From contig JAIXWX010000006.1 in NCBI GenBank assembly GCA_027491075.1, positions 1 through 64,000 on the forward strand: a stretch of 64,000 nucleotides of DNA, in the 5' to 3' direction. Shown here piece by piece: positions 1 to 64,000 of this stretch (positions within the stretch are counted from its first letter, which is position 1; each line of letters starts with the position of its first letter). The notes beneath the pieces were generated by a model. The model was not told where the DNA came from, did not search any database, and saw only the letters and a program-made list of their open reading frames with translations. The stretch is from Flavobacteriales bacterium (GTDB lineage Bacteria > Bacteroidota > Bacteroidia > Flavobacteriales_D > Sanyastnellaceae). The translations under genes were made by a program, and so were the position numbers.

Positions 1-519
1 GGTGGATGGTTCCACTACAGTGGAAGCTTCTTTGATAGCGCTTCTAGCAATGAGCCTAGCACCCTAACAGGTGGCGGCGACTTTGCCTTCGTATTGGATT
101 GCTGTCCTGACTATTCAGTGGTGCGTTGTTGGACCGCTATGGACTGTTCAGGAAGCATTACAGAATACTGTCAAACCATTAGCTTCGAAGGTTCAGATGT
201 AATTAGTCCAGATCAAAGTTCAAGCAACAACGATCAAACGGCTGTAGCTATGAAAGAAGAGGCTGATCTATCAGTTTATCCTAACCCTGCTTCCAACATG
301 ACCAACTTCTCGTTTACTGCAAAAGAAAACGGAAAGGCCATGATCGAAATTTTCGATTTAGCTGGAGCACATGTGGCTACGGTTTATACGACTGAAGTAA
401 AAGCAGGCAATGAGTACAAGACTACGGTCGACGTCAACAACTTGGCAACGGGCATGTACATGTTCCGATTGACCAATGGTGGTAGCGTAGACATGGGAAG
501 AATCATTATCAAGCGATAA
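1..519 (+). CDS. T9SS-secreted protein, C-terminal part (5' truncated)
   Basis: The reading frame is open from the first base, so this is the C-terminal ~172 residues of a longer protein. The visible part has a Cys-rich stretch (DCCPDYSVVRCW, DCSGSITEYC) of unknown fold, a Ser/Asn/Asp-rich linker, and then a type A T9SS sorting domain of about 80 residues. That domain starts at LSVYPNPASN, continues through IEIFDLAGAHVATVY and LATGMYMFRL, and ends RIIIKR, with the usual basic terminus. Domains of this kind direct export through the outer membrane by the type IX system and are normally cleaved on surface attachment. The function of the missing N-terminal part cannot be judged. A strong terminator follows 21 bases after the stop. 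Confidence 0.85.
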   Translation, partial: GGWFHYSGSFFDSASSNEPSTLTGGGDFAFVLDCCPDYSVVRCWTAMDCSGSITEYCQTISFEGSDVISPDQSSSNNDQTAVAMKEEADLSVYPNPASNMTNFSFTAKENGKAMIEIFDLAGAHVATVYTTEVKAGNEYKTTVDVNNLATGMYMFRLTNGGSVDMGRIIIKR

Positions 520-540
520 TTGACTATCTAATAATTGAAG

Positions 541-571
541 GTGCCCCGCCCATGGCGGGGCACTTTTTTTT
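541..571 (+). terminator. Rho-independent terminator
   Basis: A perfect 10-bp GC-rich stem (541-550 pairs with 554-563) closes a 3-base loop and is followed by a run of eight T (564-571). It ends the transcript of the upstream T9SS cargo gene. The next gene starts only 22 bases after the T-run. Confidence 0.93.
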
Positions 572-592
572 ACCTTCACCTCAAAAAAAGTC

Positions 593-1078
593 ATGAATGA
601 AATTCATCTTCACCTACTCACGAATCATTTGCCGATCATAGGAGTTTTAATTGCTACGATTATTTTAATTTCTGGTCTCCTTTTAAAGAAAAAGGACATT
701 ACTTCTACTGGAGTTTTTACACTTTTATTTTCAGGTATTTCAGCGTACATCGCCCACGTGACAGGAGAAAAAGCAGAACACATTGCTGAGAATATTCCTG
801 GTGTAACTGAAGCCCTTATTGAACATCATGAAGAGTCATCGCAACCGTTTTTTATCCTAATGCTAATCGTTGCTGCCGTGGCCTTGATCTGTATTTTTCT
901 AAAGAATAGAAATCAAAATCTCTATAAGTATGGGACGTATTTATTAGCTATACTTGGAGTTGCGTCTATTGGGTTTTCCTATAAAGCAGGAAAAAGCGGC
1001 GGTGAAATCCGGCACGAAGAAATTCGCGAAGGATATGTTGTACCCTCCGCGAATGAAATAGAAAGCGATTCACATTAA
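593..1078 (+). CDS. DUF2231-like small integral membrane protein
   Basis: A 161-residue protein with about four predicted membrane segments (roughly residues 12-30, 38-58, 85-103 and 112-130). The N-terminus (MNEIHLHLLTNHLPIIGVL) carries the His-containing HLxxNHxPI pattern seen in DUF2231-type membrane proteins, which have been suggested to bind heme or metal. The loop after helix 2 is His/Glu-rich (EHHEESS). No enzymatic role can be assigned. The gene follows a terminator and its last four bases overlap the convergent DUF5686 gene. The family call is from pattern memory and is moderate. Confidence 0.6.
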   Translation: MNEIHLHLLTNHLPIIGVLIATIILISGLLLKKKDITSTGVFTLLFSGISAYIAHVTGEKAEHIAENIPGVTEALIEHHEESSQPFFILMLIVAAVALICIFLKNRNQNLYKYGTYLLAILGVASIGFSYKAGKSGGEIRHEEIREGYVVPSANEIESDSH

Positions 1079-3489
1079 AAATTAATGACAGTGGTGAGTT
1101 TTACTGCTACGTTTTCTTTAAAAGTTGGAAGCGCGTAATGACCATAGCGGTAAAAGAATCCAATTCCCAAAGTTGAAAATCCAGACTCAACTAAATTATC
1201 CAACTGGACGCCACTTTCAACAAATAGTTTCTCTGTCGGAATAACAGGAATCGTGAAGTTACCTGCATTAACCACATTACCAATCATCATGTTATGCACC
1301 AACACCACAAATGGCGCAAAAGACGGATGTCTAAATAGAAGATCTTTAAAATTGTGACGATACTGCAAGGCTGCGAATTGAGAATTTTGAAACTCGTTTG
1401 TCCTCATGGTCTCAAAAGCATCGGGGGTGAAGACTCCAAATCGTCGATAGCTACCTCTCGCATTATAAAGCAGTGAATATGCAGGAACTGCATCGATATA
1501 TCCTGCCGATATACGTACAGAACTTTCTCCTATTAACTTTATCAAGAACTTCTTTTCGATGGTAGCATCAACACGATTGAATTCAAAGTCACCATCAAGT
1601 ATATCATCGAAACCCCTTGTGTACTTAACATGTATTACAGGCCAACGTCCTCCTAATCTAACCTCTCTATTCTTCATTCGAACAAGCTTTTCTCCTGGTG
1701 CCCATCGAATCAATGCGCCTGATTCGAAGGTCGCGAAACTGGATTCAGTAAGTTCAACCGCAGACTCCGATTGGTCAGCAACAAGTGTTCTAAAACCAAT
1801 ATTCTCAAAAGGCTTTACGTAGGTTTGAGCAGCAAATGCGGTGACAGAAATGTTGCGATAAACACGTCCATTAAACTCCGCCATGAATCGTTCATATTGA
1901 TCCATGCGGCTAACAAACAGTGGATAAATTCCAGCATTGAGCAGCCCACGAGAGGGAGGAATTAGTTGGTTTCCCGCCGTTTCACGAACATCTCTTTGAC
2001 CCGACAATCGCAACCATACAGCTCTTTTCTTATTGAAATGTACTGTGCCTTCTCCTCCAAATTTCTGGCGTTTATCTTGAAAACCATAAGCCCAATAACC
2101 ACCTACTGAAAAAACTTTAGACACTTTATCGTTGGTGTGAATACCACCCCCCAAGCGAAAGCCTTCATACTCGTTAAACGCTGCTATTTTAGTTAAATCT
2201 ATGTCTATAAATCCAATCGGCAATCGACCCGTGAACAATGAGTTCATGAAATTTAGCCTTCGATCAAAGTTCTCCGCTTCACCAATACTATCTATCACAT
2301 GATAGGTTTTTTGTTCCTTCAAGTCTAATTCACGAGATCTATATTTAGTCCAGATGCTATCGGGTTGACTTAACGCCTCTTTATCCATCATCAATGTTAC
2401 AGGACTAAACTCTTTTCTTTCAAGATTAGCGTTGAGCTCAATATTTTTCATGTAGCTTCTTGCCTCGCCGAGTGCATCAAACCCATCCATTTGGATGCTT
2501 GTAAGTTCCATAAATGATAACAACTGTACTGGAAACCATGCCTTATTTTCTACCTTCTCGTACTTCTGTTGAATTCGTATATTCAATCCCTCTTGTTTGC
2601 GATCGGGCTCTGCCAAAACATTTTGCAAAGCATACCCATCTGTATTGATAAACAACTGTCCTTTCATGCCATCGAAATTTGTTCCTTTTCGTGGCTTGAA
2701 ACTCAAAGTAAACACAGTGTCCTGATTGATAAGTGTGGTGTCTTCAATGATAAAAAGATACTTATTGTAAGATCTTTCACTCAAAGGACTCAAGTATTTG
2801 ACTGATAGTATTTCTACAAAATCACCATAAAAACTAAAACTCTGCATCTGCGTACCCAGCAAGGCGAAATCGGGATTTTGAAGTCCTGATACTTTGGTTG
2901 CAATGATGGTCTCTTCTGAGGATGAAGGCGGCAAGTACTTTCGTTTACTGATTGTTTCTACTAAAAATAAATGCATACTTTCCATTTCATCCTTCATCTG
3001 CTTTGCCGAGTCAGGATCGAGTTTTCTATACGCCAGGGATCCAGTATCAGCCACTATGTCAAAATTCAATTTATTATATGATTCATATCGAAAAGCGATA
3101 CTCTTTTCCGGATTGTTCTTCTCTCTATTTTCAATAGCACGCTTGACAATCCTTTCAGCTGGATTCGCTCCAGGGCGAATTACTACTTCTGAAAGATCGG
3201 CTGTCATCTCCTCCATTACCACGTTCCAAGGATTTTCGCTATTCCATGTAAGCCTTCGCTTTTTATAACCTACCAAGTGAAAAACGATGATGTCTCCTGA
3301 TTTTACATTACCCAAATTAAAATAACCATCCACATCCGAATAGGATGCGTTCTGTGTTCCCTCGATACCTAATGCAACGAAAGCAAGTGGTTCGCCAGTG
3401 CGAGAGTCCTTCACTCTCCCCCCCACATTACTTTGAGAAACAACAATAAAGGCTTGAAATAGAAAAAGTAGAGAGTATAAATACTTCAT
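1075..3489 (-). CDS. DUF5686 outer-membrane protein with carboxypeptidase regulatory-like domain
   Basis: An 804-residue protein with an N-terminal signal peptide (about residues 1-18). Next comes a carboxypeptidase regulatory-like/CNA-B-type beta-sandwich at about 22-95 (VGGRVKDSRTGEPLAFV ... YSDVDGYFNL), the domain Bacteroidota use at the N-terminus of outer-membrane receptors. The remainder matches DUF5686 (NPAERIVKRAIENREKN near residue 110) and ends in beta-strand-rich sequence finishing KLTTVINF, as expected for an outer-membrane barrel. The family's role is unknown. It lacks the plug of a TonB receptor. The start is an ATG in front of a normal signal sequence. Its 3' end overlaps the convergent membrane-protein gene by 4 bp, and it is divergent from the radical SAM gene. 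Confidence 0.85.
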   Translation of the reverse strand: MKYLYSLLFLFQAFIVVSQSNVGGRVKDSRTGEPLAFVALGIEGTQNASYSDVDGYFNLGNVKSGDIIVFHLVGYKKRRLTWNSENPWNVVMEEMTADLSEVVIRPGANPAERIVKRAIENREKNNPEKSIAFRYESYNKLNFDIVADTGSLAYRKLDPDSAKQMKDEMESMHLFLVETISKRKYLPPSSSEETIIATKVSGLQNPDFALLGTQMQSFSFYGDFVEILSVKYLSPLSERSYNKYLFIIEDTTLINQDTVFTLSFKPRKGTNFDGMKGQLFINTDGYALQNVLAEPDRKQEGLNIRIQQKYEKVENKAWFPVQLLSFMELTSIQMDGFDALGEARSYMKNIELNANLERKEFSPVTLMMDKEALSQPDSIWTKYRSRELDLKEQKTYHVIDSIGEAENFDRRLNFMNSLFTGRLPIGFIDIDLTKIAAFNEYEGFRLGGGIHTNDKVSKVFSVGGYWAYGFQDKRQKFGGEGTVHFNKKRAVWLRLSGQRDVRETAGNQLIPPSRGLLNAGIYPLFVSRMDQYERFMAEFNGRVYRNISVTAFAAQTYVKPFENIGFRTLVADQSESAVELTESSFATFESGALIRWAPGEKLVRMKNREVRLGGRWPVIHVKYTRGFDDILDGDFEFNRVDATIEKKFLIKLIGESSVRISAGYIDAVPAYSLLYNARGSYRRFGVFTPDAFETMRTNEFQNSQFAALQYRHNFKDLLFRHPSFAPFVVLVHNMMIGNVVNAGNFTIPVIPTEKLFVESGVQLDNLVESGFSTLGIGFFYRYGHYALPTFKENVAVKLTTVINF

Positions 3490-3561
3490 TGAATTTGGTG
3501 TTTGGTTGATAATGGTCTGACGATTATACGTGAAAAAAATTACAGAAGAAGTTCAATTTTT

Positions 3562-3569
3562 TAAATTTG
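3562..3569 (+). promoter_or_regulatory. Bacteroidota -7 box (TAAATTTG) for the radical SAM operon
   Basis: The sequence is an exact match to TAnnTTTG, the Bacteroidota primary-sigma -7 consensus, located in the gap between two divergent genes. It overlaps the first possible TTG start of the downstream gene, which argues that translation really begins further in. Confidence 0.5.
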
Positions 3570-4610
3570 GCAGAAATCGCAGAAATAATTTTGCCAAAAT
3601 ATCAAGAATACCGCAATCTGCTTAAGAAGTGGACTTTCTTCAAATTGTATCAAGCCCTCTTGCTTGGAGTTTCCTATATACTTGCTCGGTATTTCAAGAT
3701 TATCAAACCCTGGGGACTACCTCTAACCTTAAGTATAGAACCCACCACTGCCTGCAATCTTGGATGTCCTGAATGTCCTTCAGGCCTGAAGTCCTTTTCC
3801 CGACCTACCGGGAACTTAAAGAAGAGCTCGTACTACTCATGGGTCGATTCCTTTTCTAAACACGTGCACTACATAAATTTTTACTTTCAGGGAGAACCAT
3901 TCATTCATACGGAATTATTGGATTTTGTGAAGTATGCTTCGAATAAAGGTATATATACCTCTACAAGCACCAATGCTCATTTTCTTAACCAAAGAACTGC
4001 AGAAGCTGTTGTTCTTAGCGGTCTTGATCGAATAGTAATATCTATCGACGGCACGGACCAAGCTACCTATGAGCAATACCGCATAAACGGTAATTTATCA
4101 AAGGTAATTGATGGTACTCAAGCACTCATGGACGCTAAAAAAAAACTGAATTCATCCAGTCCATTTGTAATCTTCCAATTTCTTGTTGTAAAACCCAATG
4201 AGCATCAAATTGAAGACGTGCTGAAATTAGGTGAATCAATGGGAGTGGATGAGGTCAGGCTCAAAACAGCCCAAATCTACAACCCCACCGATGAGCACCA
4301 TTTGATACCAACAGTCGAAAAATATAGCAGATACAAGAGAGATTCCGATGGAACGTATCGTCTTAAAAACGCATACAGAAATGAATGTCTCCGCATGTGG
4401 TTAGGAGCAGTGATCACTTGGGATGGAAAGGTCGTGCCTTGCTGTTTTGATAAAGATGCGAAACACCAAATGGGTGATTTGAATCAAGCAACATTGGCGG
4501 ATATATGGAAAAACAATGATTATCAGAGTTTTCGAAAAAAAGTGTTTACACAACGTAAACAAATTGATATCTGCTCGAATTGTTCGGAAGGCACGAAAGT
4601 CTGGGCCTAA
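3567..4610 (+). CDS. Radical SAM/SPASM domain protein
   Basis: A 347-residue protein with the radical SAM cluster motif CNLGCPEC (CxxxCxxC) near residue 62. A C-terminal SPASM-type region contains PCCFDK and a final CSNC, giving the extra Cys ligands for auxiliary Fe-S clusters. It also has the typical GDLNQATLADIW segment linking to substrate. SPASM enzymes mature peptides or modify carbohydrates or other small molecules; the substrate here is unknown and no precursor peptide gene is visible nearby. No ATG precedes the conserved region. The longest start, TTG 3567, sits inside a promoter-like box, so TTG 3591 (LPKYQEYRN) is an equally good or better start. The DedA gene follows after 26 bases. 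Confidence 0.88.
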   Translation: MAEIAEIILPKYQEYRNLLKKWTFFKLYQALLLGVSYILARYFKIIKPWGLPLTLSIEPTTACNLGCPECPSGLKSFSRPTGNLKKSSYYSWVDSFSKHVHYINFYFQGEPFIHTELLDFVKYASNKGIYTSTSTNAHFLNQRTAEAVVLSGLDRIVISIDGTDQATYEQYRINGNLSKVIDGTQALMDAKKKLNSSSPFVIFQFLVVKPNEHQIEDVLKLGESMGVDEVRLKTAQIYNPTDEHHLIPTVEKYSRYKRDSDGTYRLKNAYRNECLRMWLGAVITWDGKVVPCCFDKDAKHQMGDLNQATLADIWKNNDYQSFRKKVFTQRKQIDICSNCSEGTKVWA

Positions 4611-4636
4611 AGCATTTCTTTACTACCTTGCGCACA

Positions 4637-5287
4637 ATGGAATTTTGGGAATTCATAAAAAGCCTCACCAACCCCGAAACGATAATTCACTACGGCGGGT
4701 TGGCCCTATTACTCACGATCATTTTTGCAGAAAACGGAATCCTTTTTGGATTTTTCCTTCCAGGCGATAGCCTTATTTTTCTTGCTGGATTAATTTGTTC
4801 TACACAACCTGAACTGCTCGGTGTAGACATTGTGAGTTTAACCTCACTTATGTTTATCGCTGCAGTAGCGGGAAGTCTATTCGGTTATGGCTTTGGTATA
4901 AAAGTCGGCCCTCCAGTATTCGAACGAAGTGAAAGTATCTTTTTTAAAAAGAAATATGTTGATGTCACCCGTTCTTTCTATGAGAAACATGGTGGCAAAA
5001 CCTTAATACTTGGGCGTTTTCTTCCTATCATTCGAACCTTTGCCCCTATACTCGCGGGTGTCATTAAAGTCAACTTTAAAACCTTCATGTTGTTTAATAT
5101 CATTGGGGGTGCTCTTTGGATTTGTTCATTGAGTTTGATTGGCTATTTTCTAGGTGAGAACTTTCCGCAGATCAAACACTATGTAGAATACATCATTCTT
5201 GGATTCATCCTAGTTACCTCGGTTATTGTAGTACGAACATATATCAAGCATAAACAAGAGCTTAAAAGAAAGCAACAACAATCATGA
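4637..5287 (+). CDS. DedA/SNARE-associated family membrane protein
   Basis: A protein of about 216 residues with DedA hallmarks: ENGILFGFFLPGDSLIFLAG in the first membrane region and GRFLPIIRTFAPILAG in the re-entrant region, with several hydrophobic helices. DedA proteins are inner-membrane transporters implicated in recycling undecaprenyl phosphate or phospholipids and in envelope integrity. I chose the ATG at 4637 (MEFWEFIKSL). A longer upstream frame exists, but its extra 19 residues overlap the preceding gene and do not resemble DedA. A near-consensus -7 box (TACCTTGC) lies just before this ATG. The stop overlaps the next start as ATGA, so the two are translationally coupled. Confidence 0.9.
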   Translation: MEFWEFIKSLTNPETIIHYGGLALLLTIIFAENGILFGFFLPGDSLIFLAGLICSTQPELLGVDIVSLTSLMFIAAVAGSLFGYGFGIKVGPPVFERSESIFFKKKYVDVTRSFYEKHGGKTLILGRFLPIIRTFAPILAGVIKVNFKTFMLFNIIGGALWICSLSLIGYFLGENFPQIKHYVEYIILGFILVTSVIVVRTYIKHKQELKRKQQQS

Positions 5288-6429
5288 AATTCGGAACCAA
5301 GGCCATTCATGCCGGACAACAACCCGACCCGTCGACTGGAGCAATAATGACTCCAATTTATCAAACATCTACCTACGTTCAAGAGTCACCAGGAGTGCAC
5401 AAGGGCTACGCATATGCGCGTGGAAAGAACCCAACTAGAACAGCTCTTGAACATTGCCTTGCTGCTTTAGAAAACGCAAAGCATGGGCTTTGCTTTTCAA
5501 GCGGAATGGGCGCTGCAGACGCTGTCATTAAACTTCTTCGCCCTGGAGATGAAGTAATCGCTACCGATGATTTATATGGCGGCACATATAGAATGTTCAC
5601 CAAGATCTTTGCACACTATGGAATCGTGTTTCATTTCATAGACATGCACGATCTCCAAAAAGTAGAATCACTGGTGAATTCAAAAACCAAAATGCTTTGG
5701 CTAGAAACCCCTACTAATCCGATGATGAAAATCATCGATATCGTTTCTCTAGTGGGAATTGCTAAAAAGCATCAACTGTTAACAATGGTTGACAACACGT
5801 TTGCATCTCCATACCTCCAGAATCCATTAGATATGGGTGCTGATATTGTCATGCATTCCGCTACGAAGTATTTAGGTGGGCACAGTGACGTGGTTATGGG
5901 AGCGTTGATGGTAAATGATGACAAGTTGTTTGAACAGCTTGCATTTATCGCTAATTCATGCGGCGCAACACCAGGTCCTATGGACAGTTTTCTTGTGCTT
6001 AGAGGTCTGAAAACCTTGCATCTTCGAATGAAAGCTCATTGTGAAAACGGTAAAGCCGTCGCTGAGTTTTTGCTTTCTCATCCGAAAGTAGGAAAAGTAT
6101 ATTGGCCAGGTTTTCCAAATCATCCAAATCATGAAGTTGCTAAAAAGCAAATGCGCGACTTTGGAGGGATGATTTCATTCACGCTTAAATCGGACTCCTT
6201 TGAAGAGGCGTCGAAATTGGCTCAAGCATTAAAAGTATTCTCTCTCGCTGAATCACTGGGTGGGGTAGAATCCCTTGTTGGTCATCCAGCTTCCATGACA
6301 CATGCATCTATTCCGAAAGAAGAAAGAGAAAAAACAGGTTTAGTGGATAGCCTGCTAAGGTTAAGTGTTGGAGTAGAAGACAAAGAGGATCTCGTGAGTG
6401 ATATAAAACAAGCTTTAGATAAAATTTAA
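5284..6429 (+). CDS. Cys/Met metabolism PLP enzyme (cystathionine gamma-synthase/lyase-like)
   Basis: A 381-residue fold-type I PLP enzyme of the trans-sulfuration family. The PLP lysine is K195 in MHSATKYLGGHSD. Other family signatures are YARGKNPTR near residue 45, SSGMGAADAV, LETPTNPMMKI and the C-terminal SLAESLGGVESLVGHPASMTH. The members (cystathionine gamma-synthase, gamma-lyase, beta-lyase, methionine gamma-lyase) cannot be separated safely by eye; metB/metC-like is the best call. It would act in cytoplasmic Met/Cys interconversion. It is coupled to DedA by ATGA, and kmo begins 3 bases after its stop. Confidence 0.9.
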   Translation: MKFGTKAIHAGQQPDPSTGAIMTPIYQTSTYVQESPGVHKGYAYARGKNPTRTALEHCLAALENAKHGLCFSSGMGAADAVIKLLRPGDEVIATDDLYGGTYRMFTKIFAHYGIVFHFIDMHDLQKVESLVNSKTKMLWLETPTNPMMKIIDIVSLVGIAKKHQLLTMVDNTFASPYLQNPLDMGADIVMHSATKYLGGHSDVVMGALMVNDDKLFEQLAFIANSCGATPGPMDSFLVLRGLKTLHLRMKAHCENGKAVAEFLLSHPKVGKVYWPGFPNHPNHEVAKKQMRDFGGMISFTLKSDSFEEASKLAQALKVFSLAESLGGVESLVGHPASMTHASIPKEEREKTGLVDSLLRLSVGVEDKEDLVSDIKQALDKI

Positions 6430-6432
6430 TAA

Positions 6433-7806
6433 ATGAAACCCCAAAACATTGCCATTGTTGGCGCCGGATTAGTAGGAAGTTTATGGGCAGTTTATCTGGC
6501 TAAAAAAGGCCATAAGGTTTCTGTTTTTGACCGCCGATCGGATATTCGAAAGGTCAAAATCATTCAAGGGAAAAGTATCAACTTGGCTTTGAGTGACAGA
6601 GGCTGGAGAGGCCTCATCAATGCTGGTTTGGAAGAAGATATTCGAAAAGTGGCGCTTCCAATGAATGGCCGTATGATGCACTACACTTCTGGAGATCTCA
6701 CATATCAACAATACGGGAAAGAAGGACAAGCTATCTATAGTGTCTCCAGAGGACTATTGAATCAAACCTTAGTGAATTGCGCAGCAAGACATGAAAATGT
6801 AGAGGTTTTCTTTAATCATCAATGCAAAGACATCCAACTCGACACGAACACAGTACAATTTTTCGATACCGAAAACAACGAAAGCAAACACCTCACTTTT
6901 GATCGTGTTTTTGGAACCGACGGAGCTTTTTCCGCAGTAAGGAATCGACTGCAACGACTCGAACGATACGACTATTCTCAGGAGTATTTAAATCATGGAT
7001 ATAAAGAGCTAGAGATTCCTCCTGGACCTGATGGAAAGCATCAATTAGATGTAACATCGTTACATATTTGGCCAAGAGGAGAATTCATGATGATTGGCCT
7101 ACCCAACGTCGATGGCAGTATAACGTGCACGCTATTCATGGCTTACGAAGGAAAGGATGCTTTTGAAAACTTGAAGGACGAAAAAACCATACGCGCTTTC
7201 TTCGAGCAACACTTTCCAGATGCCGCTCCACTCATGCCTGAATTAGTAGAAGATTTCAATAACAATCCCACCGGCAGTCTAGTAATGATCAAATGCAACC
7301 CATGGCATTATCAAGATAAAATTTGCATCATGGGAGACGCTGCGCATGCTATAGTGCCATTCTATGGTCAAGGTATGAATTGCGGATTCGAAGATTGTTT
7401 TGTTCTTTTTGAACTCATGGAAAAACATGGAGACGATTGGGCTACCATGTTCAGTGAATTTACAAGACTAAGAAAACCTAACGGAGATGCCATCCTTGAA
7501 CTTGCATTAAGAAACTACATTGAAATGCGAGACAAAACGGCTGATCCAATGTTCTTACTTCAGAAAAAAATAGAAGCACGTTTCAATGAGAAATATCCAC
7601 ATCTGTGGACTCCACTTTATTCAATGGTTTCTTTCTCGCATATACCTTATAAGGACGCATTAATGAAAGGTGATCAGCAAGATGCAATAATGAAGAAAGT
7701 AATGGATCGCGCTGATATTTTTGAAATGTGGGATAGTGATGAAGTAGAAAATCACATTTTGGAATTGGTTCAAAATGTCAATGAGACGTTGTTATCAACT
7801 CAATAA
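6433..7806 (+). CDS. kmo: Kynurenine 3-monooxygenase
   Basis: A 457-residue FAD aromatic hydroxylase. It converts L-kynurenine to 3-hydroxykynurenine with NADPH and O2, on the route from tryptophan to quinolinate and NAD. It has an N-terminal FAD dinucleotide fold (AIVGAGLVGS, residues 8-17), the KMO-typical INLALSDRGWRGL, and the second FAD motif GDAAHAIVPFYGQGMNCG at 301-318. Bacterial KMOs are about this length. No other kynurenine-pathway gene is next to it. It sits in a run of + strand genes directly after the metB/metC-like gene, so any operon is metabolically mixed. Confidence 0.95.
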   Translation: MKPQNIAIVGAGLVGSLWAVYLAKKGHKVSVFDRRSDIRKVKIIQGKSINLALSDRGWRGLINAGLEEDIRKVALPMNGRMMHYTSGDLTYQQYGKEGQAIYSVSRGLLNQTLVNCAARHENVEVFFNHQCKDIQLDTNTVQFFDTENNESKHLTFDRVFGTDGAFSAVRNRLQRLERYDYSQEYLNHGYKELEIPPGPDGKHQLDVTSLHIWPRGEFMMIGLPNVDGSITCTLFMAYEGKDAFENLKDEKTIRAFFEQHFPDAAPLMPELVEDFNNNPTGSLVMIKCNPWHYQDKICIMGDAAHAIVPFYGQGMNCGFEDCFVLFELMEKHGDDWATMFSEFTRLRKPNGDAILELALRNYIEMRDKTADPMFLLQKKIEARFNEKYPHLWTPLYSMVSFSHIPYKDALMKGDQQDAIMKKVMDRADIFEMWDSDEVENHILELVQNVNETLLSTQ

Positions 7807-7850
7807 ATCATGGCTTCAAACGTTGAAGGGAAGTAACGAAATTACAGCCT

Positions 7851-8696
7851 ATGAAATACTTGCTTTTCTTCTTCCTAGTTTTTATGGGTCTGGCTGGTTG
7901 GTGTCAAAATGGCCGCCAAAAATCAAAGTTATACGGTAGCAACTCTTATCAAAACAAGGGTTGGTTTTTTGCCCCAGGTATCACACTTTCTCCAGGAGTA
8001 TCAGGAGATCGATTTGAAACCTTGCGCGGTTCTGGAGACCTTAGCAATGATACCATATACTCTGGTCGATTTGATCCTAAGAGTAGAATTGGTTTCTATG
8101 CCGAAGTGGGTAGACATCACTTTATAGAAAACATCTATCTGATCAATCACATCGACTACGGTGCGCATTTCAAAATGCTGAGAGGTACTGAAAGATTTGT
8201 TGGAAAAGTAAATACTGGCTCATCCTTAATAGAAACATCCAATAACGCCGCTTTTTCAGAAAGCTTTGCAGGAGCATTTTTCAATGCATCCAATATTATT
8301 CAATTAACTGACCACGGCTGGTTGCATAATTCTATCGGCGTTAATGCAGAATACAGAGTAATCGAATCAAGAAATGCATCTGGATTTTACGGAGGAATAC
8401 CTCAAACTTTTCCAGCAGATCTGGTAGCTCAAGTGCATTATAAACTTGGATTTGGAATTAAGCTCGATAATGGATTATATGTCCTCCCAGCAATAGAAAC
8501 TCCAATTCTAAATCTCTATACATTTAACAGAGGAAAGTCGACGCTTCCCTACTTCAGTAGTGAATATAGGCCTCTCATTATTTCTCTTCGGGTCATGTTT
8601 TTGGATAAAACTGCTGATAGAAAATGCGTTGGAAAAGATGCTTCTAAAAATAAACCGAAGCTATGGGGCGATGACATGAAAAAATATAACAAATGA
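7851..8696 (+). CDS. Predicted outer-membrane beta-barrel protein, unknown function
   Basis: A 281-residue protein with a clear signal peptide (MKYLLFFFLVFMGLAGWCQ). The body is rich in alternating aromatic/polar strands (for example GWFFAPGITLSPG, RIGFYAEVGRHHF, LGFGIKLDNGLYVLPAIE), as in 8-12-stranded outer-membrane barrels. It ends in a basic Lys-rich tail (DASKNKPKLWG, KKYNK), which is unusual for a BAM-inserted barrel; the terminal strand probably lies earlier (RPLIISLRVMFL). I do not recognise a family. The stop overlaps the epimerase start as ATGA. Confidence 0.7.
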   Translation: MKYLLFFFLVFMGLAGWCQNGRQKSKLYGSNSYQNKGWFFAPGITLSPGVSGDRFETLRGSGDLSNDTIYSGRFDPKSRIGFYAEVGRHHFIENIYLINHIDYGAHFKMLRGTERFVGKVNTGSSLIETSNNAAFSESFAGAFFNASNIIQLTDHGWLHNSIGVNAEYRVIESRNASGFYGGIPQTFPADLVAQVHYKLGFGIKLDNGLYVLPAIETPILNLYTFNRGKSTLPYFSSEYRPLIISLRVMFLDKTADRKCVGKDASKNKPKLWGDDMKKYNK

Positions 8697-9112
8697 GTTT
8701 GAAAAGAATAGAACACATCGGAATTGCAGTTAAAGACATTGAAGCCTCCAACAAAATTTTCAATGATGTATTAGGCACTGGTGCGTATAAGTCTGAAATA
8801 GTTGAAAGCGAAGGTGTATTGACCTCATTCTTTCAAGTGGGGCCAAATAAGATTGAACTCTTGCAGGCAACACATGCTGCTAGCCCCATTGCGAAGTTCT
8901 TAGAAAAGAATAAAGAAGGCATTCATCATATCGCCTTTGAAGTGGAGAATATTCAAGATGAAATAAATCGTCTCATCCAACTTGGTTATACTATGATCCA
9001 TGAAAAGCCAAAAGATGGCGCAGACAATAAAATCATCGCTTTTTTACATCCCAAAGACAGCAACGGCGTATTGGTTGAACTCTGTCAAGAAAAACCTACA
9101 ATGGGTGTATAG
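8693..9112 (+). CDS. mce: Methylmalonyl-CoA epimerase
   Basis: A 139-residue vicinal-oxygen-chelate (glyoxalase fold) protein. The first betaalphabeta unit starts RIEHIGIAVKDIEASN and the second IHHIAFEVENIQDEI. These carry the metal-binding His residues (H in IEHIGI, H in GIHHIAFEV) and a late Glu (LVELCQEK). It interconverts (R)- and (S)-methylmalonyl-CoA in propionyl-CoA/succinyl-CoA metabolism, in the cytoplasm. Length and motif order fit the family well. It is coupled to the upstream gene by ATGA, and its 3' end runs 17 bp into the convergent lipoprotein gene. Confidence 0.92.
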   Translation: MSLKRIEHIGIAVKDIEASNKIFNDVLGTGAYKSEIVESEGVLTSFFQVGPNKIELLQATHAASPIAKFLEKNKEGIHHIAFEVENIQDEINRLIQLGYTMIHEKPKDGADNKIIAFLHPKDSNGVLVELCQEKPTMGV

Positions 9113-9617
9113 ATTGAATTGACCTTTGAACCAACTTTATCTGATCTAGATTAAAAGTAACTAGGTCATCAGATTGAGTGAAATAGTTTGAGTTTGGTCC
9201 TTTGATCATTCTAGAAAAATAATAGCTCACATGGGTCCCATCAGACAATCGACGATGGGCCAAAACAAAAAGACTATCTGACTCTACTATTTCATATTCG
9301 AAAACATCAGTAGAAACTAGTTCGCTCGTGATACTCTTCATTGTCCTAATCTCCTGAGTGACTTTAAATGAAAACTCCGTGCCTAAAGAAACTATTAGCT
9401 CCCCTGTGCTCTCCTTGAATACTATCATCGGCAAGTTGTGTTGAATCAATTTTTTCGGAAGTAAAACACTAAAGTTGAATGGGCCTTGTCTTACCAAAAA
9501 CAAACTATCGGATGTGGAATTAAAAGAAATGTCCCTGTCTTCTGAAGTTTGACCTGATTGATGGCATGCTAGAACGGAAATCGAAACAACTGCAAATAGT
9601 ATTATAAGTCTTTTCAT
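9096..9617 (-). CDS. Hypothetical lipoprotein
   Basis: A 173-residue protein with a lipoprotein signal peptide (MKRLIILFAVVSISVLAC, lipobox VLAC, lipidated Cys18) followed by a polar linker. The mature part looks beta-rich (FNFSVLLPKKLIQ, GELIVSLGTEFSFKV, SLFVLAHRRLSDGTH). No family is recognised; a small periplasm-facing or surface lipoprotein is all that can be said. The 3' end overlaps mce by 17 bp. It lies downstream of, and in the same direction as, the Rieske-like lipoprotein gene, 67 bases away. Confidence 0.72.
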   Translation of the reverse strand: MKRLIILFAVVSISVLACHQSGQTSEDRDISFNSTSDSLFLVRQGPFNFSVLLPKKLIQHNLPMIVFKESTGELIVSLGTEFSFKVTQEIRTMKSITSELVSTDVFEYEIVESDSLFVLAHRRLSDGTHVSYYFSRMIKGPNSNYFTQSDDLVTFNLDQIKLVQRSIQSIHPL

Positions 9618-9684
9618 ACTTTTAAGTTAGTCACTTTTTTTACGTAACAGACCTTCTAAAGGTTTCAATCCGACATCATCAACG

Positions 9685-10098
9685 CTAATTTGTGATCGTC
9701 AAATAAGGATTCTGGAACTCGGTGTTATAAAGCGTAAGCGCAAAATTCGTCGGTCCTCTAACAATTGATCCATCCTGAATCAACCATTGACTTCCAGAAC
9801 AGGGATCTTCTAAAATAATTCCATCTTCAGTGACCTCTACCCTGCAGTTGTCTTCTACATTGTAGGGACTATGACGTTCTATGGCCACAAACTCATCTTG
9901 CCCAGCTCTATACACAATTATTCCTTGCGATCCACCAATGATATACACGTATCCACTGGGAACAGAAATATCAAAATACTGGGGTTCATTAATGTTAATG
10001 ACAATATTTACACCCACTAAAGGAACTTGTGAATTGCGATCTCTGCAGGCACCTAGCACTAATAAGACAAGGCTGAAGAATATTAAGAAACGCTTCAT
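9685..10098 (-). CDS. Lipoprotein with a degenerate Rieske-like domain
   Basis: A 137-residue lipoprotein (lipobox LGAC, Cys18). The C-terminal half follows a Rieske [2Fe-2S] fold: a box I-like AIERH near residues 73-76 with Cys85 downstream, then DPCSGSQW at 98-105, followed by GSIVRGPTNFALTLY. That resembles the CPCHGS...G.v..GPa..L..Y ending of Rieske ferredoxins. By this alignment the cluster ligands are altered: Glu74 for Cys, Asp98 for Cys and Ser101 for His. Only His76 and the two disulfide-type cysteines (85, 100) remain, so it probably binds no cluster. Related lipoproteins are common in Bacteroidota; their role is unknown. A perfect -7 box lies 5 bases before its ATG. Confidence 0.75.
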   Translation of the reverse strand: MKRFLIFFSLVLLVLGACRDRNSQVPLVGVNIVININEPQYFDISVPSGYVYIIGGSQGIIVYRAGQDEFVAIERHSPYNVEDNCRVEVTEDGIILEDPCSGSQWLIQDGSIVRGPTNFALTLYNTEFQNPYLTITN

Positions 10099-10103
10099 AT
10101 CAT

Positions 10104-10111
10104 CAAAGATA
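10104..10111 (-). promoter_or_regulatory. -7 box (TATCTTTG) directly before the Rieske-like lipoprotein
   Basis: On the minus strand this reads TATCTTTG, an exact TAnnTTTG match, ending 5 bases before the ATG at 10098. If used, the mRNA would start at or within a few bases of the start codon. It lies in the short gap after tsaB. Confidence 0.55.
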
Positions 10112-10112
10112 A

Positions 10113-10784
10113 CTAAAGCAACGTTTTGGTAGAAACTCCGGCAACAAAGTCTTTCAAATAATAAGGCTCATAATAGGCTAAATCCTCATATTCCTTGGAC
10201 TCGTGCTTGATAAATGATGCAGCTACCATCATTGTAGCTGAGGGGAATACGTCGTATACGATCGAATAATTTTTTGGAAGAAGTGGAACAAGCTTTTCTA
10301 CACCTTCTCCAAAAATCAATACATGTTCCTTTTGATAATGAAAAAAATCTTTATCCACGACTACCGCGCTCGTTTCTTCTAATCTTTTTCCGTCTTTGTT
10401 AAACGTGCAGGTATATATTTCCATTCTCCTAGCGTCGATGACGGGAATATAAACATCTCCGACATGCAACCTGGATACATTTTCATATAAAAAGTCCAGT
10501 GTATTTATCGAAATAAGCGGAATGGATAAAGAGAAGCACAGCCCTTTTGCGGCTGCTACCCCGATTCTTAAACCGGTGTATGATCCTGGACCAGCGCTAA
10601 CAGCAACCGATTTCAGGTCTTTCAAATCCACCGCGTTTCTGCGCAACAATTCCAGTATGTTCGCGTGCAGCTTCTCTGCATGTGAATAGCCCATACCGCG
10701 TTCTTCTATACAGTCTAATAGAGTACCGCCTATGCCAAGCGCCACACTGCAGTTATGCGATGTTGTTTCTATGCATAGTATCAT
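10113..10784 (-). CDS. tsaB: tRNA threonylcarbamoyladenosine biosynthesis protein TsaB
   Basis: A 223-residue ASKHA-fold protein. It begins MILCIETTSHNCSVAL and contains SAGPGSYTGLRIG near residue 65, both TsaB/YeaZ signatures. TsaB pairs with TsaD and TsaE to make t6A at position 37 of ANN-decoding tRNAs; it is a scaffold/partner, not the catalytic Kae1-type subunit. Length is normal. Its start overlaps the stop of the efflux adaptor gene by 4 bp (ATGA), so it is probably translated from the same transcript although the functions are unrelated. Confidence 0.93.
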   Translation of the reverse strand: MILCIETTSHNCSVALGIGGTLLDCIEERGMGYSHAEKLHANILELLRRNAVDLKDLKSVAVSAGPGSYTGLRIGVAAAKGLCFSLSIPLISINTLDFLYENVSRLHVGDVYIPVIDARRMEIYTCTFNKDGKRLEETSAVVVDKDFFHYQKEHVLIFGEGVEKLVPLLPKNYSIVYDVFPSATMMVAASFIKHESKEYEDLAYYEPYYLKDFVAGVSTKTLL

Positions 10785-12088
10785 TTATCTTCTTCTTCCA
10801 ATCGTATTCTATCCTTATTACTAAGCTTCTTACTTACCTCTTCATAAGGACCAGTAATAACCTCATCTCCTTCATTCAGTCCTTCAGAAACATAAATAAA
10901 CTCATCGTCTTGTATGCCTGTTTTCACTACTCGCAGCTCCGCTTCATTGTTCGCGTTCTTCACAAAGACCACAATAAATGGGTCGGTTTTCAAAGATTCC
11001 TCTTTTTCTTTCTCAACGGATGCCGTGTCCTCTCTTGAGGTCACTGATTTAATTGGTACCGTGAGCACATTGAATACTTGCTCTGTTCGAATTTCTACGG
11101 TGGCGCTCATTCCTGGTTTAAAGGGGGAATAACCCTCTTCCTGACCTACCAACAAATCTTGGTAACTCTCCGGAAGCACGCGCACTTTCACACTAAAATT
11201 GGTGACTTCTGAAGACGAGATAGCCGAAGCACCGAGCGTATTCAAAGCCGTATTTCCTATTTCCGTAACTATTCCTTTGAACTTCTTATCACTAAATGCA
11301 TCAATTTCCACCTCAGCGGTATCACCCGCATTAACACGAACAATATCGCTTTCATTCACCTCAACATTTACCTCCATAGAGTTCAATGCAGAAATTTTCA
11401 TGATGATATCGCCGCTCATCATGCTATTGCCTAGGACGTTTTCACCTACCTCTTTGGTCAGGGCTGTTACGGTGCCGCGCATGGGAGAAAGAATGGTAGT
11501 TCTCTTCAAATTGTCCGTAGCTTCATTTCTTGTAGCCATAGCACTTTCAATGGAAAACTCCGCACTATTGATGCTTTCTTGAGCAGCAATCACTTCTGCT
11601 TTTGCGGTGAGGTATTGGCTTTCGGCATTATCAAACTCAGCCTTTGAGATGGCTTTTTCACTAAAAAGTTTCTTTTGTCTTTCAAAGTTGAGCTCTTGAG
11701 CCCGGAATTGTGCCTCTGCTTGCGCCTCACGCGCCTTGGCTCCCGCCAACGCTGCTTTCGCACTATTGAGCGCGGCCTCAGATCTGTTGACCGCCGCGAT
11801 GTATAGATCGGGATTGATTTTTACGAGTAGCTGACCCTTTTCTACAATATCCCCTTCTTTAACAGGCAATTCAATGATTTGGCCACTGACTTCCATTTGG
11901 ATCTTCACCTCCGACTCCGGTTGAAGCTTTCCACTGGCCGAAACGCGTTCTTCAAGACTACGGATTGAAGCCTTCTCGGTTGTTACCAATACTCCCTTTT
12001 TTCCACCCGACATGAGGGAAATGAGAACTATAACCAGCACTACTCCGCCGATTATAAACCACCATACTTTAGAACGTCTTTTCATCAT
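10781..12088 (-). CDS. Efflux periplasmic adaptor (HlyD/MacA-like membrane fusion protein)
   Basis: A 435-residue membrane fusion protein. It has an N-terminal membrane anchor (VWWFIIGGVVLVIVLISLM), then a split lipoyl/barrel-sandwich domain (SGQIIELPVKEGDIVEKGQLL ... TTILSPMRGTVTALTKEVGE). An alpha-hairpin rich in Ala/Glu/Lys lies between (about residues 100-185), followed by beta-barrel and membrane-proximal domains. The layout is MacA-like and fits a tripartite ABC- or RND-type exporter with the TolC-type channel encoded just upstream (4-bp overlap). The inner-membrane pump is not in this window, so the substrate is unknown. Two tandem ATGs (12088 and 12085) are possible starts. Confidence 0.9.
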   Translation of the reverse strand: MMKRRSKVWWFIIGGVVLVIVLISLMSGGKKGVLVTTEKASIRSLEERVSASGKLQPESEVKIQMEVSGQIIELPVKEGDIVEKGQLLVKINPDLYIAAVNRSEAALNSAKAALAGAKAREAQAEAQFRAQELNFERQKKLFSEKAISKAEFDNAESQYLTAKAEVIAAQESINSAEFSIESAMATRNEATDNLKRTTILSPMRGTVTALTKEVGENVLGNSMMSGDIIMKISALNSMEVNVEVNESDIVRVNAGDTAEVEIDAFSDKKFKGIVTEIGNTALNTLGASAISSSEVTNFSVKVRVLPESYQDLLVGQEEGYSPFKPGMSATVEIRTEQVFNVLTVPIKSVTSREDTASVEKEKEESLKTDPFIVVFVKNANNEAELRVVKTGIQDDEFIYVSEGLNEGDEVITGPYEEVSKKLSNKDRIRLEEEDK

Positions 12089-13518
12089 CTTATGTTTATT
12101 GGTTGCCCCATATAGAAATCTAAAATCTTTAATCGAAAAAGATAATCGTATTTGCTTCTCAATAGAGTCGCTCTTGCATTATCCAGACGAGCTCTTGAGT
12201 CGTTGTATTCAACAACGTTTGACACTCCTTGCTCAAATCGTTTCTCGGCCCACTGCATCGCCTGTTCGGATGCGCTTAAACTCGTGCGTGCGGCGTTGTA
12301 ATTTGCAAGTGCTGCGCGAGCATCAGCAAAAGCCCTTTCCACATTTTGTGTTAGTGTAAGCTTCGCTTGATCAAGTTGATACTGGGCATTCAAAGAATTA
12401 ATCTTCGCTCTTTGAATGTTTCCTCGAGAAGAAAAACCATTAAATAAAGGCACGGTCAAAGTAAAGAATAAACTCTGATTGACATTGTCGCGAAGCTGGC
12501 TTTCAAATGGTTTAATAGAATAATCATCAGCAGCGAAAACTGGTTGAGGTAAAGAAAACACCACTTGATTGCTTCCGAAAACTTGACCAATTGGAAAACT
12601 CAATGTGTCGGGTGATCCGCTCAAAACGCGGGCTGCACCGGAATATCCAGAGCCGTAACTATAGCTGGCATTGAGCTGTGGCATCGCTCCTGCCTTCGCA
12701 ATTTTATAATTCAAGTCTGCGGCAACAATTCCTGCCTCGGCACTTTTTATTTCGGGAAAATTTCTCAATGCCATGTCACGTATAACGTTAACATTTTCCA
12801 TGGCCTTCATGGATTCAATGTTATCGATCACTGGCACCTCTATGTCAAACTGAGCTCGTTCCTCATCACTAAGTTGCAAAAGCTGAATCAAAGAAAGTAT
12901 AGCAAGATTCAAGTTGTTCTCGGCAGCCACTCTGCTCGCTTCATCACTTGTTCGTGTTGCAAGCACATCATTCAAATTGCCTTCTGCCAATTGTCCAGCA
13001 TTTACCAACTTCGACAATCGGTCGACTTGTCTATCCGTATTCGCCAAATTTGTTTCCGCAATGGCCAATACTTCTCTATTCACCACCACATTCAAAAAAG
13101 CGCTCGCTACATTTAGCGCTATATCATTTCGCATCTGCTCCAAATTCAACTTCGATATTTCTTTGTTCACCGCCGCACGTTTGATAGTGTTCCATTGAGA
13201 GAACCCAGAGAAAAGATTTACAGAGGTGGCAATTCCGAAGTTATTACTTTGAATTCTTTCAGTAGCAAATTGATTGGTGAAAGGGTCGATTCGCTGACCC
13301 CAGTTGTATCCATGTCCACCTTGAGCATTCAAGCTGGGAAGCAATCCCCCATAAGCGACCATTTGGTCGATCTCGGCAAGAGAGATGTTCAACTCCGATT
13401 GCTTCACTGAAATATTATGATTCAGCGCATAGCGAACGCAGCTGTCCAGACTCCAACGATCTTGAGCGACCGATACAAAGGGAAAGAATAGAATTATCAG
13501 AACGGCAATGCTCCTCAT
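12085..13518 (-). CDS. TolC-family outer-membrane efflux channel
   Basis: A 477-residue protein with a signal peptide (MRSIAVLIILFFPFVSVAQ) and the two repeated outer-membrane-efflux-protein halves. The first has SVKQSELNISLAEID, with NVASAFLNVVVNREVLAIAETN in its helical hairpin. The second has NLNYKIAKAGAMPQLN-like sequence, SLFFTLTVPLFNGF, and the closing RFEQGVSNVVEYNDSRARL helix. It forms the trimeric outer-membrane exit duct for the adaptor encoded downstream. A perfect -7 box lies 22 bases before the ATG, so this is the first gene of a tolC-adaptor-tsaB transcript. Confidence 0.93.
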   Translation of the reverse strand: MRSIAVLIILFFPFVSVAQDRWSLDSCVRYALNHNISVKQSELNISLAEIDQMVAYGGLLPSLNAQGGHGYNWGQRIDPFTNQFATERIQSNNFGIATSVNLFSGFSQWNTIKRAAVNKEISKLNLEQMRNDIALNVASAFLNVVVNREVLAIAETNLANTDRQVDRLSKLVNAGQLAEGNLNDVLATRTSDEASRVAAENNLNLAILSLIQLLQLSDEERAQFDIEVPVIDNIESMKAMENVNVIRDMALRNFPEIKSAEAGIVAADLNYKIAKAGAMPQLNASYSYGSGYSGAARVLSGSPDTLSFPIGQVFGSNQVVFSLPQPVFAADDYSIKPFESQLRDNVNQSLFFTLTVPLFNGFSSRGNIQRAKINSLNAQYQLDQAKLTLTQNVERAFADARAALANYNAARTSLSASEQAMQWAEKRFEQGVSNVVEYNDSRARLDNARATLLRSKYDYLFRLKILDFYMGQPINIR

Positions 13519-13540
13519 GACTGTTTGCTTTTATTCAAAA

Positions 13541-13548
13541 CAAACATA
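13541..13548 (-). promoter_or_regulatory. -7 box (TATGTTTG) for the tolC-adaptor-tsaB operon
   Basis: The minus strand reads TATGTTTG, an exact TAnnTTTG match, 22 bases before the TolC-family ATG. I could not find a convincing -33 element. It lies in the 107-base gap after the OmpA gene. Confidence 0.5.
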
Positions 13549-13625
13549 TCACTTTCCCCATCGAATTGAAGCTTTAATTAGCTAGGAGGTAAAAGAAAAT
13601 GACGAAAGGAATGAATCGAGGATAG

Positions 13626-14360
13626 TTATAATCCGATAACTTCGATTTCTACTCGTCTATTGGCCTGTGTTTCCCAGTCCGTTGTTGGGTTTGGGAAGAG
13701 CATTTCTTTGTTTCCCGCCCCTTTGGTTACCAACCTTGTGGGATCGATGCCATGAGAAATGAGATAATCTCTCACGCTTTCTGCTCTTTTTTCAGAAGCT
13801 TTTCTATAGAACGCATCGCCTCTCTTTTCAGAGTCTGGTCCATTTGCATGGCCAATTACTCTAATTTTAACATTAGGATTTACGGTAAGAAACTCGATCA
13901 ATTCTTCTAAAGCAGGCGCTGACTTAAAATAGATTTCTGTTTGATCCCCTAAGAAAGTAATATCCTCAATTGATGTCTTAAGACCAACGGAAAGTGGCTT
14001 AAGAATTACCCACTCCTCGTGCATTTCCTTCTCATCGGGCCAAAACTTATGTGCGAAATACATGTATCCTTTTTTGACAACAGACACCGTGTATAATCGA
14101 TAGCTTTTTAAAATAAGGGTTGTATCTGAAACGCTTTTGAGGACAACCGGTTTTCTTGGGTTAAGGCCTTTAATAACAACATCAGCACTAGTAGGTGATT
14201 TGCTGATACCATCAATTATCTTGATAATCATTCGCTGGTCTTCGAATTCCAAACGCGTAGAATCGATAGCCTTTTCCGTAACGAATTGAGCAGAGAGCAC
14301 TGAACTCGCAACAAAAAAAACGAGAGAAAAAACAGTCGAAAGTGCAGACTTCATTTCCAA
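13626..14360 (-). CDS. OmpA-family peptidoglycan-associated protein
   Basis: A 244-residue protein with a signal peptide (through VASSVLSAQF). The middle is beta-rich (about 35-125: IIDGISKSPTSADVVIKGL). A C-terminal OmpA-like peptidoglycan-binding domain spans about 135-244 (VKIRVIGHANGPDSEKRGD, SEKRAESVRDYLISHGIDP, ANRRVEIEVIGL). The DxxxxxxxxxxLSxxRA-type diaminopimelate-binding core is recognisable as an RA-containing helix. It probably tethers the outer membrane to the cell wall. It is monocistronic, with an exact -7 box 48 bases upstream. Confidence 0.9.
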   Translation of the reverse strand: MEMKSALSTVFSLVFFVASSVLSAQFVTEKAIDSTRLEFEDQRMIIKIIDGISKSPTSADVVIKGLNPRKPVVLKSVSDTTLILKSYRLYTVSVVKKGYMYFAHKFWPDEKEMHEEWVILKPLSVGLKTSIEDITFLGDQTEIYFKSAPALEELIEFLTVNPNVKIRVIGHANGPDSEKRGDAFYRKASEKRAESVRDYLISHGIDPTRLVTKGAGNKEMLFPNPTTDWETQANRRVEIEVIGL

Positions 14361-14408
14361 AACGGATTAATAATTAAGATTTAAGTCTGCAAATTACAAC
14401 AGTTAGGC

Positions 14409-14416
14409 CAAAATTA
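14409..14416 (-). promoter_or_regulatory. -7 box (TAATTTTG) upstream of the OmpA gene
   Basis: The minus strand reads TAATTTTG, an exact TAnnTTTG match, 48 bases from the OmpA ATG. A second, one-base-short copy (TAATTTGC) lies between it and the gene, so the exact start site is uncertain. Confidence 0.4.
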
Positions 14417-14433
14417 CAAATTCAGACCAAAAC

Positions 14434-14673
14434 TTAAGATTTAAAGAACGCAGCTATCCTTTTTCTAAAAAAAACTATTCCGACCGTCAAAATGAGCAGA
14501 TAAGGTATTCCCATAAGATAGAGAATTCCAGAGTTCAACCCCTCTCCAATGCCTTTATCCACATTCTCAGTGGCACTTTCGGCGCTCGCTCTGCACATGG
14601 CGCATTGCGAATGAGCAACAGTTGTATTGAACCAAAAAAGGAACGCTATTAGGATCGAAAAAACTCTTTTCAT
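14434..14673 (-). CDS. Small membrane protein with CxxC motif at the end of the oxidase operon
   Basis: A 79-residue protein with an N-terminal signal sequence or helix (FSILIAFLFWFNTTVAHS), a QCAMCRA motif with a CxxC pair, a short Glu/Gly linker and one C-terminal membrane helix (LYLMGIPYLLILTVGIVFF) ending in basic residues. Small proteins of this type commonly sit next to the DUF420 gene in Bacteroidota oxidase operons. The CxxC in a probably periplasmic segment would suit metal or thiol handling during oxidase assembly, but that is inference. It lies 17 bases after the DUF420 gene. Confidence 0.7.
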   Translation of the reverse strand: MKRVFSILIAFLFWFNTTVAHSQCAMCRASAESATENVDKGIGEGLNSGILYLMGIPYLLILTVGIVFFRKRIAAFFKS

Positions 14674-14690
14674 AGATTAAAAATAAGTGA

Positions 14691-15248
14691 TTAACTATAA
14701 TAAGGACTAATCATTAGGTAAACAATCACTCCTGTCACCGCAACATAAAACCACACGGGCCATGTCCAACGGGCCAATTTTTTATGTTGAGCATACTCTC
14801 CAATCAAAGCTCTGTAAGCGGTGAATAGAATAAATGGAAGTATCAAACCCGCCAGCACAATATGAGATGCTAAAATTATGAGATACAGTGTGCGGTATGG
14901 TGAGTCCACTGGAAATTTCGTCTCCTCGGTGAGAATATGATAGGCAATATAACACACCAAGAAAAGGACTGAAAGTACAATGGCTGAGAACATTAGTCGA
15001 CGATGCATTACCCATTTGCCTTGCTTTACTGCCACTAAGCCATACACAAGCAACACGGCCACTGTTCCATTGATGGATGCATTCGCAGTGGAAAGCAAAT
15101 GAACGTTGAATCCCAAATCAACATCGAGTTTCAAGTATTTAAGGGCAACAACAGCTGCAAACACCACAACGGATGCAAGAAAAATCAAGAAATTGGCTTT
15201 CTTATCATTCTTAACCAACATGGGTTTTAGGTTAAATAAATGCTGCAT
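14691..15248 (-). CDS. DUF420 membrane protein (CtaM/YozB-like oxidase assembly factor)
   Basis: A 185-residue protein with about five hydrophobic helices. It has the family pattern NASINGTVAVLLVYGLVAVK, then MHRRLMFSAIVLS and LASHIVLAGLILPFIL with conserved His residues. In firmicutes the DUF420 protein CtaM is needed for maturation of heme-copper oxidases, probably at the heme A step. Its position behind SCO, CoxIV, CoxIII and CtaB genes supports the same role here. It is 3 bases from the SCO gene stop. Confidence 0.88.
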   Translation of the reverse strand: MQHLFNLKPMLVKNDKKANFLIFLASVVVFAAVVALKYLKLDVDLGFNVHLLSTANASINGTVAVLLVYGLVAVKQGKWVMHRRLMFSAIVLSVLFLVCYIAYHILTEETKFPVDSPYRTLYLIILASHIVLAGLILPFILFTAYRALIGEYAQHKKLARWTWPVWFYVAVTGVIVYLMISPYYS

Positions 15249-15251
15249 ATT

Positions 15252-15938
15252 CTACTTCTCCCTATTTAATTGTTTAATGTCTTCAAACAACTGATCTACA
15301 CTCTTTGTTGACGTTCCATCATAAATTCCGCGAAGTCGCATATGCTTATCCACTAGTGCGATTTTGTCACTATGAAAAAATCCGCCATCCGCGCTATCAC
15401 TGGGAAATGCGGTGAGCATATATCCATTCTCTGCTTGATAATAAATATCTTCCGCTTCTCCTGTTACAAAATTCCAATTACCTAGGTCTGCTCCCATTTT
15501 TGACGCATAAGCTTTTAAGGTATCCGGGTTATCTCTGACGGGATCCACTGTATGGGAGAGGAACTTTACTTGCTCCTTCAACCCAGCTTCAGTTACCATG
15601 CCCTGTAAACGCAGCATTTGTGCACTCATCATGGGGCAAATACTCGGGCAATGTGTAAAAAAGAAATCTGCCACAAAGATTTTTCCCAAATAGTCCCTAT
15701 GCGAAATCTCTTGGCCATCTTGATTGATAAATGAAAACCTCGGAATGGTATAGTAGACGGTGTCCGCCACCATGGTTTCATCTTCTCGTCTATTAAATTC
15801 AACCTCATGGTCCCCAAGAAATGGCAGTGCCTTACTCTCCTCGGATGCATGATCTTTATTAGCACATGCAAATAGAACAATACTGCAGCCAAGTGCAATG
15901 ATTGCCTTATTGAACCCCTTCGCTTGCCTTCTTTTCAT
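15252..15938 (-). CDS. SCO1/SenC-family copper chaperone (lipoprotein)
   Basis: A 228-residue thioredoxin-fold protein. The signal peptide ends in a lipobox-like LFAC (Cys25), so it is probably anchored as a lipoprotein. The copper site is intact: Cys97 and Cys101 in FTHCPSICPMM, and His189 in FFHSDKIALVD. SCO proteins deliver copper to the CuA centre of cytochrome c oxidase subunit II. The first 32 bases overlap the end of the upstream SCO-like gene in another frame, so the two are coupled. It is one of two SCO-fold proteins in the operon and the only one with copper ligands. Confidence 0.92.
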   Translation of the reverse strand: MKRRQAKGFNKAIIALGCSIVLFACANKDHASEESKALPFLGDHEVEFNRREDETMVADTVYYTIPRFSFINQDGQEISHRDYLGKIFVADFFFTHCPSICPMMSAQMLRLQGMVTEAGLKEQVKFLSHTVDPVRDNPDTLKAYASKMGADLGNWNFVTGEAEDIYYQAENGYMLTAFPSDSADGGFFHSDKIALVDKHMRLRGIYDGTSTKSVDQLFEDIKQLNREK

Positions 15939-16581
15939 TGTACTTTTTTAAATCCATTTCTTTCTTCAACAAAGCAATGTCTTCTTTTGCATCTTTCAAA
16001 TGATATTCTGTATTGCCATACAGCCCTCTAATCTTCGCATCAGGACCAATTAATCTAAAGATTGGTTCATTTTTTAAGTCTACGATACCAAACCCGTTTC
16101 GAAGGTAGCTCTGCATAGCTCCTTGATCCCCAGTGAGGTAAATCCACTTTCCAGGAAATTGATTGTATCGTACATTTTGCTCGATATACGGTTTTGTAAT
16201 GACGGGAGTATCGTGAGCACAATCTGTACTGAACGAAACGATTACAATATCTGGTTCATTTCTGTACCTAAAGTTGATATCCAATAGTCTTTGAGTAATG
16301 TTAGAAACGAACGGATCATTCAACGAATAAAAAGCCGCTACCCATACTTTCCCTTGGAGTGAGTCCAATGCAAAAGCATGCCCATTCTGATCCTTGAAGA
16401 CAAATGGAGGCAGATTGTAATCTGAATACTCCAAAGGAGATAAACTGCCAGGTTCAAAATACGGACAGGTTTTGAAATTATGCTTGCCTCCTACTCCGAA
16501 AAACAACAACCAGACTAGAGGAAACAAAAAAAGTATACCGGCTAAGCCAATATACTTTTTCCATTTATTTGAATTTGACAT
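15907..16581 (-). CDS. SCO-like thioredoxin-fold protein lacking copper ligands
   Basis: A 224-residue protein with an N-terminal membrane anchor (IGLAGILFLFPLVWLLFFGVG) and a thioredoxin-like domain in the same order as SCO (LPPFVFKDQNGHAF, LQGKVWVAAFYSLNDPF, IVIVSFSTD, FRLIGPDAKIRGLYG). Where SCO has CxxxC it has SLNDPF (about 86-91), and the conserved His is also absent. Copper chaperoning by the usual site is therefore not expected. It could be a redox-inactive partner of the true SCO encoded next to it. It lies between the coxIV gene (9-base gap) and the SCO gene (32-base overlap). Confidence 0.82.
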   Translation of the reverse strand: MSNSNKWKKYIGLAGILFLFPLVWLLFFGVGGKHNFKTCPYFEPGSLSPLEYSDYNLPPFVFKDQNGHAFALDSLQGKVWVAAFYSLNDPFVSNITQRLLDINFRYRNEPDIVIVSFSTDCAHDTPVITKPYIEQNVRYNQFPGKWIYLTGDQGAMQSYLRNGFGIVDLKNEPIFRLIGPDAKIRGLYGNTEYHLKDAKEDIALLKKEMDLKKYNEKKASEGVQ

Positions 16582-16590
16582 TCTTCTTTC

Positions 16591-16968
16591 TTAACGAAAT
16601 GTATTTTGCATGTTGAGAGTTGCAATTCCCTCTGTTAGTCCGATGAAAATTAAATACAGGATAAATAATGCATATGGTAACAATATCACGTACTTTAAGT
16701 TTCGACGTTCATCCCCTAAGTGCATAAAAATTAACACAATGTAGGCTGCTTTAACCAGGGTTAACACTATAAAGCTCAACTTTATCGCTTCCCACTCAAA
16801 AGTACCATTGCGTTTGAAAATCACACCCATAAATACTTCAACCACCGTAATAGCGGTTAACAGCAGGGTCACAGTATACAATTTCTTACGAATCTTCTTT
16901 CCATCCTCTTCTGAGTGACGGGCATTCACAGCATAGCTGTCGTTTACAATTAAATCATCTCTTTCCAT
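16591..16968 (-). CDS. Cytochrome c oxidase subunit IV (caa3-type)
   Basis: A 125-residue protein with three membrane helices (about 32-50, 63-84 and 91-112) and the family pattern IVLTLVKAAYIVLIFMHLGDE in helix 2, where LVKA and FMHL are typical of prokaryotic subunit IV. It is a small stabilising subunit of the heme-copper oxidase in the inner membrane. It lies 20 bases after the longer coxIII gene in a consistent oxidase operon. Confidence 0.88.
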   Translation of the reverse strand: MERDDLIVNDSYAVNARHSEEDGKKIRKKLYTVTLLLTAITVVEVFMGVIFKRNGTFEWEAIKLSFIVLTLVKAAYIVLIFMHLGDERRNLKYVILLPYALFILYLIFIGLTEGIATLNMQNTFR

Positions 16969-16988
16969 GGTCTTTGCTGTTTAGAAAA

Positions 16989-18011
16989 TTAAACTAGATA
17001 GAAGAAGGTAAATACGAAAACCCACACAAGATCTACGAAGTGCCAATACAAACCTATTTTCTCAATCATCTCATAATGACCTCTTCTCTCGAAAACTCCT
17101 CGAATAGCCATTAACCAAACGATGATATTAATAACTACTCCTGAGAATACATGGAATCCGTGGAATCCGGTCACAAAGAAAAAGAAGTTAGCGTATTGCT
17201 GCTGAACCGCATATTCATTTTTGCTGAGGTTAGCCCCAAAAACAACGGTATTTTGTGCCTTTGCATCCCAAAGCTTTTTCGCATCCTCTCCTTGGACTTT
17301 CATTTTGAAAATGTCCTTATCGCCTTCACGCACAAGGGTGTATTTATTTATAATAAGCGCCTCAGGAACCAATGTTGAAGCATCGGTGTGTGCATGATCC
17401 GCATCAGCATGACCGTGTTCTCCATGAGCCTCTCCAGCGTGCGCTGCATGGCCTTCCAAAGCATGCTCATATGCGTGGCCAAATTCTGACTCCATGTGCA
17501 CCCAAGTGCCCGCAGCAAGATTCATCTGCATGCCTTGACCCTTAGAGTCTATTGCGGTAACTGTTACAGGAGCGCTTAATTGAAAACCGCCACCTGAGCC
17601 GTGAATGAAGTGAGACCACTCCCACGCCTGGCTTCCCAAGAAAAAGAAACCTCCCAATACGGTATATCCTAACCACTTTACCACCCCTTTCTTATCATTA
17701 CGATGACCCGCCTCCACAGCCAATACCATGGTTACGGAAGAGATGATCAGGATGAAAGTCATCAAGGCTACGTACATCAATGGATAAGATCCATGGAGCC
17801 CTGGTAGAGCTTCAAAAACCTGTTCACCAACGGGCCATGGATCAGTACTTCCATGTCTGATTACGCCATAGGCCACTAATAAACCTCCGAATGTCAGTGC
17901 GTCTGACACAAGGAAGTACCACATCATCATTTTTCCGTAAGTGATGCTGAAGGGAGATTGACCACCGCCCCACAACTCATCCTTACTCATCGGTTTTGCA
18001 TGTCCTGCCAT
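16989..18011 (-). CDS. Cytochrome c oxidase subunit III with His-rich insert
   Basis: About 340 residues. The N-terminal core (YGKMMMWYFLVSDALTFGGLL, SSVTMVLAVEAGH, GSQAWEWSHFIHG) and C-terminal core (FFFVTGFHGFHVFSGVVIN, GLYWHFVDLVWVFVFTFFYL) are classic COX3. Between them is an extra non-membrane segment of roughly 100 residues with a His/Ala/Glu-rich run (17385-17480; nine His in about 31 residues) that could bind metal or be a flexible loop. I chose ATG 18011 (MAGHAKPMSKDEL); a longer frame to 18035 adds eight unlike residues. A terminator hairpin separates it from the other coxIII gene upstream. Confidence 0.92.
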   Translation of the reverse strand: MAGHAKPMSKDELWGGGQSPFSITYGKMMMWYFLVSDALTFGGLLVAYGVIRHGSTDPWPVGEQVFEALPGLHGSYPLMYVALMTFILIISSVTMVLAVEAGHRNDKKGVVKWLGYTVLGGFFFLGSQAWEWSHFIHGSGGGFQLSAPVTVTAIDSKGQGMQMNLAAGTWVHMESEFGHAYEHALEGHAAHAGEAHGEHGHADADHAHTDASTLVPEALIINKYTLVREGDKDIFKMKVQGEDAKKLWDAKAQNTVVFGANLSKNEYAVQQQYANFFFFVTGFHGFHVFSGVVINIIVWLMAIRGVFERRGHYEMIEKIGLYWHFVDLVWVFVFTFFYLV

Positions 18012-18052
18012 AACGGATCTAAAATTTGACCGCAAGTTTAGTTTAGAAAATG

Positions 18053-18061
18053 CAAAAGATA
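18053..18061 (-). promoter_or_regulatory. Near-consensus -7 box (TATCTTTTG) between the two coxIII genes
   Basis: The minus strand reads TATCTTTTG, which is TAnnTTTG with one extra T, about 41 bases before ATG 18011 and just downstream of the terminator hairpin. It would let the coxIII-coxIV-SCO segment be transcribed independently of ctaB. The match is imperfect. Confidence 0.3.
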
Positions 18062-18073
18062 AAGGTATTCCAT

Positions 18074-18109
18074 AAAAAAATTGCCAACTTATGTTTCATA
18101 AGTTGGCAA
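18074..18109 (-). terminator. Rho-independent terminator inside the oxidase operon
   Basis: A perfect 13-bp stem (18081-18093 with 18097-18109) and a 3-base loop. Read on the minus strand, the stem is followed directly by seven T (18080 down to 18074). It lies after the shorter coxIII gene and before the longer one, so the ctaB-coxIII transcript should stop or be attenuated here. Confidence 0.88.
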
Positions 18110-18138
18110 GTTATTCTCATTATCAATATTTTGGTCTC

Positions 18139-18945
18139 TTATGCCAAATAGAAGAGGAACGCAAAAAGGTACAACCAGAGTATTCCCATAAAGTGCCAGT
18201 ACATCCCTCCAGAATACAGACTGATCCAATTATCTTTATTGATGACTCCCTTGTGCACGCGTATGGTATTGACTACCATATAAATCAGACCAAACACCAA
18301 GTGAATGATGTGCACATAGATCAAAACACTAAGCATTGCTCCAGAGGCATTGAACGTTTTCATCACTTCCCGAGTCTTGGGATCTAACAAACCCACATCG
18401 GAAGTTAAATAATACTCGCCGTTCACTTTTTGAAGTCTTTCGCCTTTATACTCAATGTAGTAATCTTCACCATAAGTACCGCTGAGTCTGTCTAAGGCAT
18501 TCCAGCGATAACTCTTCAAGCCTTGATCGTTTTGCGTAATGGTGTATCCCATTCCGATGCCGGCTAGCTCGTTCCAGGCCGTGTTTTGTGTAAATGTGAA
18601 AGCAAAGCCCAATATTGCTGTAACAGCAGTTAACATGAAAGCTTTTTTCTGTTCACCCTTCTTCACTGCCCGCAACGCCATCACAAGGGTAATACTTGAC
18701 AAAATTACCAAGGCATTGGAAATCCAAAGTGCAGTTGGAGGTATGATTCTCACCCAAGCTAACTTCCCATACAACACAATCATTGCAGAAGTAATCCCCG
18801 CAAAAAGCATAACGATTGCGAAAATGATTAACCACATCATCATTTTCTTGGTTCTGACCTTCACTTCAGGATCACGACCCTCGAATACATCCACTTTACC
18901 GATGGTGCCTCCAACGGTATTTTCCATAGCTATCTCTTCGCTCAT
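18139..18945 (-). CDS. Cytochrome c oxidase subunit III-like protein (second copy)
   Basis: A 268-residue heme-copper oxidase subunit III. It contains KKMMMWLIIFAIVMLFAGITSAM in the first helices, SSITLVMALRAVKKGEQ, and the C-terminal IYVHIIHLVFGLIYM and YWHFMGILWLYLFAFLFYL. As in its neighbour, a soluble insertion of about 70 residues (Tyr/Lys-rich, including a YGEDYYIEYKGERLQKV segment) separates the early and late helices, but without the His-rich run. Bacteroidota oxidase operons often carry two subunit III genes. It is separated from ctaB by 3 bases. Confidence 0.9.
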   Translation of the reverse strand: MSEEIAMENTVGGTIGKVDVFEGRDPEVKVRTKKMMMWLIIFAIVMLFAGITSAMIVLYGKLAWVRIIPPTALWISNALVILSSITLVMALRAVKKGEQKKAFMLTAVTAILGFAFTFTQNTAWNELAGIGMGYTITQNDQGLKSYRWNALDRLSGTYGEDYYIEYKGERLQKVNGEYYLTSDVGLLDPKTREVMKTFNASGAMLSVLIYVHIIHLVFGLIYMVVNTIRVHKGVINKDNWISLYSGGMYWHFMGILWLYLFAFLFYLA

Positions 18946-18948
18946 AAA

Positions 18949-19812
18949 TTAGAGTTTATCTATTACATAAAACAGCTGCACAATTGGCAGATAAAAGAAG
19001 GAAGCAAACATGAGCCTCCTTGCCTCTTTAACATCGCAAGAGCGATAAAGTTTATATGCATACCAAGCCATTACCGCGCCGCAAAGAAATGCAACTACTG
19101 CCGCTAAATTCCCTACTAGCGGCCTGTCAGGTGGAATGGCCCATGGTAAGAGACTCACAGGAATCAAAAACAAACTATATATAAATATCTGAAATGCGCT
19201 TTTTCTTGTTCGACCTTGATTAAAGGGAAGTAATTTATATCCGCCGCGCTCATAGTCCTCATGGGCAACCCATGCAATGGCCCAAAAGTGGGGAAACTGC
19301 CACATAAACTGCATCGCGAAAAGAAGTCCTGCCTCAATTCCAAAATCATTAGTAGCTGCAACATAGCCCAACATGGGCGGAATGGCTCCTGGGAATGCAC
19401 CAACAAATACTGCCAAACTGCTCACTCTTTTCAATGGGGTGTATAAAAATACATAGCTGAAAAATGCAAACAACCCGAGAATACCCGAGGCTGGATTAAT
19501 ACAAATCCAAAGCAATGCAATACCAGAGATACCCGCTAGCGACGATATAACAATGGCTTGTAAGGGAGTCATCCTGCCTTTGGGAATCGGACGATTTTGA
19601 GTACGGAACATCAACTTGTCCCATTCTTTTTCCCATACTTGGTTCAAACCATTGCTTCCTCCAGTTAATAAAAAACCTCCCAAACAAAGTGTAAGCAAGC
19701 GAAAATCGCTAACACCATTGGTCCCCATAAAGAAACCCAATACTGCAGAGACGACTACTAAAAGTGTGAGTCGGACTTTAAAAAGAACCGCCACATCCTT
19801 TATGCGTGACAT
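18949..19812 (-). CDS. ctaB: Protoheme IX farnesyltransferase (heme O synthase)
   Basis: A UbiA-family prenyltransferase of about 287 residues. It farnesylates heme b to heme O, the precursor of heme A for the oxidase. Signatures are GGSNGLNQVWEKEWDKLMFRT-type sequence with NxxxD motifs, RTQNRPIPKGRMTP, YTPLKRVSSLAVFVGAFPGA and WQFPHFWAIAWVAHEDY, spread over nine or so membrane helices. I chose ATG 19812 (MSRIKDVAVLFKVRL). A longer frame to 19950 would start upstream of the likely promoter and overlap the preceding gene. It is the first gene of the oxidase operon; subunits I and II are not in this window. Confidence 0.93.
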   Translation of the reverse strand: MSRIKDVAVLFKVRLTLLVVVSAVLGFFMGTNGVSDFRLLTLCLGGFLLTGGSNGLNQVWEKEWDKLMFRTQNRPIPKGRMTPLQAIVISSLAGISGIALLWICINPASGILGLFAFFSYVFLYTPLKRVSSLAVFVGAFPGAIPPMLGYVAATNDFGIEAGLLFAMQFMWQFPHFWAIAWVAHEDYERGGYKLLPFNQGRTRKSAFQIFIYSLFLIPVSLLPWAIPPDRPLVGNLAAVVAFLCGAVMAWYAYKLYRSCDVKEARRLMFASFFYLPIVQLFYVIDKL

Positions 19813-19873
19813 GAAGGAGGTCGATTCTTGGGATATGATATCTGTGGTCTTCAGAAGGTGTTGAAATTGGCGG

Positions 19874-19881
19874 CAAAAATA
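19874..19881 (-). promoter_or_regulatory. -7 box (TATTTTTG) for the ctaB operon
   Basis: The minus strand reads TATTTTTG, an exact TAnnTTTG match, in the gap between the Wzi-like gene stop (19895) and ctaB. It leaves a leader of about 55-60 bases before ATG 19812 and argues against the longer ctaB start. Confidence 0.5.
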
Positions 19882-19894
19882 AGTTAAGTAAGGA

Positions 19895-21439
19895 CTAAAA
19901 AAATCTAGAAATTTCCAATAATCCTTTTGTCCTGATTCCAAACTGAACAAAGACCTCGTTGTTCGAGCCTGCTAGACTTTTTTCTGATACGAGCAATGCT
20001 CTTCCAAAAAACTCAAACTTCTTCCATCCCGTTGGTGTAAACGCACTTTGCCATTCTACGAAAACACGATTTGTCCTGTTTCCTTGAAACATGGAATTAT
20101 TGAAATCACGAAAAGGTCCAGCATACGATCTCAGAATATCGCCTCCGAGATTGTCGATTGAGCCATTTGCGTCAACGTCAAAATCGCGACCTACTACGGC
20201 ATAAATACCCGTCATCTGATGAGAAAGTCGATTTTTCGAATACCTGAAACGAATCAATCCCTCTAGAAAGTTAGCGCCTAAAGGGTGTGCCAACGGCTGA
20301 TACAAGTGTGTCCAGCTTTGCAGAGGGCTTCCATGACTATATGTAAATGGTCTAACGCTATTCACTTCGCTTTGAAAACTCCAACCTTTACTTAAATCTT
20401 GAATCTTCACACCCAGTTGCCCACCAAACTTATTGCCCCACCAACCGTTGCGTGCTCTTATTTGAGACAAGAGAAATTCATCCAAAATAAACTGACCATA
20501 TAATTCTGTTTTTCTGGTGATCGCCCACTTGAAACCTGCCCCCAGCAATACATTATCTGCTGACCCCTGAGCGTACTCCACGGGTCTATAAAAAACCAAA
20601 GGATGCAAATAGTGAAGTTCTAAATTGCGATTGTTAAGTGAATCCCGTTGTTGCCATACAACCATCTCAAAAAATGTGATTTGCCAACGCTTACTGGGAT
20701 TGATGCTTACACCATGCGCAGCGAAGAACTTGTTTCCTTCATTCTGCCAGGCCATGCCGTACAAAGAATTAAACTTCAATCTCCAAACGTCGACCTGAGC
20801 TCGAATATAAGGATAGCTTGAGGCGTTTTCGCTTAGGATAAGTGATCGAAAACCATCTCCCCAGAAATTCTTGCCAAATCCTGCTTCCAACTGAAGAAAT
20901 TTACTGCTGCTAAATACCACTCTACCAAATGGGTTGTGAGCAAAAAAAAGAGAATCTCCTAGATCAAAACTTCGACCAACACCCGCTAGTACCCCTCGAT
21001 CTACTGACAAAGCAGTAAGATAGGATGGGCCTCTTTGTAGGACTCCGGTATATCCAGCACTGAAACTCCATTTGTTATTGGTAGATCTCCATCGAGTAAT
21101 CGCTCCTATTGAAGTATATCCGCCCAAGCCGATTTGATTGCTCATTCCACCAGATACGTCAACAATGGGAACTACCCTCGACTCACTGAGGCCTGCAACT
21201 ACTTGTGAACTTCCAAATTGGTAATAGTCCGATTGAGAATAAGGCTTAAATGCGGAGTGAAATAATTGCTTGTTCCTGCCGGCCACCATTCCCGAGCTAT
21301 CGCTGCTGACTTGCTTGAATGCCTGAAAATTTAGATTTACAGCCTCTGGCAACAACCAAAAATCGTTGGGAAACTGCGCCAATAGTGGAAATGGGACAAA
21401 TAAAATAAATATAAACCAGTAATGTAGACGCTGCCGCAT
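19895..21439 (-). CDS. Wzi/RemB-like outer-membrane beta-barrel protein
   Basis: About 514 residues with a signal peptide (MRQRLHYWFIFILFVPFPLLAQ) and a strand-rich body ending in Phe-Phe. Segments such as LEAGFGKNFWGDGFRSLIL, WRLKFNSLYGMAWQNEGN, LELHYLHPLVFYRP and HLYQPLAHPLGANF match the Wzi-like capsule-assembly/gliding protein family (RemB-type in Flavobacteria). Such proteins are implicated in surface polysaccharide attachment or motility. I chose ATG 21439, which lies 6 bases after a near-consensus -7 box; a longer frame to 21475 is possible. A paralog lies at 47856-49337. It is divergent from spoT. Confidence 0.82.
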   Translation of the reverse strand: MRQRLHYWFIFILFVPFPLLAQFPNDFWLLPEAVNLNFQAFKQVSSDSSGMVAGRNKQLFHSAFKPYSQSDYYQFGSSQVVAGLSESRVVPIVDVSGGMSNQIGLGGYTSIGAITRWRSTNNKWSFSAGYTGVLQRGPSYLTALSVDRGVLAGVGRSFDLGDSLFFAHNPFGRVVFSSSKFLQLEAGFGKNFWGDGFRSLILSENASSYPYIRAQVDVWRLKFNSLYGMAWQNEGNKFFAAHGVSINPSKRWQITFFEMVVWQQRDSLNNRNLELHYLHPLVFYRPVEYAQGSADNVLLGAGFKWAITRKTELYGQFILDEFLLSQIRARNGWWGNKFGGQLGVKIQDLSKGWSFQSEVNSVRPFTYSHGSPLQSWTHLYQPLAHPLGANFLEGLIRFRYSKNRLSHQMTGIYAVVGRDFDVDANGSIDNLGGDILRSYAGPFRDFNNSMFQGNRTNRVFVEWQSAFTPTGWKKFEFFGRALLVSEKSLAGSNNEVFVQFGIRTKGLLEISRFF

Positions 21440-21445
21440 AGAGCA

Positions 21446-21453
21446 CAAAGATT
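21446..21453 (-). promoter_or_regulatory. Near-consensus -7 box (AATCTTTG) before the Wzi-like gene
   Basis: The minus strand reads AATCTTTG (one mismatch to TAnnTTTG), 6 bases before ATG 21439. It supports the shorter start codon and a nearly leaderless mRNA. Confidence 0.4.
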
Positions 21454-21496
21454 TGAAAAAAGAATCCAAATCCAACTTTTCAAATGAATTAGCTGT

Positions 21497-21504
21497 TTAA
21501 TTTG
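21497..21504 (+). promoter_or_regulatory. Near-consensus -7 box (TTAATTTG) for spoT
   Basis: TTAATTTG has one mismatch to TAnnTTTG and ends 11 bases before the spoT ATG at 21516, in the short divergent region shared with the Wzi-like gene. Confidence 0.4.
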
Positions 21505-21515
21505 TAGTCCTATCT

Positions 21516-23735
21516 ATGCAAAAACCCATCATTAATCAAGAAGAAGAAAAACGAGAAATTCTTCGAAGATATCGAGGACTGTTGCGCGTTTGTCATCGCT
21601 CAAAATCGAGAAGTGAAAGAGCTAAAATTCGCAAAGCATTCGAACTTGCAGTCGAAGCGCACAAAGACATGCGAAGAAAAAGTGGTGAACCCTACATCTA
21701 CCACCCCCTTGCGGTTGCAAAAATATGTGCCGAAGAACTAGGTTTGGGTACAACAGCAATCGTATGCGCACTATTGCATGACACAGTAGAAGATACGGAT
21801 ATCACACTGGACGACATTGAAACGCTTTTCGGTAAAAAAGAAAGAACCATTATTGATGGACTTACCAAGATAAGCGGCGTCAGTGATTATAGCAATACAA
21901 GCGATCAAGCGGAAAATTTCCGTAAAATGCTCTTAACCCTGAGCGACGACGTGCGAGTGATTCTCATAAAGCTCGCGGATCGACTGCACAACATGCGCAC
22001 TCTAGATCACATGTTGAGAGAAAAACAGCTCAAAATAGCCAGTGAAACCTTGTTCTTGTATGCCCCTCTTGCTCACCGTTTGGGGCTGTATAACATCAAA
22101 ACAGAATTGGAAGATTTGAGCTTGAAGTTCAAAAATCCCGAAGATTACGATGATATAGTTAATCGTCTACAAAAAACACAAGCCGTAAGAACCCGTTTTA
22201 TCAACGCTTTCACCTTGCCCATTCGACGTGAGCTAGACAAGCAGCACTTGAAATATGAAATAAAGAGCAGGACCAAATCTGTCTATTCTATTTGGAATAA
22301 AATTCACAAAAAGGGTGTTCCATTTGAAGAAATCTATGACGTCTTTGCAATTCGAATTATTCTAAATAGCGGGCCAGAAAGCGAAAAGGCCGATTGTTGG
22401 AGAGTATATTCTATTGTAACCGATTTCTATCAGCCAAGCCCTGAGCGGCTTCGCGATTGGATATCCATCCCCAAGTCTAGCGGCTACGAATCATTGCACA
22501 CCACTGTAATGTCGCCTACGGGCAAATGGGTAGAAGTACAAATTCGCTCTGAGCGAATGGATGAAATGGCTGAAAAAGGATATGCCGCCCACTGGAAATA
22601 CAAAGAAGGACCTGAGACTCCAGAAAGCAAAATGGACCGATGGCTAGAACAAGTGCGGGAGGTGTTGGAAAGTCCTAGTGAAAACGCTATTGAATTTATA
22701 GACAACTTCAAGCTTTCTCTTTTTTCTGAAGAAATTTATGTCTTCACCCCTGAAGGCGATTTAAAAACACTTCCTGTAGGCTCCACCACATTAGATTTTG
22801 CATTTCACATTCATAGCCAAATAGGATATCACTGCATTGGGGCGAAAGTGAACTATAAACTCGTCCCATTGAGCCACAAACTCCGTAGTGGAGATCAAGT
22901 AGAAATTCTAACTAGTAAAAAGCAGCGTCCGAAAGAAGACTGGCTATCCATTGTGGTCACCCCTAGTGCAAGGCAAAAGATTAAAATAGCGCTAAAGGAA
23001 GAAAAAAAGCAAATTGCAGAAGAAGGAAAAGAAATGCTAAAAAGGAGGTTTCACAACCTCAAAATCAATTGGCACAGCTCCAATATCGATGAGTTGGTAA
23101 GGTATTATGAAACCTATAGCGCCCTCGAGCTCTACTATAGAATTGCCAAAGGAAGCATTGACTTGAAAAAAATGAAAGGCTTCCAAATGGAAGGCGGGAA
23201 GATCTTCTTTGAAAAAAATCTGCCGGTCCAAAATCTTTCTGAACAAAAAATAGTTACCACTGCTCCAGCAAAAGGCGAGACGCTACTCATCGGTGATGAA
23301 AAACAAAAAGTTGACTACTCTCTCGCCCCTTGCTGCAACCCCATCCCCGGCGATGAGGTGTTTGGGTTCATCACGGTGAATGAAGGAATTAAAATACATC
23401 GCACGAGCTGTCCCAATGCGCAAGAACTTATGAGTAAATATGCCTATCGGGTCATTAAGGCGCGTTGGAGCAATAAAGAACTTGTACAATTTGAGGTTGG
23501 ACTGAAATTTAGCGGAATCGATGATGTTGGGTTGGTACAAAAAATCACGAACATCATCTCTACCGATATGAACGTGAATATGAAAGCCATCTCCTTTGAG
23601 GCTAACAATGGTATCTTTCAAGGTAGAGTGATTGTACTTGTTCATGACACTAATCACCTCAGTGCTTTGATTGATCAGCTTAAAGCAGTAGAAGGTGTGC
23701 TTACTGTAGACCGTATTGAGAGCGAATTCGCATAA
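21516..23735 (+). CDS. spoT: RelA/SpoT-family (p)ppGpp synthetase/hydrolase
   Basis: A 739-residue long RSH protein. An N-terminal HD hydrolase domain has [12 protein letters not shown] near residue 88 and [16 protein letters not shown] further on, both intact, so hydrolysis is expected. A synthetase domain at about 240-360 has [25 protein letters not shown] and [22 protein letters not shown] domain (about 400-460), a Cys/His-containing region ([23 protein letters not shown]) and a C-terminal ACT domain follow. It controls the stringent response. Bifunctionality is inferred from the intact HD motif. Its TAA stop forms the first bases of the next gene's -7 box. Confidence 0.94.
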
Positions 23736-23740
23736 CTTTG
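23733..23740 (+). promoter_or_regulatory. -7 box (TAACTTTG) for the Fur-family gene, overlapping the spoT stop
   Basis: TAACTTTG is an exact TAnnTTTG match. Its first three bases are the TAA stop codon of spoT, and only five T separate it from the ATG at 23746, so the mRNA would be leaderless or nearly so. Confidence 0.55.
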
Positions 23741-23745
23741 TTTTT

Positions 23746-24210
23746 ATGGTTTCACAAGAAATTCAAGAAAAAGTAAAAAGCATTTTCACCGCGTACTTGG
23801 AGCAAAACAAGCATCGTAAAACCCCTGAAAGGTATGCTATTCTCAATGAGATTTATAGTCATCCAGGGCATTTCGACATTGAGTCCATGTATACCAACAT
23901 GAAAAACAAAAAATACCGAGTATCGAGAGCTACATTGTACAACACTATTGAACTTCTTCTAGCTTGTAATTTGGTGAGGAAACATCAGTTTGGTCAAAAC
24001 ACCGCACATTTTGAGAAAGCCTTTCAAAACCAACAACACGATCATATTATCCTAACCGACTCAGGAGACGTTCTTGAATTCTGTGACCCCCGTATTCAGA
24101 ATATAAAATCCACTCTCGAGGAGATTTTTAATATCGAAATTGAGCACCATAGTCTTCATTTCTACGGCAAGCGGAAATCAACAACGGGGGAAAACTTCGG
24201 GAAAAAGTAA
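23746..24210 (+). CDS. Fur-family transcriptional regulator
   Basis: A protein of about 154 residues. A winged-helix domain ([27 protein letters not shown], then [22 protein letters not shown]) is followed by a dimerisation domain with [20 protein letters not shown]. It has H..H-type metal residues but only one Cys in the visible CxxC position, so the structural zinc site is not the classic double CxxC. Whether it senses Fe (Fur), Zn (Zur) or peroxide (PerR) cannot be told. I chose ATG 23746 ([10 protein letters not shown]) because it lies 5 bases after a perfect -7 box; an upstream TTG would start inside spoT. Confidence 0.9.
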
Positions 24211-24231
24211 TTTCATTTTTTACGCTCCTAG

Positions 24232-25545
<1,314 letters not shown>

Positions 25546-25554
25546 AAAAGGTGA

Positions 25555-27129
25555 ATGAAGTTACATAATAACCACATATTAAAAAACCGAATGAATCATC
25601 ATTCGGTTTTTTCATTGGTTGTTTTTGTGCTCTTATTATTTTCTGAATTCTGCTCCATAGCTCAGGGAGAGAGAAAAGTAGTGAAACTAGTAAGATCGGA
25701 TGTAAGTGAATACGATAAGTCAATTATCGATGCCCAGCGCGTTAAAGGCAACGTGATGTTCATTTATGAAGGAACACAATTCTTCTGCGATAGCGCACAC
25801 ATTTTCTCCAATAAAGATTTCAATGCATACGGCAATATTCGCATTATCAAACCAGGAGAATTCAATGTTACCGCTGGTTGGATGAAGGTCGATCAGAAGA
25901 AAAAGATTGCCACTTTAGGTGAAAACGTTGTTCTCAAAGACAATCAAATGACTCTCACATCACCTTCTCTTTTCTACGCTATAGATTCAGAAGTTGCGAG
26001 CTACAACGCGGGAGGTAAAATTGTATCTAATGCCAATAAAAACATCCTTACCAGCAAAGAAGGATCCTACCATACCAAAACAGAAACTTTCTTTTTTAGA
26101 AAAAATGTCGTTTTAAAAAATCCTGACTACACCGTTAATTCGGATACCCTTCGCTATCATGACCGTACGGAAGTGGCCTACTTTTTTGGGCCATCCACAC
26201 TTAAGGGTAAAGACAGTGATATTTATTGTGAGAATGGTTGGTATGACACTAAAAAGGAAATTTGTCAATTCAATAAAAATGCTCTTGTTCGCTCTGAAAA
26301 AACGATATTAAAAGGAGACAGTATTTATTATAACGGTGAAAAAGGTTTTGGAGAAGTTTTCAAAAACGCAGTCATTAGAGATACCACCACCAACTTTTTT
26401 ATATCAGGAGAATACGGTTATCATTTAGAAAGTTCCAAGCTTAGTTTAATAACGGATCATGCGCTTCTCACGCAAATTTTCGAAGATGGAGACTCCTTGT
26501 TTTTGCATGCAGACACACTTAGATCACAGCCAGACTCGAGCGATAAGGACGTTTTGTATGCCTATCGAGGAGTGCGTTTTTTTAAAACAGATATGCAAGG
26601 AGTTTGCGACAGTATGAAATACGCCATTTCAGACAGCACATTGGTTCTTTTTTCCAAACCCGTAATGTGGAGCGATGAAAATCAAATAACAGGCGATACC
26701 ATCATTGTCACAACTTCAAAAAATAAAATAGACCGAATGTTCGTTCGGTACAATGGTTTTATCATCTCACAATCGGATACCGCTCATTTTAACCAAATCA
26801 AAGGAAGAAACATCGACTCAAAGTTTGTAGATAATGAGCTGAGAAGTGTTTACATCGAGGGCAATGGTCAGTTGATTTACTTCCCTGAAGAAGAATCTTC
26901 TGATTCTTTACCTTCGAAAATAATAGGAATGAATCAAGGAGAATGCTCCAATATTCATTTAAGCATCGAAGACAATGCTATTAATAGAATTCGCCTCGAA
27001 AGAGAAGCCAATAGTAAGTTTCAGCCTATGAAACTTACCGATCCAAAGACCTTTCTATTGGATGGATTCAAATGGACGGAAAACGCCCGTCCAAAAAACA
27101 AAAAAGATGTTTTTTTAAAACCCGATTAA
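25555..27129 (+). CDS. OstA/LptA-like periplasmic protein
   Basis: About 524 residues with an N-terminal signal sequence ([20 protein letters not shown]). It then has repeated OstA/LptA-type beta-jellyroll units ([70 protein letters not shown]). LptA/OstA domains carry lipopolysaccharide across the periplasm. This long form is the Bacteroidota OstA-like type and its exact role is not established. ATG 25555 lies nine bases after purA; ATG 25591 (MNHHSVFSL) is an alternative and gives a cleaner signal peptide. A perfect hairpin covers 25581-25612, inside or across either start. The 3' end overlaps glyA by 4 bp. Confidence 0.88.
25581..25612 (+). terminator. Terminator-like hairpin across the start of the OstA-like gene
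   Basis: A perfect 14-bp inverted repeat: 25581-25594 pairs with 25599-25612 around a 4-base loop. The outer six pairs are A-T, so the 3' arm ends in a T-run. In shape it is an intrinsic terminator for purA, but it lies within the signal-peptide codons of the next gene. Confidence 0.75.
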
Positions 27130-28403
27130 ACTTCTGTGCTGAATAAAGCGAAAGAGTTCATCAATTCATTCACCTCGCCTTTTACCTGATTTAGTACACC
27201 TTCATTTCCCAAATTCATCAACACGCGATCAATTAGATTAGCTACAATACTCATGTGCTCTTCTTTAAGACCTCTTGTGGTTATTGCAGGTGTTCCAATT
27301 CTAATTCCAGATGTCACAAACGGTGATTTATCGTCGAAGGGAACCATGTTCTTATTAACGGTTATATCAGCGGTTACGAGCCCATTTTCTGCATCTTTTC
27401 CTGTCAATCCTTTGCTTCTGAGATCCACCAGAAAACAGTGATTATCGGTTCCTCCGCTTACAATTCCATACCCTTTATCCAGAAGCTGCCCTGCCAGTGC
27501 AGATGCGTTTTTCATTACTTGAGCTCCATAAGATTTAAAACTTGGAGACAAAGCTTCTCTAAAGGCGACCGCTTTTGCAGCAATGACGTGTTCTAATGGC
27601 CCTCCTTGCATCCCTGGAAAAACTCCCGAGTCTAGCAAAGACGACATCATTCTCCACTCGCCCTTGGGTGTTTTCATACCAAAGGGATTTTCAAAGTCTT
27701 TTCCCATCATGATAATACCGCCTCTTGGCCCTCGAAGTGTTTTGTGTGTGGTAGAGGTTACAATATGACAATGAGGCATTGGGTCGTTTAAAAGGTTGGC
27801 CGCGATCAATCCAGCAGGATGAGAAATGTCAGCCATTAATAGCGCCCCGACTTTATCCGCAATATCTCTGAAGCGGGCATAGTCCCAGTCTCGACTATAC
27901 GCAGATGCGCCACAAATAAGAAGCTTTGGTTTTTCTAACAAGGCGATTCTCTCTACCTCATCCATATTAATAAGACCCGTGGTTTTATCTACACCATAAA
28001 ACACCGGCTGATAAAGCTTTCCGCTGTAGTTCACGGGGGAACCATGGGTCAGGTGACCTCCTTGCGCAAGGTCCAATCCCATGATTTTATCGCCTGGCTT
28101 TAGTACAGCCAACATCACTGCGCTGTTTGCATTAGCGCCGCTGTGTGGCTGAACGTTTGCCCATGCTGCACCGAACAACTCTTTTAACCTATCAATTGCT
28201 AATTGCTCTACTTGATCAACAATTTGGCAGCCACCATAATAACGCTTACCAGGAAGTCCTTCGGCGTACTTGTTGGTCAAAACAGATCCCATTGCCTGCA
28301 TTACTTCATCGCTCACAAAGTTTTCAGAAGCAATTAATTCAATGCCGTGAAGCTGTCGTTGATTCTCTTTTTCTATTAAGGAGAAAATTTCTTGATCGCG
28401 CAT
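27126..28403 (-). CDS. glyA: Serine hydroxymethyltransferase
   Basis: About 425 residues. It interconverts serine and glycine with tetrahydrofolate, supplying one-carbon units to the purine and thymidylate genes also present in this window. Motifs are [50 protein letters not shown] and the PLP-lysine segment [14 protein letters not shown] chose ATG 28403 ([13 protein letters not shown]) because conserved sequence starts there; the frame extends 26 codons upstream without similarity. A -7-like box (TACTTTCG on the minus strand, 28423-28430) lies 19 bases before it. Confidence 0.95.
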
Positions 28404-28422
28404 GTTCTTATGGAATAAAGCG

Positions 28423-28430
28423 CGAAAGTA
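28423..28430 (-). promoter_or_regulatory. Near-consensus -7 box (TACTTTCG) for glyA
   Basis: The minus strand reads TACTTTCG, one mismatch to TAnnTTTG, 19 bases before ATG 28403. The same variant occurs in front of pcrA and the sigma-54 activator. Confidence 0.4.
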
Positions 28431-28508
28431 GGGCGTAAAAATTGCAACATCAACAATCTTTCGTGAATTAAGTATTTGCACCTATCCTATAGTATTGAAC
28501 ATCCGCAA

Positions 28509-28516
28509 TAAGTTTG
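28509..28516 (+). promoter_or_regulatory. -7 box (TAAGTTTG) for the secreted YD-repeat-like gene
   Basis: TAAGTTTG is an exact TAnnTTTG match with only four bases (TAGA) before ATG 28521, which predicts a leaderless transcript. Confidence 0.55.
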
Positions 28517-28520
28517 TAGA

Positions 28521-29414
28521 ATGAAGAATTTAGTGTGCCTTGTTTTTCTTTTATCGTGCATTTTGGCTCCCGCTCAAATCATTGACAATAGACGCGGGAA
28601 TGCCTTTGAGGAAGAAATGTTCTTCAATCAAGAATTTTTATGGCAGAATAAAATAAAAACGATCACTGGAATAACCAGTATCAAAAGACCTCAGCGACCA
28701 ATAGAGCAAAGACCCGATGTGTGTGTTTACAAGTTTAACTCAGTAGGACTGCTAGAGGAACTCAATAAAGTAACGAGTATACTGCACCTTGTGGATAGCA
28801 TGACGATTCAGTTCAAAAGAAACGACCTGGGTGAAGTCGAACTGCGAACGGAAAATGGAAGTCGCGGTTTTTACACCAAAAAGTTTATCTATAACAAAGA
28901 AGGTTTAATTGAAAGAACCGATTTCGGAAAGAGTGAAAACACCTCTACCACCAAAGGCGTGCTTACCGCAGGTCAGTCTATCGTAATCAATAGTGAATCC
29001 TTTGAATACAACCGACTCGATCCTTTAACGCTCCGCAAAAACTGTTTTAACAATTACGGTCTTCTGTACTCTAGTATTACTTATAAGAAAAATGACTTAG
29101 GCTACATGACTTCCGAAATAGAAGAAACCGTCATGTCTGGAAGATCAACAACAAAAACATATACTTATAATGAGAAAGGTTGGATAAGTGCTATTGTATT
29201 TGACAATGGTAGTTTGGAAAACCAACCAAAACATATATTTACTTACGATCCACTGGGTAACTTGCTGAAGCTTGAAAAATTCAAAGGTGCGACCCTCATT
29301 CAAGAAATTGAAATACTCTATACTCCAACTATGCTCATTGAAGCTGTATTGGACCACGACCTTCAAAGTAGAGACATTCTCATAACGAAGTACAGCTATG
29401 AATATCATCCTTAG
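28521..29414 (+). CDS. Secreted protein with YD/RHS-like repeats, unknown function
   Basis: A 297-residue protein with a signal peptide (MKNLVCLVFLLSCILAPAQ). The body has loosely repeated Tyr-x-Tyr-Asn-x-x-Gly units (FIYNKEGLIERTDF, YKKNDLGYMTSEIEE, YTYNEKGWISAIVF, FTYDPLGNLLKLEKF), spaced as in YD/RHS-type beta repeats. Such repeats form extended carbohydrate-binding or shell-like structures in larger proteins. This short form has no toxin or core domain, so function is unknown. It ends YSYEYHP. Its last 17 bases overlap the next gene. Confidence 0.75.
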   Translation: MKNLVCLVFLLSCILAPAQIIDNRRGNAFEEEMFFNQEFLWQNKIKTITGITSIKRPQRPIEQRPDVCVYKFNSVGLLEELNKVTSILHLVDSMTIQFKRNDLGEVELRTENGSRGFYTKKFIYNKEGLIERTDFGKSENTSTTKGVLTAGQSIVINSESFEYNRLDPLTLRKNCFNNYGLLYSSITYKKNDLGYMTSEIEETVMSGRSTTKTYTYNEKGWISAIVFDNGSLENQPKHIFTYDPLGNLLKLEKFKGATLIQEIEILYTPTMLIEAVLDHDLQSRDILITKYSYEYHP

Positions 29415-29715
29415 ATTATCCATATTTCTGATTTTATGGACTATTGGCGCAACAGATAACGTTTTGCACGCTCAAAGGAGACCTAAAAAATCAGATGGGG
29501 CTGGCATTAGTAGAGAAGATGCTATTGAACAGAAGAAAAAACAAAGGGCAGCCAAAGTTGCCGAATATGAAATCAAAAAGAAACACTTACAGGAGATTCA
29601 GAGCAAGTCGACCCAAAAGAGGATGAAGAAAAGTCTCAAAAGGGCTCAAAAACTTTCAAAGGGGACAAACATCCCACTTCACAAACGTATATTTAGAAGG
29701 AGAAAAGTAGCTTAG
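29398..29715 (+). CDS. Small, very basic secreted protein
   Basis: A 105-residue protein with a signal peptide (LRLSIFLILWTIGATDNVLHAQ). The mature part is strongly basic and predicted helical (QKKKQRAAKVAEYEIKKKHL, STQKRMKKSLKRAQKLSKG) and ends HKRIFRRRKVA. I recognise the pattern as a widespread but unnamed Bacteroidota family. Its charge suggests binding to something acidic, such as LPS, capsule or nucleic acid, which is inference only. It overlaps the preceding gene by 17 bp and is probably coupled to it. Confidence 0.68.
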   Translation: MNIILRLSIFLILWTIGATDNVLHAQRRPKKSDGAGISREDAIEQKKKQRAAKVAEYEIKKKHLQEIQSKSTQKRMKKSLKRAQKLSKGTNIPLHKRIFRRRKVA

Positions 29716-30031
29716 TACTTTGCATCTCACTAAATAAGCACCGCTCCTAATGATTTAAAACCGCTTATCAGACCTGTATAGATTTCAAAGTTTGTGTTAA
29801 TCTTGAATTTTAACATTGACATCCGGTTAACGTATTTTTGAGAAAAATTTAATGATTTGTGAAGAAGCGATGCCCAAAAAATGAATAATTCTAAGAAAAT
29901 ACGCTCTCAAAAACACTGATCCTCAGCCCGTTTCAAGTGATTTTGAGAAAGTCATATAAAACAACGAAGATTTCATATTTTAGCGCCCGTTTCTAATAAA
30001 CGCAGCAAAGAATTACCTTAACCTGTCTGTT
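29716..30031 (+). other. 316-base intergenic region before the TonB receptor cassette
   Basis: This is the only gap over 300 bases in the window, and I see no gene or RNA in it. It holds the inverted repeat at 29905-29948 and a weak -7-like box TATTTTAG (29976-29983), about 48 bases before the receptor ATG. It is A/T-rich throughout. It is the natural control region for the 30-39 kb cassette. Confidence 0.5.
29905..29948 (+). repeat. Inverted repeat upstream of the TonB receptor
   Basis: TCTCAAAA (29905-29912) and CACT (29914-29917) pair with AGTG (29936-29939) and TTTTGAGA (29941-29948), with one unpaired A on each side and an 18-base loop. It could be an operator or an RNA hairpin in the leader. 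There is no T-run, so it is not a terminator. Confidence 0.45.
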
Positions 30032-33000
30032 ATGCAGAGAAAAATTTACTTACTTATTGTACTTGCCTGCCTCGCTGTCACTGGAGCTTTTGCTCAAGGG
30101 AACAGTGGAACCTTAAAGGGTAAAGTCATCGATAAGGACACCAAAGAACCGCTAGCACTCGCTAACGTGGTGGTATTTCTAAATGGTAACCTTGTTACAG
30201 GTGGCCAAACGGATTTTGATGGGGAATACACCATCAAGCCTATAGATCCAGGAACGTACGACATCGAATTCAGAATGGTGGGTTATACCGCCCAAACTCT
30301 AAAGGGAATCCCTGTATCTTCTGGTCAAATTCGTTTCGTTAACGCAGAGCTTTCTTCTGGATCTGAGTTGGAAGGAGTAGAAATCATTGATTACAAGGTT
30401 CCACTTATTGATAAAGATGGTGGTGCATCTGGTGGAACAGTAACACGTGAAGAAATCGCTAAAATGCCTAGTCGTGACGCTTTGGGATTGGCCCAAACAG
30501 TTGCTGGGGTAAATAGCGCTGGAACCGGCGGCGGTATTTCTATTCGTGGTGCACGTACAGGATCCACTTGGGTATACATTGACGGTATTAAAGTAAGAGG
30601 TTCAACTGCTCTACCCAAATCTGCTATCGAGGAAGTTGCCGTAATTACTGGAGGTATTCCTGCAAACATCGGGGATGCTACAGGTGGTGTAATCAATATT
30701 GCGCTTCGAAGCGCATCCGCTAAATACACTGGTGGCATTGAAGTCATTAGTTCTGGTTTTAAGAGCGGTGAAGGAGCAGTTGGCTTGGATAGATTCGGCT
30801 ACAATCTTATCGAAGGATCTCTATCAGGTCCTCTTGTGTTTAAAAAGAACGACAAAGGCGAGAAAGTGCGTCCTATTTTAGGATTCTTCTTATCTGGAAA
30901 CTATACTGACTTGGTTGACCCCAACCCCGCTTTCGGTGGAAATTTCCGAATGAAGGAAGAGTTCAGACAAGATCTTATCACTAATCCTTTAAGAAGAAAC
31001 CCATCTGGTATCGGGGTGTTATACAACGCTGACTTCTTAACTGGAAATGCTTTTGAAAGAGTTAGAACTAACCTAAATAGCCGACAGCGCTCCGCGAACT
31101 TGGTTGCAAAAATAGACTTCAATATTTCTGAAAATAGCACGCTTACTTTAGGTGCTACTGGAGCGTATGGAAGGGGACATCAGTTCAGTTATGCTAACAT
31201 GCTTATGAACTGGGAAAACAACCAACTGGCTACAGACCTTGACTGGAGAGGATATGCTCGTTTCTCTCACAGAGTCAAGAACAGTGAGGAAGCGAAGGCC
31301 AATAATTTGAAGAATGTTTTCTTCACAATTATGACTGACTTCAGCCAAACATTCCGAAGAAGAGAGGATGATACACACCGCGATAACATTATGCGCTACG
31401 GTCACGTAGGTTATTTTGATTTTGTTCGTGGAACTTCCTATGACTTTACAGGATCCTACTTCCGTCAAAACGCAAGTCAGGTGTTCATGAATACTTTCTT
31501 CACCCCTTCAGAATATAATCCTGAGGCTGCAGCAATAACGAATCAATATTTCTCATTGCCTGTTAATCCCGCAGTGCTTGACCTTATTACCGATGCAAAC
31601 GGCAATATTATTCGCGATCCAAAGGATATCTTCCTTTCCACACCTGGTATTGTGCCTTTTGTTAGTTCTCAGCCTTACGCTTCAGTTGAAAATATTCTTC
31701 TTGGCAACGGTCTGATTAATGGTCTGGTACCCGATGCTACCTACAACATGTGGTCCTATCTTGGAACTCAAAACAACAACTTCTCAAAAAGCAATACGAA
31801 TCAATTCCGTGTTTCTGGTGCATTCTCAGGTGACTTAGGTAACCATGCACTTCAACTAGGTTTCGAATTTGAACAGCGTCGTGACGTGGGGTACTTCCTA
31901 GCGCCTATCGGACTTTGGGATGCAGCTCGTCTGTTTACCAACGCTCATATTTCCGAGTTAGACAACGCTCCTGGCTCTGGCTATGATTCTACTACAGTTA
32001 CTGTTAATGGTCAGAACTATGTTTACTTCAATCAATTGGTTGGTAACAACCAATTTGAATTCGACTATAACCTCCGCGAATCTTTAGGACTCGATCCCAA
32101 TGGTACAGACTGGGTTAACGTGTTAAACATCGATCCAGACGATTTGGATGTTTCAATGTTTGGCGCTGATGACCTTCTAAATCAGGGTCAGAACTACGTA
32201 ACTTATTTTGGATATGATCACACAGGAAGAAGACTAAGAGGTCGTCCTTCAATTGACGATTTCTTCCAAGATCAAAAAACAGTTGGAGGTAGAGACTATT
32301 TCACGCGTCCTATTGGAGCCTTTGAACCGAACTATTTCGCACTTTACTTGATGGATAAGTTTGCATTTGATGACTTGATCTTCAATGTAGGGGTGCGTCT
32401 AGATCGTTTTGATGCCAACCAACCGGTTCTAAAAGATCCATATGTTGTTGGTGTAGGCACCACTGTTGGTGAAACCGATTTTAGCAACTTTATTGGAACC
32501 ACGGCAGCACCATCTAACATTGGAAGCGACTACGTAGTTTACGTTAATGACGTTAATAACCCAACAACAGTCAAGGGTTATAGAAATGGAGACAACTGGT
32601 ATAACGCAAGCGGCCAGCTTGTTACCGACCCATTCACTTCAGTTGCAGAAGGAGGACGTTTGAATCCTCTGCTACAAGGAGATCCAGATGAACTCACCTC
32701 TGAAGCTTTCAGAGACTATGATCCTGCAGTAAACATTATGCCTCGTATCGCATTCTCTTTCCCAATTTCGGACGAAGCATTGTTCTTTGCTCACTATGAC
32801 ATCTTAACTCAGAGACCTACTGAAGCGAATCGTTTCAATCCAGTGGATTACTTGTTCGTAGGAACTGGTCGTAACGTTTTGATGAACAATCCAAATTTGC
32901 GTCCTGAGAGAACGGTAGACTATGCGTTAGGATTCCAGCAAATTCTCAGCAGAACATCTTCATTAAAAGTTGAAGCCTTCTACCGTGAATTGAGAGATAT

Positions 33001-33805
33001 GATTCAGGTGAGAAACTTCGTTGGAGCTTATCCTCTCACATACCGTACCTTCGACAATCTCGACTTTGGTACTGTTAAAGGGTTGACTCTTTCTTATGAC
33101 CTCAGAAGAACAGGTAATGTTTGGATGAAGACCTCTTACACCCTTCAGTTTGCTGATGGAACTGGATCAACTACTCAAACAGCACTTGCATTGATCAATA
33201 ATGGATTGCCCAACCTACGTAACGTAAATCCATTCAACTATGACCAGCGCCACCGTATCGTAACGACCATCGACTACCGTTACGGAGAGGGAGCCGAATA
33301 CAATGGTCCAGTATGGTTTGGTAAGCAAGTATTTAAGAACACTGGTGCTAACCTCATCGTAAACTTAGGAAGTGGTACACCTTATACTGCTTCTCAATTT
33401 GCTACTCCAATCACTGGAGAACTTGCTCCTGCAACACGCGGAAGTCTCAATGGAGCTCGCCTTCCTTGGCAGTTCAACGTTGATGCTCAAATCGACCGTA
33501 ACATCACTCTGAAGTTTGGAAAGACTTCAGGAGAAGGAGCAGACGCCAAGAGAGAGAAAGTTGCAAACTTGAACGTTTACCTATGGGTTCTAAACTTATT
33601 GAACACTCGCAATATTCAAGGCGTGTATCGCTTCACCGGCACACCCGATGATGATGGATACCTTGCCTCTGCGCAGTTCCAGCCACTGATAGAGCAGCAG
33701 GTAGATCCGACTGCCTACAGAAACTACTACACCATGTTTATGAATAACCCTTACAACCTCGCGGCACCTCGCCAAATTCGTTTGGGTATTCGTCTAGATT
33801 TTTAA
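30032..33805 (+). CDS. TonB-dependent receptor with carboxypeptidase regulatory-like domain
   Basis: A 1257-residue protein. It has a signal peptide (through TGAFAQG, about 22) and an N-terminal carboxypeptidase regulatory-like domain at about 25-105 (GTLKGKVIDKDTKEPLALANV ... FDGEYTIKPIDPGTYDIEF). A plug domain at about 130-235 includes GGGISIRGARTGSTWVYIDG and GGIPANIGDATGGVINI. A 22-strand-type barrel ends PRQIRLGIRLDF. It should import a ligand through the outer membrane using TonB energy. There is no SusD gene beside it. Instead a 1435-residue secreted protein and a PorV-type barrel follow at 31- and 23-base gaps, so the three probably form one operon. Confidence 0.93.
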   Translation: MQRKIYLLIVLACLAVTGAFAQGNSGTLKGKVIDKDTKEPLALANVVVFLNGNLVTGGQTDFDGEYTIKPIDPGTYDIEFRMVGYTAQTLKGIPVSSGQIRFVNAELSSGSELEGVEIIDYKVPLIDKDGGASGGTVTREEIAKMPSRDALGLAQTVAGVNSAGTGGGISIRGARTGSTWVYIDGIKVRGSTALPKSAIEEVAVITGGIPANIGDATGGVINIALRSASAKYTGGIEVISSGFKSGEGAVGLDRFGYNLIEGSLSGPLVFKKNDKGEKVRPILGFFLSGNYTDLVDPNPAFGGNFRMKEEFRQDLITNPLRRNPSGIGVLYNADFLTGNAFERVRTNLNSRQRSANLVAKIDFNISENSTLTLGATGAYGRGHQFSYANMLMNWENNQLATDLDWRGYARFSHRVKNSEEAKANNLKNVFFTIMTDFSQTFRRREDDTHRDNIMRYGHVGYFDFVRGTSYDFTGSYFRQNASQVFMNTFFTPSEYNPEAAAITNQYFSLPVNPAVLDLITDANGNIIRDPKDIFLSTPGIVPFVSSQPYASVENILLGNGLINGLVPDATYNMWSYLGTQNNNFSKSNTNQFRVSGAFSGDLGNHALQLGFEFEQRRDVGYFLAPIGLWDAARLFTNAHISELDNAPGSGYDSTTVTVNGQNYVYFNQLVGNNQFEFDYNLRESLGLDPNGTDWVNVLNIDPDDLDVSMFGADDLLNQGQNYVTYFGYDHTGRRLRGRPSIDDFFQDQKTVGGRDYFTRPIGAFEPNYFALYLMDKFAFDDLIFNVGVRLDRFDANQPVLKDPYVVGVGTTVGETDFSNFIGTTAAPSNIGSDYVVYVNDVNNPTTVKGYRNGDNWYNASGQLVTDPFTSVAEGGRLNPLLQGDPDELTSEAFRDYDPAVNIMPRIAFSFPISDEALFFAHYDILTQRPTEANRFNPVDYLFVGTGRNVLMNNPNLRPERTVDYALGFQQILSRTSSLKVEAFYRELRDMIQVRNFVGAYPLTYRTFDNLDFGTVKGLTLSYDLRRTGNVWMKTSYTLQFADGTGSTTQTALALINNGLPNLRNVNPFNYDQRHRIVTTIDYRYGEGAEYNGPVWFGKQVFKNTGANLIVNLGSGTPYTASQFATPITGELAPATRGSLNGARLPWQFNVDAQIDRNITLKFGKTSGEGADAKREKVANLNVYLWVLNLLNTRNIQGVYRFTGTPDDDGYLASAQFQPLIEQQVDPTAYRNYYTMFMNNPYNLAAPRQIRLGIRLDF

Positions 33806-33836
33806 GTAAGAACAAGAAGATTAAAACAGCCGAGAA

Positions 33837-36800
33837 ATGATAAAAATCATTAGAAACATCAGTTTACTGGCACTCGCAATTGCATTGGCGACTGACGCTT
33901 CATCCATGCGCTATATGGGATCTGGAAATTCCAATGGCAATGGTGGTGGCAATGGCACCAATTCCAATACCGATCCTCGTCTAACGCAGGAAGAGGAATA
34001 TACCCGTGCAGCGGCCTGTGCGCCTGCTAACGCACTAACCAACCTAGAGCTCAACAACGTCCGTGCTCGTATAGAAACGGGTGGATCGATGTGGCAAGAC
34101 CGCGCTGTAAGCCGCGCCTTCTACGAAGTTCCAAAAGACGGTGGCGTTAGTTCTATTTATTCCGGAGCACTTTGGATGGGTGGTCTTTCTCCTGATGCTC
34201 AATTGAAGCTCGCAGCGGTTACGTTCAGAGCAGATGGTAACGATTACTGGCCGGGGCCTTTAACTAATGACGGAACGGCCACTGTTACAGAAGACATTTG
34301 TACGCAATATGACCGTTTCTTCATGAGCTTTCGTCAAGATGCGCAAGCCCATCGTGCTTATTGGGATTGTACTACTTCAGGTGGTGATGATTGTGCGGAT
34401 TACAGCATGCCTGCATACTTTGCCGAATACCCAGCGGAAGGAGACCCCAATTTGCAGCAAGACTTTTATCTAGCACCATTTTATGATTACAACGATGATG
34501 GATTTTATAATCCTCAAGAAGGTGACTATCCTTGGTATGATTTCTTAAAAGAAATTGACTGCCGAACAAGGAATCGTGAAAGTGTGGTTCCGCTTTTCGG
34601 TGACCAAACGTATTACTGGATTTTCAATGACCGTGGTAACATTCACACCGAATCACAAGGTCAGCCTATTGGTATGGAAATCCGCGCGCAAGCGTTTGCA
34701 TTCACTACGAATGATGAGATCAACAATATGACGTTCTACAACTATGTGTTGATCAACCAAGGATCTCAAACACTTACTGAAACATATTTTGGTTCATGGG
34801 TGGACGCAGATCTAGGCTTCGCAGCAGACGATTACGTAGGTTGTGACGTGCAACGCGGTTTAGGTTATTGCTATAACGGTGATAATACAGATGAGGCTGG
34901 ATCAGGATCTAACGGATATGGTGCGAATCCTCCAGCAGTAGGTGTTGACTTCTTTGAAGGTCCATATCAGGACTATGATGAGGTAGATAATCCATTGACC
35001 GATGATGTTGCGTTGGCTATTTCTCAAAAAGGTATTCCTTACAAAGGTTTGGGTATAGGTTATGGTGATGGTGTGGTGGACAACGAGCGCTTCGGAATGC
35101 GTCGTTTCGTTTACTATAACATTGGTTCAAATCCTATCAACGGTGACCCAGACGTTGCTCCAGACTACTACAACTACATGAGAGGTTTCTGGAAAAATGG
35201 AGACCGTATGCAGTATGGTGGTAATGGTATCCCCGGTGAAAGTGGCGTTACTGAAATTGCCGCAGGTTACATGTTCCCAAAGGATACAGACCCCTTGCAT
35301 TGGGGTACTGAAGGTGTTGAAATGCCATTTTGGAGTGAAGAGGTTACTCTTGCTGCTCAAGATAACCAACCCGGTGACCGTCGTTTTATTCAGTCAGCTG
35401 GTCCTTTCACGCTCTTGCCTGGAGACTATAACAACATTACAGTTGGGGTGGTTTGGGCTAGAAGTGGTGGTGGTGGTGCTCTTGCTTCTGTAGCACTAAT
35501 GAAAGATGCCGATGACAAAGCTCAAGCTCTATTTGATAACTGCTTTGAGTTAGTGTCGGGTCCTGATGCTCCAGACGTTACCGTTAGAGAACTGGAAAAC
35601 GAGATCATCCTCATGCTTTCGAATGAGAATACTATCAGCAATAATTTCCAAGAAAACTATTTGGAATTTGATGCTTCCATTCCAGAAGAAATCGAATCGC
35701 TTGGATTGACTTACACTCCAGAGCAAAGATCATATACTTTCGAAGGTTACATGGTATACCAATTAGCGAATGCCACTGTAGGTCCTGATGAACTCAGTGA
35801 TGTATCTAAAGCTCGCTTGATTTTCCAAACGGATGTAGAAAATGATATCACCTCTATTGTCAATTATGAATTTGACTCAGACAATGATTTGATTATCCCA
35901 ACACTCAAAGTAAATGGAGCCAACGAAGGAATTTCAAGATCGTTCCGTATTACCCAGGATGCATTCGCTCAAGGTGTTAACACCCTTGTTAACCACAAGA
36001 CCTATTATTTCATGGCGATCGCATATGGATACAACAATTACCTTGATTACAACACAGAAACTCGTCAAGGTCAATCTAGAGTATTCATCAGCTCAAGAAA
36101 AGCGGCCATTGGAGAAATCCAAGTGATCCCGGCTATACCACATACACCTTCTCCAGCAGCGGAGGGGACTATTCAAAACTCAGTATATGGTCAAGGTATT
36201 GCTCTAACCCGTCTCGAGGGAAGAGGAGCTGGCACGAGAGATCTATTATTCGATCCTGCTTCTGAAAATGAAATCCTTCAAAATGGATTCTCCGCGGCAG
36301 TTACGTATGCTCCGGGCGCAGGACCTGTGGATGTTCGCGTTATAGATCCTTTGAAAGTTCAAAGCGCAGATTTCGAACTACGCCTCGCTGGTCCTGAAGA
36401 TGTAGAAGAGGACAACCCCGATTCTTTGAGGTGGGAATTAGTGAATCTTGAAACGGGAGAGGTAGTTCCTCACTACAAGAGTTTCAAAGTGGCGAGTGAG
36501 GATGTGCTCATTGACTATGGTATATCCATTAACTGGGGCAATTATATCATTCCTAATCCGATTGAGGAAGAACCTAATTACCTGGTACCAGAGTTTTTGA
36601 GCGGAACGATAACTTACGCTAATCCTGCACAACGTTGGTTAGGTGGAATTCCTGATCAAGAAGGACAAGACCCATTGAACTGGATTCGTTCTGGTTCAGA
36701 CTTGGAAGTAACGGATAATGGCACGGTAGCCGAAAATATTTATGCCGACTATGGCATCGATATCACAACCACTTTCGCTCAGGCGTCTGTCGATGGACAA

Positions 36801-38144
36801 GGTATTTATGAAGGTGTACTTGGAGGAACTTGGGCTCCCTATTCTTTAGTTTCCTACTCTCAACTAGATAATGGAAACTACTTGAACAACTTTGCTCCTA
36901 CCTATGGTTTATTGAGTATGGCAACCTTCAATGGCACCACACCAGAGGTTGCTCCAATGACAAACACCTCGCAGACTTCCTTCTTGGAGTTGATTGGTAG
37001 AATTACCAATTTACCTTCAGTAGATATCGTCTTGACTAGTGACAAATCTAAATGGACACGATGTGCAGTTCTTGAAATGCAGTCCAACCCTTTCCTTGCT
37101 CAAGGATTCTTTGGAGAAAATTATTCTAAAAACCGCATGCGCAAAGCGCCTTCTGTAGACAAGAATGGTCGTAAAGTTGGCGATGAAGGATACAACGATG
37201 CTGAAGGCACATTGGGCGGAGCTCAACCAACAGGAATGAGTTGGTTCCCTGGTTACGCTATTGATATGACTACAGGTGAACGCTTGAATATGGCTTTTGG
37301 TGAAGACTCTTGGCTCAATGGTGAGAATGGGCGCGATATGATCTGGAATCCAACCGAGAACTTGTTTAACTCAAACGGTACACAAATCGTTGGAGGTGGT
37401 CAACATTGGATTTACGTTTTCCGCAATGTGGAGAATGAAGACTTTGGTGGATCATTTGCCAGAATGCCGAGATACGATTCTTGCCAGTATGTTTATTCTG
37501 TATTGAATACTACACCTTGGCCGAATCCAACTAGCCCTGCTTCTACACAATTCAATAACTGGAGAAGAATCTTCGCCGCTACTGCCTGGGTAGGTTCTGC
37601 GCTACTGACTGGCGAAGCGCCATTATTAAGTGTTGAACAAGGTTTGATCCCGACAGAAACAAGAATCTCGTTGAGAGTAGGTACTGCGTACACAAGGTAC
37701 AATCCTAACACACCTGAGTTGGATGATCCAGAAGATAATGGAGCTCAAAATGGATGGAGAAATCTATATAGATTCTCTACCAGAGGTCTTGCTCCAATTT
37801 TCAATGATGAGTCCACTTTAACAACCGCTTTAGATATCATCAATATTGTCCCAAACCCTTACTATGCATTCAGCCAGTATGAAACTAGTAAGTTGGACAA
37901 CCGCGTTAAGATTACTAACCTACCTGAAGTATGCACAGTTAGTATCTATGATATGAACGGAACGCTCATTAGACAATTTAGAAAGGGTGATCCGCTTACT
38001 TCCTTGGATTGGGATTTGAAAAATGCTAACAACATTCCAATTGCTGGTGGTACCTATATCATCCATGTAGATGTGCCTGGTATTGGTGAAAAAATACTCA
38101 AATGGTTTGGTGTACTCAGACCGGTTGACCTTGACAGATTCTAA
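33837..38144 (+). CDS. Giant secreted surface protein of the TonB receptor/PorV cassette
   Basis: A 1435-residue protein. The N-terminal hydrophobic signal (ISLLALAIALATDASS) is followed by a Gly/Asn-rich linker (about 28-45). The first ~550 residues match a large unnamed Bacteroidota family: ISGALWMGG-type motifs, the Asp-rich loop DYNDDGFYNPQEGD at about 217-230 (EF-hand/dockerin-like, possible Ca2+ site), DADLGFAADDYVGCDV, GYCYNGDNTDE, DGVVDNERFGMRRFVYYN and YYNYMRGFWKNGDRMQYGG. The C-terminus has a T9SS-like domain (IVPNPYYAFSQYE, VSIYDMNGTLIRQF, IPIAGGTYIIHVDV) but ends FGVLRPVDLDRF, not in the usual basic strand. Probably exported to the surface; biochemical function unknown. Confidence 0.8.
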   Translation: MIKIIRNISLLALAIALATDASSMRYMGSGNSNGNGGGNGTNSNTDPRLTQEEEYTRAAACAPANALTNLELNNVRARIETGGSMWQDRAVSRAFYEVPKDGGVSSIYSGALWMGGLSPDAQLKLAAVTFRADGNDYWPGPLTNDGTATVTEDICTQYDRFFMSFRQDAQAHRAYWDCTTSGGDDCADYSMPAYFAEYPAEGDPNLQQDFYLAPFYDYNDDGFYNPQEGDYPWYDFLKEIDCRTRNRESVVPLFGDQTYYWIFNDRGNIHTESQGQPIGMEIRAQAFAFTTNDEINNMTFYNYVLINQGSQTLTETYFGSWVDADLGFAADDYVGCDVQRGLGYCYNGDNTDEAGSGSNGYGANPPAVGVDFFEGPYQDYDEVDNPLTDDVALAISQKGIPYKGLGIGYGDGVVDNERFGMRRFVYYNIGSNPINGDPDVAPDYYNYMRGFWKNGDRMQYGGNGIPGESGVTEIAAGYMFPKDTDPLHWGTEGVEMPFWSEEVTLAAQDNQPGDRRFIQSAGPFTLLPGDYNNITVGVVWARSGGGGALASVALMKDADDKAQALFDNCFELVSGPDAPDVTVRELENEIILMLSNENTISNNFQENYLEFDASIPEEIESLGLTYTPEQRSYTFEGYMVYQLANATVGPDELSDVSKARLIFQTDVENDITSIVNYEFDSDNDLIIPTLKVNGANEGISRSFRITQDAFAQGVNTLVNHKTYYFMAIAYGYNNYLDYNTETRQGQSRVFISSRKAAIGEIQVIPAIPHTPSPAAEGTIQNSVYGQGIALTRLEGRGAGTRDLLFDPASENEILQNGFSAAVTYAPGAGPVDVRVIDPLKVQSADFELRLAGPEDVEEDNPDSLRWELVNLETGEVVPHYKSFKVASEDVLIDYGISINWGNYIIPNPIEEEPNYLVPEFLSGTITYANPAQRWLGGIPDQEGQDPLNWIRSGSDLEVTDNGTVAENIYADYGIDITTTFAQASVDGQGIYEGVLGGTWAPYSLVSYSQLDNGNYLNNFAPTYGLLSMATFNGTTPEVAPMTNTSQTSFLELIGRITNLPSVDIVLTSDKSKWTRCAVLEMQSNPFLAQGFFGENYSKNRMRKAPSVDKNGRKVGDEGYNDAEGTLGGAQPTGMSWFPGYAIDMTTGERLNMAFGEDSWLNGENGRDMIWNPTENLFNSNGTQIVGGGQHWIYVFRNVENEDFGGSFARMPRYDSCQYVYSVLNTTPWPNPTSPASTQFNNWRRIFAATAWVGSALLTGEAPLLSVEQGLIPTETRISLRVGTAYTRYNPNTPELDDPEDNGAQNGWRNLYRFSTRGLAPIFNDESTLTTALDIINIVPNPYYAFSQYETSKLDNRVKITNLPEVCTVSIYDMNGTLIRQFRKGDPLTSLDWDLKNANNIPIAGGTYIIHVDVPGIGEKILKWFGVLRPVDLDRF

Positions 38145-38167
38145 TTTTTGAGACTACAATTGAAATA

Positions 38168-39208
38168 ATGCTTATGAAAAAGCTTTTAATAATAGCAGTA
38201 GCAGCAACTATCGGATTGACTACCTACGCAGGAAATCCAGACCGTGCTGGGTCTTCGGGAGCCGGACACCTTTTGGTGAATCCTTGGGCCCGTACTTCAG
38301 GGAATGGCTCCGCAGGAATGGCCTCTATCCGTGGAATCGAAGCGCAATTCCTCAACGTTGCTGGATTAGCATTTACGCGAAAAACAGAATTGGTTTTCAC
38401 GAATAACAATTATCTAGTTGGTACTGGAATTCGTGTCAATGCATTCGGTTTTGGTCAAAAAGTGGGCGAAACAGGTGCTTTAGGTCTTTCTGTAACCAAT
38501 ATGAACTTTGGAGATCTTGACATCACCACTGAAGAACTTCCAGAAGGTGGAATTGGTACTTTTAGTCCCAACTACACCAACATTGGACTTTCTTATGCGA
38601 AGGGATTCTCAAACAGCATCTATGGTGGAATTACCGTACGAATGATTTCAGAAGCCATATACAACGTGCGCTCACAAGGATTTTCATTCGACGCGGGAAT
38701 TCGCTATGTGACCGGTCCTAAAGACAATCTTCGCTTTGGTATCGCACTTCGCAATGTTGGACCTCCCATGCGCTACAGAGGAGACGGTATGAGTATTAGC
38801 GCCGTCATTCCTTCCACTGGTAATGCCATTACAGTGGAACAGCGTTCTGAGCGTTTCGAATTGCCTTCTTTAGTCAATGTAGGTATTGCTTATGATTTTA
38901 TTTTTAACGATAAAATGAAGCTGACTACCGATTTGCAATTCACTTCGAATTCTTTCACTAGAGACAATATTGCTATCGGAGGTGAATTCGGTTTTCGCGA
39001 GCGTTTCTTCGTTCGTGCAGGTTATGGAACCGAAATAGGAATAGAAGATGGCGAAGAGCGAATGAGCGTTTTCACGGGTCCGTCTGTCGGTGCGACAGTT
39101 CAGATTCCTGTTGGATCTGGAGAATCTAAAATTGGATTGGATTACGGATATCGTGTCACCAACCCATTTAATGGCGTTCACAGCATCGGAGTGCACATTA
39201 CTCTATAA
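38168..39208 (+). CDS. PorV/PorQ-family outer-membrane barrel
   Basis: A 346-residue protein with a signal peptide (MKKLLIIAVAATIGLTTYAG). A FadL-like barrel typical of the PorV family follows: SGAGHLLVNPWARTSGNGSA, then EAQFLNVAGLAFTRKTEL in place of the more usual NPAGL, VGETGALGLSVTNMNFGD, and a terminal strand NPFNGVHSIGVHITL. PorV binds T9SS cargo C-terminal domains and passes them to the attachment complex. A PorV-type barrel next to a giant T9SS-like protein suggests a dedicated partner. ATG 38168 and ATG 38174 (MKKLL) are both possible. A terminator-like hairpin follows. Confidence 0.82.
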   Translation: MLMKKLLIIAVAATIGLTTYAGNPDRAGSSGAGHLLVNPWARTSGNGSAGMASIRGIEAQFLNVAGLAFTRKTELVFTNNNYLVGTGIRVNAFGFGQKVGETGALGLSVTNMNFGDLDITTEELPEGGIGTFSPNYTNIGLSYAKGFSNSIYGGITVRMISEAIYNVRSQGFSFDAGIRYVTGPKDNLRFGIALRNVGPPMRYRGDGMSISAVIPSTGNAITVEQRSERFELPSLVNVGIAYDFIFNDKMKLTTDLQFTSNSFTRDNIAIGGEFGFRERFFVRAGYGTEIGIEDGEERMSVFTGPSVGATVQIPVGSGESKIGLDYGYRVTNPFNGVHSIGVHITL

Positions 39209-39220
39209 TAAGAAAATTCT

Positions 39221-39228
39221 TATATTTG
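39221..39228 (+). promoter_or_regulatory. -7 box (TATATTTG) upstream of greA
   Basis: TATATTTG is an exact TAnnTTTG match. Four bases later an ATG begins, and the hairpin at 39235 follows at once. The transcript would begin at or just before that ATG, placing the hairpin at the extreme 5' end of the greA mRNA. Confidence 0.55.
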
Positions 39229-39232
39229 TACT

Positions 39233-39325
39233 ATGAGAACCCCGATTGGGGTTCTCTCTTTTTTTAAGTTATTAATATCACTGCCATGGCAACACAAGTC
39301 GCGTACTATACAGCTGAAGGTTTGA
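39233..39325 (+). other. Possible leaderless leader-peptide ORF over the greA hairpin
   Basis: A 30-codon frame begins at ATG 39233 (MRTPIGVLSFFK...) and ends with TGA at 39323-39325, inside greA in another frame. Its ATG is exactly four bases after a perfect -7 box, the spacing seen at several real genes here. Its first codons encode both arms of the terminator-like hairpin. It may be a regulatory leader peptide or a coincidence; nothing about the peptide itself is recognisable. Confidence 0.25.
39235..39265 (+). terminator. Rho-independent terminator/possible attenuator before greA
   Basis: A perfect 9-bp stem (39235-39243 with 39248-39256), a GATT loop, then a T-rich run (39257-39265, interrupted by one C). 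It terminates the TonB receptor/PorV cassette. Because a promoter lies just upstream of it, it could also attenuate greA transcription. Confidence 0.85.
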
Positions 39326-39762
39326 AGAAGCTTAAAGATGATCTCCACCAATTGAAAACCGTGGAGCGCCCGCGCATCTCTCAACAAATTGCAGAAGCCC
39401 GCGACAAGGGAGATCTATCGGAAAACGCAGAATATGATGCTGCTAAGGAAGCACAAGGTCATCTAGAAGCTCGTATTGCTAAAATGGAAGATTTAGTAGC
39501 AAATGCACGACTTATCGATGAATCTCAACTCGATAATTCTAAAGTATTCATCTTGTCAAAAGTCAAGATAAAAAACCTCGCTAATAATCAAATAGCAGAA
39601 TATACCCTCGTTGCAGAAAACGAGGCCAACCTAGCTGCAAAAAAAATATCCGTAGATTCCCCTATAGGCAAAGGTTTACTCGGAAAGAAATTAGGCGACG
39701 TCGCTGAGGTTACTGTACCAGCCGGAAAGATCAACTTTGAAATCATAGAGATTTCTAGATAA
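39286..39762 (+). CDS. greA: Transcription elongation factor GreA
   Basis: A 158-residue protein with an N-terminal coiled coil (GLKKLKDDLHQLKTVERPRI) carrying the acidic tip ARDKGDLSENAEYDAAKEAQ, and a C-terminal FKBP-like domain (SPIGKGLLGKKLGDVAEVTVP). GreA stimulates RNA polymerase to cleave backtracked transcripts. The tip residues DLSENAEYDAAKE are intact. It overlaps the HIT gene by one base (TAATG). Its upstream region contains a promoter and a terminator-like hairpin. Confidence 0.96.
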   Translation: MATQVAYYTAEGLKKLKDDLHQLKTVERPRISQQIAEARDKGDLSENAEYDAAKEAQGHLEARIAKMEDLVANARLIDESQLDNSKVFILSKVKIKNLANNQIAEYTLVAENEANLAAKKISVDSPIGKGLLGKKLGDVAEVTVPAGKINFEIIEISR

Positions 39763-40151
39763 TGGCTACGATTTTTACCAAAATAATAAACGGAGAAATT
39801 CCTTGCTATAAAGTAGGAGAAAACGACAAATTCCTCGCTTTTCTAGATATTCAGCCTGTTGTGAAAGGGCATACCTTGATTATTCCTAAAATAGAAATAG
39901 ACTACTACTTCGATCTTCCAGACGATTACCTGAGTGAAATAAATTTGTTTGCTAAAGAAGTTGCTCGAAAAATAAAGACTATAGTGCCCTGCACGAAGGT
40001 TGGTGTTTCCGTCATAGGTTTGGAAGTACCTCATGCGCACCTGCATCTTATCCCTATGAATAGTGTTGGAGATATGAACTTTACAAAACAAAGAGCGCAA
40101 CTAAGTGCTGAGGAGTTTCAGCAATTAGCACATGCCATCTCTAATGCCTAA
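39762..40151 (+). CDS. HIT-family nucleotide hydrolase
   Basis: A 129-residue protein with IFTKIINGEIPCYKV at the N-terminus, HTLIIPK, and the histidine triad PHAHLHLIP near 108-116. HIT (HINT-type) proteins hydrolyse or transfer nucleotide monophosphates from small adenylated or guanylated substrates; the true substrate is unknown. It is coupled to greA by a TAATG overlap, and the convergent hemB stop is 6 bases away. Confidence 0.93.
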   Translation: MATIFTKIINGEIPCYKVGENDKFLAFLDIQPVVKGHTLIIPKIEIDYYFDLPDDYLSEINLFAKEVARKIKTIVPCTKVGVSVIGLEVPHAHLHLIPMNSVGDMNFTKQRAQLSAEEFQQLAHAISNA

Positions 40152-40157
40152 GTCCTT

Positions 40158-41144
40158 CTAAAGCTCTATTGTTCTACTTTTTACAAGCTGAGCGTATTCT
40201 TTTGCGAAATAGGTTAAGATAACGTCCGCTCCTGCCCGTCGAATACTCAGAAGCATTTCAGGCATCGCTTTCTCATAATTTATCCATCCCTTCTCCCCTG
40301 CAGCTTTTAGCATGGCATACTCACCACTGACGTTGTAAGCACTTATTGGTAAAGTACTATTCTCTTTCAATAGATGAATTACATCCAGATAACATAACGC
40401 TGGTTTTACCATCAAAAAATCGGCACCTTCTTCCGTATCGAGCATAAGTTCTCTTAGCGCCTCTATTTTATTCGCCGGATCCATTTGATAGGTCTTCTTA
40501 TCTCCAGACTTTGGGGCACTATCCAAAGCTTCTCTGAAAGGACCATAAAATGCACTCGCGTATTTCGCCGTATAACTCATTATGGAGGTATTCACAAAAC
40601 CATTAGCATCGAGCGCTTCACGCATAAAACTAACTCGTCCATCCATCATATCCGATGGACCTAAAATATCAACACCAGCATCAGCTTGGGCCAACGCCAT
40701 TTTGGATAAAATAGGTAGCGTTTTATCATTCACTATTTCACCATTCTCTACAAGACCGTCATGGCCATCGCTACTGTATGGATCCATGGCTACATCGCTC
40801 ATAATGCAAGCTTCTGGAAACCTTGCCTTTATTTCCCGAATCGTCTTCAGATAGAAATTATCTGTGCGATAACTAATACTGGCTTCTCGGTCCTTCAAGC
40901 TTTCTTCGAAGGCAGGAAACAATACGAAACTCGTTAAACCCAATTGCAAGCATTCCTCTATCTCCGTCAACACAAGATCAGGAGACCATCGATAAATGCC
41001 TGGCATGGACTGAATCGGCGTCTTCTGTCCCTTTCCGTCTATTAGAAAAAGAGGGTACATTAAGCAAGTAAGGGAAACGTTTGTTTCCCTTACCATAGCT
41101 CTTACCGCCTCAGATTTTCGATTTCTTCTTGGGCGAATATTCAT
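40158..41144 (-). CDS. hemB: Delta-aminolevulinic acid dehydratase (porphobilinogen synthase)
   Basis: A 328-residue enzyme that condenses two 5-aminolevulinate molecules into porphobilinogen. It has RPRRNRKSEAVRAMVRETN at the N-terminus and the active-site segments FYGPFREALDSAP and MVKPALCYLDV (Schiff-base Lys). The metal region reads DVAMDPYSSDGHDG, the Asp-type found in magnesium-dependent HemB, not the Cys-rich zinc type. It lies last in a - strand run with a lipoprotein gene, yidD, a HupE-like gene and DUF4290. The other heme genes hemA, hemC and hemD are at 60.8-63.6 kb. Confidence 0.95.
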   Translation of the reverse strand: MNIRPRRNRKSEAVRAMVRETNVSLTCLMYPLFLIDGKGQKTPIQSMPGIYRWSPDLVLTEIEECLQLGLTSFVLFPAFEESLKDREASISYRTDNFYLKTIREIKARFPEACIMSDVAMDPYSSDGHDGLVENGEIVNDKTLPILSKMALAQADAGVDILGPSDMMDGRVSFMREALDANGFVNTSIMSYTAKYASAFYGPFREALDSAPKSGDKKTYQMDPANKIEALRELMLDTEEGADFLMVKPALCYLDVIHLLKENSTLPISAYNVSGEYAMLKAAGEKGWINYEKAMPEMLLSIRRAGADVILTYFAKEYAQLVKSRTIEL

Positions 41145-41602
41145 TACTGAATTGCAGTTTCAATTTCTGACTTCAACTCATTAAAAGACTCCTGATTGCC
41201 TTGAATGGCCTTTAGGATATCTTCATCCTTTGCATCCTTTCCAAAAGGATTTTCGATTCCCTTGGATAGATCTTCCAACGAAGGCAACATCTTGGAATTT
41301 GACATCCAATCAGCCAACTTAGATTTCATTCCTTCGACATCGCTATACTTTGATTTTAAGTCAGCATAGGCAGCCATCTTGGTAGAATCTGTTGCGAGCG
41401 TGCTGTCAGCGCTAAGTTCAGTAAGCTGCTTACCCAACTCTTCTAACTTTAAATCTAAGGTTGAATCCAAATTCGACTTGGCCTTAACCATTGTTTCTTG
41501 AATGGTACGAGCTTGAGTCAATTGTGCACTCTCGCCACCAGAACATGCTACGATAGAAGCTATCGCAAAAAAGAAAGCAAAAACAGAAATAGGTGTTTTC
41601 AT
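41144..41602 (-). CDS. Hypothetical coiled-coil lipoprotein
   Basis: A 152-residue protein with a lipoprotein signal (FAFFFAIASIVAC, lipobox IVAC, Cys20) followed by a mostly helical, Lys/Glu/Ser-rich body (TMVKAKSNLDSTLDLKLEEL, AYADLKSKYSDVEGMKSKL). No family is recognised. Its start abuts yidD and its last base overlaps the hemB start, so it is co-transcribed with both; a link to YidC-dependent membrane insertion or to heme synthesis is not shown by the sequence. Confidence 0.72.
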   Translation of the reverse strand: MKTPISVFAFFFAIASIVACSGGESAQLTQARTIQETMVKAKSNLDSTLDLKLEELGKQLTELSADSTLATDSTKMAAYADLKSKYSDVEGMKSKLADWMSNSKMLPSLEDLSKGIENPFGKDAKDEDILKAIQGNQESFNELKSEIETAIQ

Positions 41603-41848
41603 TTATTTATTATTTGAAGGTTTCTTTTTAGGTACCGGATCATATCCAAATGTTCCCCAAGGATGGCATTTCGCTATTCTTTTTATTCCAAGCCAACTTC
41701 CTTTCATTACACCCCACTCATGAATAGCTTCAATTGTATAGTTGCTGCATGTAGGCTCATGACGGCAATTCTTTCCCAACCAAGGTGAAATCACCCACTG
41801 ATAAATCCGAATGGGTATAACAGCCAATTTCTTAAACAGTTCACCCAA
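41603..41848 (-). CDS. yidD: Membrane protein insertion efficiency factor YidD
   Basis: An 81-residue protein with the YidD core [38 protein letters not shown] and [18 protein letters not shown]. The three conserved Cys and the amphipathic N-terminus are typical. YidD aids YidC-dependent insertion of membrane proteins. It is usually next to rnpA/yidC in proteobacteria but is often elsewhere in Bacteroidota, as here between a lipoprotein and a HupE-like gene. Confidence 0.94.
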
Positions 41849-41878
41849 TTTTCGACAAATTTAAAAGAAAAAAATGGA

Positions 41879-42433
41879 TCATTGAACCAGATTAAAAACC
41901 AAATAGCCTGCTACCAATAAACAAGACCCCGCCAGAATCTTCTTTCGCAACTCCAATTTACGGATGATTTGATCTATTGCTAAAAATAATGCTAGTATAA
42001 CCACCAAAACCATTACTTGTCCGAACTCTACTCCTAGATTAAAAAGAAACAAGTTCTTCATAGCATCTGTCCCTTCGTCAAACATCATCCTGAAATAAGA
42101 ACTAAAACCTAAGCCATGTATCAAACCGAACGTGGCTACCATCCCATAAGAGGTGAAACTAACTTTATTTTCTCCATAAAAAAAACAATAGAGAGAAGTG
42201 AGCGCGATGGTAATTGGAATCAATAACTCTATCAGATCAGAATTAAACTTTACCAATTGGAATCCTGCTAAAGCGAGAGTGACGCTGTGCCCCAAAGTAA
42301 ATGCTGTAGCCAACAGAATTAGACTCTTCCAGTCCTTCACGGTAAACGGCGCAGACATCGCCAATAAAAACAGCATGTGATCATATCCCCCAATATCCGT
42401 GATATGAAGCACGCCTTCACTGAAAGCATTCAT
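41879..42433 (-). CDS. HupE/UreJ-family membrane protein
   Basis: A 184-residue protein with about six membrane helices and the family pattern GYDHMLFLLAM, then TAFTLGHSVTLALAG and FGLIHGLGFSSYFR with conserved His/Asp residues. HupE/UreJ proteins are thought to be secondary nickel or cobalt permeases or hydrogenase/urease accessory factors. No hydrogenase or urease gene is visible here, so its metal is unknown. Its start overlaps the DUF4290 stop by one base. Confidence 0.85.
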   Translation of the reverse strand: MNAFSEGVLHITDIGGYDHMLFLLAMSAPFTVKDWKSLILLATAFTLGHSVTLALAGFQLVKFNSDLIELLIPITIALTSLYCFFYGENKVSFTSYGMVATFGLIHGLGFSSYFRMMFDEGTDAMKNLFLFNLGVEFGQVMVLVVILALFLAIDQIIRKLELRKKILAGSCLLVAGYLVFNLVQ

Positions 42434-43107
42434 TACTTATGCTTTTTAAACTTCTTCTTAGGTATAAACTTCTTGTGTTTGTTCTTACGATAGTTATCGT
42501 TATCGTAATCCTGAAACTTGTTTCCTTGAATAGTCTTTACTGCGTGGAGTTCTGTGATTCCTTCTAAACGAATCTTCCCTCCGCTGAGATAATTCAAATC
42601 CTTCAGAATGACATCATCGGTTACCGTGCTTCTATTCCAATTCAAAGAATTTTGTTTCATCAAATTAGCAATAGAAATAGAGAAAGCCCTTTTCTCTTCG
42701 CCTTCTTCCATGGCTATGCACTTTTCAATCATTCTTTCGACATATCTGCCATAGTGACCAAATCGAACATCCCCTTTGGGATAGGTCATGCGGGCGGGTG
42801 GAGCGTCTAGTTCTGAAGCATTGGGTACGGGATATGGACTATCTGCATTCAATTTAAAATCACTCATGATATGCAAGTGGTCCCAAAGCTTATGGTTGAA
42901 GTCTTCCATATCTCTTAAGTATGGGAACAATTGCCCCATCACTGAAAGTATAGCCCTCACGCATTTATTACGCTCTTCACGATCATCGATCGTCATCGCG
43001 TACTCGACCATTTTCTGTATGTTGCGTCCATACTCTGGGATAATTAAATCCGGACGCATGCTGTTATAAGGCTGAAAATTCAGGCTTTTATTGATCATCT
43101 CCGACAT
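42433..43107 (-). CDS. DUF4290 domain protein
   Basis: A 224-residue cytoplasmic protein. It matches the Bacteroidota-specific DUF4290 family (FQPYNSMRPDLIIPEYGRNI, EERNKCVRAILSVMGQLFPYLRD, FNHKLWDHLHIMSDF, RFGHYGRYVERMIEKC). The tail is strongly basic (KNKHKKFIPKKKFKKHK), suggesting contact with nucleic acid, perhaps RNA, but no function is established. It is the first gene of the run to hemB; a perfect -7 box lies 54 bases upstream. Confidence 0.9.
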   Translation of the reverse strand: MSEMINKSLNFQPYNSMRPDLIIPEYGRNIQKMVEYAMTIDDREERNKCVRAILSVMGQLFPYLRDMEDFNHKLWDHLHIMSDFKLNADSPYPVPNASELDAPPARMTYPKGDVRFGHYGRYVERMIEKCIAMEEGEEKRAFSISIANLMKQNSLNWNRSTVTDDVILKDLNYLSGGKIRLEGITELHAVKTIQGNKFQDYDNDNYRKNKHKKFIPKKKFKKHK

Positions 43108-43161
43108 AGGAGCACTGTAATTTTAATGATTTACCTCTGCAACGAGGCCTTTGACTTTTTA

Positions 43162-43169
43162 CAAATATA
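43162..43169 (-). promoter_or_regulatory. -7 box (TATATTTG) for the DUF4290-hupE-yidD-hemB operon
   Basis: The minus strand reads TATATTTG, an exact TAnnTTTG match, giving a leader of about 50 bases before ATG 43107. The leader contains a short CCTC/GAGG inverted repeat of doubtful meaning. Confidence 0.5.
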
Positions 43170-43186
43170 TGCAAAGCTGAAAGATC

Positions 43187-45493
43187 TCAGCCCACTACTT
43201 TCAATTTCGCAAATTTTAGCAACACTTGTTTCTGTCCGGCCGCGGGGAAAAAGATAGTAGCCTTAATATCTGGGGCAATCCCTTCCATGGCGAGTACTTT
43301 TCCTTTTCCAAATTTATCATGGACCACTTCTGCCCCTACGGAAATTTCTGACGCCTCCGAAAAAGATTCCGTCGCACTAGTAGAAACGGAAGTGGAAACC
43401 TTCTTAAAATTCGGTGGTGGTGAAGCCGTCCTCACTGGTTCATCGTTTCTTGAAGCAACGGGAGAACCTGAGAATCCCGAACGCTCGGCTGCAAAGTCAA
43501 TTCTCTTGACAACTGTTTTTCTTTCCACCACTGGAAAATCAAGATACGCCTCATCAATTTCCTCTATAAAGCGAGAAGGTTCGCAATAACTCAATTGACC
43601 CCAGCGGTACCTGCTCAATGCATAACTCAACGTAGCTTGTTTCTCAGCGCGTGTGATGGCTACATAAAACAACCTTCGCTCCTCCTCCATTTCTTCTCTA
43701 CTATTCAAAGAAAGCTGAGATGGAAAAAGATTTTCTTCCATCCCGACAATATTCACATATGGAAACTCTAGTCCTTTTGATCCGTGAATGGTCATGAGAC
43801 TCACAGAATTTCGATCGTCTTCATCCTCATTATCCGCATCAGTAAGCAGTGCAACGTCAATTAAGAAATCACTCAAGGTATTTACTGCATCCGGATTTTC
43901 TAGATTTTCTTTTTCAGAAAACTCCTTCATACCGTTGAGCAGCTCTTGTATGTTTTCATAACGCGCCACTCCCTCAGGGGTTCTGTCGCTGTAGAGATCC
44001 TTCAATAAACCACTGTGACTAGCAATATGATGCCCTAAATCATAGGCATTCTTCAGCTGAAGTTCTACCTGAAAAGAACGAATCATCAAAACAAATTCGG
44101 CGAGCTTTGAATAGGAGGCACCGGAAATTCCAACTTCAGAAGCTCTCTCTACCATTTCCCATATTCCTATTTGCCTTTCACTAGCGCCAACAACTAATTT
44201 ATCAATGGTCGTTTTTCCAATTCCACGCGTGGGATAATTGATAATTCGTTTTAATGCCTCTTCATCATTCGGGTTGCATGTAAGCCGGAAATAAGCCAGA
44301 AGATCTTTGATCTCTTTCCGTTGATAAAAGCTTAATCCACCATAAATTTTATAGGGAATATTGAGCTTTCTCAAAGCCTCTTCAAACGCTCTGCTCTGTG
44401 CGTTGGTTCTGTATAGAATAGCAAAGTCGTGGTAGGTTCCTCCAACTTGTTGTTTGGTGGCATAGATTTGATTGGCGACAAAGTTTCCTTCATCATTGTC
44501 CGTCATCGCTTTGTGTACCTTTATGCGCTGCCCATCCTCGTTTGCGGTCCAAACCTTTTTCTGAATTTGATCTTTATTCTTTGAAATGATACTATTAGCG
44601 GCTTCTACAATGACCTTGGTACTCCTATAGTTCTGCTCAAGTTTATACATAGCAAACTCAGGATAGTCTCTTCGAAAGTTGAGGATATTCTGGATATTCG
44701 CTCCACGAAATGCATAGATACTCTGTGCATCGTCGCCCACTACACATACATTCTCGTGACGAGCTCCCAGTTGTTTAACAATTAAGTACTGGGCAAAATT
44801 GGTATCCTGATACTCGTCTACTAAAATGAATTGGAATTTATTCTGATAGCGATAAAGTACTTCGGGAAAATCACGCAGCAAGACGTTGGTTTTGAAAAGC
44901 AAGTCATCAAAGTCCATAGCACCCGCTTTGAACAGTCGCATGTCATATCGTGCGTAGATCTCTGACATCCTTGGTCTTCCCGACTGCCGATCTTCAGCTA
45001 TTAAATCAACTTGTTGTGCGTAATCGGCTGAAGAAATCAGGTTGTTTTTGCAACTAGAAATTCGGTTATACACCATTCCAGGCTTGTACATTTTATCGTC
45101 TAAGCCCATCTCTTTAAGAATATCCTTAATCAAACTTTTTGCATCCGTCGTATCGTAGATGGTAAAGTCGCGCGGATAGTTGATTCTTTCAGATTCTATT
45201 CTCAGAATTCGGGCAAAGATGCTGTGGAATGTTCCCATCCATATATTTCGAGCATTGCTTTCTCCAACCAACGAAGCGATTCTTTCCTTCATCTCACGCG
45301 CCGCTTTATTGGTAAATGTGAGAGACAAAATATTGAAGGGATCTACCCCATTTTGTATCAGATGTGCAATTCTATACGATAAGACGCGTGTTTTACCAGA
45401 GCCTGCTCCGGCAATGACCATCATGGGCCCATTTATATGAGCAGCTGCGGCTCTTTGGGCTTCGTTCAACTGATTTAACAACTCCGAATTCAC
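43187..45493 (-). CDS. pcrA: UvrD/PcrA-family ATP-dependent DNA helicase
   Basis: A 768-residue superfamily 1A 3'-5' helicase. It has the Q-motif LNEAQRAAA, Walker A AGAGSGKT at 28-35, TFTNKAAREMKERI, Walker B FILVDEYQDTN, GDDAQSIYAFRGA, LEQNYRST, VSLMTIHGSKGLEFPYV and RRLFYVAITRA. After a Ser/Thr-rich linker, a C-terminal Tudor-like fold (VVHDKFGKGKVLAME) resembles the PcrA RNA polymerase-interaction domain. It acts in nucleotide excision repair and transcription-replication conflict. The start is GTG 45493, four bases after a -7-like box; no ATG fits. Confidence 0.95.
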   Translation of the reverse strand: MNSELLNQLNEAQRAAAAHINGPMMVIAGAGSGKTRVLSYRIAHLIQNGVDPFNILSLTFTNKAAREMKERIASLVGESNARNIWMGTFHSIFARILRIESERINYPRDFTIYDTTDAKSLIKDILKEMGLDDKMYKPGMVYNRISSCKNNLISSADYAQQVDLIAEDRQSGRPRMSEIYARYDMRLFKAGAMDFDDLLFKTNVLLRDFPEVLYRYQNKFQFILVDEYQDTNFAQYLIVKQLGARHENVCVVGDDAQSIYAFRGANIQNILNFRRDYPEFAMYKLEQNYRSTKVIVEAANSIISKNKDQIQKKVWTANEDGQRIKVHKAMTDNDEGNFVANQIYATKQQVGGTYHDFAILYRTNAQSRAFEEALRKLNIPYKIYGGLSFYQRKEIKDLLAYFRLTCNPNDEEALKRIINYPTRGIGKTTIDKLVVGASERQIGIWEMVERASEVGISGASYSKLAEFVLMIRSFQVELQLKNAYDLGHHIASHSGLLKDLYSDRTPEGVARYENIQELLNGMKEFSEKENLENPDAVNTLSDFLIDVALLTDADNEDEDDRNSVSLMTIHGSKGLEFPYVNIVGMEENLFPSQLSLNSREEMEEERRLFYVAITRAEKQATLSYALSRYRWGQLSYCEPSRFIEEIDEAYLDFPVVERKTVVKRIDFAAERSGFSGSPVASRNDEPVRTASPPPNFKKVSTSVSTSATESFSEASEISVGAEVVHDKFGKGKVLAMEGIAPDIKATIFFPAAGQKQVLLKFAKLKVVG

Positions 45494-45497
45494 TGTG

Positions 45498-45505
45498 CGA
45501 AAGTA
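45498..45505 (-). promoter_or_regulatory. Near-consensus -7 box (TACTTTCG) directly before pcrA
   Basis: The minus strand reads TACTTTCG (one mismatch to TAnnTTTG), separated by four bases (CACA) from the GTG start at 45493. It supports the GTG start and a leaderless mRNA. Confidence 0.45.
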
Positions 45506-45538
45506 CGTTGATTCGATAGCCTTTTCGTCGTTTGTTCA

Positions 45539-45546
45539 TACTTTCG
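45539..45546 (+). promoter_or_regulatory. Near-consensus -7 box (TACTTTCG) for the sigma-54 activator
   Basis: TACTTTCG, one mismatch to TAnnTTTG, ends 16 bases before ATG 45563. It is the same variant as the divergent pcrA box 40 bases away, forming a back-to-back promoter pair. Confidence 0.42.
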
Positions 45547-45562
45547 CAACAAAAGAAAAGGC

Positions 45563-46735
45563 ATGCCAAAAATTCTTATCATTGACGATGAAGCCGCAAT
45601 CCGTGGTGCATTAAAAGAAATTCTTGAATATGAATCTTTTACTGTTGAAGAAGCCGCTGACGGGGAAGCAGGTTTGAAGATGTCCGAAAAAGAGAATTTC
45701 GATCTCATCTTCTGTGATATCAAAATGCCCAGAATGGACGGCATGGAAGTGCTCGAAAAACTCAAGGAAAAAGGAATAGAAACACCTGTAATAATTATAA
45801 CTGGTCATGGTACCATCGATACTGCCGTGGAGGCCTTGAAAAAAGGCGCTTACGATTTTATTCAAAAGCCGTTGGATCTAAATAGGGTTTTAGTTACTGT
45901 ACGCAATGCCTCGAATCAAACAGCACTGATAAACGAAACAAAAACTCTTCGCAAAAAAGTCAATAAAGCACTCGGTTCTTCGATAATCGGAGAAAGCGCT
46001 CCGATTAAAGAAATAAAAAACATGATCGACACGGTAGCTCCTACGGAAGCGCGTGTGCTCATTACAGGTGGAAATGGTTCTGGAAAGGAATTGGTTGCTC
46101 GCCAACTTCATGAAAAATCTGAAAGAAACAATGGAGCTTTTATCGAAGTGAATTGTGCTGCGATTCCGAGCGAACTCATCGAAAGTGAATTATTTGGACA
46201 CGAGAAAGGAGCCTTTACCAGCGCTATTAAAACAAGACAAGGTAAGTTCGAGCTTGCAGATGGGGGAACATTATTCTTAGATGAGATCGGGGATATGGCG
46301 CTCTCTGCGCAGGCAAAAGTTCTAAGGGCTTTACAAGAAAGTAAAATCACTAGAGTTGGAGGTGACAAAGACTTCAAAGTAAACGTTCGCATCTTCGCAG
46401 CAACAAACAAGGATCTTCGCAAAGAAATTGCCGCTGGAAACTTCAGAGAAGACTTGTATCACCGTCTTTCGGTAATAGTCATTCGAGTACCTTCTTTGAA
46501 TGAACGAAAAGACGATATTCCTCTGTTAGCAGATCACTTTTTAAATCAAATAGCGGAAGAATACGGTCAACCTAAAAAAGAAATTACTGCTGGGGCCATA
46601 AAAGCACTTCAAAGTCTAGACTGGACCGGCAATATTCGGGAATTCCGAAATGTAATGGAACGTTTGGTTATTTTGAGTTCTAAATCAATAGATGAAAAAG
46701 CGGTTAAGGCTTATGCTACTCCGCACTTCGGGTAA
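45563..46735 (+). CDS. Sigma-54-type response regulator lacking the DNA-binding domain
   Basis: A 390-residue protein. An N-terminal receiver domain has acid pocket D8/D9, phosphoacceptor D52 in CDIKMPRMDG and Lys in IQKPLDL. A AAA+ sigma-54 interaction domain follows: Walker A GGNGSGKE at 169-176, GAFTSA at 216-221 (canonical GAFTGA), DGGTLFLDEIGDM, and RIFAATNKDL with the RFREDLYHRL-type NFREDLYHRLSV. After ENxxREFRNVMERL the protein stops within about 25 residues, so the usual Fis-type helix-turn-helix is absent. It may activate sigma-54 from solution. No histidine kinase gene is adjacent. Confidence 0.92.
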   Translation: MPKILIIDDEAAIRGALKEILEYESFTVEEAADGEAGLKMSEKENFDLIFCDIKMPRMDGMEVLEKLKEKGIETPVIIITGHGTIDTAVEALKKGAYDFIQKPLDLNRVLVTVRNASNQTALINETKTLRKKVNKALGSSIIGESAPIKEIKNMIDTVAPTEARVLITGGNGSGKELVARQLHEKSERNNGAFIEVNCAAIPSELIESELFGHEKGAFTSAIKTRQGKFELADGGTLFLDEIGDMALSAQAKVLRALQESKITRVGGDKDFKVNVRIFAATNKDLRKEIAAGNFREDLYHRLSVIVIRVPSLNERKDDIPLLADHFLNQIAEEYGQPKKEITAGAIKALQSLDWTGNIREFRNVMERLVILSSKSIDEKAVKAYATPHFG

Positions 46736-46737
46736 TA

Positions 46738-47850
46738 CTACTTTTTCTTTCTGATTAGAAAAATACTATTGGCCGCTAGCACTGCAATGGAACCGACAAT
46801 TAAAAAGCTCATATTCGGCGTTCTTGCAGGAGTAAGAAATGTGAGTGTGATCACGACAATTGTGTATCCATACAGCACACCACAGACTTGCCTGTGATTC
46901 AATCCCAAAGAAAGCAGCTTGTGGTGTATGTGATTCTTGTCTGCTGAAAAAGGCGATCTACCTTGACGCATCCGGATTATAAATACTCGCAAGGTGTCAA
47001 TAAGCGGATAGGCTAAAATGGCCATGGCTAATACCGGTTTCGAAACTTCTTTCATCACCGTTGACATTTGCGCAGGAGGAAATTCAATCATTTTCATTAC
47101 AAGAACGTACAGCACCACACCAATAATCAGTGATCCACTGTCGCCCATGAAAATTTTCGCAGGCTGCCAATTAAAGACTAAAAACCCAACCAGTGAACCT
47201 GCCAATCCCGTTCCCAGCAACGCAAGAGGAAGATCACCAGTTCGGTAAAACCAATAGGCAAAAACACCACTTGCAATACAGCCTATTCCTGCTGCCAAAC
47301 CATCCACTCCATCAATTAAGTTGATCGCGTTTACGATTACGATATAAATAAAAAGGGATAGGGCTGCGCTTACAAAAAAAGGCAACTCATCCACATAAAA
47401 TAAGCCCCAGAATTGTGTGAGACGGATATCTGCCATGAACACCAAGATGGATCCCACGATCACATGAACCATCAACTTCTTCCAAGGACTCACTCCGATG
47501 ATATCATCTTTTAAGCCCAAAAAAAACAAAATAAACATGCACGCTACCAAATACTTGAATTCATTTAGCGCACCCAAAACATCATAATTGGTGCCCACTT
47601 GTCTGCTATAGCGAGAGGGAAACCACAAAGAATAAGAGATAATTGTTCCTGCGAAAATCATAATTCCACCAATAGTAGGAACACTCCTTCTATGAAGCTT
47701 TCGCTCATCTCCAGGCTCATCGACCAAGTGCTTGAGTTTTGCTACCTTAATGAGCACAGGCATTGCAATCAAGACAAGAAAAAAAGCAGTAAGAAATGAC
47801 AATATCAACTCGACCAAGGCTCTCTTTGCGTTAAGGATTATTACATCCAA
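46738..47850 (-). CDS. WecA/MraY-type undecaprenyl-phosphate sugar-1-phosphate transferase
   Basis: A 370-residue polytopic membrane enzyme with PxDxR-like ERKLHRRSVPTIGG, DDIIGVSPWKK, NAINLIDGVDGLAAG and FMGDSGSLIIG, plus the late HIHHKLLSLG motif. These motifs place it with WecA/TagO-type transferases that load GlcNAc-1-P (or a related sugar) onto undecaprenyl phosphate to start O-antigen, capsule or teichoic-type polymers. It ends the five-gene polysaccharide operon, 5 bases after the Wzi-like gene, and converges on the sigma-54 activator. Confidence 0.92.
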   Translation of the reverse strand: MDVIILNAKRALVELILSFLTAFFLVLIAMPVLIKVAKLKHLVDEPGDERKLHRRSVPTIGGIMIFAGTIISYSLWFPSRYSRQVGTNYDVLGALNEFKYLVACMFILFFLGLKDDIIGVSPWKKLMVHVIVGSILVFMADIRLTQFWGLFYVDELPFFVSAALSLFIYIVIVNAINLIDGVDGLAAGIGCIASGVFAYWFYRTGDLPLALLGTGLAGSLVGFLVFNWQPAKIFMGDSGSLIIGVVLYVLVMKMIEFPPAQMSTVMKEVSKPVLAMAILAYPLIDTLRVFIIRMRQGRSPFSADKNHIHHKLLSLGLNHRQVCGVLYGYTIVVITLTFLTPARTPNMSFLIVGSIAVLAANSIFLIRKKK

Positions 47851-47855
47851 AGGTA

Positions 47856-49337
47856 TTAAAAATCGAAGTACCTATTATGAAGGTTGGTGCGTATGGATAT
47901 AAAATAAATCCATTCTGTATAGCCCAAATCTCTATGAATCACAGACAAGGATATTTGAGAGTTCGTCTTTGGGTTTACAAAATAACCCGCCTCCAATTCC
48001 ATATGTCTTTGTAAATCACTTGATAGGTGGGTGTTCCACATCACAATCCTACTTCGAAAAATCAATCTTCTGAACCGGTAATCCAATAAACCGATCCATT
48101 CTTGATTTGTAGCAAAACTTGGATGACCCAATGGCTGATTGAAATGAGAAACAGATTGCAACATAGAGGATCCGGCGTACGCTTCACTTCCCAACTGGTT
48201 AAACTCCAATTGAAAATCCAAACCCTTGAACACCGCATCAAAAAGTTTTACTCCCATTTGATACCCTTGTGATTCTCCTTCCGTGTTGTTGACAAGCCAT
48301 TGACTGTACAATACTATTCCGTCAAACGGTTCAAACCTCAGATTGATTCCAGCATAAGTATTATTCGCTCCCTGCCAGCCTTCTGTGGCAACAGAGGCCC
48401 CAATCAAAGGAACATAAGCATTCCAAGGCAGATTATAGGTTTGAAGGCTATCAACCCTTCTCCACATTGTAGCCTCAAACAATCCCAGTTCAAGCCTTTT
48501 ACTAGGTTTAAAACTCAAATAATTAAAACTTGCGGTTTTCCTTTTAAATAAAGATTCTGGCACATCCCTTCTCGGCAATCTTTCCAGCGATTGCAAAGCG
48601 CTGTATGAAGTAAAATATTTCAATTTACCATCCATGAAAGACCACTCGCTTCTCAAAGATGGAAACGCAAAGGACGCATCGCTCCATAGCAGACTTCTGT
48701 AGCCAAAGCCTACGAATTGTTTGTCATATACTAAATCTAATTTCCAATTCTTCAAAACCTGATAACGCATGCCCGCAAAACTCATACTATGGTCATACCC
48801 ATTTTGCCGATAATCTTTGACGCGGCCTAAGCCAGGAAATACACCCACAGAATCAATATAAACACTTTGATAGTAAGGTGTGACCCTTTGCATTTCGTAA
48901 AAACCGGTATAGAAAGTGAATTTTTTCCCAAGGTCTCCTGATGCCATTAGACCGCGCATATTGGTAAAAACGAATCGATTTTCGTTTCTATCGCTACGTT
49001 CGCTGAAATCTCGACCTGAGCTGAAATCATAAAGCACATCAAGAGCTAAGCGGTAGTCTTCCCGTTTAATCTGAGCGGTATGGTCCCGAAAAAGAGCGGC
49101 AGTGAGATCATAATAGTACTTAGCAGTGTCTTTACCAAAAAATCTCATTAGACTATCTGGCACTTCGTTCTTAAAAAAAGGCTTAACTGCTAAATGAACT
49201 TGAGTTCTTTGGTTGGTCTTTGATCTTTCTACTTCTTGCCAAACATCTCGATGCATTGGTAAAAAACTCTGACCGAATAATTGCTCGGTTGAATGCAATA
49301 AGCAAACTAAAAATATTAGTATGAACCGAACTTTCAT
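47856..49337 (-). CDS. Wzi/RemB-like capsule-assembly barrel (second copy)
   Basis: A 493-residue protein with a signal peptide (FILIFLVCLLHSTEQLFGQ) and a beta-strand-rich body ending RYFDF. It resembles the 19895-21439 protein in the segments KNWKLDLVYDKQFVGFGYRS, LLWSDASFAFPSL, RLELGLFEATMWRRVD, HFNQPLGHPSFAT and EWIGLLDYRFRR. In this copy the setting is clearly polysaccharide-related, between GDP-L-fucose synthase (4-bp overlap) and the WecA-type transferase, which supports a role in exporting or anchoring surface polysaccharide. Confidence 0.82.
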   Translation of the reverse strand: MKVRFILIFLVCLLHSTEQLFGQSFLPMHRDVWQEVERSKTNQRTQVHLAVKPFFKNEVPDSLMRFFGKDTAKYYYDLTAALFRDHTAQIKREDYRLALDVLYDFSSGRDFSERSDRNENRFVFTNMRGLMASGDLGKKFTFYTGFYEMQRVTPYYQSVYIDSVGVFPGLGRVKDYRQNGYDHSMSFAGMRYQVLKNWKLDLVYDKQFVGFGYRSLLWSDASFAFPSLRSEWSFMDGKLKYFTSYSALQSLERLPRRDVPESLFKRKTASFNYLSFKPSKRLELGLFEATMWRRVDSLQTYNLPWNAYVPLIGASVATEGWQGANNTYAGINLRFEPFDGIVLYSQWLVNNTEGESQGYQMGVKLFDAVFKGLDFQLEFNQLGSEAYAGSSMLQSVSHFNQPLGHPSFATNQEWIGLLDYRFRRLIFRSRIVMWNTHLSSDLQRHMELEAGYFVNPKTNSQISLSVIHRDLGYTEWIYFISIRTNLHNRYFDF

Positions 49338-50272
49338 TCGGTAGGTAAATTTAATTTCTTAAAAAGTTCATATACCGATTTAATACCCTCCTCCAATTGA
49401 ATTCGATGTTTCCAACCGAAACTTTCAATTCTCGAAACGTCCATTAACTTGCGAGGTGTCCCATTTGGTTTATCGGTGTTCCACTCTACCTTTCCTTCAA
49501 ATCCAACAATACGTTGTATCATTTGAGACAAATCTCGGATACTCAAATCCTCCCCTGTTCCTACATTTACAAAAAGCCTTTCATTGTAGCTCTCCATTAA
49601 AAACAGCGACGCTTCTGCAAGGTCATCTACATGTAGAAACTCTCTCAATGGACTTCCATCTCCCCAAAGTTCTACTTTCTCAAGGCCTTTTACTTTCGCG
49701 GTATGAAACTTTCGTATCATGGCCGGAAGTACATGCGAATTCATTAGATCATAATTATCATTCGGGCCATACAAGTTGGTCGGCATCGCACTGATGAAAT
49801 TGGAGGCATATTGATCTCTATACGCCTCACATAACTTTATACCCGCAATTTTGGCAATGGCATAGGGTTCATTAGTCGCCTCTAATAAGCCGGTCAACAG
49901 CGCTTCCTCCTTCAATGGTTGCTGCGCCATTTTCGGGTATATACAAGAAGAACCCAAGAAAAGCAACTTTGAAACTTTGAACTCGTGCGCGGAGTGAATC
50001 ACATTGGCTTCAATCATCAAGTTCTCGTAGATAAAGTCCGCGCGATAGGTATTATTTGCATAAATACCACCCACTTTCGCCGCCGCTAAAAAAACGAACT
50101 CTGGCTTTTCTAGCTCAAAAAACCTACGCACTGCAGCTTGATCTCTCAAATCTAGCTCAGACGAAGTGCGGGTAATCAATCGATTAAATCCTCTCTGCTG
50201 TAGCGCCCTTACAATGGCACTTCCTACCATGCCGCGATGCCCTGCGATATAAATTTTGGAGTCAAGATTCAT
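49334..50272 (-). CDS. fcl: GDP-L-fucose synthase
   Basis: A 312-residue short-chain dehydrogenase/epimerase-reductase. It converts GDP-4-keto-6-deoxymannose to GDP-L-fucose. It has the NADP loop AGHRGMVGSAI, the Ser of SSCIYP, the YAIAKIAG (YxxxK) catalytic pair, and NLYGPNDNYD and GDGSPLREFLHVDDLA, which are typical of Fcl/WcaG. The GDP-mannose dehydratase that makes its substrate is not in this window. It shares an operon with the GT2, ABC permease, Wzi-like and WecA-type genes and so predicts fucose in a surface glycan. Confidence 0.95.
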   Translation of the reverse strand: MNLDSKIYIAGHRGMVGSAIVRALQQRGFNRLITRTSSELDLRDQAAVRRFFELEKPEFVFLAAAKVGGIYANNTYRADFIYENLMIEANVIHSAHEFKVSKLLFLGSSCIYPKMAQQPLKEEALLTGLLEATNEPYAIAKIAGIKLCEAYRDQYASNFISAMPTNLYGPNDNYDLMNSHVLPAMIRKFHTAKVKGLEKVELWGDGSPLREFLHVDDLAEASLFLMESYNERLFVNVGTGEDLSIRDLSQMIQRIVGFEGKVEWNTDKPNGTPRKLMDVSRIESFGWKHRIQLEEGIKSVYELFKKLNLPTE

Positions 50273-50289
50273 GGTACAAACCTACCATA

Positions 50290-51324
50290 TTACCCTTTAA
50301 CATCCAAAGCATCTCTCAGACCATTGCCCACCATCATGAAACTCAAAACCAAAAACATAATCAAAAGTCCAGGTAAGATCGCCAAATACGCCATGTCCGT
50401 TGTGATGTATGCGTAGTGTTCACGAATAATGTTGCCCCAACTAGGAGTTGGAATCTTTGCTCCCAGACCCAAAAAACTCAAACCTGCCTCAATGAGTATG
50501 GCTGAGGCAAAATTTGCAGCAGCTATAACAATCACGGGGGACCATATATTGGGTAAAATTTCCTTGAACATAATTCTCCAATCAGAAGATCCCATCGCTC
50601 GAGCCGCTTCAATAAATTCTCTTTCTCTAATTGCCAGCACTTGACCTCTCACCAATCGCGCTACTTCCACCCACATTGTTAAACCAACAGCCAAAAAAAT
50701 CTTCCAAAAACCTGTACCGAAAGTAAAGGTAATGGCCATCACCAAGAGTAAAGTGGGGACAGACCAAACCACATTGGTAAACCACATGAGCACTGCATCC
50801 ACAGCACCTCGGTAATAGCCTGCAACAAGACCAATCAAAATGCCTATGATCAAAGAAATGAACACTGCCACCGCACCTACTGATAGCGACACTACTGTGC
50901 CCGCCATCAATCGAGAGAGCAGATCACGTCCATACTTGTCAGTACCAAGCCAGTAGGTTCTTTCCTTCACATTTTTCAAGTTGTTTAACGAAACAATCTT
51001 CCCACTCTCCATGGAGGTCGACTCCCAAAATTCTCCTTGCTTTACCGGAGGCCCAGAGAGTAAAATTTCTCTTTGCCCAAGACTATTTCCTCCCGCAGTC
51101 CAATAGCTCAACCTTGAAGTTGAAGCACTTTCTCCCTCTCTCATCACCCAAACCTTGAAACCTGGCGACTTGCCTCCAATTACCAAGTGCTGATTATTAG
51201 CATCGACTGTATCATCTGGTCGAATAATTGGACCAAGCAAGGAAACCAAAAAGCATAAAAAAATAAAGACTACCCCCAATAATGCGAGCCGATTCTTACA
51301 AAACTTTTTAATGGCCTTTTGCAT
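50290..51324 (-). CDS. ABC transporter permease, oligopeptide (OppC/DppC) type
   Basis: A 344-residue inner-membrane permease. An N-terminal helix (LALLGVVFIFLCFLVSLLGP) is followed by a periplasmic segment of about 90 residues and then the BPD-type core (GTDKYGRDLLSRLMAGTVVSL, AREFIEAARAMGSSDWRIMFKEILPNI with the EAA loop, NFASAILIEAGLSFLGLG). Such proteins pair with an OppB-type permease, two ATPases and a binding protein, none of which are here. It sits 2 bases after the GT2 gene and 17 before fcl, apparently inside a polysaccharide operon. Confidence 0.92.
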   Translation of the reverse strand: MQKAIKKFCKNRLALLGVVFIFLCFLVSLLGPIIRPDDTVDANNQHLVIGGKSPGFKVWVMREGESASTSRLSYWTAGGNSLGQREILLSGPPVKQGEFWESTSMESGKIVSLNNLKNVKERTYWLGTDKYGRDLLSRLMAGTVVSLSVGAVAVFISLIIGILIGLVAGYYRGAVDAVLMWFTNVVWSVPTLLLVMAITFTFGTGFWKIFLAVGLTMWVEVARLVRGQVLAIREREFIEAARAMGSSDWRIMFKEILPNIWSPVIVIAAANFASAILIEAGLSFLGLGAKIPTPSWGNIIREHYAYITTDMAYLAILPGLLIMFLVLSFMMVGNGLRDALDVKG

Positions 51325-51326
51325 AG

Positions 51327-52436
51327 TTAGTACTTTATGATTCTATTCTTCCAACTTGGTTTATAGAACACAGATGCCAAAGTTATAATGAATACATAAA
51401 AAGGATATAACAGCGCCAATAATACAACACGATTTACAGAAGTAGAGCGACTAAATCGCAGATTCATGTTCCAAATCAATGCCGCATCCCACAACGTTTT
51501 TAAAAGAAAAAAAAGCAAGAATTGGGCTGGATCAAACAACAAAAAAAAGAACCAGCCACATTGTAATATAAGAAGTAATGCTCCAAAAAACAATATGTAT
51601 GAATCTCTGAGAAAAACCGTTTTACCTGCCCAACGCACTCGCTGTCTAAAAAAATTATTCCATCGTTTCTCTGTTTCGATTTCTATGATTAAACTCTGAC
51701 TGAATGCATACTTCAATTGACCCTTTTCTTTCACCGCTTGTAGTAAAAACATATCATCTCCTGAGGATATATCCAGTCTTAATTTGTCAATATGCGCATA
51801 ATAAAAATCTCGTTTAAAAAATAAATTTGCTCCATTACACATTAGTGCATTTCCGCTCATGGCGGAAGCACCTGTCACCGCGGTTAAAGATGAAAATTCC
51901 GTCTCTTGTAAGTTTCCAAAAAACGAATCATCGCTCTTAGCAAATACTGGCAAGATCACTAAATCCATGTTCGTGTTTTCTGAAATAGATATGACGCTTT
52001 CAAGCCAATGTTGAGGTAAAATAACATCCGCATCTAACGTAATCACGAAGGGAGATGAAACCAATTTCATCCCACTCCAAACGGTCATTTTCTTCCCTGG
52101 ACCCTCAGTAGGAATGAGCACAATGTTCGCGTGATTTTTTACCACCTCGTTGATTTCCTCCAGAGTGCTATCCGTTGAGTGATCATTGACAAGAATTATC
52201 TTCAAATCAGGAAAATTCTTCGACTCTTCTATAAGTTGATTCAGTAATCTCAATAATCGAAAGGATTCATTTCGAAATGGAATGACCAGCGATAACGTCT
52301 CCCCTTTTCCGTTAATTCCATTTCTTAGATTCATCTTGGCTTTCTTCCAAAGCAAAATCCACCTGGTAAGAATTCCTAGATAAATTCCAAGAGCAACTAA
52401 AAAAAACACAATTAAGAATACCTTCAAGATGTACAT
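51327..52436 (-). CDS. Family 2 glycosyltransferase with membrane anchors
   Basis: A 369-residue processive-type GT-A enzyme. It has an N-terminal membrane helix (FLIVFFLVALGIYLGIL), then SLVIPFRNESFRLLRLLNQL, VNDHSTDSTLEEI, the DxD-type LDADVIL, and the acceptor motif RQRVRWAGK. Two C-terminal hydrophobic helices (LFFGALLLILQCGWFFFLLF and a later one) follow. It transfers a sugar from a nucleotide donor to a lipid-linked or polymer acceptor at the cytoplasmic face; donor and acceptor are unknown. It is first in the polysaccharide operon and divergent from ruvC. Confidence 0.9.
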   Translation of the reverse strand: MYILKVFLIVFFLVALGIYLGILTRWILLWKKAKMNLRNGINGKGETLSLVIPFRNESFRLLRLLNQLIEESKNFPDLKIILVNDHSTDSTLEEINEVVKNHANIVLIPTEGPGKKMTVWSGMKLVSSPFVITLDADVILPQHWLESVISISENTNMDLVILPVFAKSDDSFFGNLQETEFSSLTAVTGASAMSGNALMCNGANLFFKRDFYYAHIDKLRLDISSGDDMFLLQAVKEKGQLKYAFSQSLIIEIETEKRWNNFFRQRVRWAGKTVFLRDSYILFFGALLLILQCGWFFFLLFDPAQFLLFFLLKTLWDAALIWNMNLRFSRSTSVNRVVLLALLYPFYVFIITLASVFYKPSWKNRIIKY

Positions 52437-52462
52437 TTACCGCAAATAACAGAAGAATCCGC

Positions 52463-53026
52463 GTGAGTGCAAAAGAAAGAATCATTCTAGGTATAGATCC
52501 TGGGACCAACATCCTTGGATACGGTATTATTAAAGCGGAAGGAAAAAAAATGAGCTTGATTGCTCTCGGGGTTATTCACTTAGAGAAAATTGAAGACCAT
52601 CATCTCAAACTTTCAAAAATTTTCGAGCGTTGCATTGAGTTGATTGAAGGTTTTCATCCTGACGAGTTGGCTATCGAAGCTCCTTTCTTTGGGAAGAATG
52701 TTCAATCCATGCTCAAATTGGGGCGGGCACAAGGCGTGGCCATCGCGGCCGCTTTGAGCAGGCAAATTCCAGTTGTAGAATATGCACCACGAAAAATCAA
52801 ACAAAGTATTACAGGAAATGGCGCAGCCTCTAAAGAACAAGTGGCAGCAATGCTTCAACAAACTCTAAAAATACCTTCCTCGGATATGCCCTCAAAACTC
52901 GATGCTACGGATGGACTTGCTGCTGCTGTATGTCATTTTTATCAGAGCAATACTGCAATAGGGACAGGAAAGAGTTATTCGGGTTGGTCGTCTTTCTTAA
53001 AAGACAATCCTGGAAGAGTGAAGTAA
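52463..53026 (+). CDS. ruvC: Holliday junction endonuclease RuvC
   Basis: A 187-residue RNase H-fold resolvase. The metal-binding acids are present: Asp in ILGIDPGTNILGYG, Glu in LAIEAPFFGKN and the Asp pair in LDATDGLAAAVCH. It resolves Holliday junctions with RuvAB during recombination. The start is GTG 52463 (MSAKERIILG); no ATG is available near the conserved N-terminus. Its stop abuts the convergent ddl stop with no gap. Confidence 0.95.
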   Translation: MSAKERIILGIDPGTNILGYGIIKAEGKKMSLIALGVIHLEKIEDHHLKLSKIFERCIELIEGFHPDELAIEAPFFGKNVQSMLKLGRAQGVAIAAALSRQIPVVEYAPRKIKQSITGNGAASKEQVAAMLQQTLKIPSSDMPSKLDATDGLAAAVCHFYQSNTAIGTGKSYSGWSSFLKDNPGRVK

Positions 53027-53992
53027 CTAGAAACTACTATCTAGTACCGCAGAAATCAATTCTGTTTTATTTATACCCACTACCGCTGCCTGTTGTGGAA
53101 TAATTGAAGCCTCTGTAAATCCAGGAACTGTATTCACTTCCACTACAAAAATTTCTTCTTCTCTTATGAGAAAATCAACCCTTATCATTCCTCGGCAGTC
53201 CAGTCTTTTATAAATGTCTTCACATGACCTCTGAATTCTATCCCTCAGGGAATCATCTATCCTGGCCGGAGTAATTTCTTCAGAAGCACCTTGATACTTT
53301 GCTTCAAAGTCGAAAAACTCTTTCTTAGAAACTATTTCCGTTACTGGTAGAGCAGTTACTTTTCCTTGGTAAACAATGACTCCACAGGTTACTTCTGTAC
53401 CCGCAATAAACTCCTCGATAATGACTTCTGTATCTTCTTTAAAAGCTTTGTCCAATGCCAAATGCATGTCCTCTGCTAGATTGACTCTGGAAGTCCCAAT
53501 ACTGCTACCTCCATTGTTGGGCTTTACAAAACAAGGCAATCCCAAATTTTGTATAATAAAGGATACGCTATAAGACTCTTGCTTCTTCAATACAATAGAC
53601 TTTGCCACAGAATAGCCAAGCGTACCAAGAAGACGCGTGGTGGCTTTCTTGTTAAAAGTCGTTGCCATGTTTAGTACATCCCCAGTCGTATGCGGTATTC
53701 CGAGCATAGCAAAATATCCTTGAAGCAATCCATTTTCTCCAGGTGTTCCATGAACGATAATGAAAGCTCCTTCAAACTGGATTTTTAAACCATCTTTCAT
53801 TACGGAAAAATCATTTTTATCCACGTCCACTTGCACCCCGTTCACTTCCGCGTACCATCCCGTCGTGGCAATGACAACTTTAATAGGATCGAATCTCTTA
53901 CGATCGATATTATTCATGACCATTGCCGCGCTCTTCATCGAAACAGCGGCTTCTCCGCTATATCCTCCACATACTACTGCTATTCGCTTCAT
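53027..53992 (-). CDS. ddl: D-alanine-D-alanine ligase
   Basis: A 321-residue ATP-grasp enzyme joining two D-Ala for peptidoglycan. It has the N-terminal VVCGGYSGEAAVSMKSA (in place of the usual EHEVS), HGTPGENGLLQGYFAMLGIP, the ATP-binding CFVKPNNGGSSIGTSRV, and EVNTVPGFTEASIIPQQA carrying the Mg ligands. The domain order is complete. It converges on ruvC and is divergent from the C1 peptidase gene; the 113-base gap between them holds a 7-bp palindrome. Confidence 0.94.
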   Translation of the reverse strand: MKRIAVVCGGYSGEAAVSMKSAAMVMNNIDRKRFDPIKVVIATTGWYAEVNGVQVDVDKNDFSVMKDGLKIQFEGAFIIVHGTPGENGLLQGYFAMLGIPHTTGDVLNMATTFNKKATTRLLGTLGYSVAKSIVLKKQESYSVSFIIQNLGLPCFVKPNNGGSSIGTSRVNLAEDMHLALDKAFKEDTEVIIEEFIAGTEVTCGVIVYQGKVTALPVTEIVSKKEFFDFEAKYQGASEEITPARIDDSLRDRIQRSCEDIYKRLDCRGMIRVDFLIREEEIFVVEVNTVPGFTEASIIPQQAAVVGINKTELISAVLDSSF

Positions 53993-54040
53993 ACCGTCTA
54001 TTTTTTACGAAAATGAATATTAAAAGGGCTACTTTTCTTT

Positions 54041-54060
54041 TTTAAAGACCATACTTTAAA
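54041..54060. repeat. Short palindrome between ddl and the C1 peptidase gene
   Basis: TTTAAAG (54041-54047) and CTTTAAA (54054-54060) are perfect inverted repeats separated by six bases. The site lies in a divergent promoter region, so it could be an operator. It is A/T-rich, so chance is quite possible. Confidence 0.3.
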
Positions 54061-54093
54061 CAACGAAGTGTTTATCCTCGTTATGAAATTCAT

Positions 54094-54101
54094 TATACTT
54101 G
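54094..54101 (+). promoter_or_regulatory. Near-consensus -7 box (TATACTTG) directly before the C1 peptidase
   Basis: TATACTTG has one mismatch to TAnnTTTG and is followed by CAAC and the ATG at 54106. The TTGCAAC-ATG junction also occurs at purK and the YdeI-like gene. Confidence 0.48.
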
Positions 54102-54105
54102 CAAC

Positions 54106-55233
54106 ATGATGCGCTATACAAAGACCAAGGTCCTTTCGATTCTGTTTGTAGCTGGCAGTTTCTCTGTTTTTTCTCAAAGTCCTTACACCTTTACGGACAT
54201 AACAAAAATTAATACTCTAGAAGTAGAAGACCAGTGCGCTACTGGAACTTGTTGGAGTTTTGCTACCAACTCTTTTTTGGAAGCCGAAGTATTTAGAATT
54301 GGAAAAACTCCAATAGATCTTTCTGAAATGTTCAATGTTCGAATGATTTACCCCAAAAAGGCTTCGAGCTTTATTCGTTTTGATGGCAAACAACAATTCG
54401 GGCCCGGGGGGCTTAGCCATGACGTAATATCTGTGGTTAAAAATCATGGAATAATGCCAGAAAGCGTATACTCAGGACTCCTCGATGGCGCAACCACACA
54501 TCAACACGGCACCCTTGATGAACTTTTATCTACAATGGTAAAAACGGTCATCGACAAAAAATTACATCAAGAAAGCTCTCTCTGGATGGAATCTATAGAA
54601 GGCGTTCTGGACGCTTGCCTTGGTTCTGTACCAGATAAATTTCAAGTTGCAGGCAAAGAATTTACTCCTGCTTCTTACCGAGATTACTTAGGAATAAAAG
54701 CAGATGACTACATTAATCTATCCAGTTTCAGTCATCATCCCTTCTACAGCACATTCACGTTGGAGGTGCCTGATAATTGGGCTATCTCGCGTTATTATAA
54801 CCTACCCCTTGACGAATTCCATTCGGTCATCGACAATGCCTTGGATCGCGGATACACCGTGGCATGGGATGCTGACGTTTCCGAAAAATATTTCTCCCAT
54901 TCCAATGGAATAGCAATCGTTCCAGAGTCTTCCGTGACCAAAGAAGATATGTTTAAGAAAATTGTAGGTGAACAAACAGTTGATCAAGCTATGCGTCAAA
55001 AAGCATTTGATAGTGGTGAAACCACCGACGACCATCTCATGCACATTACGGGTAAATCTAAAGATCAAAACGGAGTCATTTATTACAAAACCAAAAACTC
55101 TTGGGGTAAATCCAATCCATTTGGAGGTTACCTACATGTGTCACCTTCTTATCTGAGATACAAAACCGTAGGTATTGTAGTTCACAAAGACGCTATTCCC
55201 GACGAAATAAAACAAAAACTTGGGTTAAAGTAA
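54106..55233 (+). CDS. Secreted C1-family cysteine peptidase (bleomycin hydrolase/PepC-like)
   Basis: A 375-residue papain-like peptidase of the C1B type. Catalytic residues are Gln43 (oxyanion hole) and Cys49 in QCATGTCWSF, His310 in DDHLMHITG, and Asn331 in KNSWG. It has a signal peptide (VLSILFVAGSFSVFSQ), unlike the cytosolic PepC of firmicutes, so it probably acts in the periplasm or is exported. It has no T9SS C-terminal domain. The substrate may be peptides. It lies 2 bases before mtgA, suggesting co-expression with cell-wall synthesis, though the link is not proven. Confidence 0.92.
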   Translation: MMRYTKTKVLSILFVAGSFSVFSQSPYTFTDITKINTLEVEDQCATGTCWSFATNSFLEAEVFRIGKTPIDLSEMFNVRMIYPKKASSFIRFDGKQQFGPGGLSHDVISVVKNHGIMPESVYSGLLDGATTHQHGTLDELLSTMVKTVIDKKLHQESSLWMESIEGVLDACLGSVPDKFQVAGKEFTPASYRDYLGIKADDYINLSSFSHHPFYSTFTLEVPDNWAISRYYNLPLDEFHSVIDNALDRGYTVAWDADVSEKYFSHSNGIAIVPESSVTKEDMFKKIVGEQTVDQAMRQKAFDSGETTDDHLMHITGKSKDQNGVIYYKTKNSWGKSNPFGGYLHVSPSYLRYKTVGIVVHKDAIPDEIKQKLGLK

Positions 55234-55235
55234 TC

Positions 55236-56018
55236 ATGGCGGAAAGCAAGTCCTCAAAACCACGTTCGGAGAAGACAAGTTGGGGAAAAAGAATCTGGCG
55301 ATTTCTTTGGAAATTCACACTTTGGTTTTTTATAATCACCATCTCCTGGGTCATATTGTACCGTTGGGTAAACCCACCAACAACATACTTGCAATTAAGT
55401 GAACGCTGGTCTTGTCCTGAAGGAAAGGAATTTCATAAACAATGGGTAGATGCTGAAGACATTTCTATCAACATGAAATTAGCCGTAGTGGCGAGTGAAG
55501 ACAACAACTTCATGAAACACAATGGTCTTGACTGGGGAGCTATTGAGAAAGCAAAAAAGTATAACGCTACACACAAAAAGAAAAGAGGAGCAAGCACTAT
55601 CTCCCAACAAGTAGCGAAGAATGTATTTCTGTGGCCTGGACGTAATTGGATAAGAAAAGGTTTTGAAGTTTACTTCACCTATCTGATTGAATTTTTTTGG
55701 TCAAAAGAACGCATCATGGAAGTCTATCTCAATGTGATTGAAATGGGTCCATGCAAGTTTGGTGTTGGCGCAGCCGCTAAGGACTACTTTAAAACCACAC
55801 CTGCAAAACTAAGCCGTGAACAAGCAGCACTCATCGCGGGCTGTCTTCCCAATCCTAAAAAATTCAACCCCGGAGCACCCTCTGCTTACTTACAAAAAAG
55901 GCAAGCTGCTATAGCTAGGCTCATGCGGTTGATCGGAGATAGTTATTTCGAACGCTATGAAAATGGAGTGCCTGAAGAAGAATTAGAAAAAGAAAAAGCA
56001 GATCTTGACGAGGAGTAG
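55236..56018 (+). CDS. mtgA: Monofunctional biosynthetic peptidoglycan transglycosylase
   Basis: A 260-residue GT51 protein. It has one N-terminal membrane helix (FTLWFFIITISWVILYRWV), then VASEDNNFMKHNGLDWGAI with the catalytic Glu, RGASTISQQVAKNVFLWPGR, and RIMEVYLNVIEMGPCKFGVGAAAKDYF. It polymerises lipid II glycan strands outside the inner membrane and has no transpeptidase domain. The tail is Glu/Lys-rich. It is co-directional with the C1 peptidase (2-base gap) and converges on the barrel gene (1-base gap). Confidence 0.95.
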   Translation: MAESKSSKPRSEKTSWGKRIWRFLWKFTLWFFIITISWVILYRWVNPPTTYLQLSERWSCPEGKEFHKQWVDAEDISINMKLAVVASEDNNFMKHNGLDWGAIEKAKKYNATHKKKRGASTISQQVAKNVFLWPGRNWIRKGFEVYFTYLIEFFWSKERIMEVYLNVIEMGPCKFGVGAAAKDYFKTTPAKLSREQAALIAGCLPNPKKFNPGAPSAYLQKRQAAIARLMRLIGDSYFERYENGVPEEELEKEKADLDEE

Positions 56019-56019
56019 T

Positions 56020-56544
56020 CTAAAATCCAATGCTCACACCAGCACGAAACATTGGGTCTGGGAAAGGAGAAATCGGATCCCCAATTAGATCCCACATCAA
56101 CATCATAAAAAAACCTCCGTTCTCAGTGCCGCTAAAATACCCTCCTCCTAAAAGAAACATCGGGAAATTATATTTTGCTTCGATCGTATTAAATCGTTCG
56201 CTTGCAAACACGTGAACATATTCCGCTTGCGCTACAAGAAAAGGAAGTGGTTTTGCTCTTACAAAAGCGCTCGGACCAAAAGTTTGAATATTCAATCCTG
56301 TTCTTCCAACAAAATTATAATCAAACCCAACGCCTGCTCCTAGGTGCTTGGTCATGCGCACTCCCACTTGAGGATTGGCATTTACTGCTGTTACATTTCC
56401 GAAACCCAAACCCAAACCGCCACCGTAAAAAAGATTCTCATGCCATAACCACTTAGGTTTTGAACTCACTTCCGGAGCTACGTACTGCGCAACCCCATCG
56501 AGCAATCCCAAAAAACAAAAAACGACGATGGCCAAAGCTTTCAT
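56020..56544 (-). CDS. Small outer-membrane protein, unknown function
   Basis: About 174 residues with a signal peptide (MKALAIVVFCFLGLLDGVAQ) and a Gly/aromatic-rich strand pattern (FYGGGLGLGFGNVTAVNANP, GVGFDYNFVGR, FPMFLLGGGYFSGTENGGFF, FRAGVSIGF). It ends in Phe, as expected for a BAM-inserted eight-strand-type barrel. No specific family is recognised. I chose ATG 56544, whose ATGA overlaps the stop of the upstream T9SS gene; a longer frame to 56580 would lie within that gene. Confidence 0.75.
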   Translation of the reverse strand: MKALAIVVFCFLGLLDGVAQYVAPEVSSKPKWLWHENLFYGGGLGLGFGNVTAVNANPQVGVRMTKHLGAGVGFDYNFVGRTGLNIQTFGPSAFVRAKPLPFLVAQAEYVHVFASERFNTIEAKYNFPMFLLGGGYFSGTENGGFFMMLMWDLIGDPISPFPDPMFRAGVSIGF

Positions 56545-57611
56545 TTTACTACAGGTATTACTTCCTCTACCCCATTCCAATTAAAGCGACAAAAATAATT
56601 TCCAGAAGGAAGGTTTAATCCAGCAAGAAGTATCTGGTGCCTTCCTGAAGATAATTTCTCATGAATCAACTGATGAATAAGTCTTCCGTTTATATCTATA
56701 AACGTTATATCAACTTCACCTTCTTGAGGAAGGCTGAATTCAACTATACTTTTATCAGAAAGAGGATTGGGATAACATGACAAACCGAATGAATCTTCGG
56801 TTTCAGCTACAGAGATTGGCGCAGAAAATCCTACATAAGTAATAGTACTATTTCCACTGTTTGGAATGGCCAAAGTATCAATACTTTGTGCATAGCATAT
56901 ATCCGCAGGAGATGAAATACCAGGTGCGGTAATAATCTGACTTACACTAAAATCACTGTTGAATTTTGTAATGCGCGTTGGAGACCAAGAGCTAACATAA
57001 TAATTTCCGTAAGCATCGCTATCAATTCCATCACAGTTACCAAGATTGGTAGCAGTTACGGTTGTCATCGAATTGTCCGAAAGATCAACTGCCTTGATGC
57101 TCGCGTTACTTCCCCAATTAACAAAAAGCAATCTGTTGTTCAGACCGTCGAATACAATTCCATTTGGAGTACTTACTGTATTTGCCACTATTACCGTTTG
57201 AGATGGATTATTCAAATCAGCAACATTTACTTCATGAATTTTCTTGAGTGAAAAATCAGTTACCCACAATCTGCTATCCCCATCAGAGGCCATTCCATTG
57301 AGAAATGAAGCACCTGGAATTTGAAAGTTCATCAGTTGCGACCCGTCTCCAAGATTGTAGGCCTTGATTCGATTGTTGTCAATAACGAAAAGGGCTCCGT
57401 TCATTATTTCCATTCCATATTCTGCTTGAGCAGTGGTGCCAAAGAAAGCCACCTCATTGCCGTCTCCATCGACTTCTACAATACTGTTGCCGTTTGATGC
57501 GAGAAAACGCCCAGAAACTGCGTCATATTCTACTGACTCCACCTGTGATAAATTCTGAGCAAATGGTAGCTGTGCAATAAAAAGACAGAAGATCAAAAAG
57601 AGATTTTTCAT
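56541..57611 (-). CDS. T9SS-secreted beta-propeller (NHL/SMP-30-like) protein
   Basis: A 356-residue protein with a signal peptide (MKNLFLIFCLFIAQLPFAQ). Repeated propeller blades cover about 25-265 (YDAVSGRFLASNGNSIVEVD, GMASDGDSRLWVTDF, NGIVFDGLNNRLLFVNWG, DGIDSDAYGNYYVSSW). A type A T9SS sorting domain follows (CYPNPLSDKSIVEFSL, ITFIDINGRLIHQL, LPSGNYFCRF, ending EEVIPVVK). It is presumably a surface-attached binding or lactonase-like protein; ligand unknown. A near-consensus -7 box (CATATTTG, minus strand 57626-57633) lies 14 bases upstream. Confidence 0.88.
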   Translation of the reverse strand: MKNLFLIFCLFIAQLPFAQNLSQVESVEYDAVSGRFLASNGNSIVEVDGDGNEVAFFGTTAQAEYGMEIMNGALFVIDNNRIKAYNLGDGSQLMNFQIPGASFLNGMASDGDSRLWVTDFSLKKIHEVNVADLNNPSQTVIVANTVSTPNGIVFDGLNNRLLFVNWGSNASIKAVDLSDNSMTTVTATNLGNCDGIDSDAYGNYYVSSWSPTRITKFNSDFSVSQIITAPGISSPADICYAQSIDTLAIPNSGNSTITYVGFSAPISVAETEDSFGLSCYPNPLSDKSIVEFSLPQEGEVDITFIDINGRLIHQLIHEKLSSGRHQILLAGLNLPSGNYFCRFNWNGVEEVIPVVK

Positions 57612-57662
57612 GAATTGATTTTTTTCAAATATGCATCAAAGATTTCAGCTAGCACAATATAC

Positions 57663-57670
57663 TACCTTTG
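57663..57670 (+). promoter_or_regulatory. -7 box (TACCTTTG) directly before purK
   Basis: TACCTTTG is an exact TAnnTTTG match followed by CAAC and ATG 57675, four bases apart. It fixes the purK start and predicts a leaderless mRNA. Confidence 0.6.
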
Positions 57671-57674
57671 CAAC

Positions 57675-58820
57675 ATGAGAAAATTTTACGGAAATTCATT
57701 CAAACTTGGAATCCTCGGTGGTGGGCAATTAGGCCGAATGTTTATTCAGGAGGCAGTAAACTATGATGTGCGCGTTTCTGTGCTTGATCCCTCACCAGAT
57801 GCGCCTTGCTCCAAAATTTCTCATGAATTTATCTGTGGTGACTTTAAAGACTATGAATCTGTTTTACAATTTGGAAAAAACTGTGATTTACTGACTATAG
57901 AAATAGAAAATGTAAATGTTGAGGCGCTCAAGGAATTAGAATCCTTGGGAATCCCCGTTTTTCCTCAACCAAGGGTCCTTGAAGTTATAAAAGATAAAGG
58001 ACTTCAAAAACAATTTTACCAGTCCAATCAAATTCCAACCGCTCCGTTTGAATTAGTCAATTCTAAAGAAGAGGCTATTTCGAAACTGAGCGAAGGACCG
58101 TGGATGATGAAACTTCGCACCGGTGGATACGACGGTCGAGGTGTTTGTCCTTTGCGCAACGAAGATGATCTTGAGAAAGTTTTCGACGCTCCTTCGGTGC
58201 TGGAAAAAATGATTGATTTCGAGAAAGAGATAGCTATAATGGTAGCGCGAAGTGAGTCAGGCCAGGTGTCCACATTTCCAGCAGTGGAAATGGAATTTAA
58301 CCCTGAGGCGCATTTAGTCGAGTTTTTATTTTCTCCTGCAAACATAACATCTTCACAAGCTACAGAAGCCGAGAATATTGCGGTTAAAATCGCAGAAAAA
58401 CTGGGAATCGTTGGCGTGCTCGCCGTAGAAATGTTCGTCACCAAACAAGGAGAGATTCTCGTCAATGAAATTGCTCCTCGACCTCATAATAGTGGACATC
58501 AAACCATAGAAGGAAATGTGTGTTCTCAATACGAACAACACTTGCGTGCAATTACCAATATGCCACTTGGAGACACCTCGTTGATCACTCCATCCGTCAT
58601 GGTCAATATTCTCGGAGAAAAACGATACGAGGGCCCGGTGCACTATGAAGGACTGAAAGAAATTCTATCTATACCTGGGGTATTTGTGCACCTCTATGGA
58701 AAAACAGAAACCAAACCATTCCGTAAAATGGGCCATGTAACGGTGATCGATATGAATCTAGAAATGGCAAAAGCAAAGGCGAGGAAAGTTTTAAGCACCC
58801 TGAGAGTGATTTCAAAGTGA
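57675..58820 (+). CDS. purK: 5-(Carboxyamino)imidazole ribonucleotide synthase
   Basis: About 381 residues, ATP-grasp. It makes N5-CAIR from AIR, bicarbonate and ATP in purine synthesis. It has LGILGGGQLGRMFIQEA at the N-terminus, DLLTIEIENVNVEAL, MKLRTGGYDGRG, EIAIMVARSESG, and VNEIAPRPHNSGHQTIEGN carrying the metal ligands. ATG 57675 sits four bases after a perfect -7 box; the frame continues 20 codons further upstream through that promoter and is not real. Its last 9 bases overlap the convergent YdeI-like gene. Confidence 0.95.
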   Translation: MRKFYGNSFKLGILGGGQLGRMFIQEAVNYDVRVSVLDPSPDAPCSKISHEFICGDFKDYESVLQFGKNCDLLTIEIENVNVEALKELESLGIPVFPQPRVLEVIKDKGLQKQFYQSNQIPTAPFELVNSKEEAISKLSEGPWMMKLRTGGYDGRGVCPLRNEDDLEKVFDAPSVLEKMIDFEKEIAIMVARSESGQVSTFPAVEMEFNPEAHLVEFLFSPANITSSQATEAENIAVKIAEKLGIVGVLAVEMFVTKQGEILVNEIAPRPHNSGHQTIEGNVCSQYEQHLRAITNMPLGDTSLITPSVMVNILGEKRYEGPVHYEGLKEILSIPGVFVHLYGKTETKPFRKMGHVTVIDMNLEMAKAKARKVLSTLRVISK

Positions 58821-59300
58821 TTGATAATATTCCTCTTTCATTTTTTCCACGATTTGAAAAGCTCGTTTTATACGGGTGTCGATACCTTTAGCGGAAGACA
58901 CATAGTGCATCCAACCTCTTCGCTTTCCCGGTTTTATTTTAGAAAAAATTGCTTTGGCCTCTTCATCCTGCTCCAAAACCTCGTTTAATTCTTCTGGCAT
59001 TGGAAAACCGAATTCACTCTCATCCTTCACTAAAAAAACAGTCACTTCCATTCCCTCCGTAATTCTCGCCTTTTTACTTTTCTCCTTGCTAAGCCCAATG
59101 AAAAAATCTCCTTCCTTGCCCAAAGGACGCAAGGCACAGGAAAATGAAATACCGTGGACTTCACAAATTACCCTGGTCATTTTCCCACCCGTGAGCTCCT
59201 TGACTGACCAACCAGGGATCACAACGTACAGCTGAAGGAAATCTTTATCCCAAAGCTGCACCCTGGTGTCTACCTGAATAAGGGATTCCTTTTTAGACAT
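58812..59300 (-). CDS. DUF1905/YdeI (OmpD-associated)-like protein
   Basis: A 162-residue cytoplasmic protein in two parts. A DUF1905-type small beta-barrel (about 20-95: LQLYVVIPGWSVKELTGGKM, CALRPLGKEGDFFIGLSKE) is followed by a YdeI/OmpD-associated helical segment (EELNEVLEQDEEAKAIFSKI, KRRGWMHYVSSAKGIDTRIK). Homologs are annotated as bacteriocin-protection or OmpD-associated, but the mechanism is unclear. A perfect -7 box is four bases before the ATG. It overlaps purK by 9 bp at its 3' end. Confidence 0.85.
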   Translation of the reverse strand: MSKKESLIQVDTRVQLWDKDFLQLYVVIPGWSVKELTGGKMTRVICEVHGISFSCALRPLGKEGDFFIGLSKEKSKKARITEGMEVTVFLVKDESEFGFPMPEELNEVLEQDEEAKAIFSKIKPGKRRGWMHYVSSAKGIDTRIKRAFQIVEKMKEEYYQSL

Positions 59301-59304
59301 GTTG

Positions 59305-59312
59305 CAAAGCTA
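59305..59312 (-). promoter_or_regulatory. -7 box (TAGCTTTG) directly before the YdeI-like gene
   Basis: The minus strand reads TAGCTTTG, an exact TAnnTTTG match, followed by CAAC and the ATG at 59300. The box-CAAC-ATG layout is the same as at purK. Confidence 0.6.
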
Positions 59313-59350
59313 ACTTATAAACAAGCTTTTCATGAATGAAATTGTCGTTG

Positions 59351-59358
59351 TAGTTTCG
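59351..59358 (+). promoter_or_regulatory. Near-consensus -7 box (TAGTTTCG) for thyA-folA
   Basis: TAGTTTCG has one mismatch to TAnnTTTG and ends seven bases before the thyA ATG at 59366. It lies back to back with the YdeI-like gene's promoter. Confidence 0.45.
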
Positions 59359-59365
59359 TAGCATC

Positions 59366-60160
59366 ATGAAGCAATATCACGATTTATTAGAGCATTTATT
59401 ACAGAATGGTACATTCAAAAATGACCGCACAGGTGTAGGAACCTATAGCGTTTTTGGATATCAAATGAGGTTCGATCTCGCAGAGGGATTTCCTTTACTC
59501 ACAACTAAAAAACTCCATACCAAAAGCATTATTCATGAATTGCTCTGGTTTCTGAAAGGAGAAACAAATATTGCCTACCTAAAGGAAAACGGGGTAAGTA
59601 TTTGGGACGAATGGGCGAACGAAGAGGGAAATCTTGGACCTGTCTATGGATATCAATGGAGATCTTGGCCCAATCCGGACGGAACACATACCGATCAAAT
59701 ATCCAAGCTTATCGAAGGACTTCAAAAAAATCCCAATTCGAGGCGACATATCGTTTCGGCATGGAATCCATCTTTCATTGAGCAAATGGCCTTGCCGCCT
59801 TGTCATTGCTTATTCCAGTTTTACGTTGCCGATGGAAAATTAAGCTGCCAATTGTATCAAAGAAGTTGCGATACTTTTCTCGGCGTGCCCTTCAATATCG
59901 CCAGTTATGCGCTGCTTACACTCATGGTAGCTCAAGTTTGTGATTTGTCGCCTGGAGAATTCGTATGGACGGGTGGAGATGTTCATTTATACAGCAATCA
60001 CGTTGAACAAGCAAAGCTTCAGCTGTCAAGGGACATTCGTCCGTTACCGAGTTTGAAGATCAATCCTGACGTGAAGGATATTTTCTCGTTCCGATTTGAA
60101 GATTTTACCTTGGAAAATTACAATCCTCACCCACACATCAAAGCAGAAGTTGCCGTATAA
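59366..60160 (+). CDS. thyA: Thymidylate synthase
   Basis: A 264-residue enzyme, the same length as the E. coli protein. It methylates dUMP to dTMP with methylene-tetrahydrofolate. The nucleophile is Cys146 in [13 protein letters not shown]; other motifs are [57 protein letters not shown] and [11 protein letters not shown]. It overlaps folA by one base (TAATG), forming the common thyA-folA pair in which DHFR regenerates the folate oxidised here. Confidence 0.97.
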
Positions 60161-60666
60161 TGAAAATCAGCGCCATCGCGGCAATGGGCCGCAATCGAGA
60201 AATAGGAAAGAACAACGATTTGCTCTGGCACATCCCCAGGGACATGAAATTCTTCAAGGAAACGACGCGTCACAAGGTGGTTATAATGGGTAGAAAAAAT
60301 TATGAAAGCATTCCTCCTAAGTTCCGACCATTGCCTGATCGAGTTAACATCATCATCTCGCGAAACCCAGAATTCCAAGCTCCAGAGTGCTACGTCTGTA
60401 CCAGTCTTAAAGAAGCGATTTTACTTTGTGAAGAATTAGGAGAAGATGATGTATTCATTATCGGAGGCGCTCAAATCTATGCACTGGCTCTGGAAGAGCT
60501 TCCCATTAATACCCTTTACATCACTCATGTGGATGCGACCTACCCTGATGCGGAAGCATATTTCCCTGATTTTAATCAGTCCGAATGGAAAACGACAGAA
60601 GTGATGAACGTCGCAGGAGATGATTTACAGCCTCTTAACTTCAACATTTTGCGTTACGATAAATAA
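60160..60666 (+). CDS. folA: Dihydrofolate reductase
   Basis: A 168-residue protein of normal DHFR length. It reduces dihydrofolate with NADPH. It begins ISAIAAMGRNREIGKNNDLLWHIPRDMKFFK, whose WxIPxDxxxFK segment carries the substrate Asp, and has HKVVIMGRKNYESIP, DRVNIIISRNP and DVFIIGGAQIYALAL. It is coupled to thyA. The 103 bases to hemA contain no convincing terminator, so read-through is possible. Confidence 0.96.
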   Translation: MKISAIAAMGRNREIGKNNDLLWHIPRDMKFFKETTRHKVVIMGRKNYESIPPKFRPLPDRVNIIISRNPEFQAPECYVCTSLKEAILLCEELGEDDVFIIGGAQIYALALEELPINTLYITHVDATYPDAEAYFPDFNQSEWKTTEVMNVAGDDLQPLNFNILRYDK

Positions 60667-60769
60667 TCCTTATTTAGACTCTTTTTAGATAAGAGCTGCG
60701 TGACAATGGCATGACATTCAACCTTTTTTCACTGCGGAATTTTGTAGACATACAAAAGAAACATCGCTT

Positions 60770-62008
60770 GTGAACGAACTTCGCGTCATAGCTATAACAC
60801 ATAAGAACTTCTCTCTGGACGAAATTGGGTTGTTTCATATAAACCCTGACCACAGAGCAGAAATTTTATCGAATCTTAAAAAACAATTTGGCTTTCAAGA
60901 GCTAATGTATTTGTCAACCTGCAATCGCGTTGAAATCATTTTTTCTCTCCCTCACTACGTCTGTCCAGGACTTACTACCCAGATTATACAAGCATTACAA
61001 CCAAATTTAGAAAGCGAAGCACTGAGAAGTTTTGTTCACCGTGCAGAAAGATACAATGAACTCGAAGCGGCAGAGCATTTATTGAGAGTGGCCTCTGGAC
61101 TTGAATCCCTCGTTATCGGCGAAAGAGAAATCATCACTCAATTGAGAAAGTCCTACGAGGATTGTTTGGCTATGCAATTGACAGGAGATCATTTGAGAAT
61201 CATCATCAATCAATGTGTCAAGACAGCTAAAGAAATCTTCACAAGTACCGACTTAAGTAAAAAACCAGTTTCTGTTGTTTCTCTTGCGTGGCAGAAATTC
61301 TGTGATTTCGGTCTAAATCGAGATCAACACATTCTGCTTGTCGGTGCAGGACAAATCATTCGCAACTTTGCAAAGTTCCTTCTTGAAAACGATTATCACA
61401 ACGTAACAATCGCAAATAGAACTACCTCTAATGCACAAGCAATTGCAGACACTTTTCCAAAGAACATAGAGGTCTTATCACTAGACAATTTGAGCAGAGC
61501 CCGTAACTTCGATGCTCTGATTTCATGCACTGCAAGTGAAAAAGCGGTAGTTGGATACGAAGACTTTCTTCGCATTACCCAATCATCTAGCTCTCGCAGA
61601 CTGGTGATCGATTTAGCTGTACCAGCAGATGTGGAGCATTCAATTACTGAATTACCTTACGTTTCGTATGTGGATATGCATACTATTCAGCAAATAGCTG
61701 GAGAAAATATTCAATTTAGAAAGCAAGCCATCGAAGAGTGTGAAACAATCATTGAAAGTGGTATAAGAGAATTTGAAAGAAATTGTCATGAGCGCCGCAT
61801 AGAGATGGCTATGCGCAGCATTCCCGATACTATTCGCGATATTAAAAACACCGCTCTAGGAAACGTTTTCGCGAAAGATCTTGAAAAATTAGATGATGAA
61901 AGTAAGCAACTCGTAGAGAAAATTCTTGGGTATATGGAGAAGAAGTATATTTCTGTTCCCATGAAAATGGCGCGTGAAGTATTACTGGATGTCGTAAATA
62001 AGAACTAA
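60770..62008 (+). CDS. hemA: Glutamyl-tRNA reductase
   Basis: A 412-residue enzyme, the first step of C5-pathway heme synthesis. It reduces glutamyl-tRNA to glutamate-1-semialdehyde. The catalytic Cys is C51 in LSTCNRVEI. Further motifs are ASGLESLVIGEREIITQLR, the NADPH fold LLVGAGQIIRNFAKFL with TIANRT, and a C-terminal helical dimerisation region. The start is GTG 60770 (MNELRVIAITH); no ATG fits before the conserved segment. No clear -7 box was found. hemC follows after 21 bases. Confidence 0.95.
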   Translation: MNELRVIAITHKNFSLDEIGLFHINPDHRAEILSNLKKQFGFQELMYLSTCNRVEIIFSLPHYVCPGLTTQIIQALQPNLESEALRSFVHRAERYNELEAAEHLLRVASGLESLVIGEREIITQLRKSYEDCLAMQLTGDHLRIIINQCVKTAKEIFTSTDLSKKPVSVVSLAWQKFCDFGLNRDQHILLVGAGQIIRNFAKFLLENDYHNVTIANRTTSNAQAIADTFPKNIEVLSLDNLSRARNFDALISCTASEKAVVGYEDFLRITQSSSSRRLVIDLAVPADVEHSITELPYVSYVDMHTIQQIAGENIQFRKQAIEECETIIESGIREFERNCHERRIEMAMRSIPDTIRDIKNTALGNVFAKDLEKLDDESKQLVEKILGYMEKKYISVPMKMAREVLLDVVNKN

Positions 62009-62029
62009 AATGGTCGAATAGACCTAGAT

Positions 62030-62929
62030 ATGTCAGGCAAGAAATTCATTATTGGTACCAGGGGTAGTGACTTGGCTCTTTGGCAAGCCCATCACGTAAA
62101 AGACAAACTTCAAAAAGCTGGATTTGAAAGTGAACTTTTGATCATCAAAACCAAGGGTGATGAGATTCAGCACCTCAGTTTGGATAAAATCGAAGGAAAG
62201 GGATTTTTCACCAAAGAAATTGAAGAGGCTCTCCTTAGTGAAACCATTGATATTGCTGTACATTCACACAAAGATCTCGAAACACAACAGCCAACTGGAT
62301 TGTCCATTGCCGCGGTATCTCTTAGAGCAGATGCCAGAGAGATGCTCATTATCAGAAAAGAGTCATTTGACTCAACACAACAGCTATCCTTCAAATCGGG
62401 CGCAATCATTGGCACTTCCAGTAGCAGAAGAAAAGCTCAGATACTCCAATTAAGGCCCGATATAACCCTTGAAGACATTCGTGGTAATGTCCCAACTCGT
62501 GTAGACAAACTAAGGAGCGGTAAATACGACGCAATTCTACTTGCAAAAGCAGGTTTGGATCGACTCAACTTGAATCTTTCTGATGTCATTGCCATTCCTA
62601 TTGATACTAGTTTACTCGTACCTGCTCCAGCGCAAGGAGCTCTCGCCATCCAGTGCAGATCAAACGATTTAGATGCAATCAAAGCATCTTCCGTGATGAA
62701 TGATCATTTGACACAACAATGTATACAAATCGAACGGGGAGTACTCGCAGCTCTTAAAGGCGGTTGTCATCTTCCTCTTGGAGTGTATGCAACGTTTGAG
62801 GAAGGCGAATTTACTGTCGAAGTATCCTATGCTTCTGCTTGGGATCAGCCCAATCGAAAAATGACCTTTATCACCGACAACCCGGTTGATATAGTTGAAA
62901 CAATCATTCGCGAAATAACGTCAGCATGA
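62030..62929 (+). CDS. hemC: Hydroxymethylbilane synthase (porphobilinogen deaminase)
   Basis: A 299-residue protein. It polymerises four porphobilinogens into hydroxymethylbilane. The dipyrromethane cofactor is held by Cys246 in LKGGCHLPLG. Other motifs are GTRGSDLALWQAHHVK, KGFFTKEIEEALL, DIAVHSHKDLETQ, GTSSSRRKAQIL, DIRGNVPTRVDKL and PAPAQGALAIQCR. Its stop overlaps the hemD start as ATGA. Confidence 0.96.
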   Translation: MSGKKFIIGTRGSDLALWQAHHVKDKLQKAGFESELLIIKTKGDEIQHLSLDKIEGKGFFTKEIEEALLSETIDIAVHSHKDLETQQPTGLSIAAVSLRADAREMLIIRKESFDSTQQLSFKSGAIIGTSSSRRKAQILQLRPDITLEDIRGNVPTRVDKLRSGKYDAILLAKAGLDRLNLNLSDVIAIPIDTSLLVPAPAQGALAIQCRSNDLDAIKASSVMNDHLTQQCIQIERGVLAALKGGCHLPLGVYATFEEGEFTVEVSYASAWDQPNRKMTFITDNPVDIVETIIREITSA

Positions 62930-63588
62930 AAGAAATAATGCTGACGAAAGTAATTGGAAGTCCAACCGAACTTTCGTTCGGTTTGGAAAAAATAGGTCTC
63001 AAGCCAGTCATTGAAAGCTTCATCGATATAGAGTTTACAAAATGGGCTCCTCCGTTGCCAAGAATGAATTGGATTTTCTTCTCTTCTGCCAACGCAGTTA
63101 GGGGTACGCTGCAAAATCAATCGGACCTCTCCGCATACAAGATTGCTTGTATTGGTAGAGGAACCGCTGCCGCATTGCCCGCAGAATATTCCATTGATTT
63201 CATAGGTGAAAGTGCTGATACTTCAAAAGTTGCGACTAAGTTTGCTGAAATTGCTCAAAAAGAAACTGTACTTTTCCCTATCAGCAGCATCAGCAACCGA
63301 ACCATTCAAAAACAATTGAAGGAAAGTCAAGTCCATGAAATAGTCGTCTATCAAACGTTACTAAAGCCTCGAAAAGTTGACTCAAGGCCGTTTCTTGTTT
63401 TCTCAAGCCCATCTCAATGGGATGGTTTTAAAATGAGTAACAAGACTGACGAGAATCAGAAGATTTTTGCCTTTGGAAAAACGACCGAAGCCGCTATCCG
63501 TGCCGCTGGAGCTAAGGTTGACGGCGTACTCAAAGACATTTCGGTAAATGGATTAATTTCCACAATAAAAGAACATGTTCGCAGTTAA
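62926..63588 (+). CDS. hemD: Uroporphyrinogen-III synthase
   Basis: A 220-residue protein, somewhat short for the poorly conserved HemD family. Supporting segments are INWIFFSSANAVRGTL-like (NWIFFSSANAVRG), ACIGRGTAAALP, VLFPISSISNRTIQKQL, VVYQTL and FVFSSPSQWDGF, with the late KIFAFGKTTEAAIRAAGAKVDG. These match HemD's two Rossmann-like halves. It cyclises and inverts ring D of hydroxymethylbilane. The hemC-hemD ATGA overlap strongly supports the call. A PorV-family gene follows 26 bases later. Confidence 0.93.
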   Translation: MKEIMLTKVIGSPTELSFGLEKIGLKPVIESFIDIEFTKWAPPLPRMNWIFFSSANAVRGTLQNQSDLSAYKIACIGRGTAAALPAEYSIDFIGESADTSKVATKFAEIAQKETVLFPISSISNRTIQKQLKESQVHEIVVYQTLLKPRKVDSRPFLVFSSPSQWDGFKMSNKTDENQKIFAFGKTTEAAIRAAGAKVDGVLKDISVNGLISTIKEHVRS

Positions 63589-63601
63589 CGTCGGGCTTGC
63601 T

Positions 63602-63609
63602 TATTTTTA
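63602..63609 (+). promoter_or_regulatory. Near-consensus -7 box (TATTTTTA) before the second PorV-family gene
   Basis: TATTTTTA has one mismatch to TAnnTTTG and ends five bases before ATG 63615. The spacing matches the other short-leader genes in this window. Confidence 0.35.
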
Positions 63610-63614
63610 ACCCG

Positions 63615-64000
63615 ATGAAATGGTCCCTCCTCCTGCTGTCATTTGGTATCCTTGTACAAAATGCCACAGGTCAAAATACAGCTTCTGAATCTGACGCAAC
63701 TCCCAAATACGTCAACGAGTTTTTAAACATTGGCGTTGGCGCTCGCGCCCTCGGAATGTCACTCTCACAAGTAGCCAGCGTAAATGATGTCACCGCAGGC
63801 TATTGGAATCCAGCAGGTCTGCTCGGAATTAAAAGTGATTTCCAAGCCGCGGCCATGCACAGTGAATATTTCGCAGGAATCGCTAATTACGATTACGCCG
63901 CAATTGGTAAAGGAATCGACTCTGTTTCTGCAGTAGGACTGTCATTTATTCGTTTCGGAGTTGATAATATTCCGAACACAACAGATCTTATAGATGCTGG
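63615..64000 (+). CDS. PorV/PorQ-family outer-membrane protein (3' truncated by window edge)
   Basis: The first ~128 residues of a longer protein. It has a signal peptide (MKWSLLLLSFGILVQNATGQ) and then YVNEFLNIGVGARALGMSLS, SVNDVTAGYWNPAGLLGI and FAGIANYDYAAIGKG, all typical of PorV/PorQ-family barrels. The NPAGL motif, altered in the 38168-39208 paralog, is intact here. PorV-family members assist T9SS cargo at the outer membrane. It may be the general PorV or another paralog; the rest of the protein is needed to tell. It lies 26 bases after hemD and is in the same direction. Confidence 0.85.
   Translation, partial: MKWSLLLLSFGILVQNATGQNTASESDATPKYVNEFLNIGVGARALGMSLSQVASVNDVTAGYWNPAGLLGIKSDFQAAAMHSEYFAGIANYDYAAIGKGIDSVSAVGLSFIRFGVDNIPNTTDLIDA

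Follow-up and report, generated by a model that had tools for sequence, protein, structure and literature searches.

We report a three-gene operon that is old across much of the Bacteroidota phylum. It encodes a TonB-dependent receptor, a giant exported protein that we call BIG, and an outer-membrane barrel of the PorV/PorQ family. Together their products probably make up a single, previously undescribed machine of the cell surface, and a literature search found no published description of the cassette or of BIG. BIG has more than 1,000 residues, keeps roughly 40-50% identity from one family to another, and occupies the same operon phylum-wide, so it can be expected to do an important job.

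The locus

The window is a stretch of 64,000 nt from a Flavobacteriales bacterium (GCA_027491075.1, contig JAIXWX010000006.1, positions 1-64,000, forward strand). The receptor (1257 aa) is encoded at 30032..33805, BIG (1435 aa) at 33837..38144 and the barrel at 38168..39208, all on the + strand. These coordinates, the common direction and the gaps of 31 and 23 bases were given in a preliminary description and agree with an ORF check; the export signal of BIG was judged by eye. The same description placed a terminator after the cassette, and there is indeed a strong intrinsic one at 39235..39256 (+ strand; a 9-bp stem, a loop of 4 and a T run). The fold of 39209-39270 has an energy of -18.7 kcal/mol and a z of -4.09. 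Past the terminator comes greA (39286..39762, +). What had been called a control region upstream survives as a 316-base intergenic gap (29716..30031, +). Nothing regulatory was found in it: no Rfam RNA family matches there and the lone TAnnTTTG word at 29833 is no evidence of a promoter.

Distribution of the cassette

The three genes had been proposed to form one unit. A search of other Bacteroidota genomes clearly found the three families together. The order TonB-BIG-PorV was read around 26 of the 45 BIG-type ORFs found at 40 loci of the order; of 60 best-hit loci in other families and classes, 50 have it. Chance grouping is excluded because the same order recurs in other genomes. Among 60 class and phylum genomes chosen by their BIG hits, 55 have the full cassette; this count is the 50 best-hit loci plus second copies read in 5 further genomes (full cassette in 5/5). 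The median intergenic gaps are 21.5 and 27.5 bases (n=76 cassettes from order, class and phylum). BIG itself is found in 59/60 relatives from the order, 241/296 sampled genomes of the class and 125/247 genomes of the phylum sample, and its carriers span genomes of 1.7 to 8.2 Mb. The next neighbour is conserved within the class: greA follows 25/26 full cassettes in the order and 31/34 in the class (0/16 outside the class). Both this adjacency and the range of genome sizes would suit a core role in the envelope no less than uptake.

Some loci are incomplete. In three of them (L037, L193 and L194) the stretch read has the TonB gene and BIG but no barrel, and one (L195) has BIG and the barrel but no TonB gene. 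There are also 17 full-length BIGs that are solitary, with neither partner. All these cases count against reading the cassette as a complex. No constant partner was seen by eye among the neighbours of solitary copies at 13 loci.

SprA is present in 240 of the 241 BIG-positive class genomes and in 288/296 overall (Fisher p 4e-5, kinship ignored). It is also present in 48 of the 55 class genomes that are missing BIG. The proposal that the system is self-contained was too strong, because export of BIG presumably still depends on the SprA translocon.

The barrel belongs to its own clade

The third gene had been assigned to the PorV family. The assignment holds, with 149.8 bits on the PorV/PorQ model NF033709 (cut-off 90), and all 72 cassette barrels match this family at E 0.001 or better. 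The window barrel falls under each equivalog cut-off (PorV 67.3/250, PorQ 76.0/220, PorV2 49.4/325 bits). The best E-values among cassette barrels, 2.6e-29 for PorV and 4.3e-28 for PorQ, are far weaker than those of the true proteins of this genome (3.8e-140 and 1.1e-97). The reading of the barrel as PorV itself was rejected: PorV (467 bits), PorQ (327) and PorV2 (486) are all encoded elsewhere in the genome, as are PorU (547) and PorZ (592). A PorP/SprF pairing was rejected on score (14.6 bits for the window barrel vs a cut-off of 90.55); 13/72 cassette barrels match the PorP/SprF model TIGR03519 at E 0.001 or better.

Trees of 37 of the 72 cassette barrels place them on one side of a branch, with SH-aLRT 98 in the 86-row tree and 96 in the 90-row tree. 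The barrel profile had passed over four PorV-family rows (L362, L374, L376 and L270), which are missing from the first tree and were added in the second, a quick tree. There the long-branched L362 falls beside PorV, so that no single branch then sets PorV off from the rest. Judged by these trees and scores, the cassette barrels are not PorV, PorQ or PorV2 but a separate clade.

The C-terminal domain of BIG resembles PorZ

BIG had been said to end in a T9SS-like domain. By sequence this is marginal. The model TIGR04183 gives 18.2 bits on the whole of BIG against a cut-off of 23; in the genome search it gives 22.7 bits, or 23.6 with neighbours in frame. By predicted structure the domain is real and clear. 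The C-terminal domain (CTD; residues about 1325-1435, 37809..38141, +) is modelled as a type-A-like Ig fold as in PorZ, PorU, RgpB and RemA. PorZ is its top solved relative in Foldseek (E 4.7e-6), its top relative among the matches listed in VIA (Z 11.3) and its sole match by sequence profile (E 0.034). PorU has a VIA Z of 8.8, which among the matches listed is level with unrelated Ig domains (8.7 and 8.5), and RemZ and the NucA substrate rank above PorU in Foldseek. In these models PorZ is the nearest structural relative of the CTD.

A Trp motif, WDLKNANNIPIAGGTY (W[DN]-x11-GxY) at 38010..38057 (+), is another point of likeness. It is present in 62/62 BIGs of alignment A1, and in this genome's own PorU and PorZ. 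It occurs in 0/50 sampled ordinary CTDs, a count made within this one genome; a looser W[DN] search matches 5/30 ordinary CTDs, at other places. The motif is kept in 17/17 solitary full-length BIGs, a count that leaves out L069, which is truncated at a contig end. This genome has a single BIG-type CTD (next match E 0.65).

The CTD is conserved, with a mean pairwise identity over 48 class rows of 0.59 vs 0.43 for residues 55-1333. Other parts of BIG are better conserved: in the same rows, values of 0.60-0.64 are reached by blocks 271-360, 496-540 and 1126-1170. Where one genome has two BIGs, their final 100 residues resemble each other more closely than the remainder does on average (8/8 pairs); in 5/8 some other 100-residue block equals or exceeds them. 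The number of independent pairs is nearer 7, since G032 and G013 belong to the same genus and have near-equal values; both comparisons are limited to the 821-residue part of an interrupted cassette gene. Recent gene conversion as the source of the alike CTDs was rejected at four-fold sites in 7/8 pairs. In the pair from G005, 22/34 four-fold sites are identical in the CTD vs 113/369 in the body, and here the likeness may come from recent copying.

The body of BIG

No Pfam model is above cut-off for the body in the window protein and 7 relatives, and the same is true of NCBIfam models in the window protein. Profile searches found no PorZ match outside the CTD. The AF2 model of residues about 64-572 (34026..35552, +) has a mean pLDDT of 83.8, and the region contains 20 of A1's 28 invariant columns. 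By VIA this region aligns with dextran dextrinase 9ju0 at Z 19.0 (rmsd 3.1, 252 aligned); the 50 matches listed have Z 13-19 and 4-13% identity, in a ranking that covers Foldseek's own matches only. Foldseek's whole-chain TM-scores for these matches are low. We take the VIA matches to be super-beta-sandwich domains of GH15, GH94 and GH116, and the matched ranges in those entries presumably omit the catalytic (alpha/alpha)6 barrel. The N-terminal half of BIG is thus predicted to be a super-beta-sandwich like that of the GH15/GH94/GH116 enzymes. The likeness to these hydrolases and phosphorylases would be in this common domain; the difference is that, among the matches listed, BIG matches the sandwich alone, and a glycosidase-like sandwich is not proof of glycan binding. 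In those enzymes a catalytic (alpha/alpha)6 barrel follows the sandwich; past residue 575 the BIG model has no helix longer than 10 residues, and the matches listed give no assignment for about residues 580-1320.

The receptor

The first gene had been called TonB-type and said to have no SusD partner, and both points are borne out. Its N-terminal carboxypeptidase-regulatory-like domain and its Plug domain exceed the Pfam cut-offs. No SusD model matches any of the 14 window proteins scanned (3 of the cassette, 2 upstream and 9 others, greA and a HIT gene included). The SusC/RagA model TIGR04056 does not match the window receptor at E 0.1. Across alignment A3, where 40 orthologues are 26-75% identical, it matches 10/41 receptors at E 0.001 or better (best 7.2e-27). 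A SusCD-like reading was rejected, given no SusD nearby and no SusC call for the window receptor.

A proposed surface complex

We argue that the three genes would form one outer-membrane surface complex. In this scenario the CTD of BIG would bypass ordinary PorV-PorU sorting, and the cassette barrel would capture and keep it. Through the retained CTD, a protein with a super-beta-sandwich and over 1,000 residues in all would be anchored outside the cell, beside the TonB receptor of the same operon. There BIG would most likely gather or shape a large ligand, glycan-type or otherwise, whose passage TonB would drive, taking SusD's place beside SusC via a different export route. By analogy with PorZ and PorQ, the anchoring of BIG by its own barrel is well supported and probably correct. 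For the whole reading, in which BIG so held also serves the receptor, we put the chances a little short of even; gene order and the predicted fold are what suggest that BIG would present a ligand. Two results keep our confidence in both points from going higher: other blocks of BIG are better conserved than the CTD, and the fold search does not single out PorU. A dedicated PorV paralogue for BIG had been suggested before. The barrel is indeed such a paralogue and not PorV, and the CTD evidence favours a cognate pair, but the closest precedent is retention of PorZ on PorQ, not a hand-off.

Other scenarios must be weighed. The same pair of BIG and barrel could belong to core envelope assembly, with the receptor giving force, or a channel, to build or load a glycan coat or surface layer that BIG binds. 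This is less likely, but it would suit the spread of BIG through the order and class in small and large genomes alike, the constant greA neighbour, and a between-family identity more typical of housekeeping than of niche nutrient uptake. TonB receptors, on the other hand, are import proteins, and the 55 class genomes without BIG, most of them with SprA, do not fit well. It is improbable that BIG is ordinary T9SS cargo, carried by PorV and cut at its CTD by PorU, with the barrel a general component and the genes merely co-transcribed. The predicted type-A Ig fold is what such cargo would have, Foldseek ranks PorV-bound RemZ second and the NucA substrate eighth, and one of the two TIGR04183 searches just brings the CTD to the cut-off. 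However, the barrel clade is separate, PorZ is the clear top match and the Trp motif goes with it, and the cassettes stay together across classes. The barrel and BIG might instead be an accessory T9SS attachment complex for other cargo, like PorQ-PorZ, with the TonB gene a passenger. The resemblance of CTD and barrel to PorZ and PorQ invites this, and the PorV2 and PorU2 named by NCBIfam show that there are further sorting sets. We consider it very improbable, since the body is a predicted super-beta-sandwich with no PorZ match beyond the CTD, the TonB gene is retained across classes, and 48 class genomes have SprA without BIG.

If the surface complex that we favour is real, it joins type IX secretion and TonB transport, two outer-membrane systems that are usually studied apart. 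The cognate-barrel rule, as the available texts give it for type B signals and for PorZ-PorQ, would then extend to a type-A-like signal and a third kind of barrel. Tentatively, one may go further and see in BIG a third, ancestral kind of partner for TonB receptors: a giant, exported by the T9SS, whose uncut CTD is locked on the cell surface by its own PorV-family barrel. The whole would be an overlooked part of the Bacteroidota core, a surface transporter or an envelope machine, missing in about one in five sampled class genomes. Tests in cultured strains are possible, because the records of Crocinitomix catalasitica ATCC 23190 (L249) and Brumimicrobium oceani (L222) hold the full cassette.

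Comparison with known systems

SusC-SusD and RagA-RagB likewise have a TonB receptor with a regulatory-like N-terminal domain whose gene adjoins that of a large surface partner. Here the partner is a T9SS-type giant and not a lipoprotein, there is no SusD, and the window receptor is not called as SusC/RagA.

For the type B system of Flavobacterium johnsoniae, the available text of PMC12618676 describes a PorP/SprF shuttle gene directly 3' of the cargo gene. The cassette barrel gene is likewise directly downstream of BIG, but the CTD is type-A-like and the barrel is of the PorV/PorQ family. That text also has orphan type B cargo with similar CTDs able to use one common shuttle, and by analogy the solitary BIG copies may use a common barrel. 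According to the same text, PorV recognises every type A CTD, which counts against a cognate barrel for BIG.

In Porphyromonas gingivalis the T9SS attachment complex consists of PorZ-PorQ and PorU-PorV subcomplexes, and PorZ keeps its CTD, according to the available text of PMC5562754. BIG differs in that its body is not PorZ-like, its barrel is not PorQ (76 bits, cut-off 220), its genome has PorZ and PorQ too, and its operon includes a TonB receptor. What the two would share is an exported surface protein whose type-A-like CTD is held by a PorV-family barrel, and it is PorZ that the CTD of BIG is nearest to.

Conservation of the cassette

The preliminary description had set out a TonB receptor, a giant exported protein of 1435 residues (here BIG) and a PorV-type barrel as one cassette, with gaps of 31 and 23 bases and a terminator after it. 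Re-reading the window sequence bears out the three ORFs (30032-33805, 33837-38144 and 38168-39208), the gaps and the terminator (39235-39256). A Pfam scan finds carboxypeptidase-regulatory and Plug domains in the first protein, and the third belongs to the PorV/PorQ family (149.8 bits against a cut-off of 90). No Pfam domain scores above cut-off in the window's BIG or in 7 diverse relatives. Beyond the terminator come greA and then a HIT-family gene. Elsewhere in the window two proteins of similar length, 493 and 526 residues, are encoded on the minus strand at 47856-49337 and 19895-21475, with no Pfam match.

BIG is present in 59 of 60 same-order relatives, the sole miss being a genome that is 78% complete. 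A single-protein search finds it in 240/296 genomes of a class sample and 120/247 of a phylum sample, and a profile search in 241/296 and 125/247; these samples overlap, and each counts the window's own genome. A model of SprA, the T9SS translocon, matches 288 of the 296 class genomes. Both proteins occur in 240, BIG only in 1 (G114), SprA only in 48 and neither in 7 (Fisher p 4e-5, uncorrected for kinship). Draft assemblies of the order relatives often end within the BIG gene, frequently around residues 800-870 (e.g. contigs G020:C18, G025:C48 and G006:C45), as if near-identical copies of the gene defeat assembly.

Forty order-level loci were chosen by their BIG matches, irrespective of neighbours. 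Of the 45 BIG-type ORFs in them, 26 belong to full cassettes, 7 to partial ones and 12 are solitary, with neither partner alongside. Two BIG genes lying between TonB and PorV are interrupted, and their halves account for four of the partial ORFs; two more are truncated by a contig end, and one (L037) has the TonB receptor without the barrel. It must be noted that two genomes belonging to the same genus have an interrupted cassette BIG (L042 and L045, oriented 4657-8859 and 5983-10184), and that both carry an uninterrupted solitary BIG elsewhere (L043, L044). A further 60 loci, one per genome, were chosen for family spread from the matches printed, 40 from within the class and 20 from beyond it. 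Fifty have the full cassette. Three are partial (the receptor is 1.1 kb away in one and the contig ends in two) and 7 have solitary copies only. The other BIG copy was read in five of those 7 genomes, all but G122 and G468, and it forms a full cassette in order in 5/5; in one case the contig truncates it on both sides. A named collection gave 567 confirmed places, from which 80 loci were kept. By gap limits, 49 of their 76 long BIG ORFs count as full and 8 as partial; the other 19 are solitary. Among the partial ones L221, L235 and L267 have the full order with gaps beyond the limits, 2 stop at a contig end, the barrel is missing in L193 and L194, and the receptor in L195, which shares a contig with L194. 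In the 26 order-level and 50 family-spread full cassettes the median gaps are 21.5 and 27.5 bases. The next gene after full cassettes is greA in 25/26 cases at order level, 31/34 at class level and 0/16 outside the class.

The cassette barrel

The window's genome has a clear member each of PorV, PorQ and PorV2, plus PorU and PorZ. The cassette barrel scores below the PorV, PorQ and PorV2 cut-offs. A quick tree with 86 rows, 37 of them cassette barrels, puts all 37 on one side of a branch with SH-aLRT 98; at 90 rows the support is 96, and a single row with a long branch groups next to PorV. Lying below the equivalog cut-offs and on a separate branch, the cassette barrel is its own subfamily, with members both within the class and beyond it. 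Another PorV-family barrel of the 64 kb starts at the window end (63717-64000, reaching 64718 on the contig). It is a PorV2 equivalog (485.6 bits against a cut-off of 325) and stands outside the cassette clade.

The C-terminal domain of BIG

The predicted model of BIG 860-1435 has a mean pLDDT of 81.7, and its last ~110 residues form a T9SS Ig-type domain (CTD). Foldseek puts PorZ first for this CTD (E 4.7e-6), followed by PorV-bound RemZ (1.4e-3), a NucA substrate complex (3.5e-3) and PorU (4.1e-3), with unrelated Ig domains interspersed. VIA gives PorZ a Z of 11.3 (rmsd 2.5, 90 aligned). PorU at 8.8 is level with unrelated domains (8.7 and 8.5), and then come mirolase at 8.0, RemA at 7.4 and RemZ at 7.3, where a Z under 8 may be mere likeness. 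Judged by the predicted model, PorZ alone stands clear as a structural match. Two papers describe PorU on PorV and PorZ on PorQ in P. gingivalis, with the CTD kept by both (PMC5562754, PMC10202324).

A tryptophan motif, W[DN]-x11-GxY, is common to BIG, PorU and PorZ of the window's genome. Its looser form (a spacer of 8-14 residues, then GxY/H/F) occurs in all 62 aligned BIGs, and the motif is kept in 17/17 solitary full-length copies. This 3.0 Mb genome also has 142 matches to TIGR04183, the type A sorting domain (137 over cut-off, pieces included), a large candidate cargo set. The looser form is found in 0/50 CTDs sampled from those matches, the 30 best and 20 spread down the list. W[DN] does occur somewhere in the last 55 residues of 5/30 best CTDs, but not within this motif. 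Four short paralogues of 586-665 residues (L044:10288-12219, L046:10147-12024, L129:9896-11893 and L071:4398-6158, oriented along BIG) match the N-terminal part of BIG; they are without the motif and their CTDs look ordinary. These proteins are a natural domain swap. Three of the four come after a solitary full-length BIG.

When a solitary and a cassette BIG of one genome are compared, the mean likeness of the last 100 residues exceeds that of the remainder in 8/8 pairs (medians 0.88 vs 0.71, one pair only 0.62 vs 0.60), with another 100-residue block equally or more alike in 5/8. At four-fold sites the CTD is no closer than the body, or little closer, in 7/8 pairs, which argues that the likeness comes from selection and not from recent copying. 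Over the whole class the CTD value (0.59) exceeds the body mean (0.43), but residues 1126-1170 and blocks of the N-terminal domain reach the same level. This constraint fits, without proving, the idea that BIG copies are obliged to suit one barrel. For F. johnsoniae, one paper reports a single shuttle serving type B orphans with CTD identity above 44% (PMC12618676).

The body of BIG and a proposed role

The predicted model of BIG 46-1245 has a mean pLDDT of 83.8 and a pTM of 0.67. Residues 64-572 take the super-beta-sandwich fold of GH15, GH94 and GH116 proteins, with dextran dextrinase (Z 19.0, rmsd 3.1, 252 aligned) ahead of 1ug9 (17.4) and 1lf6 (17.2) in VIA. Foldseek also puts dextran dextrinase first for the body (E 3e-5), at a low whole-chain TM-score. 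Of the 28 invariant columns 20 lie in this region, and eight of these 20 are Asp or Glu. It is a fair guess that the predicted sandwich has a site for a glycan or calcium, though the fold itself does not establish it.

On the likeliest reading BIG would be exported by Sec and SprA, as its CTD and the co-occurrence suggest. The cassette barrel would capture and retain it; the barrel clade, the gene order, the PorZ-like fold and the tryptophan motif all point this way. The operon suggests that BIG may be placed beside the TonB receptor, where it could conceivably capture a ligand, perhaps a glycan. The main rival to this reading is that the cassette has a role in envelope assembly instead.

A search by title or abstract opening, mostly outside the subscription literature, found no published TonB-giant-PorV operon. 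The parts of the cassette are known, and so is the pairing principle; their combination, as far as we searched, is not described.
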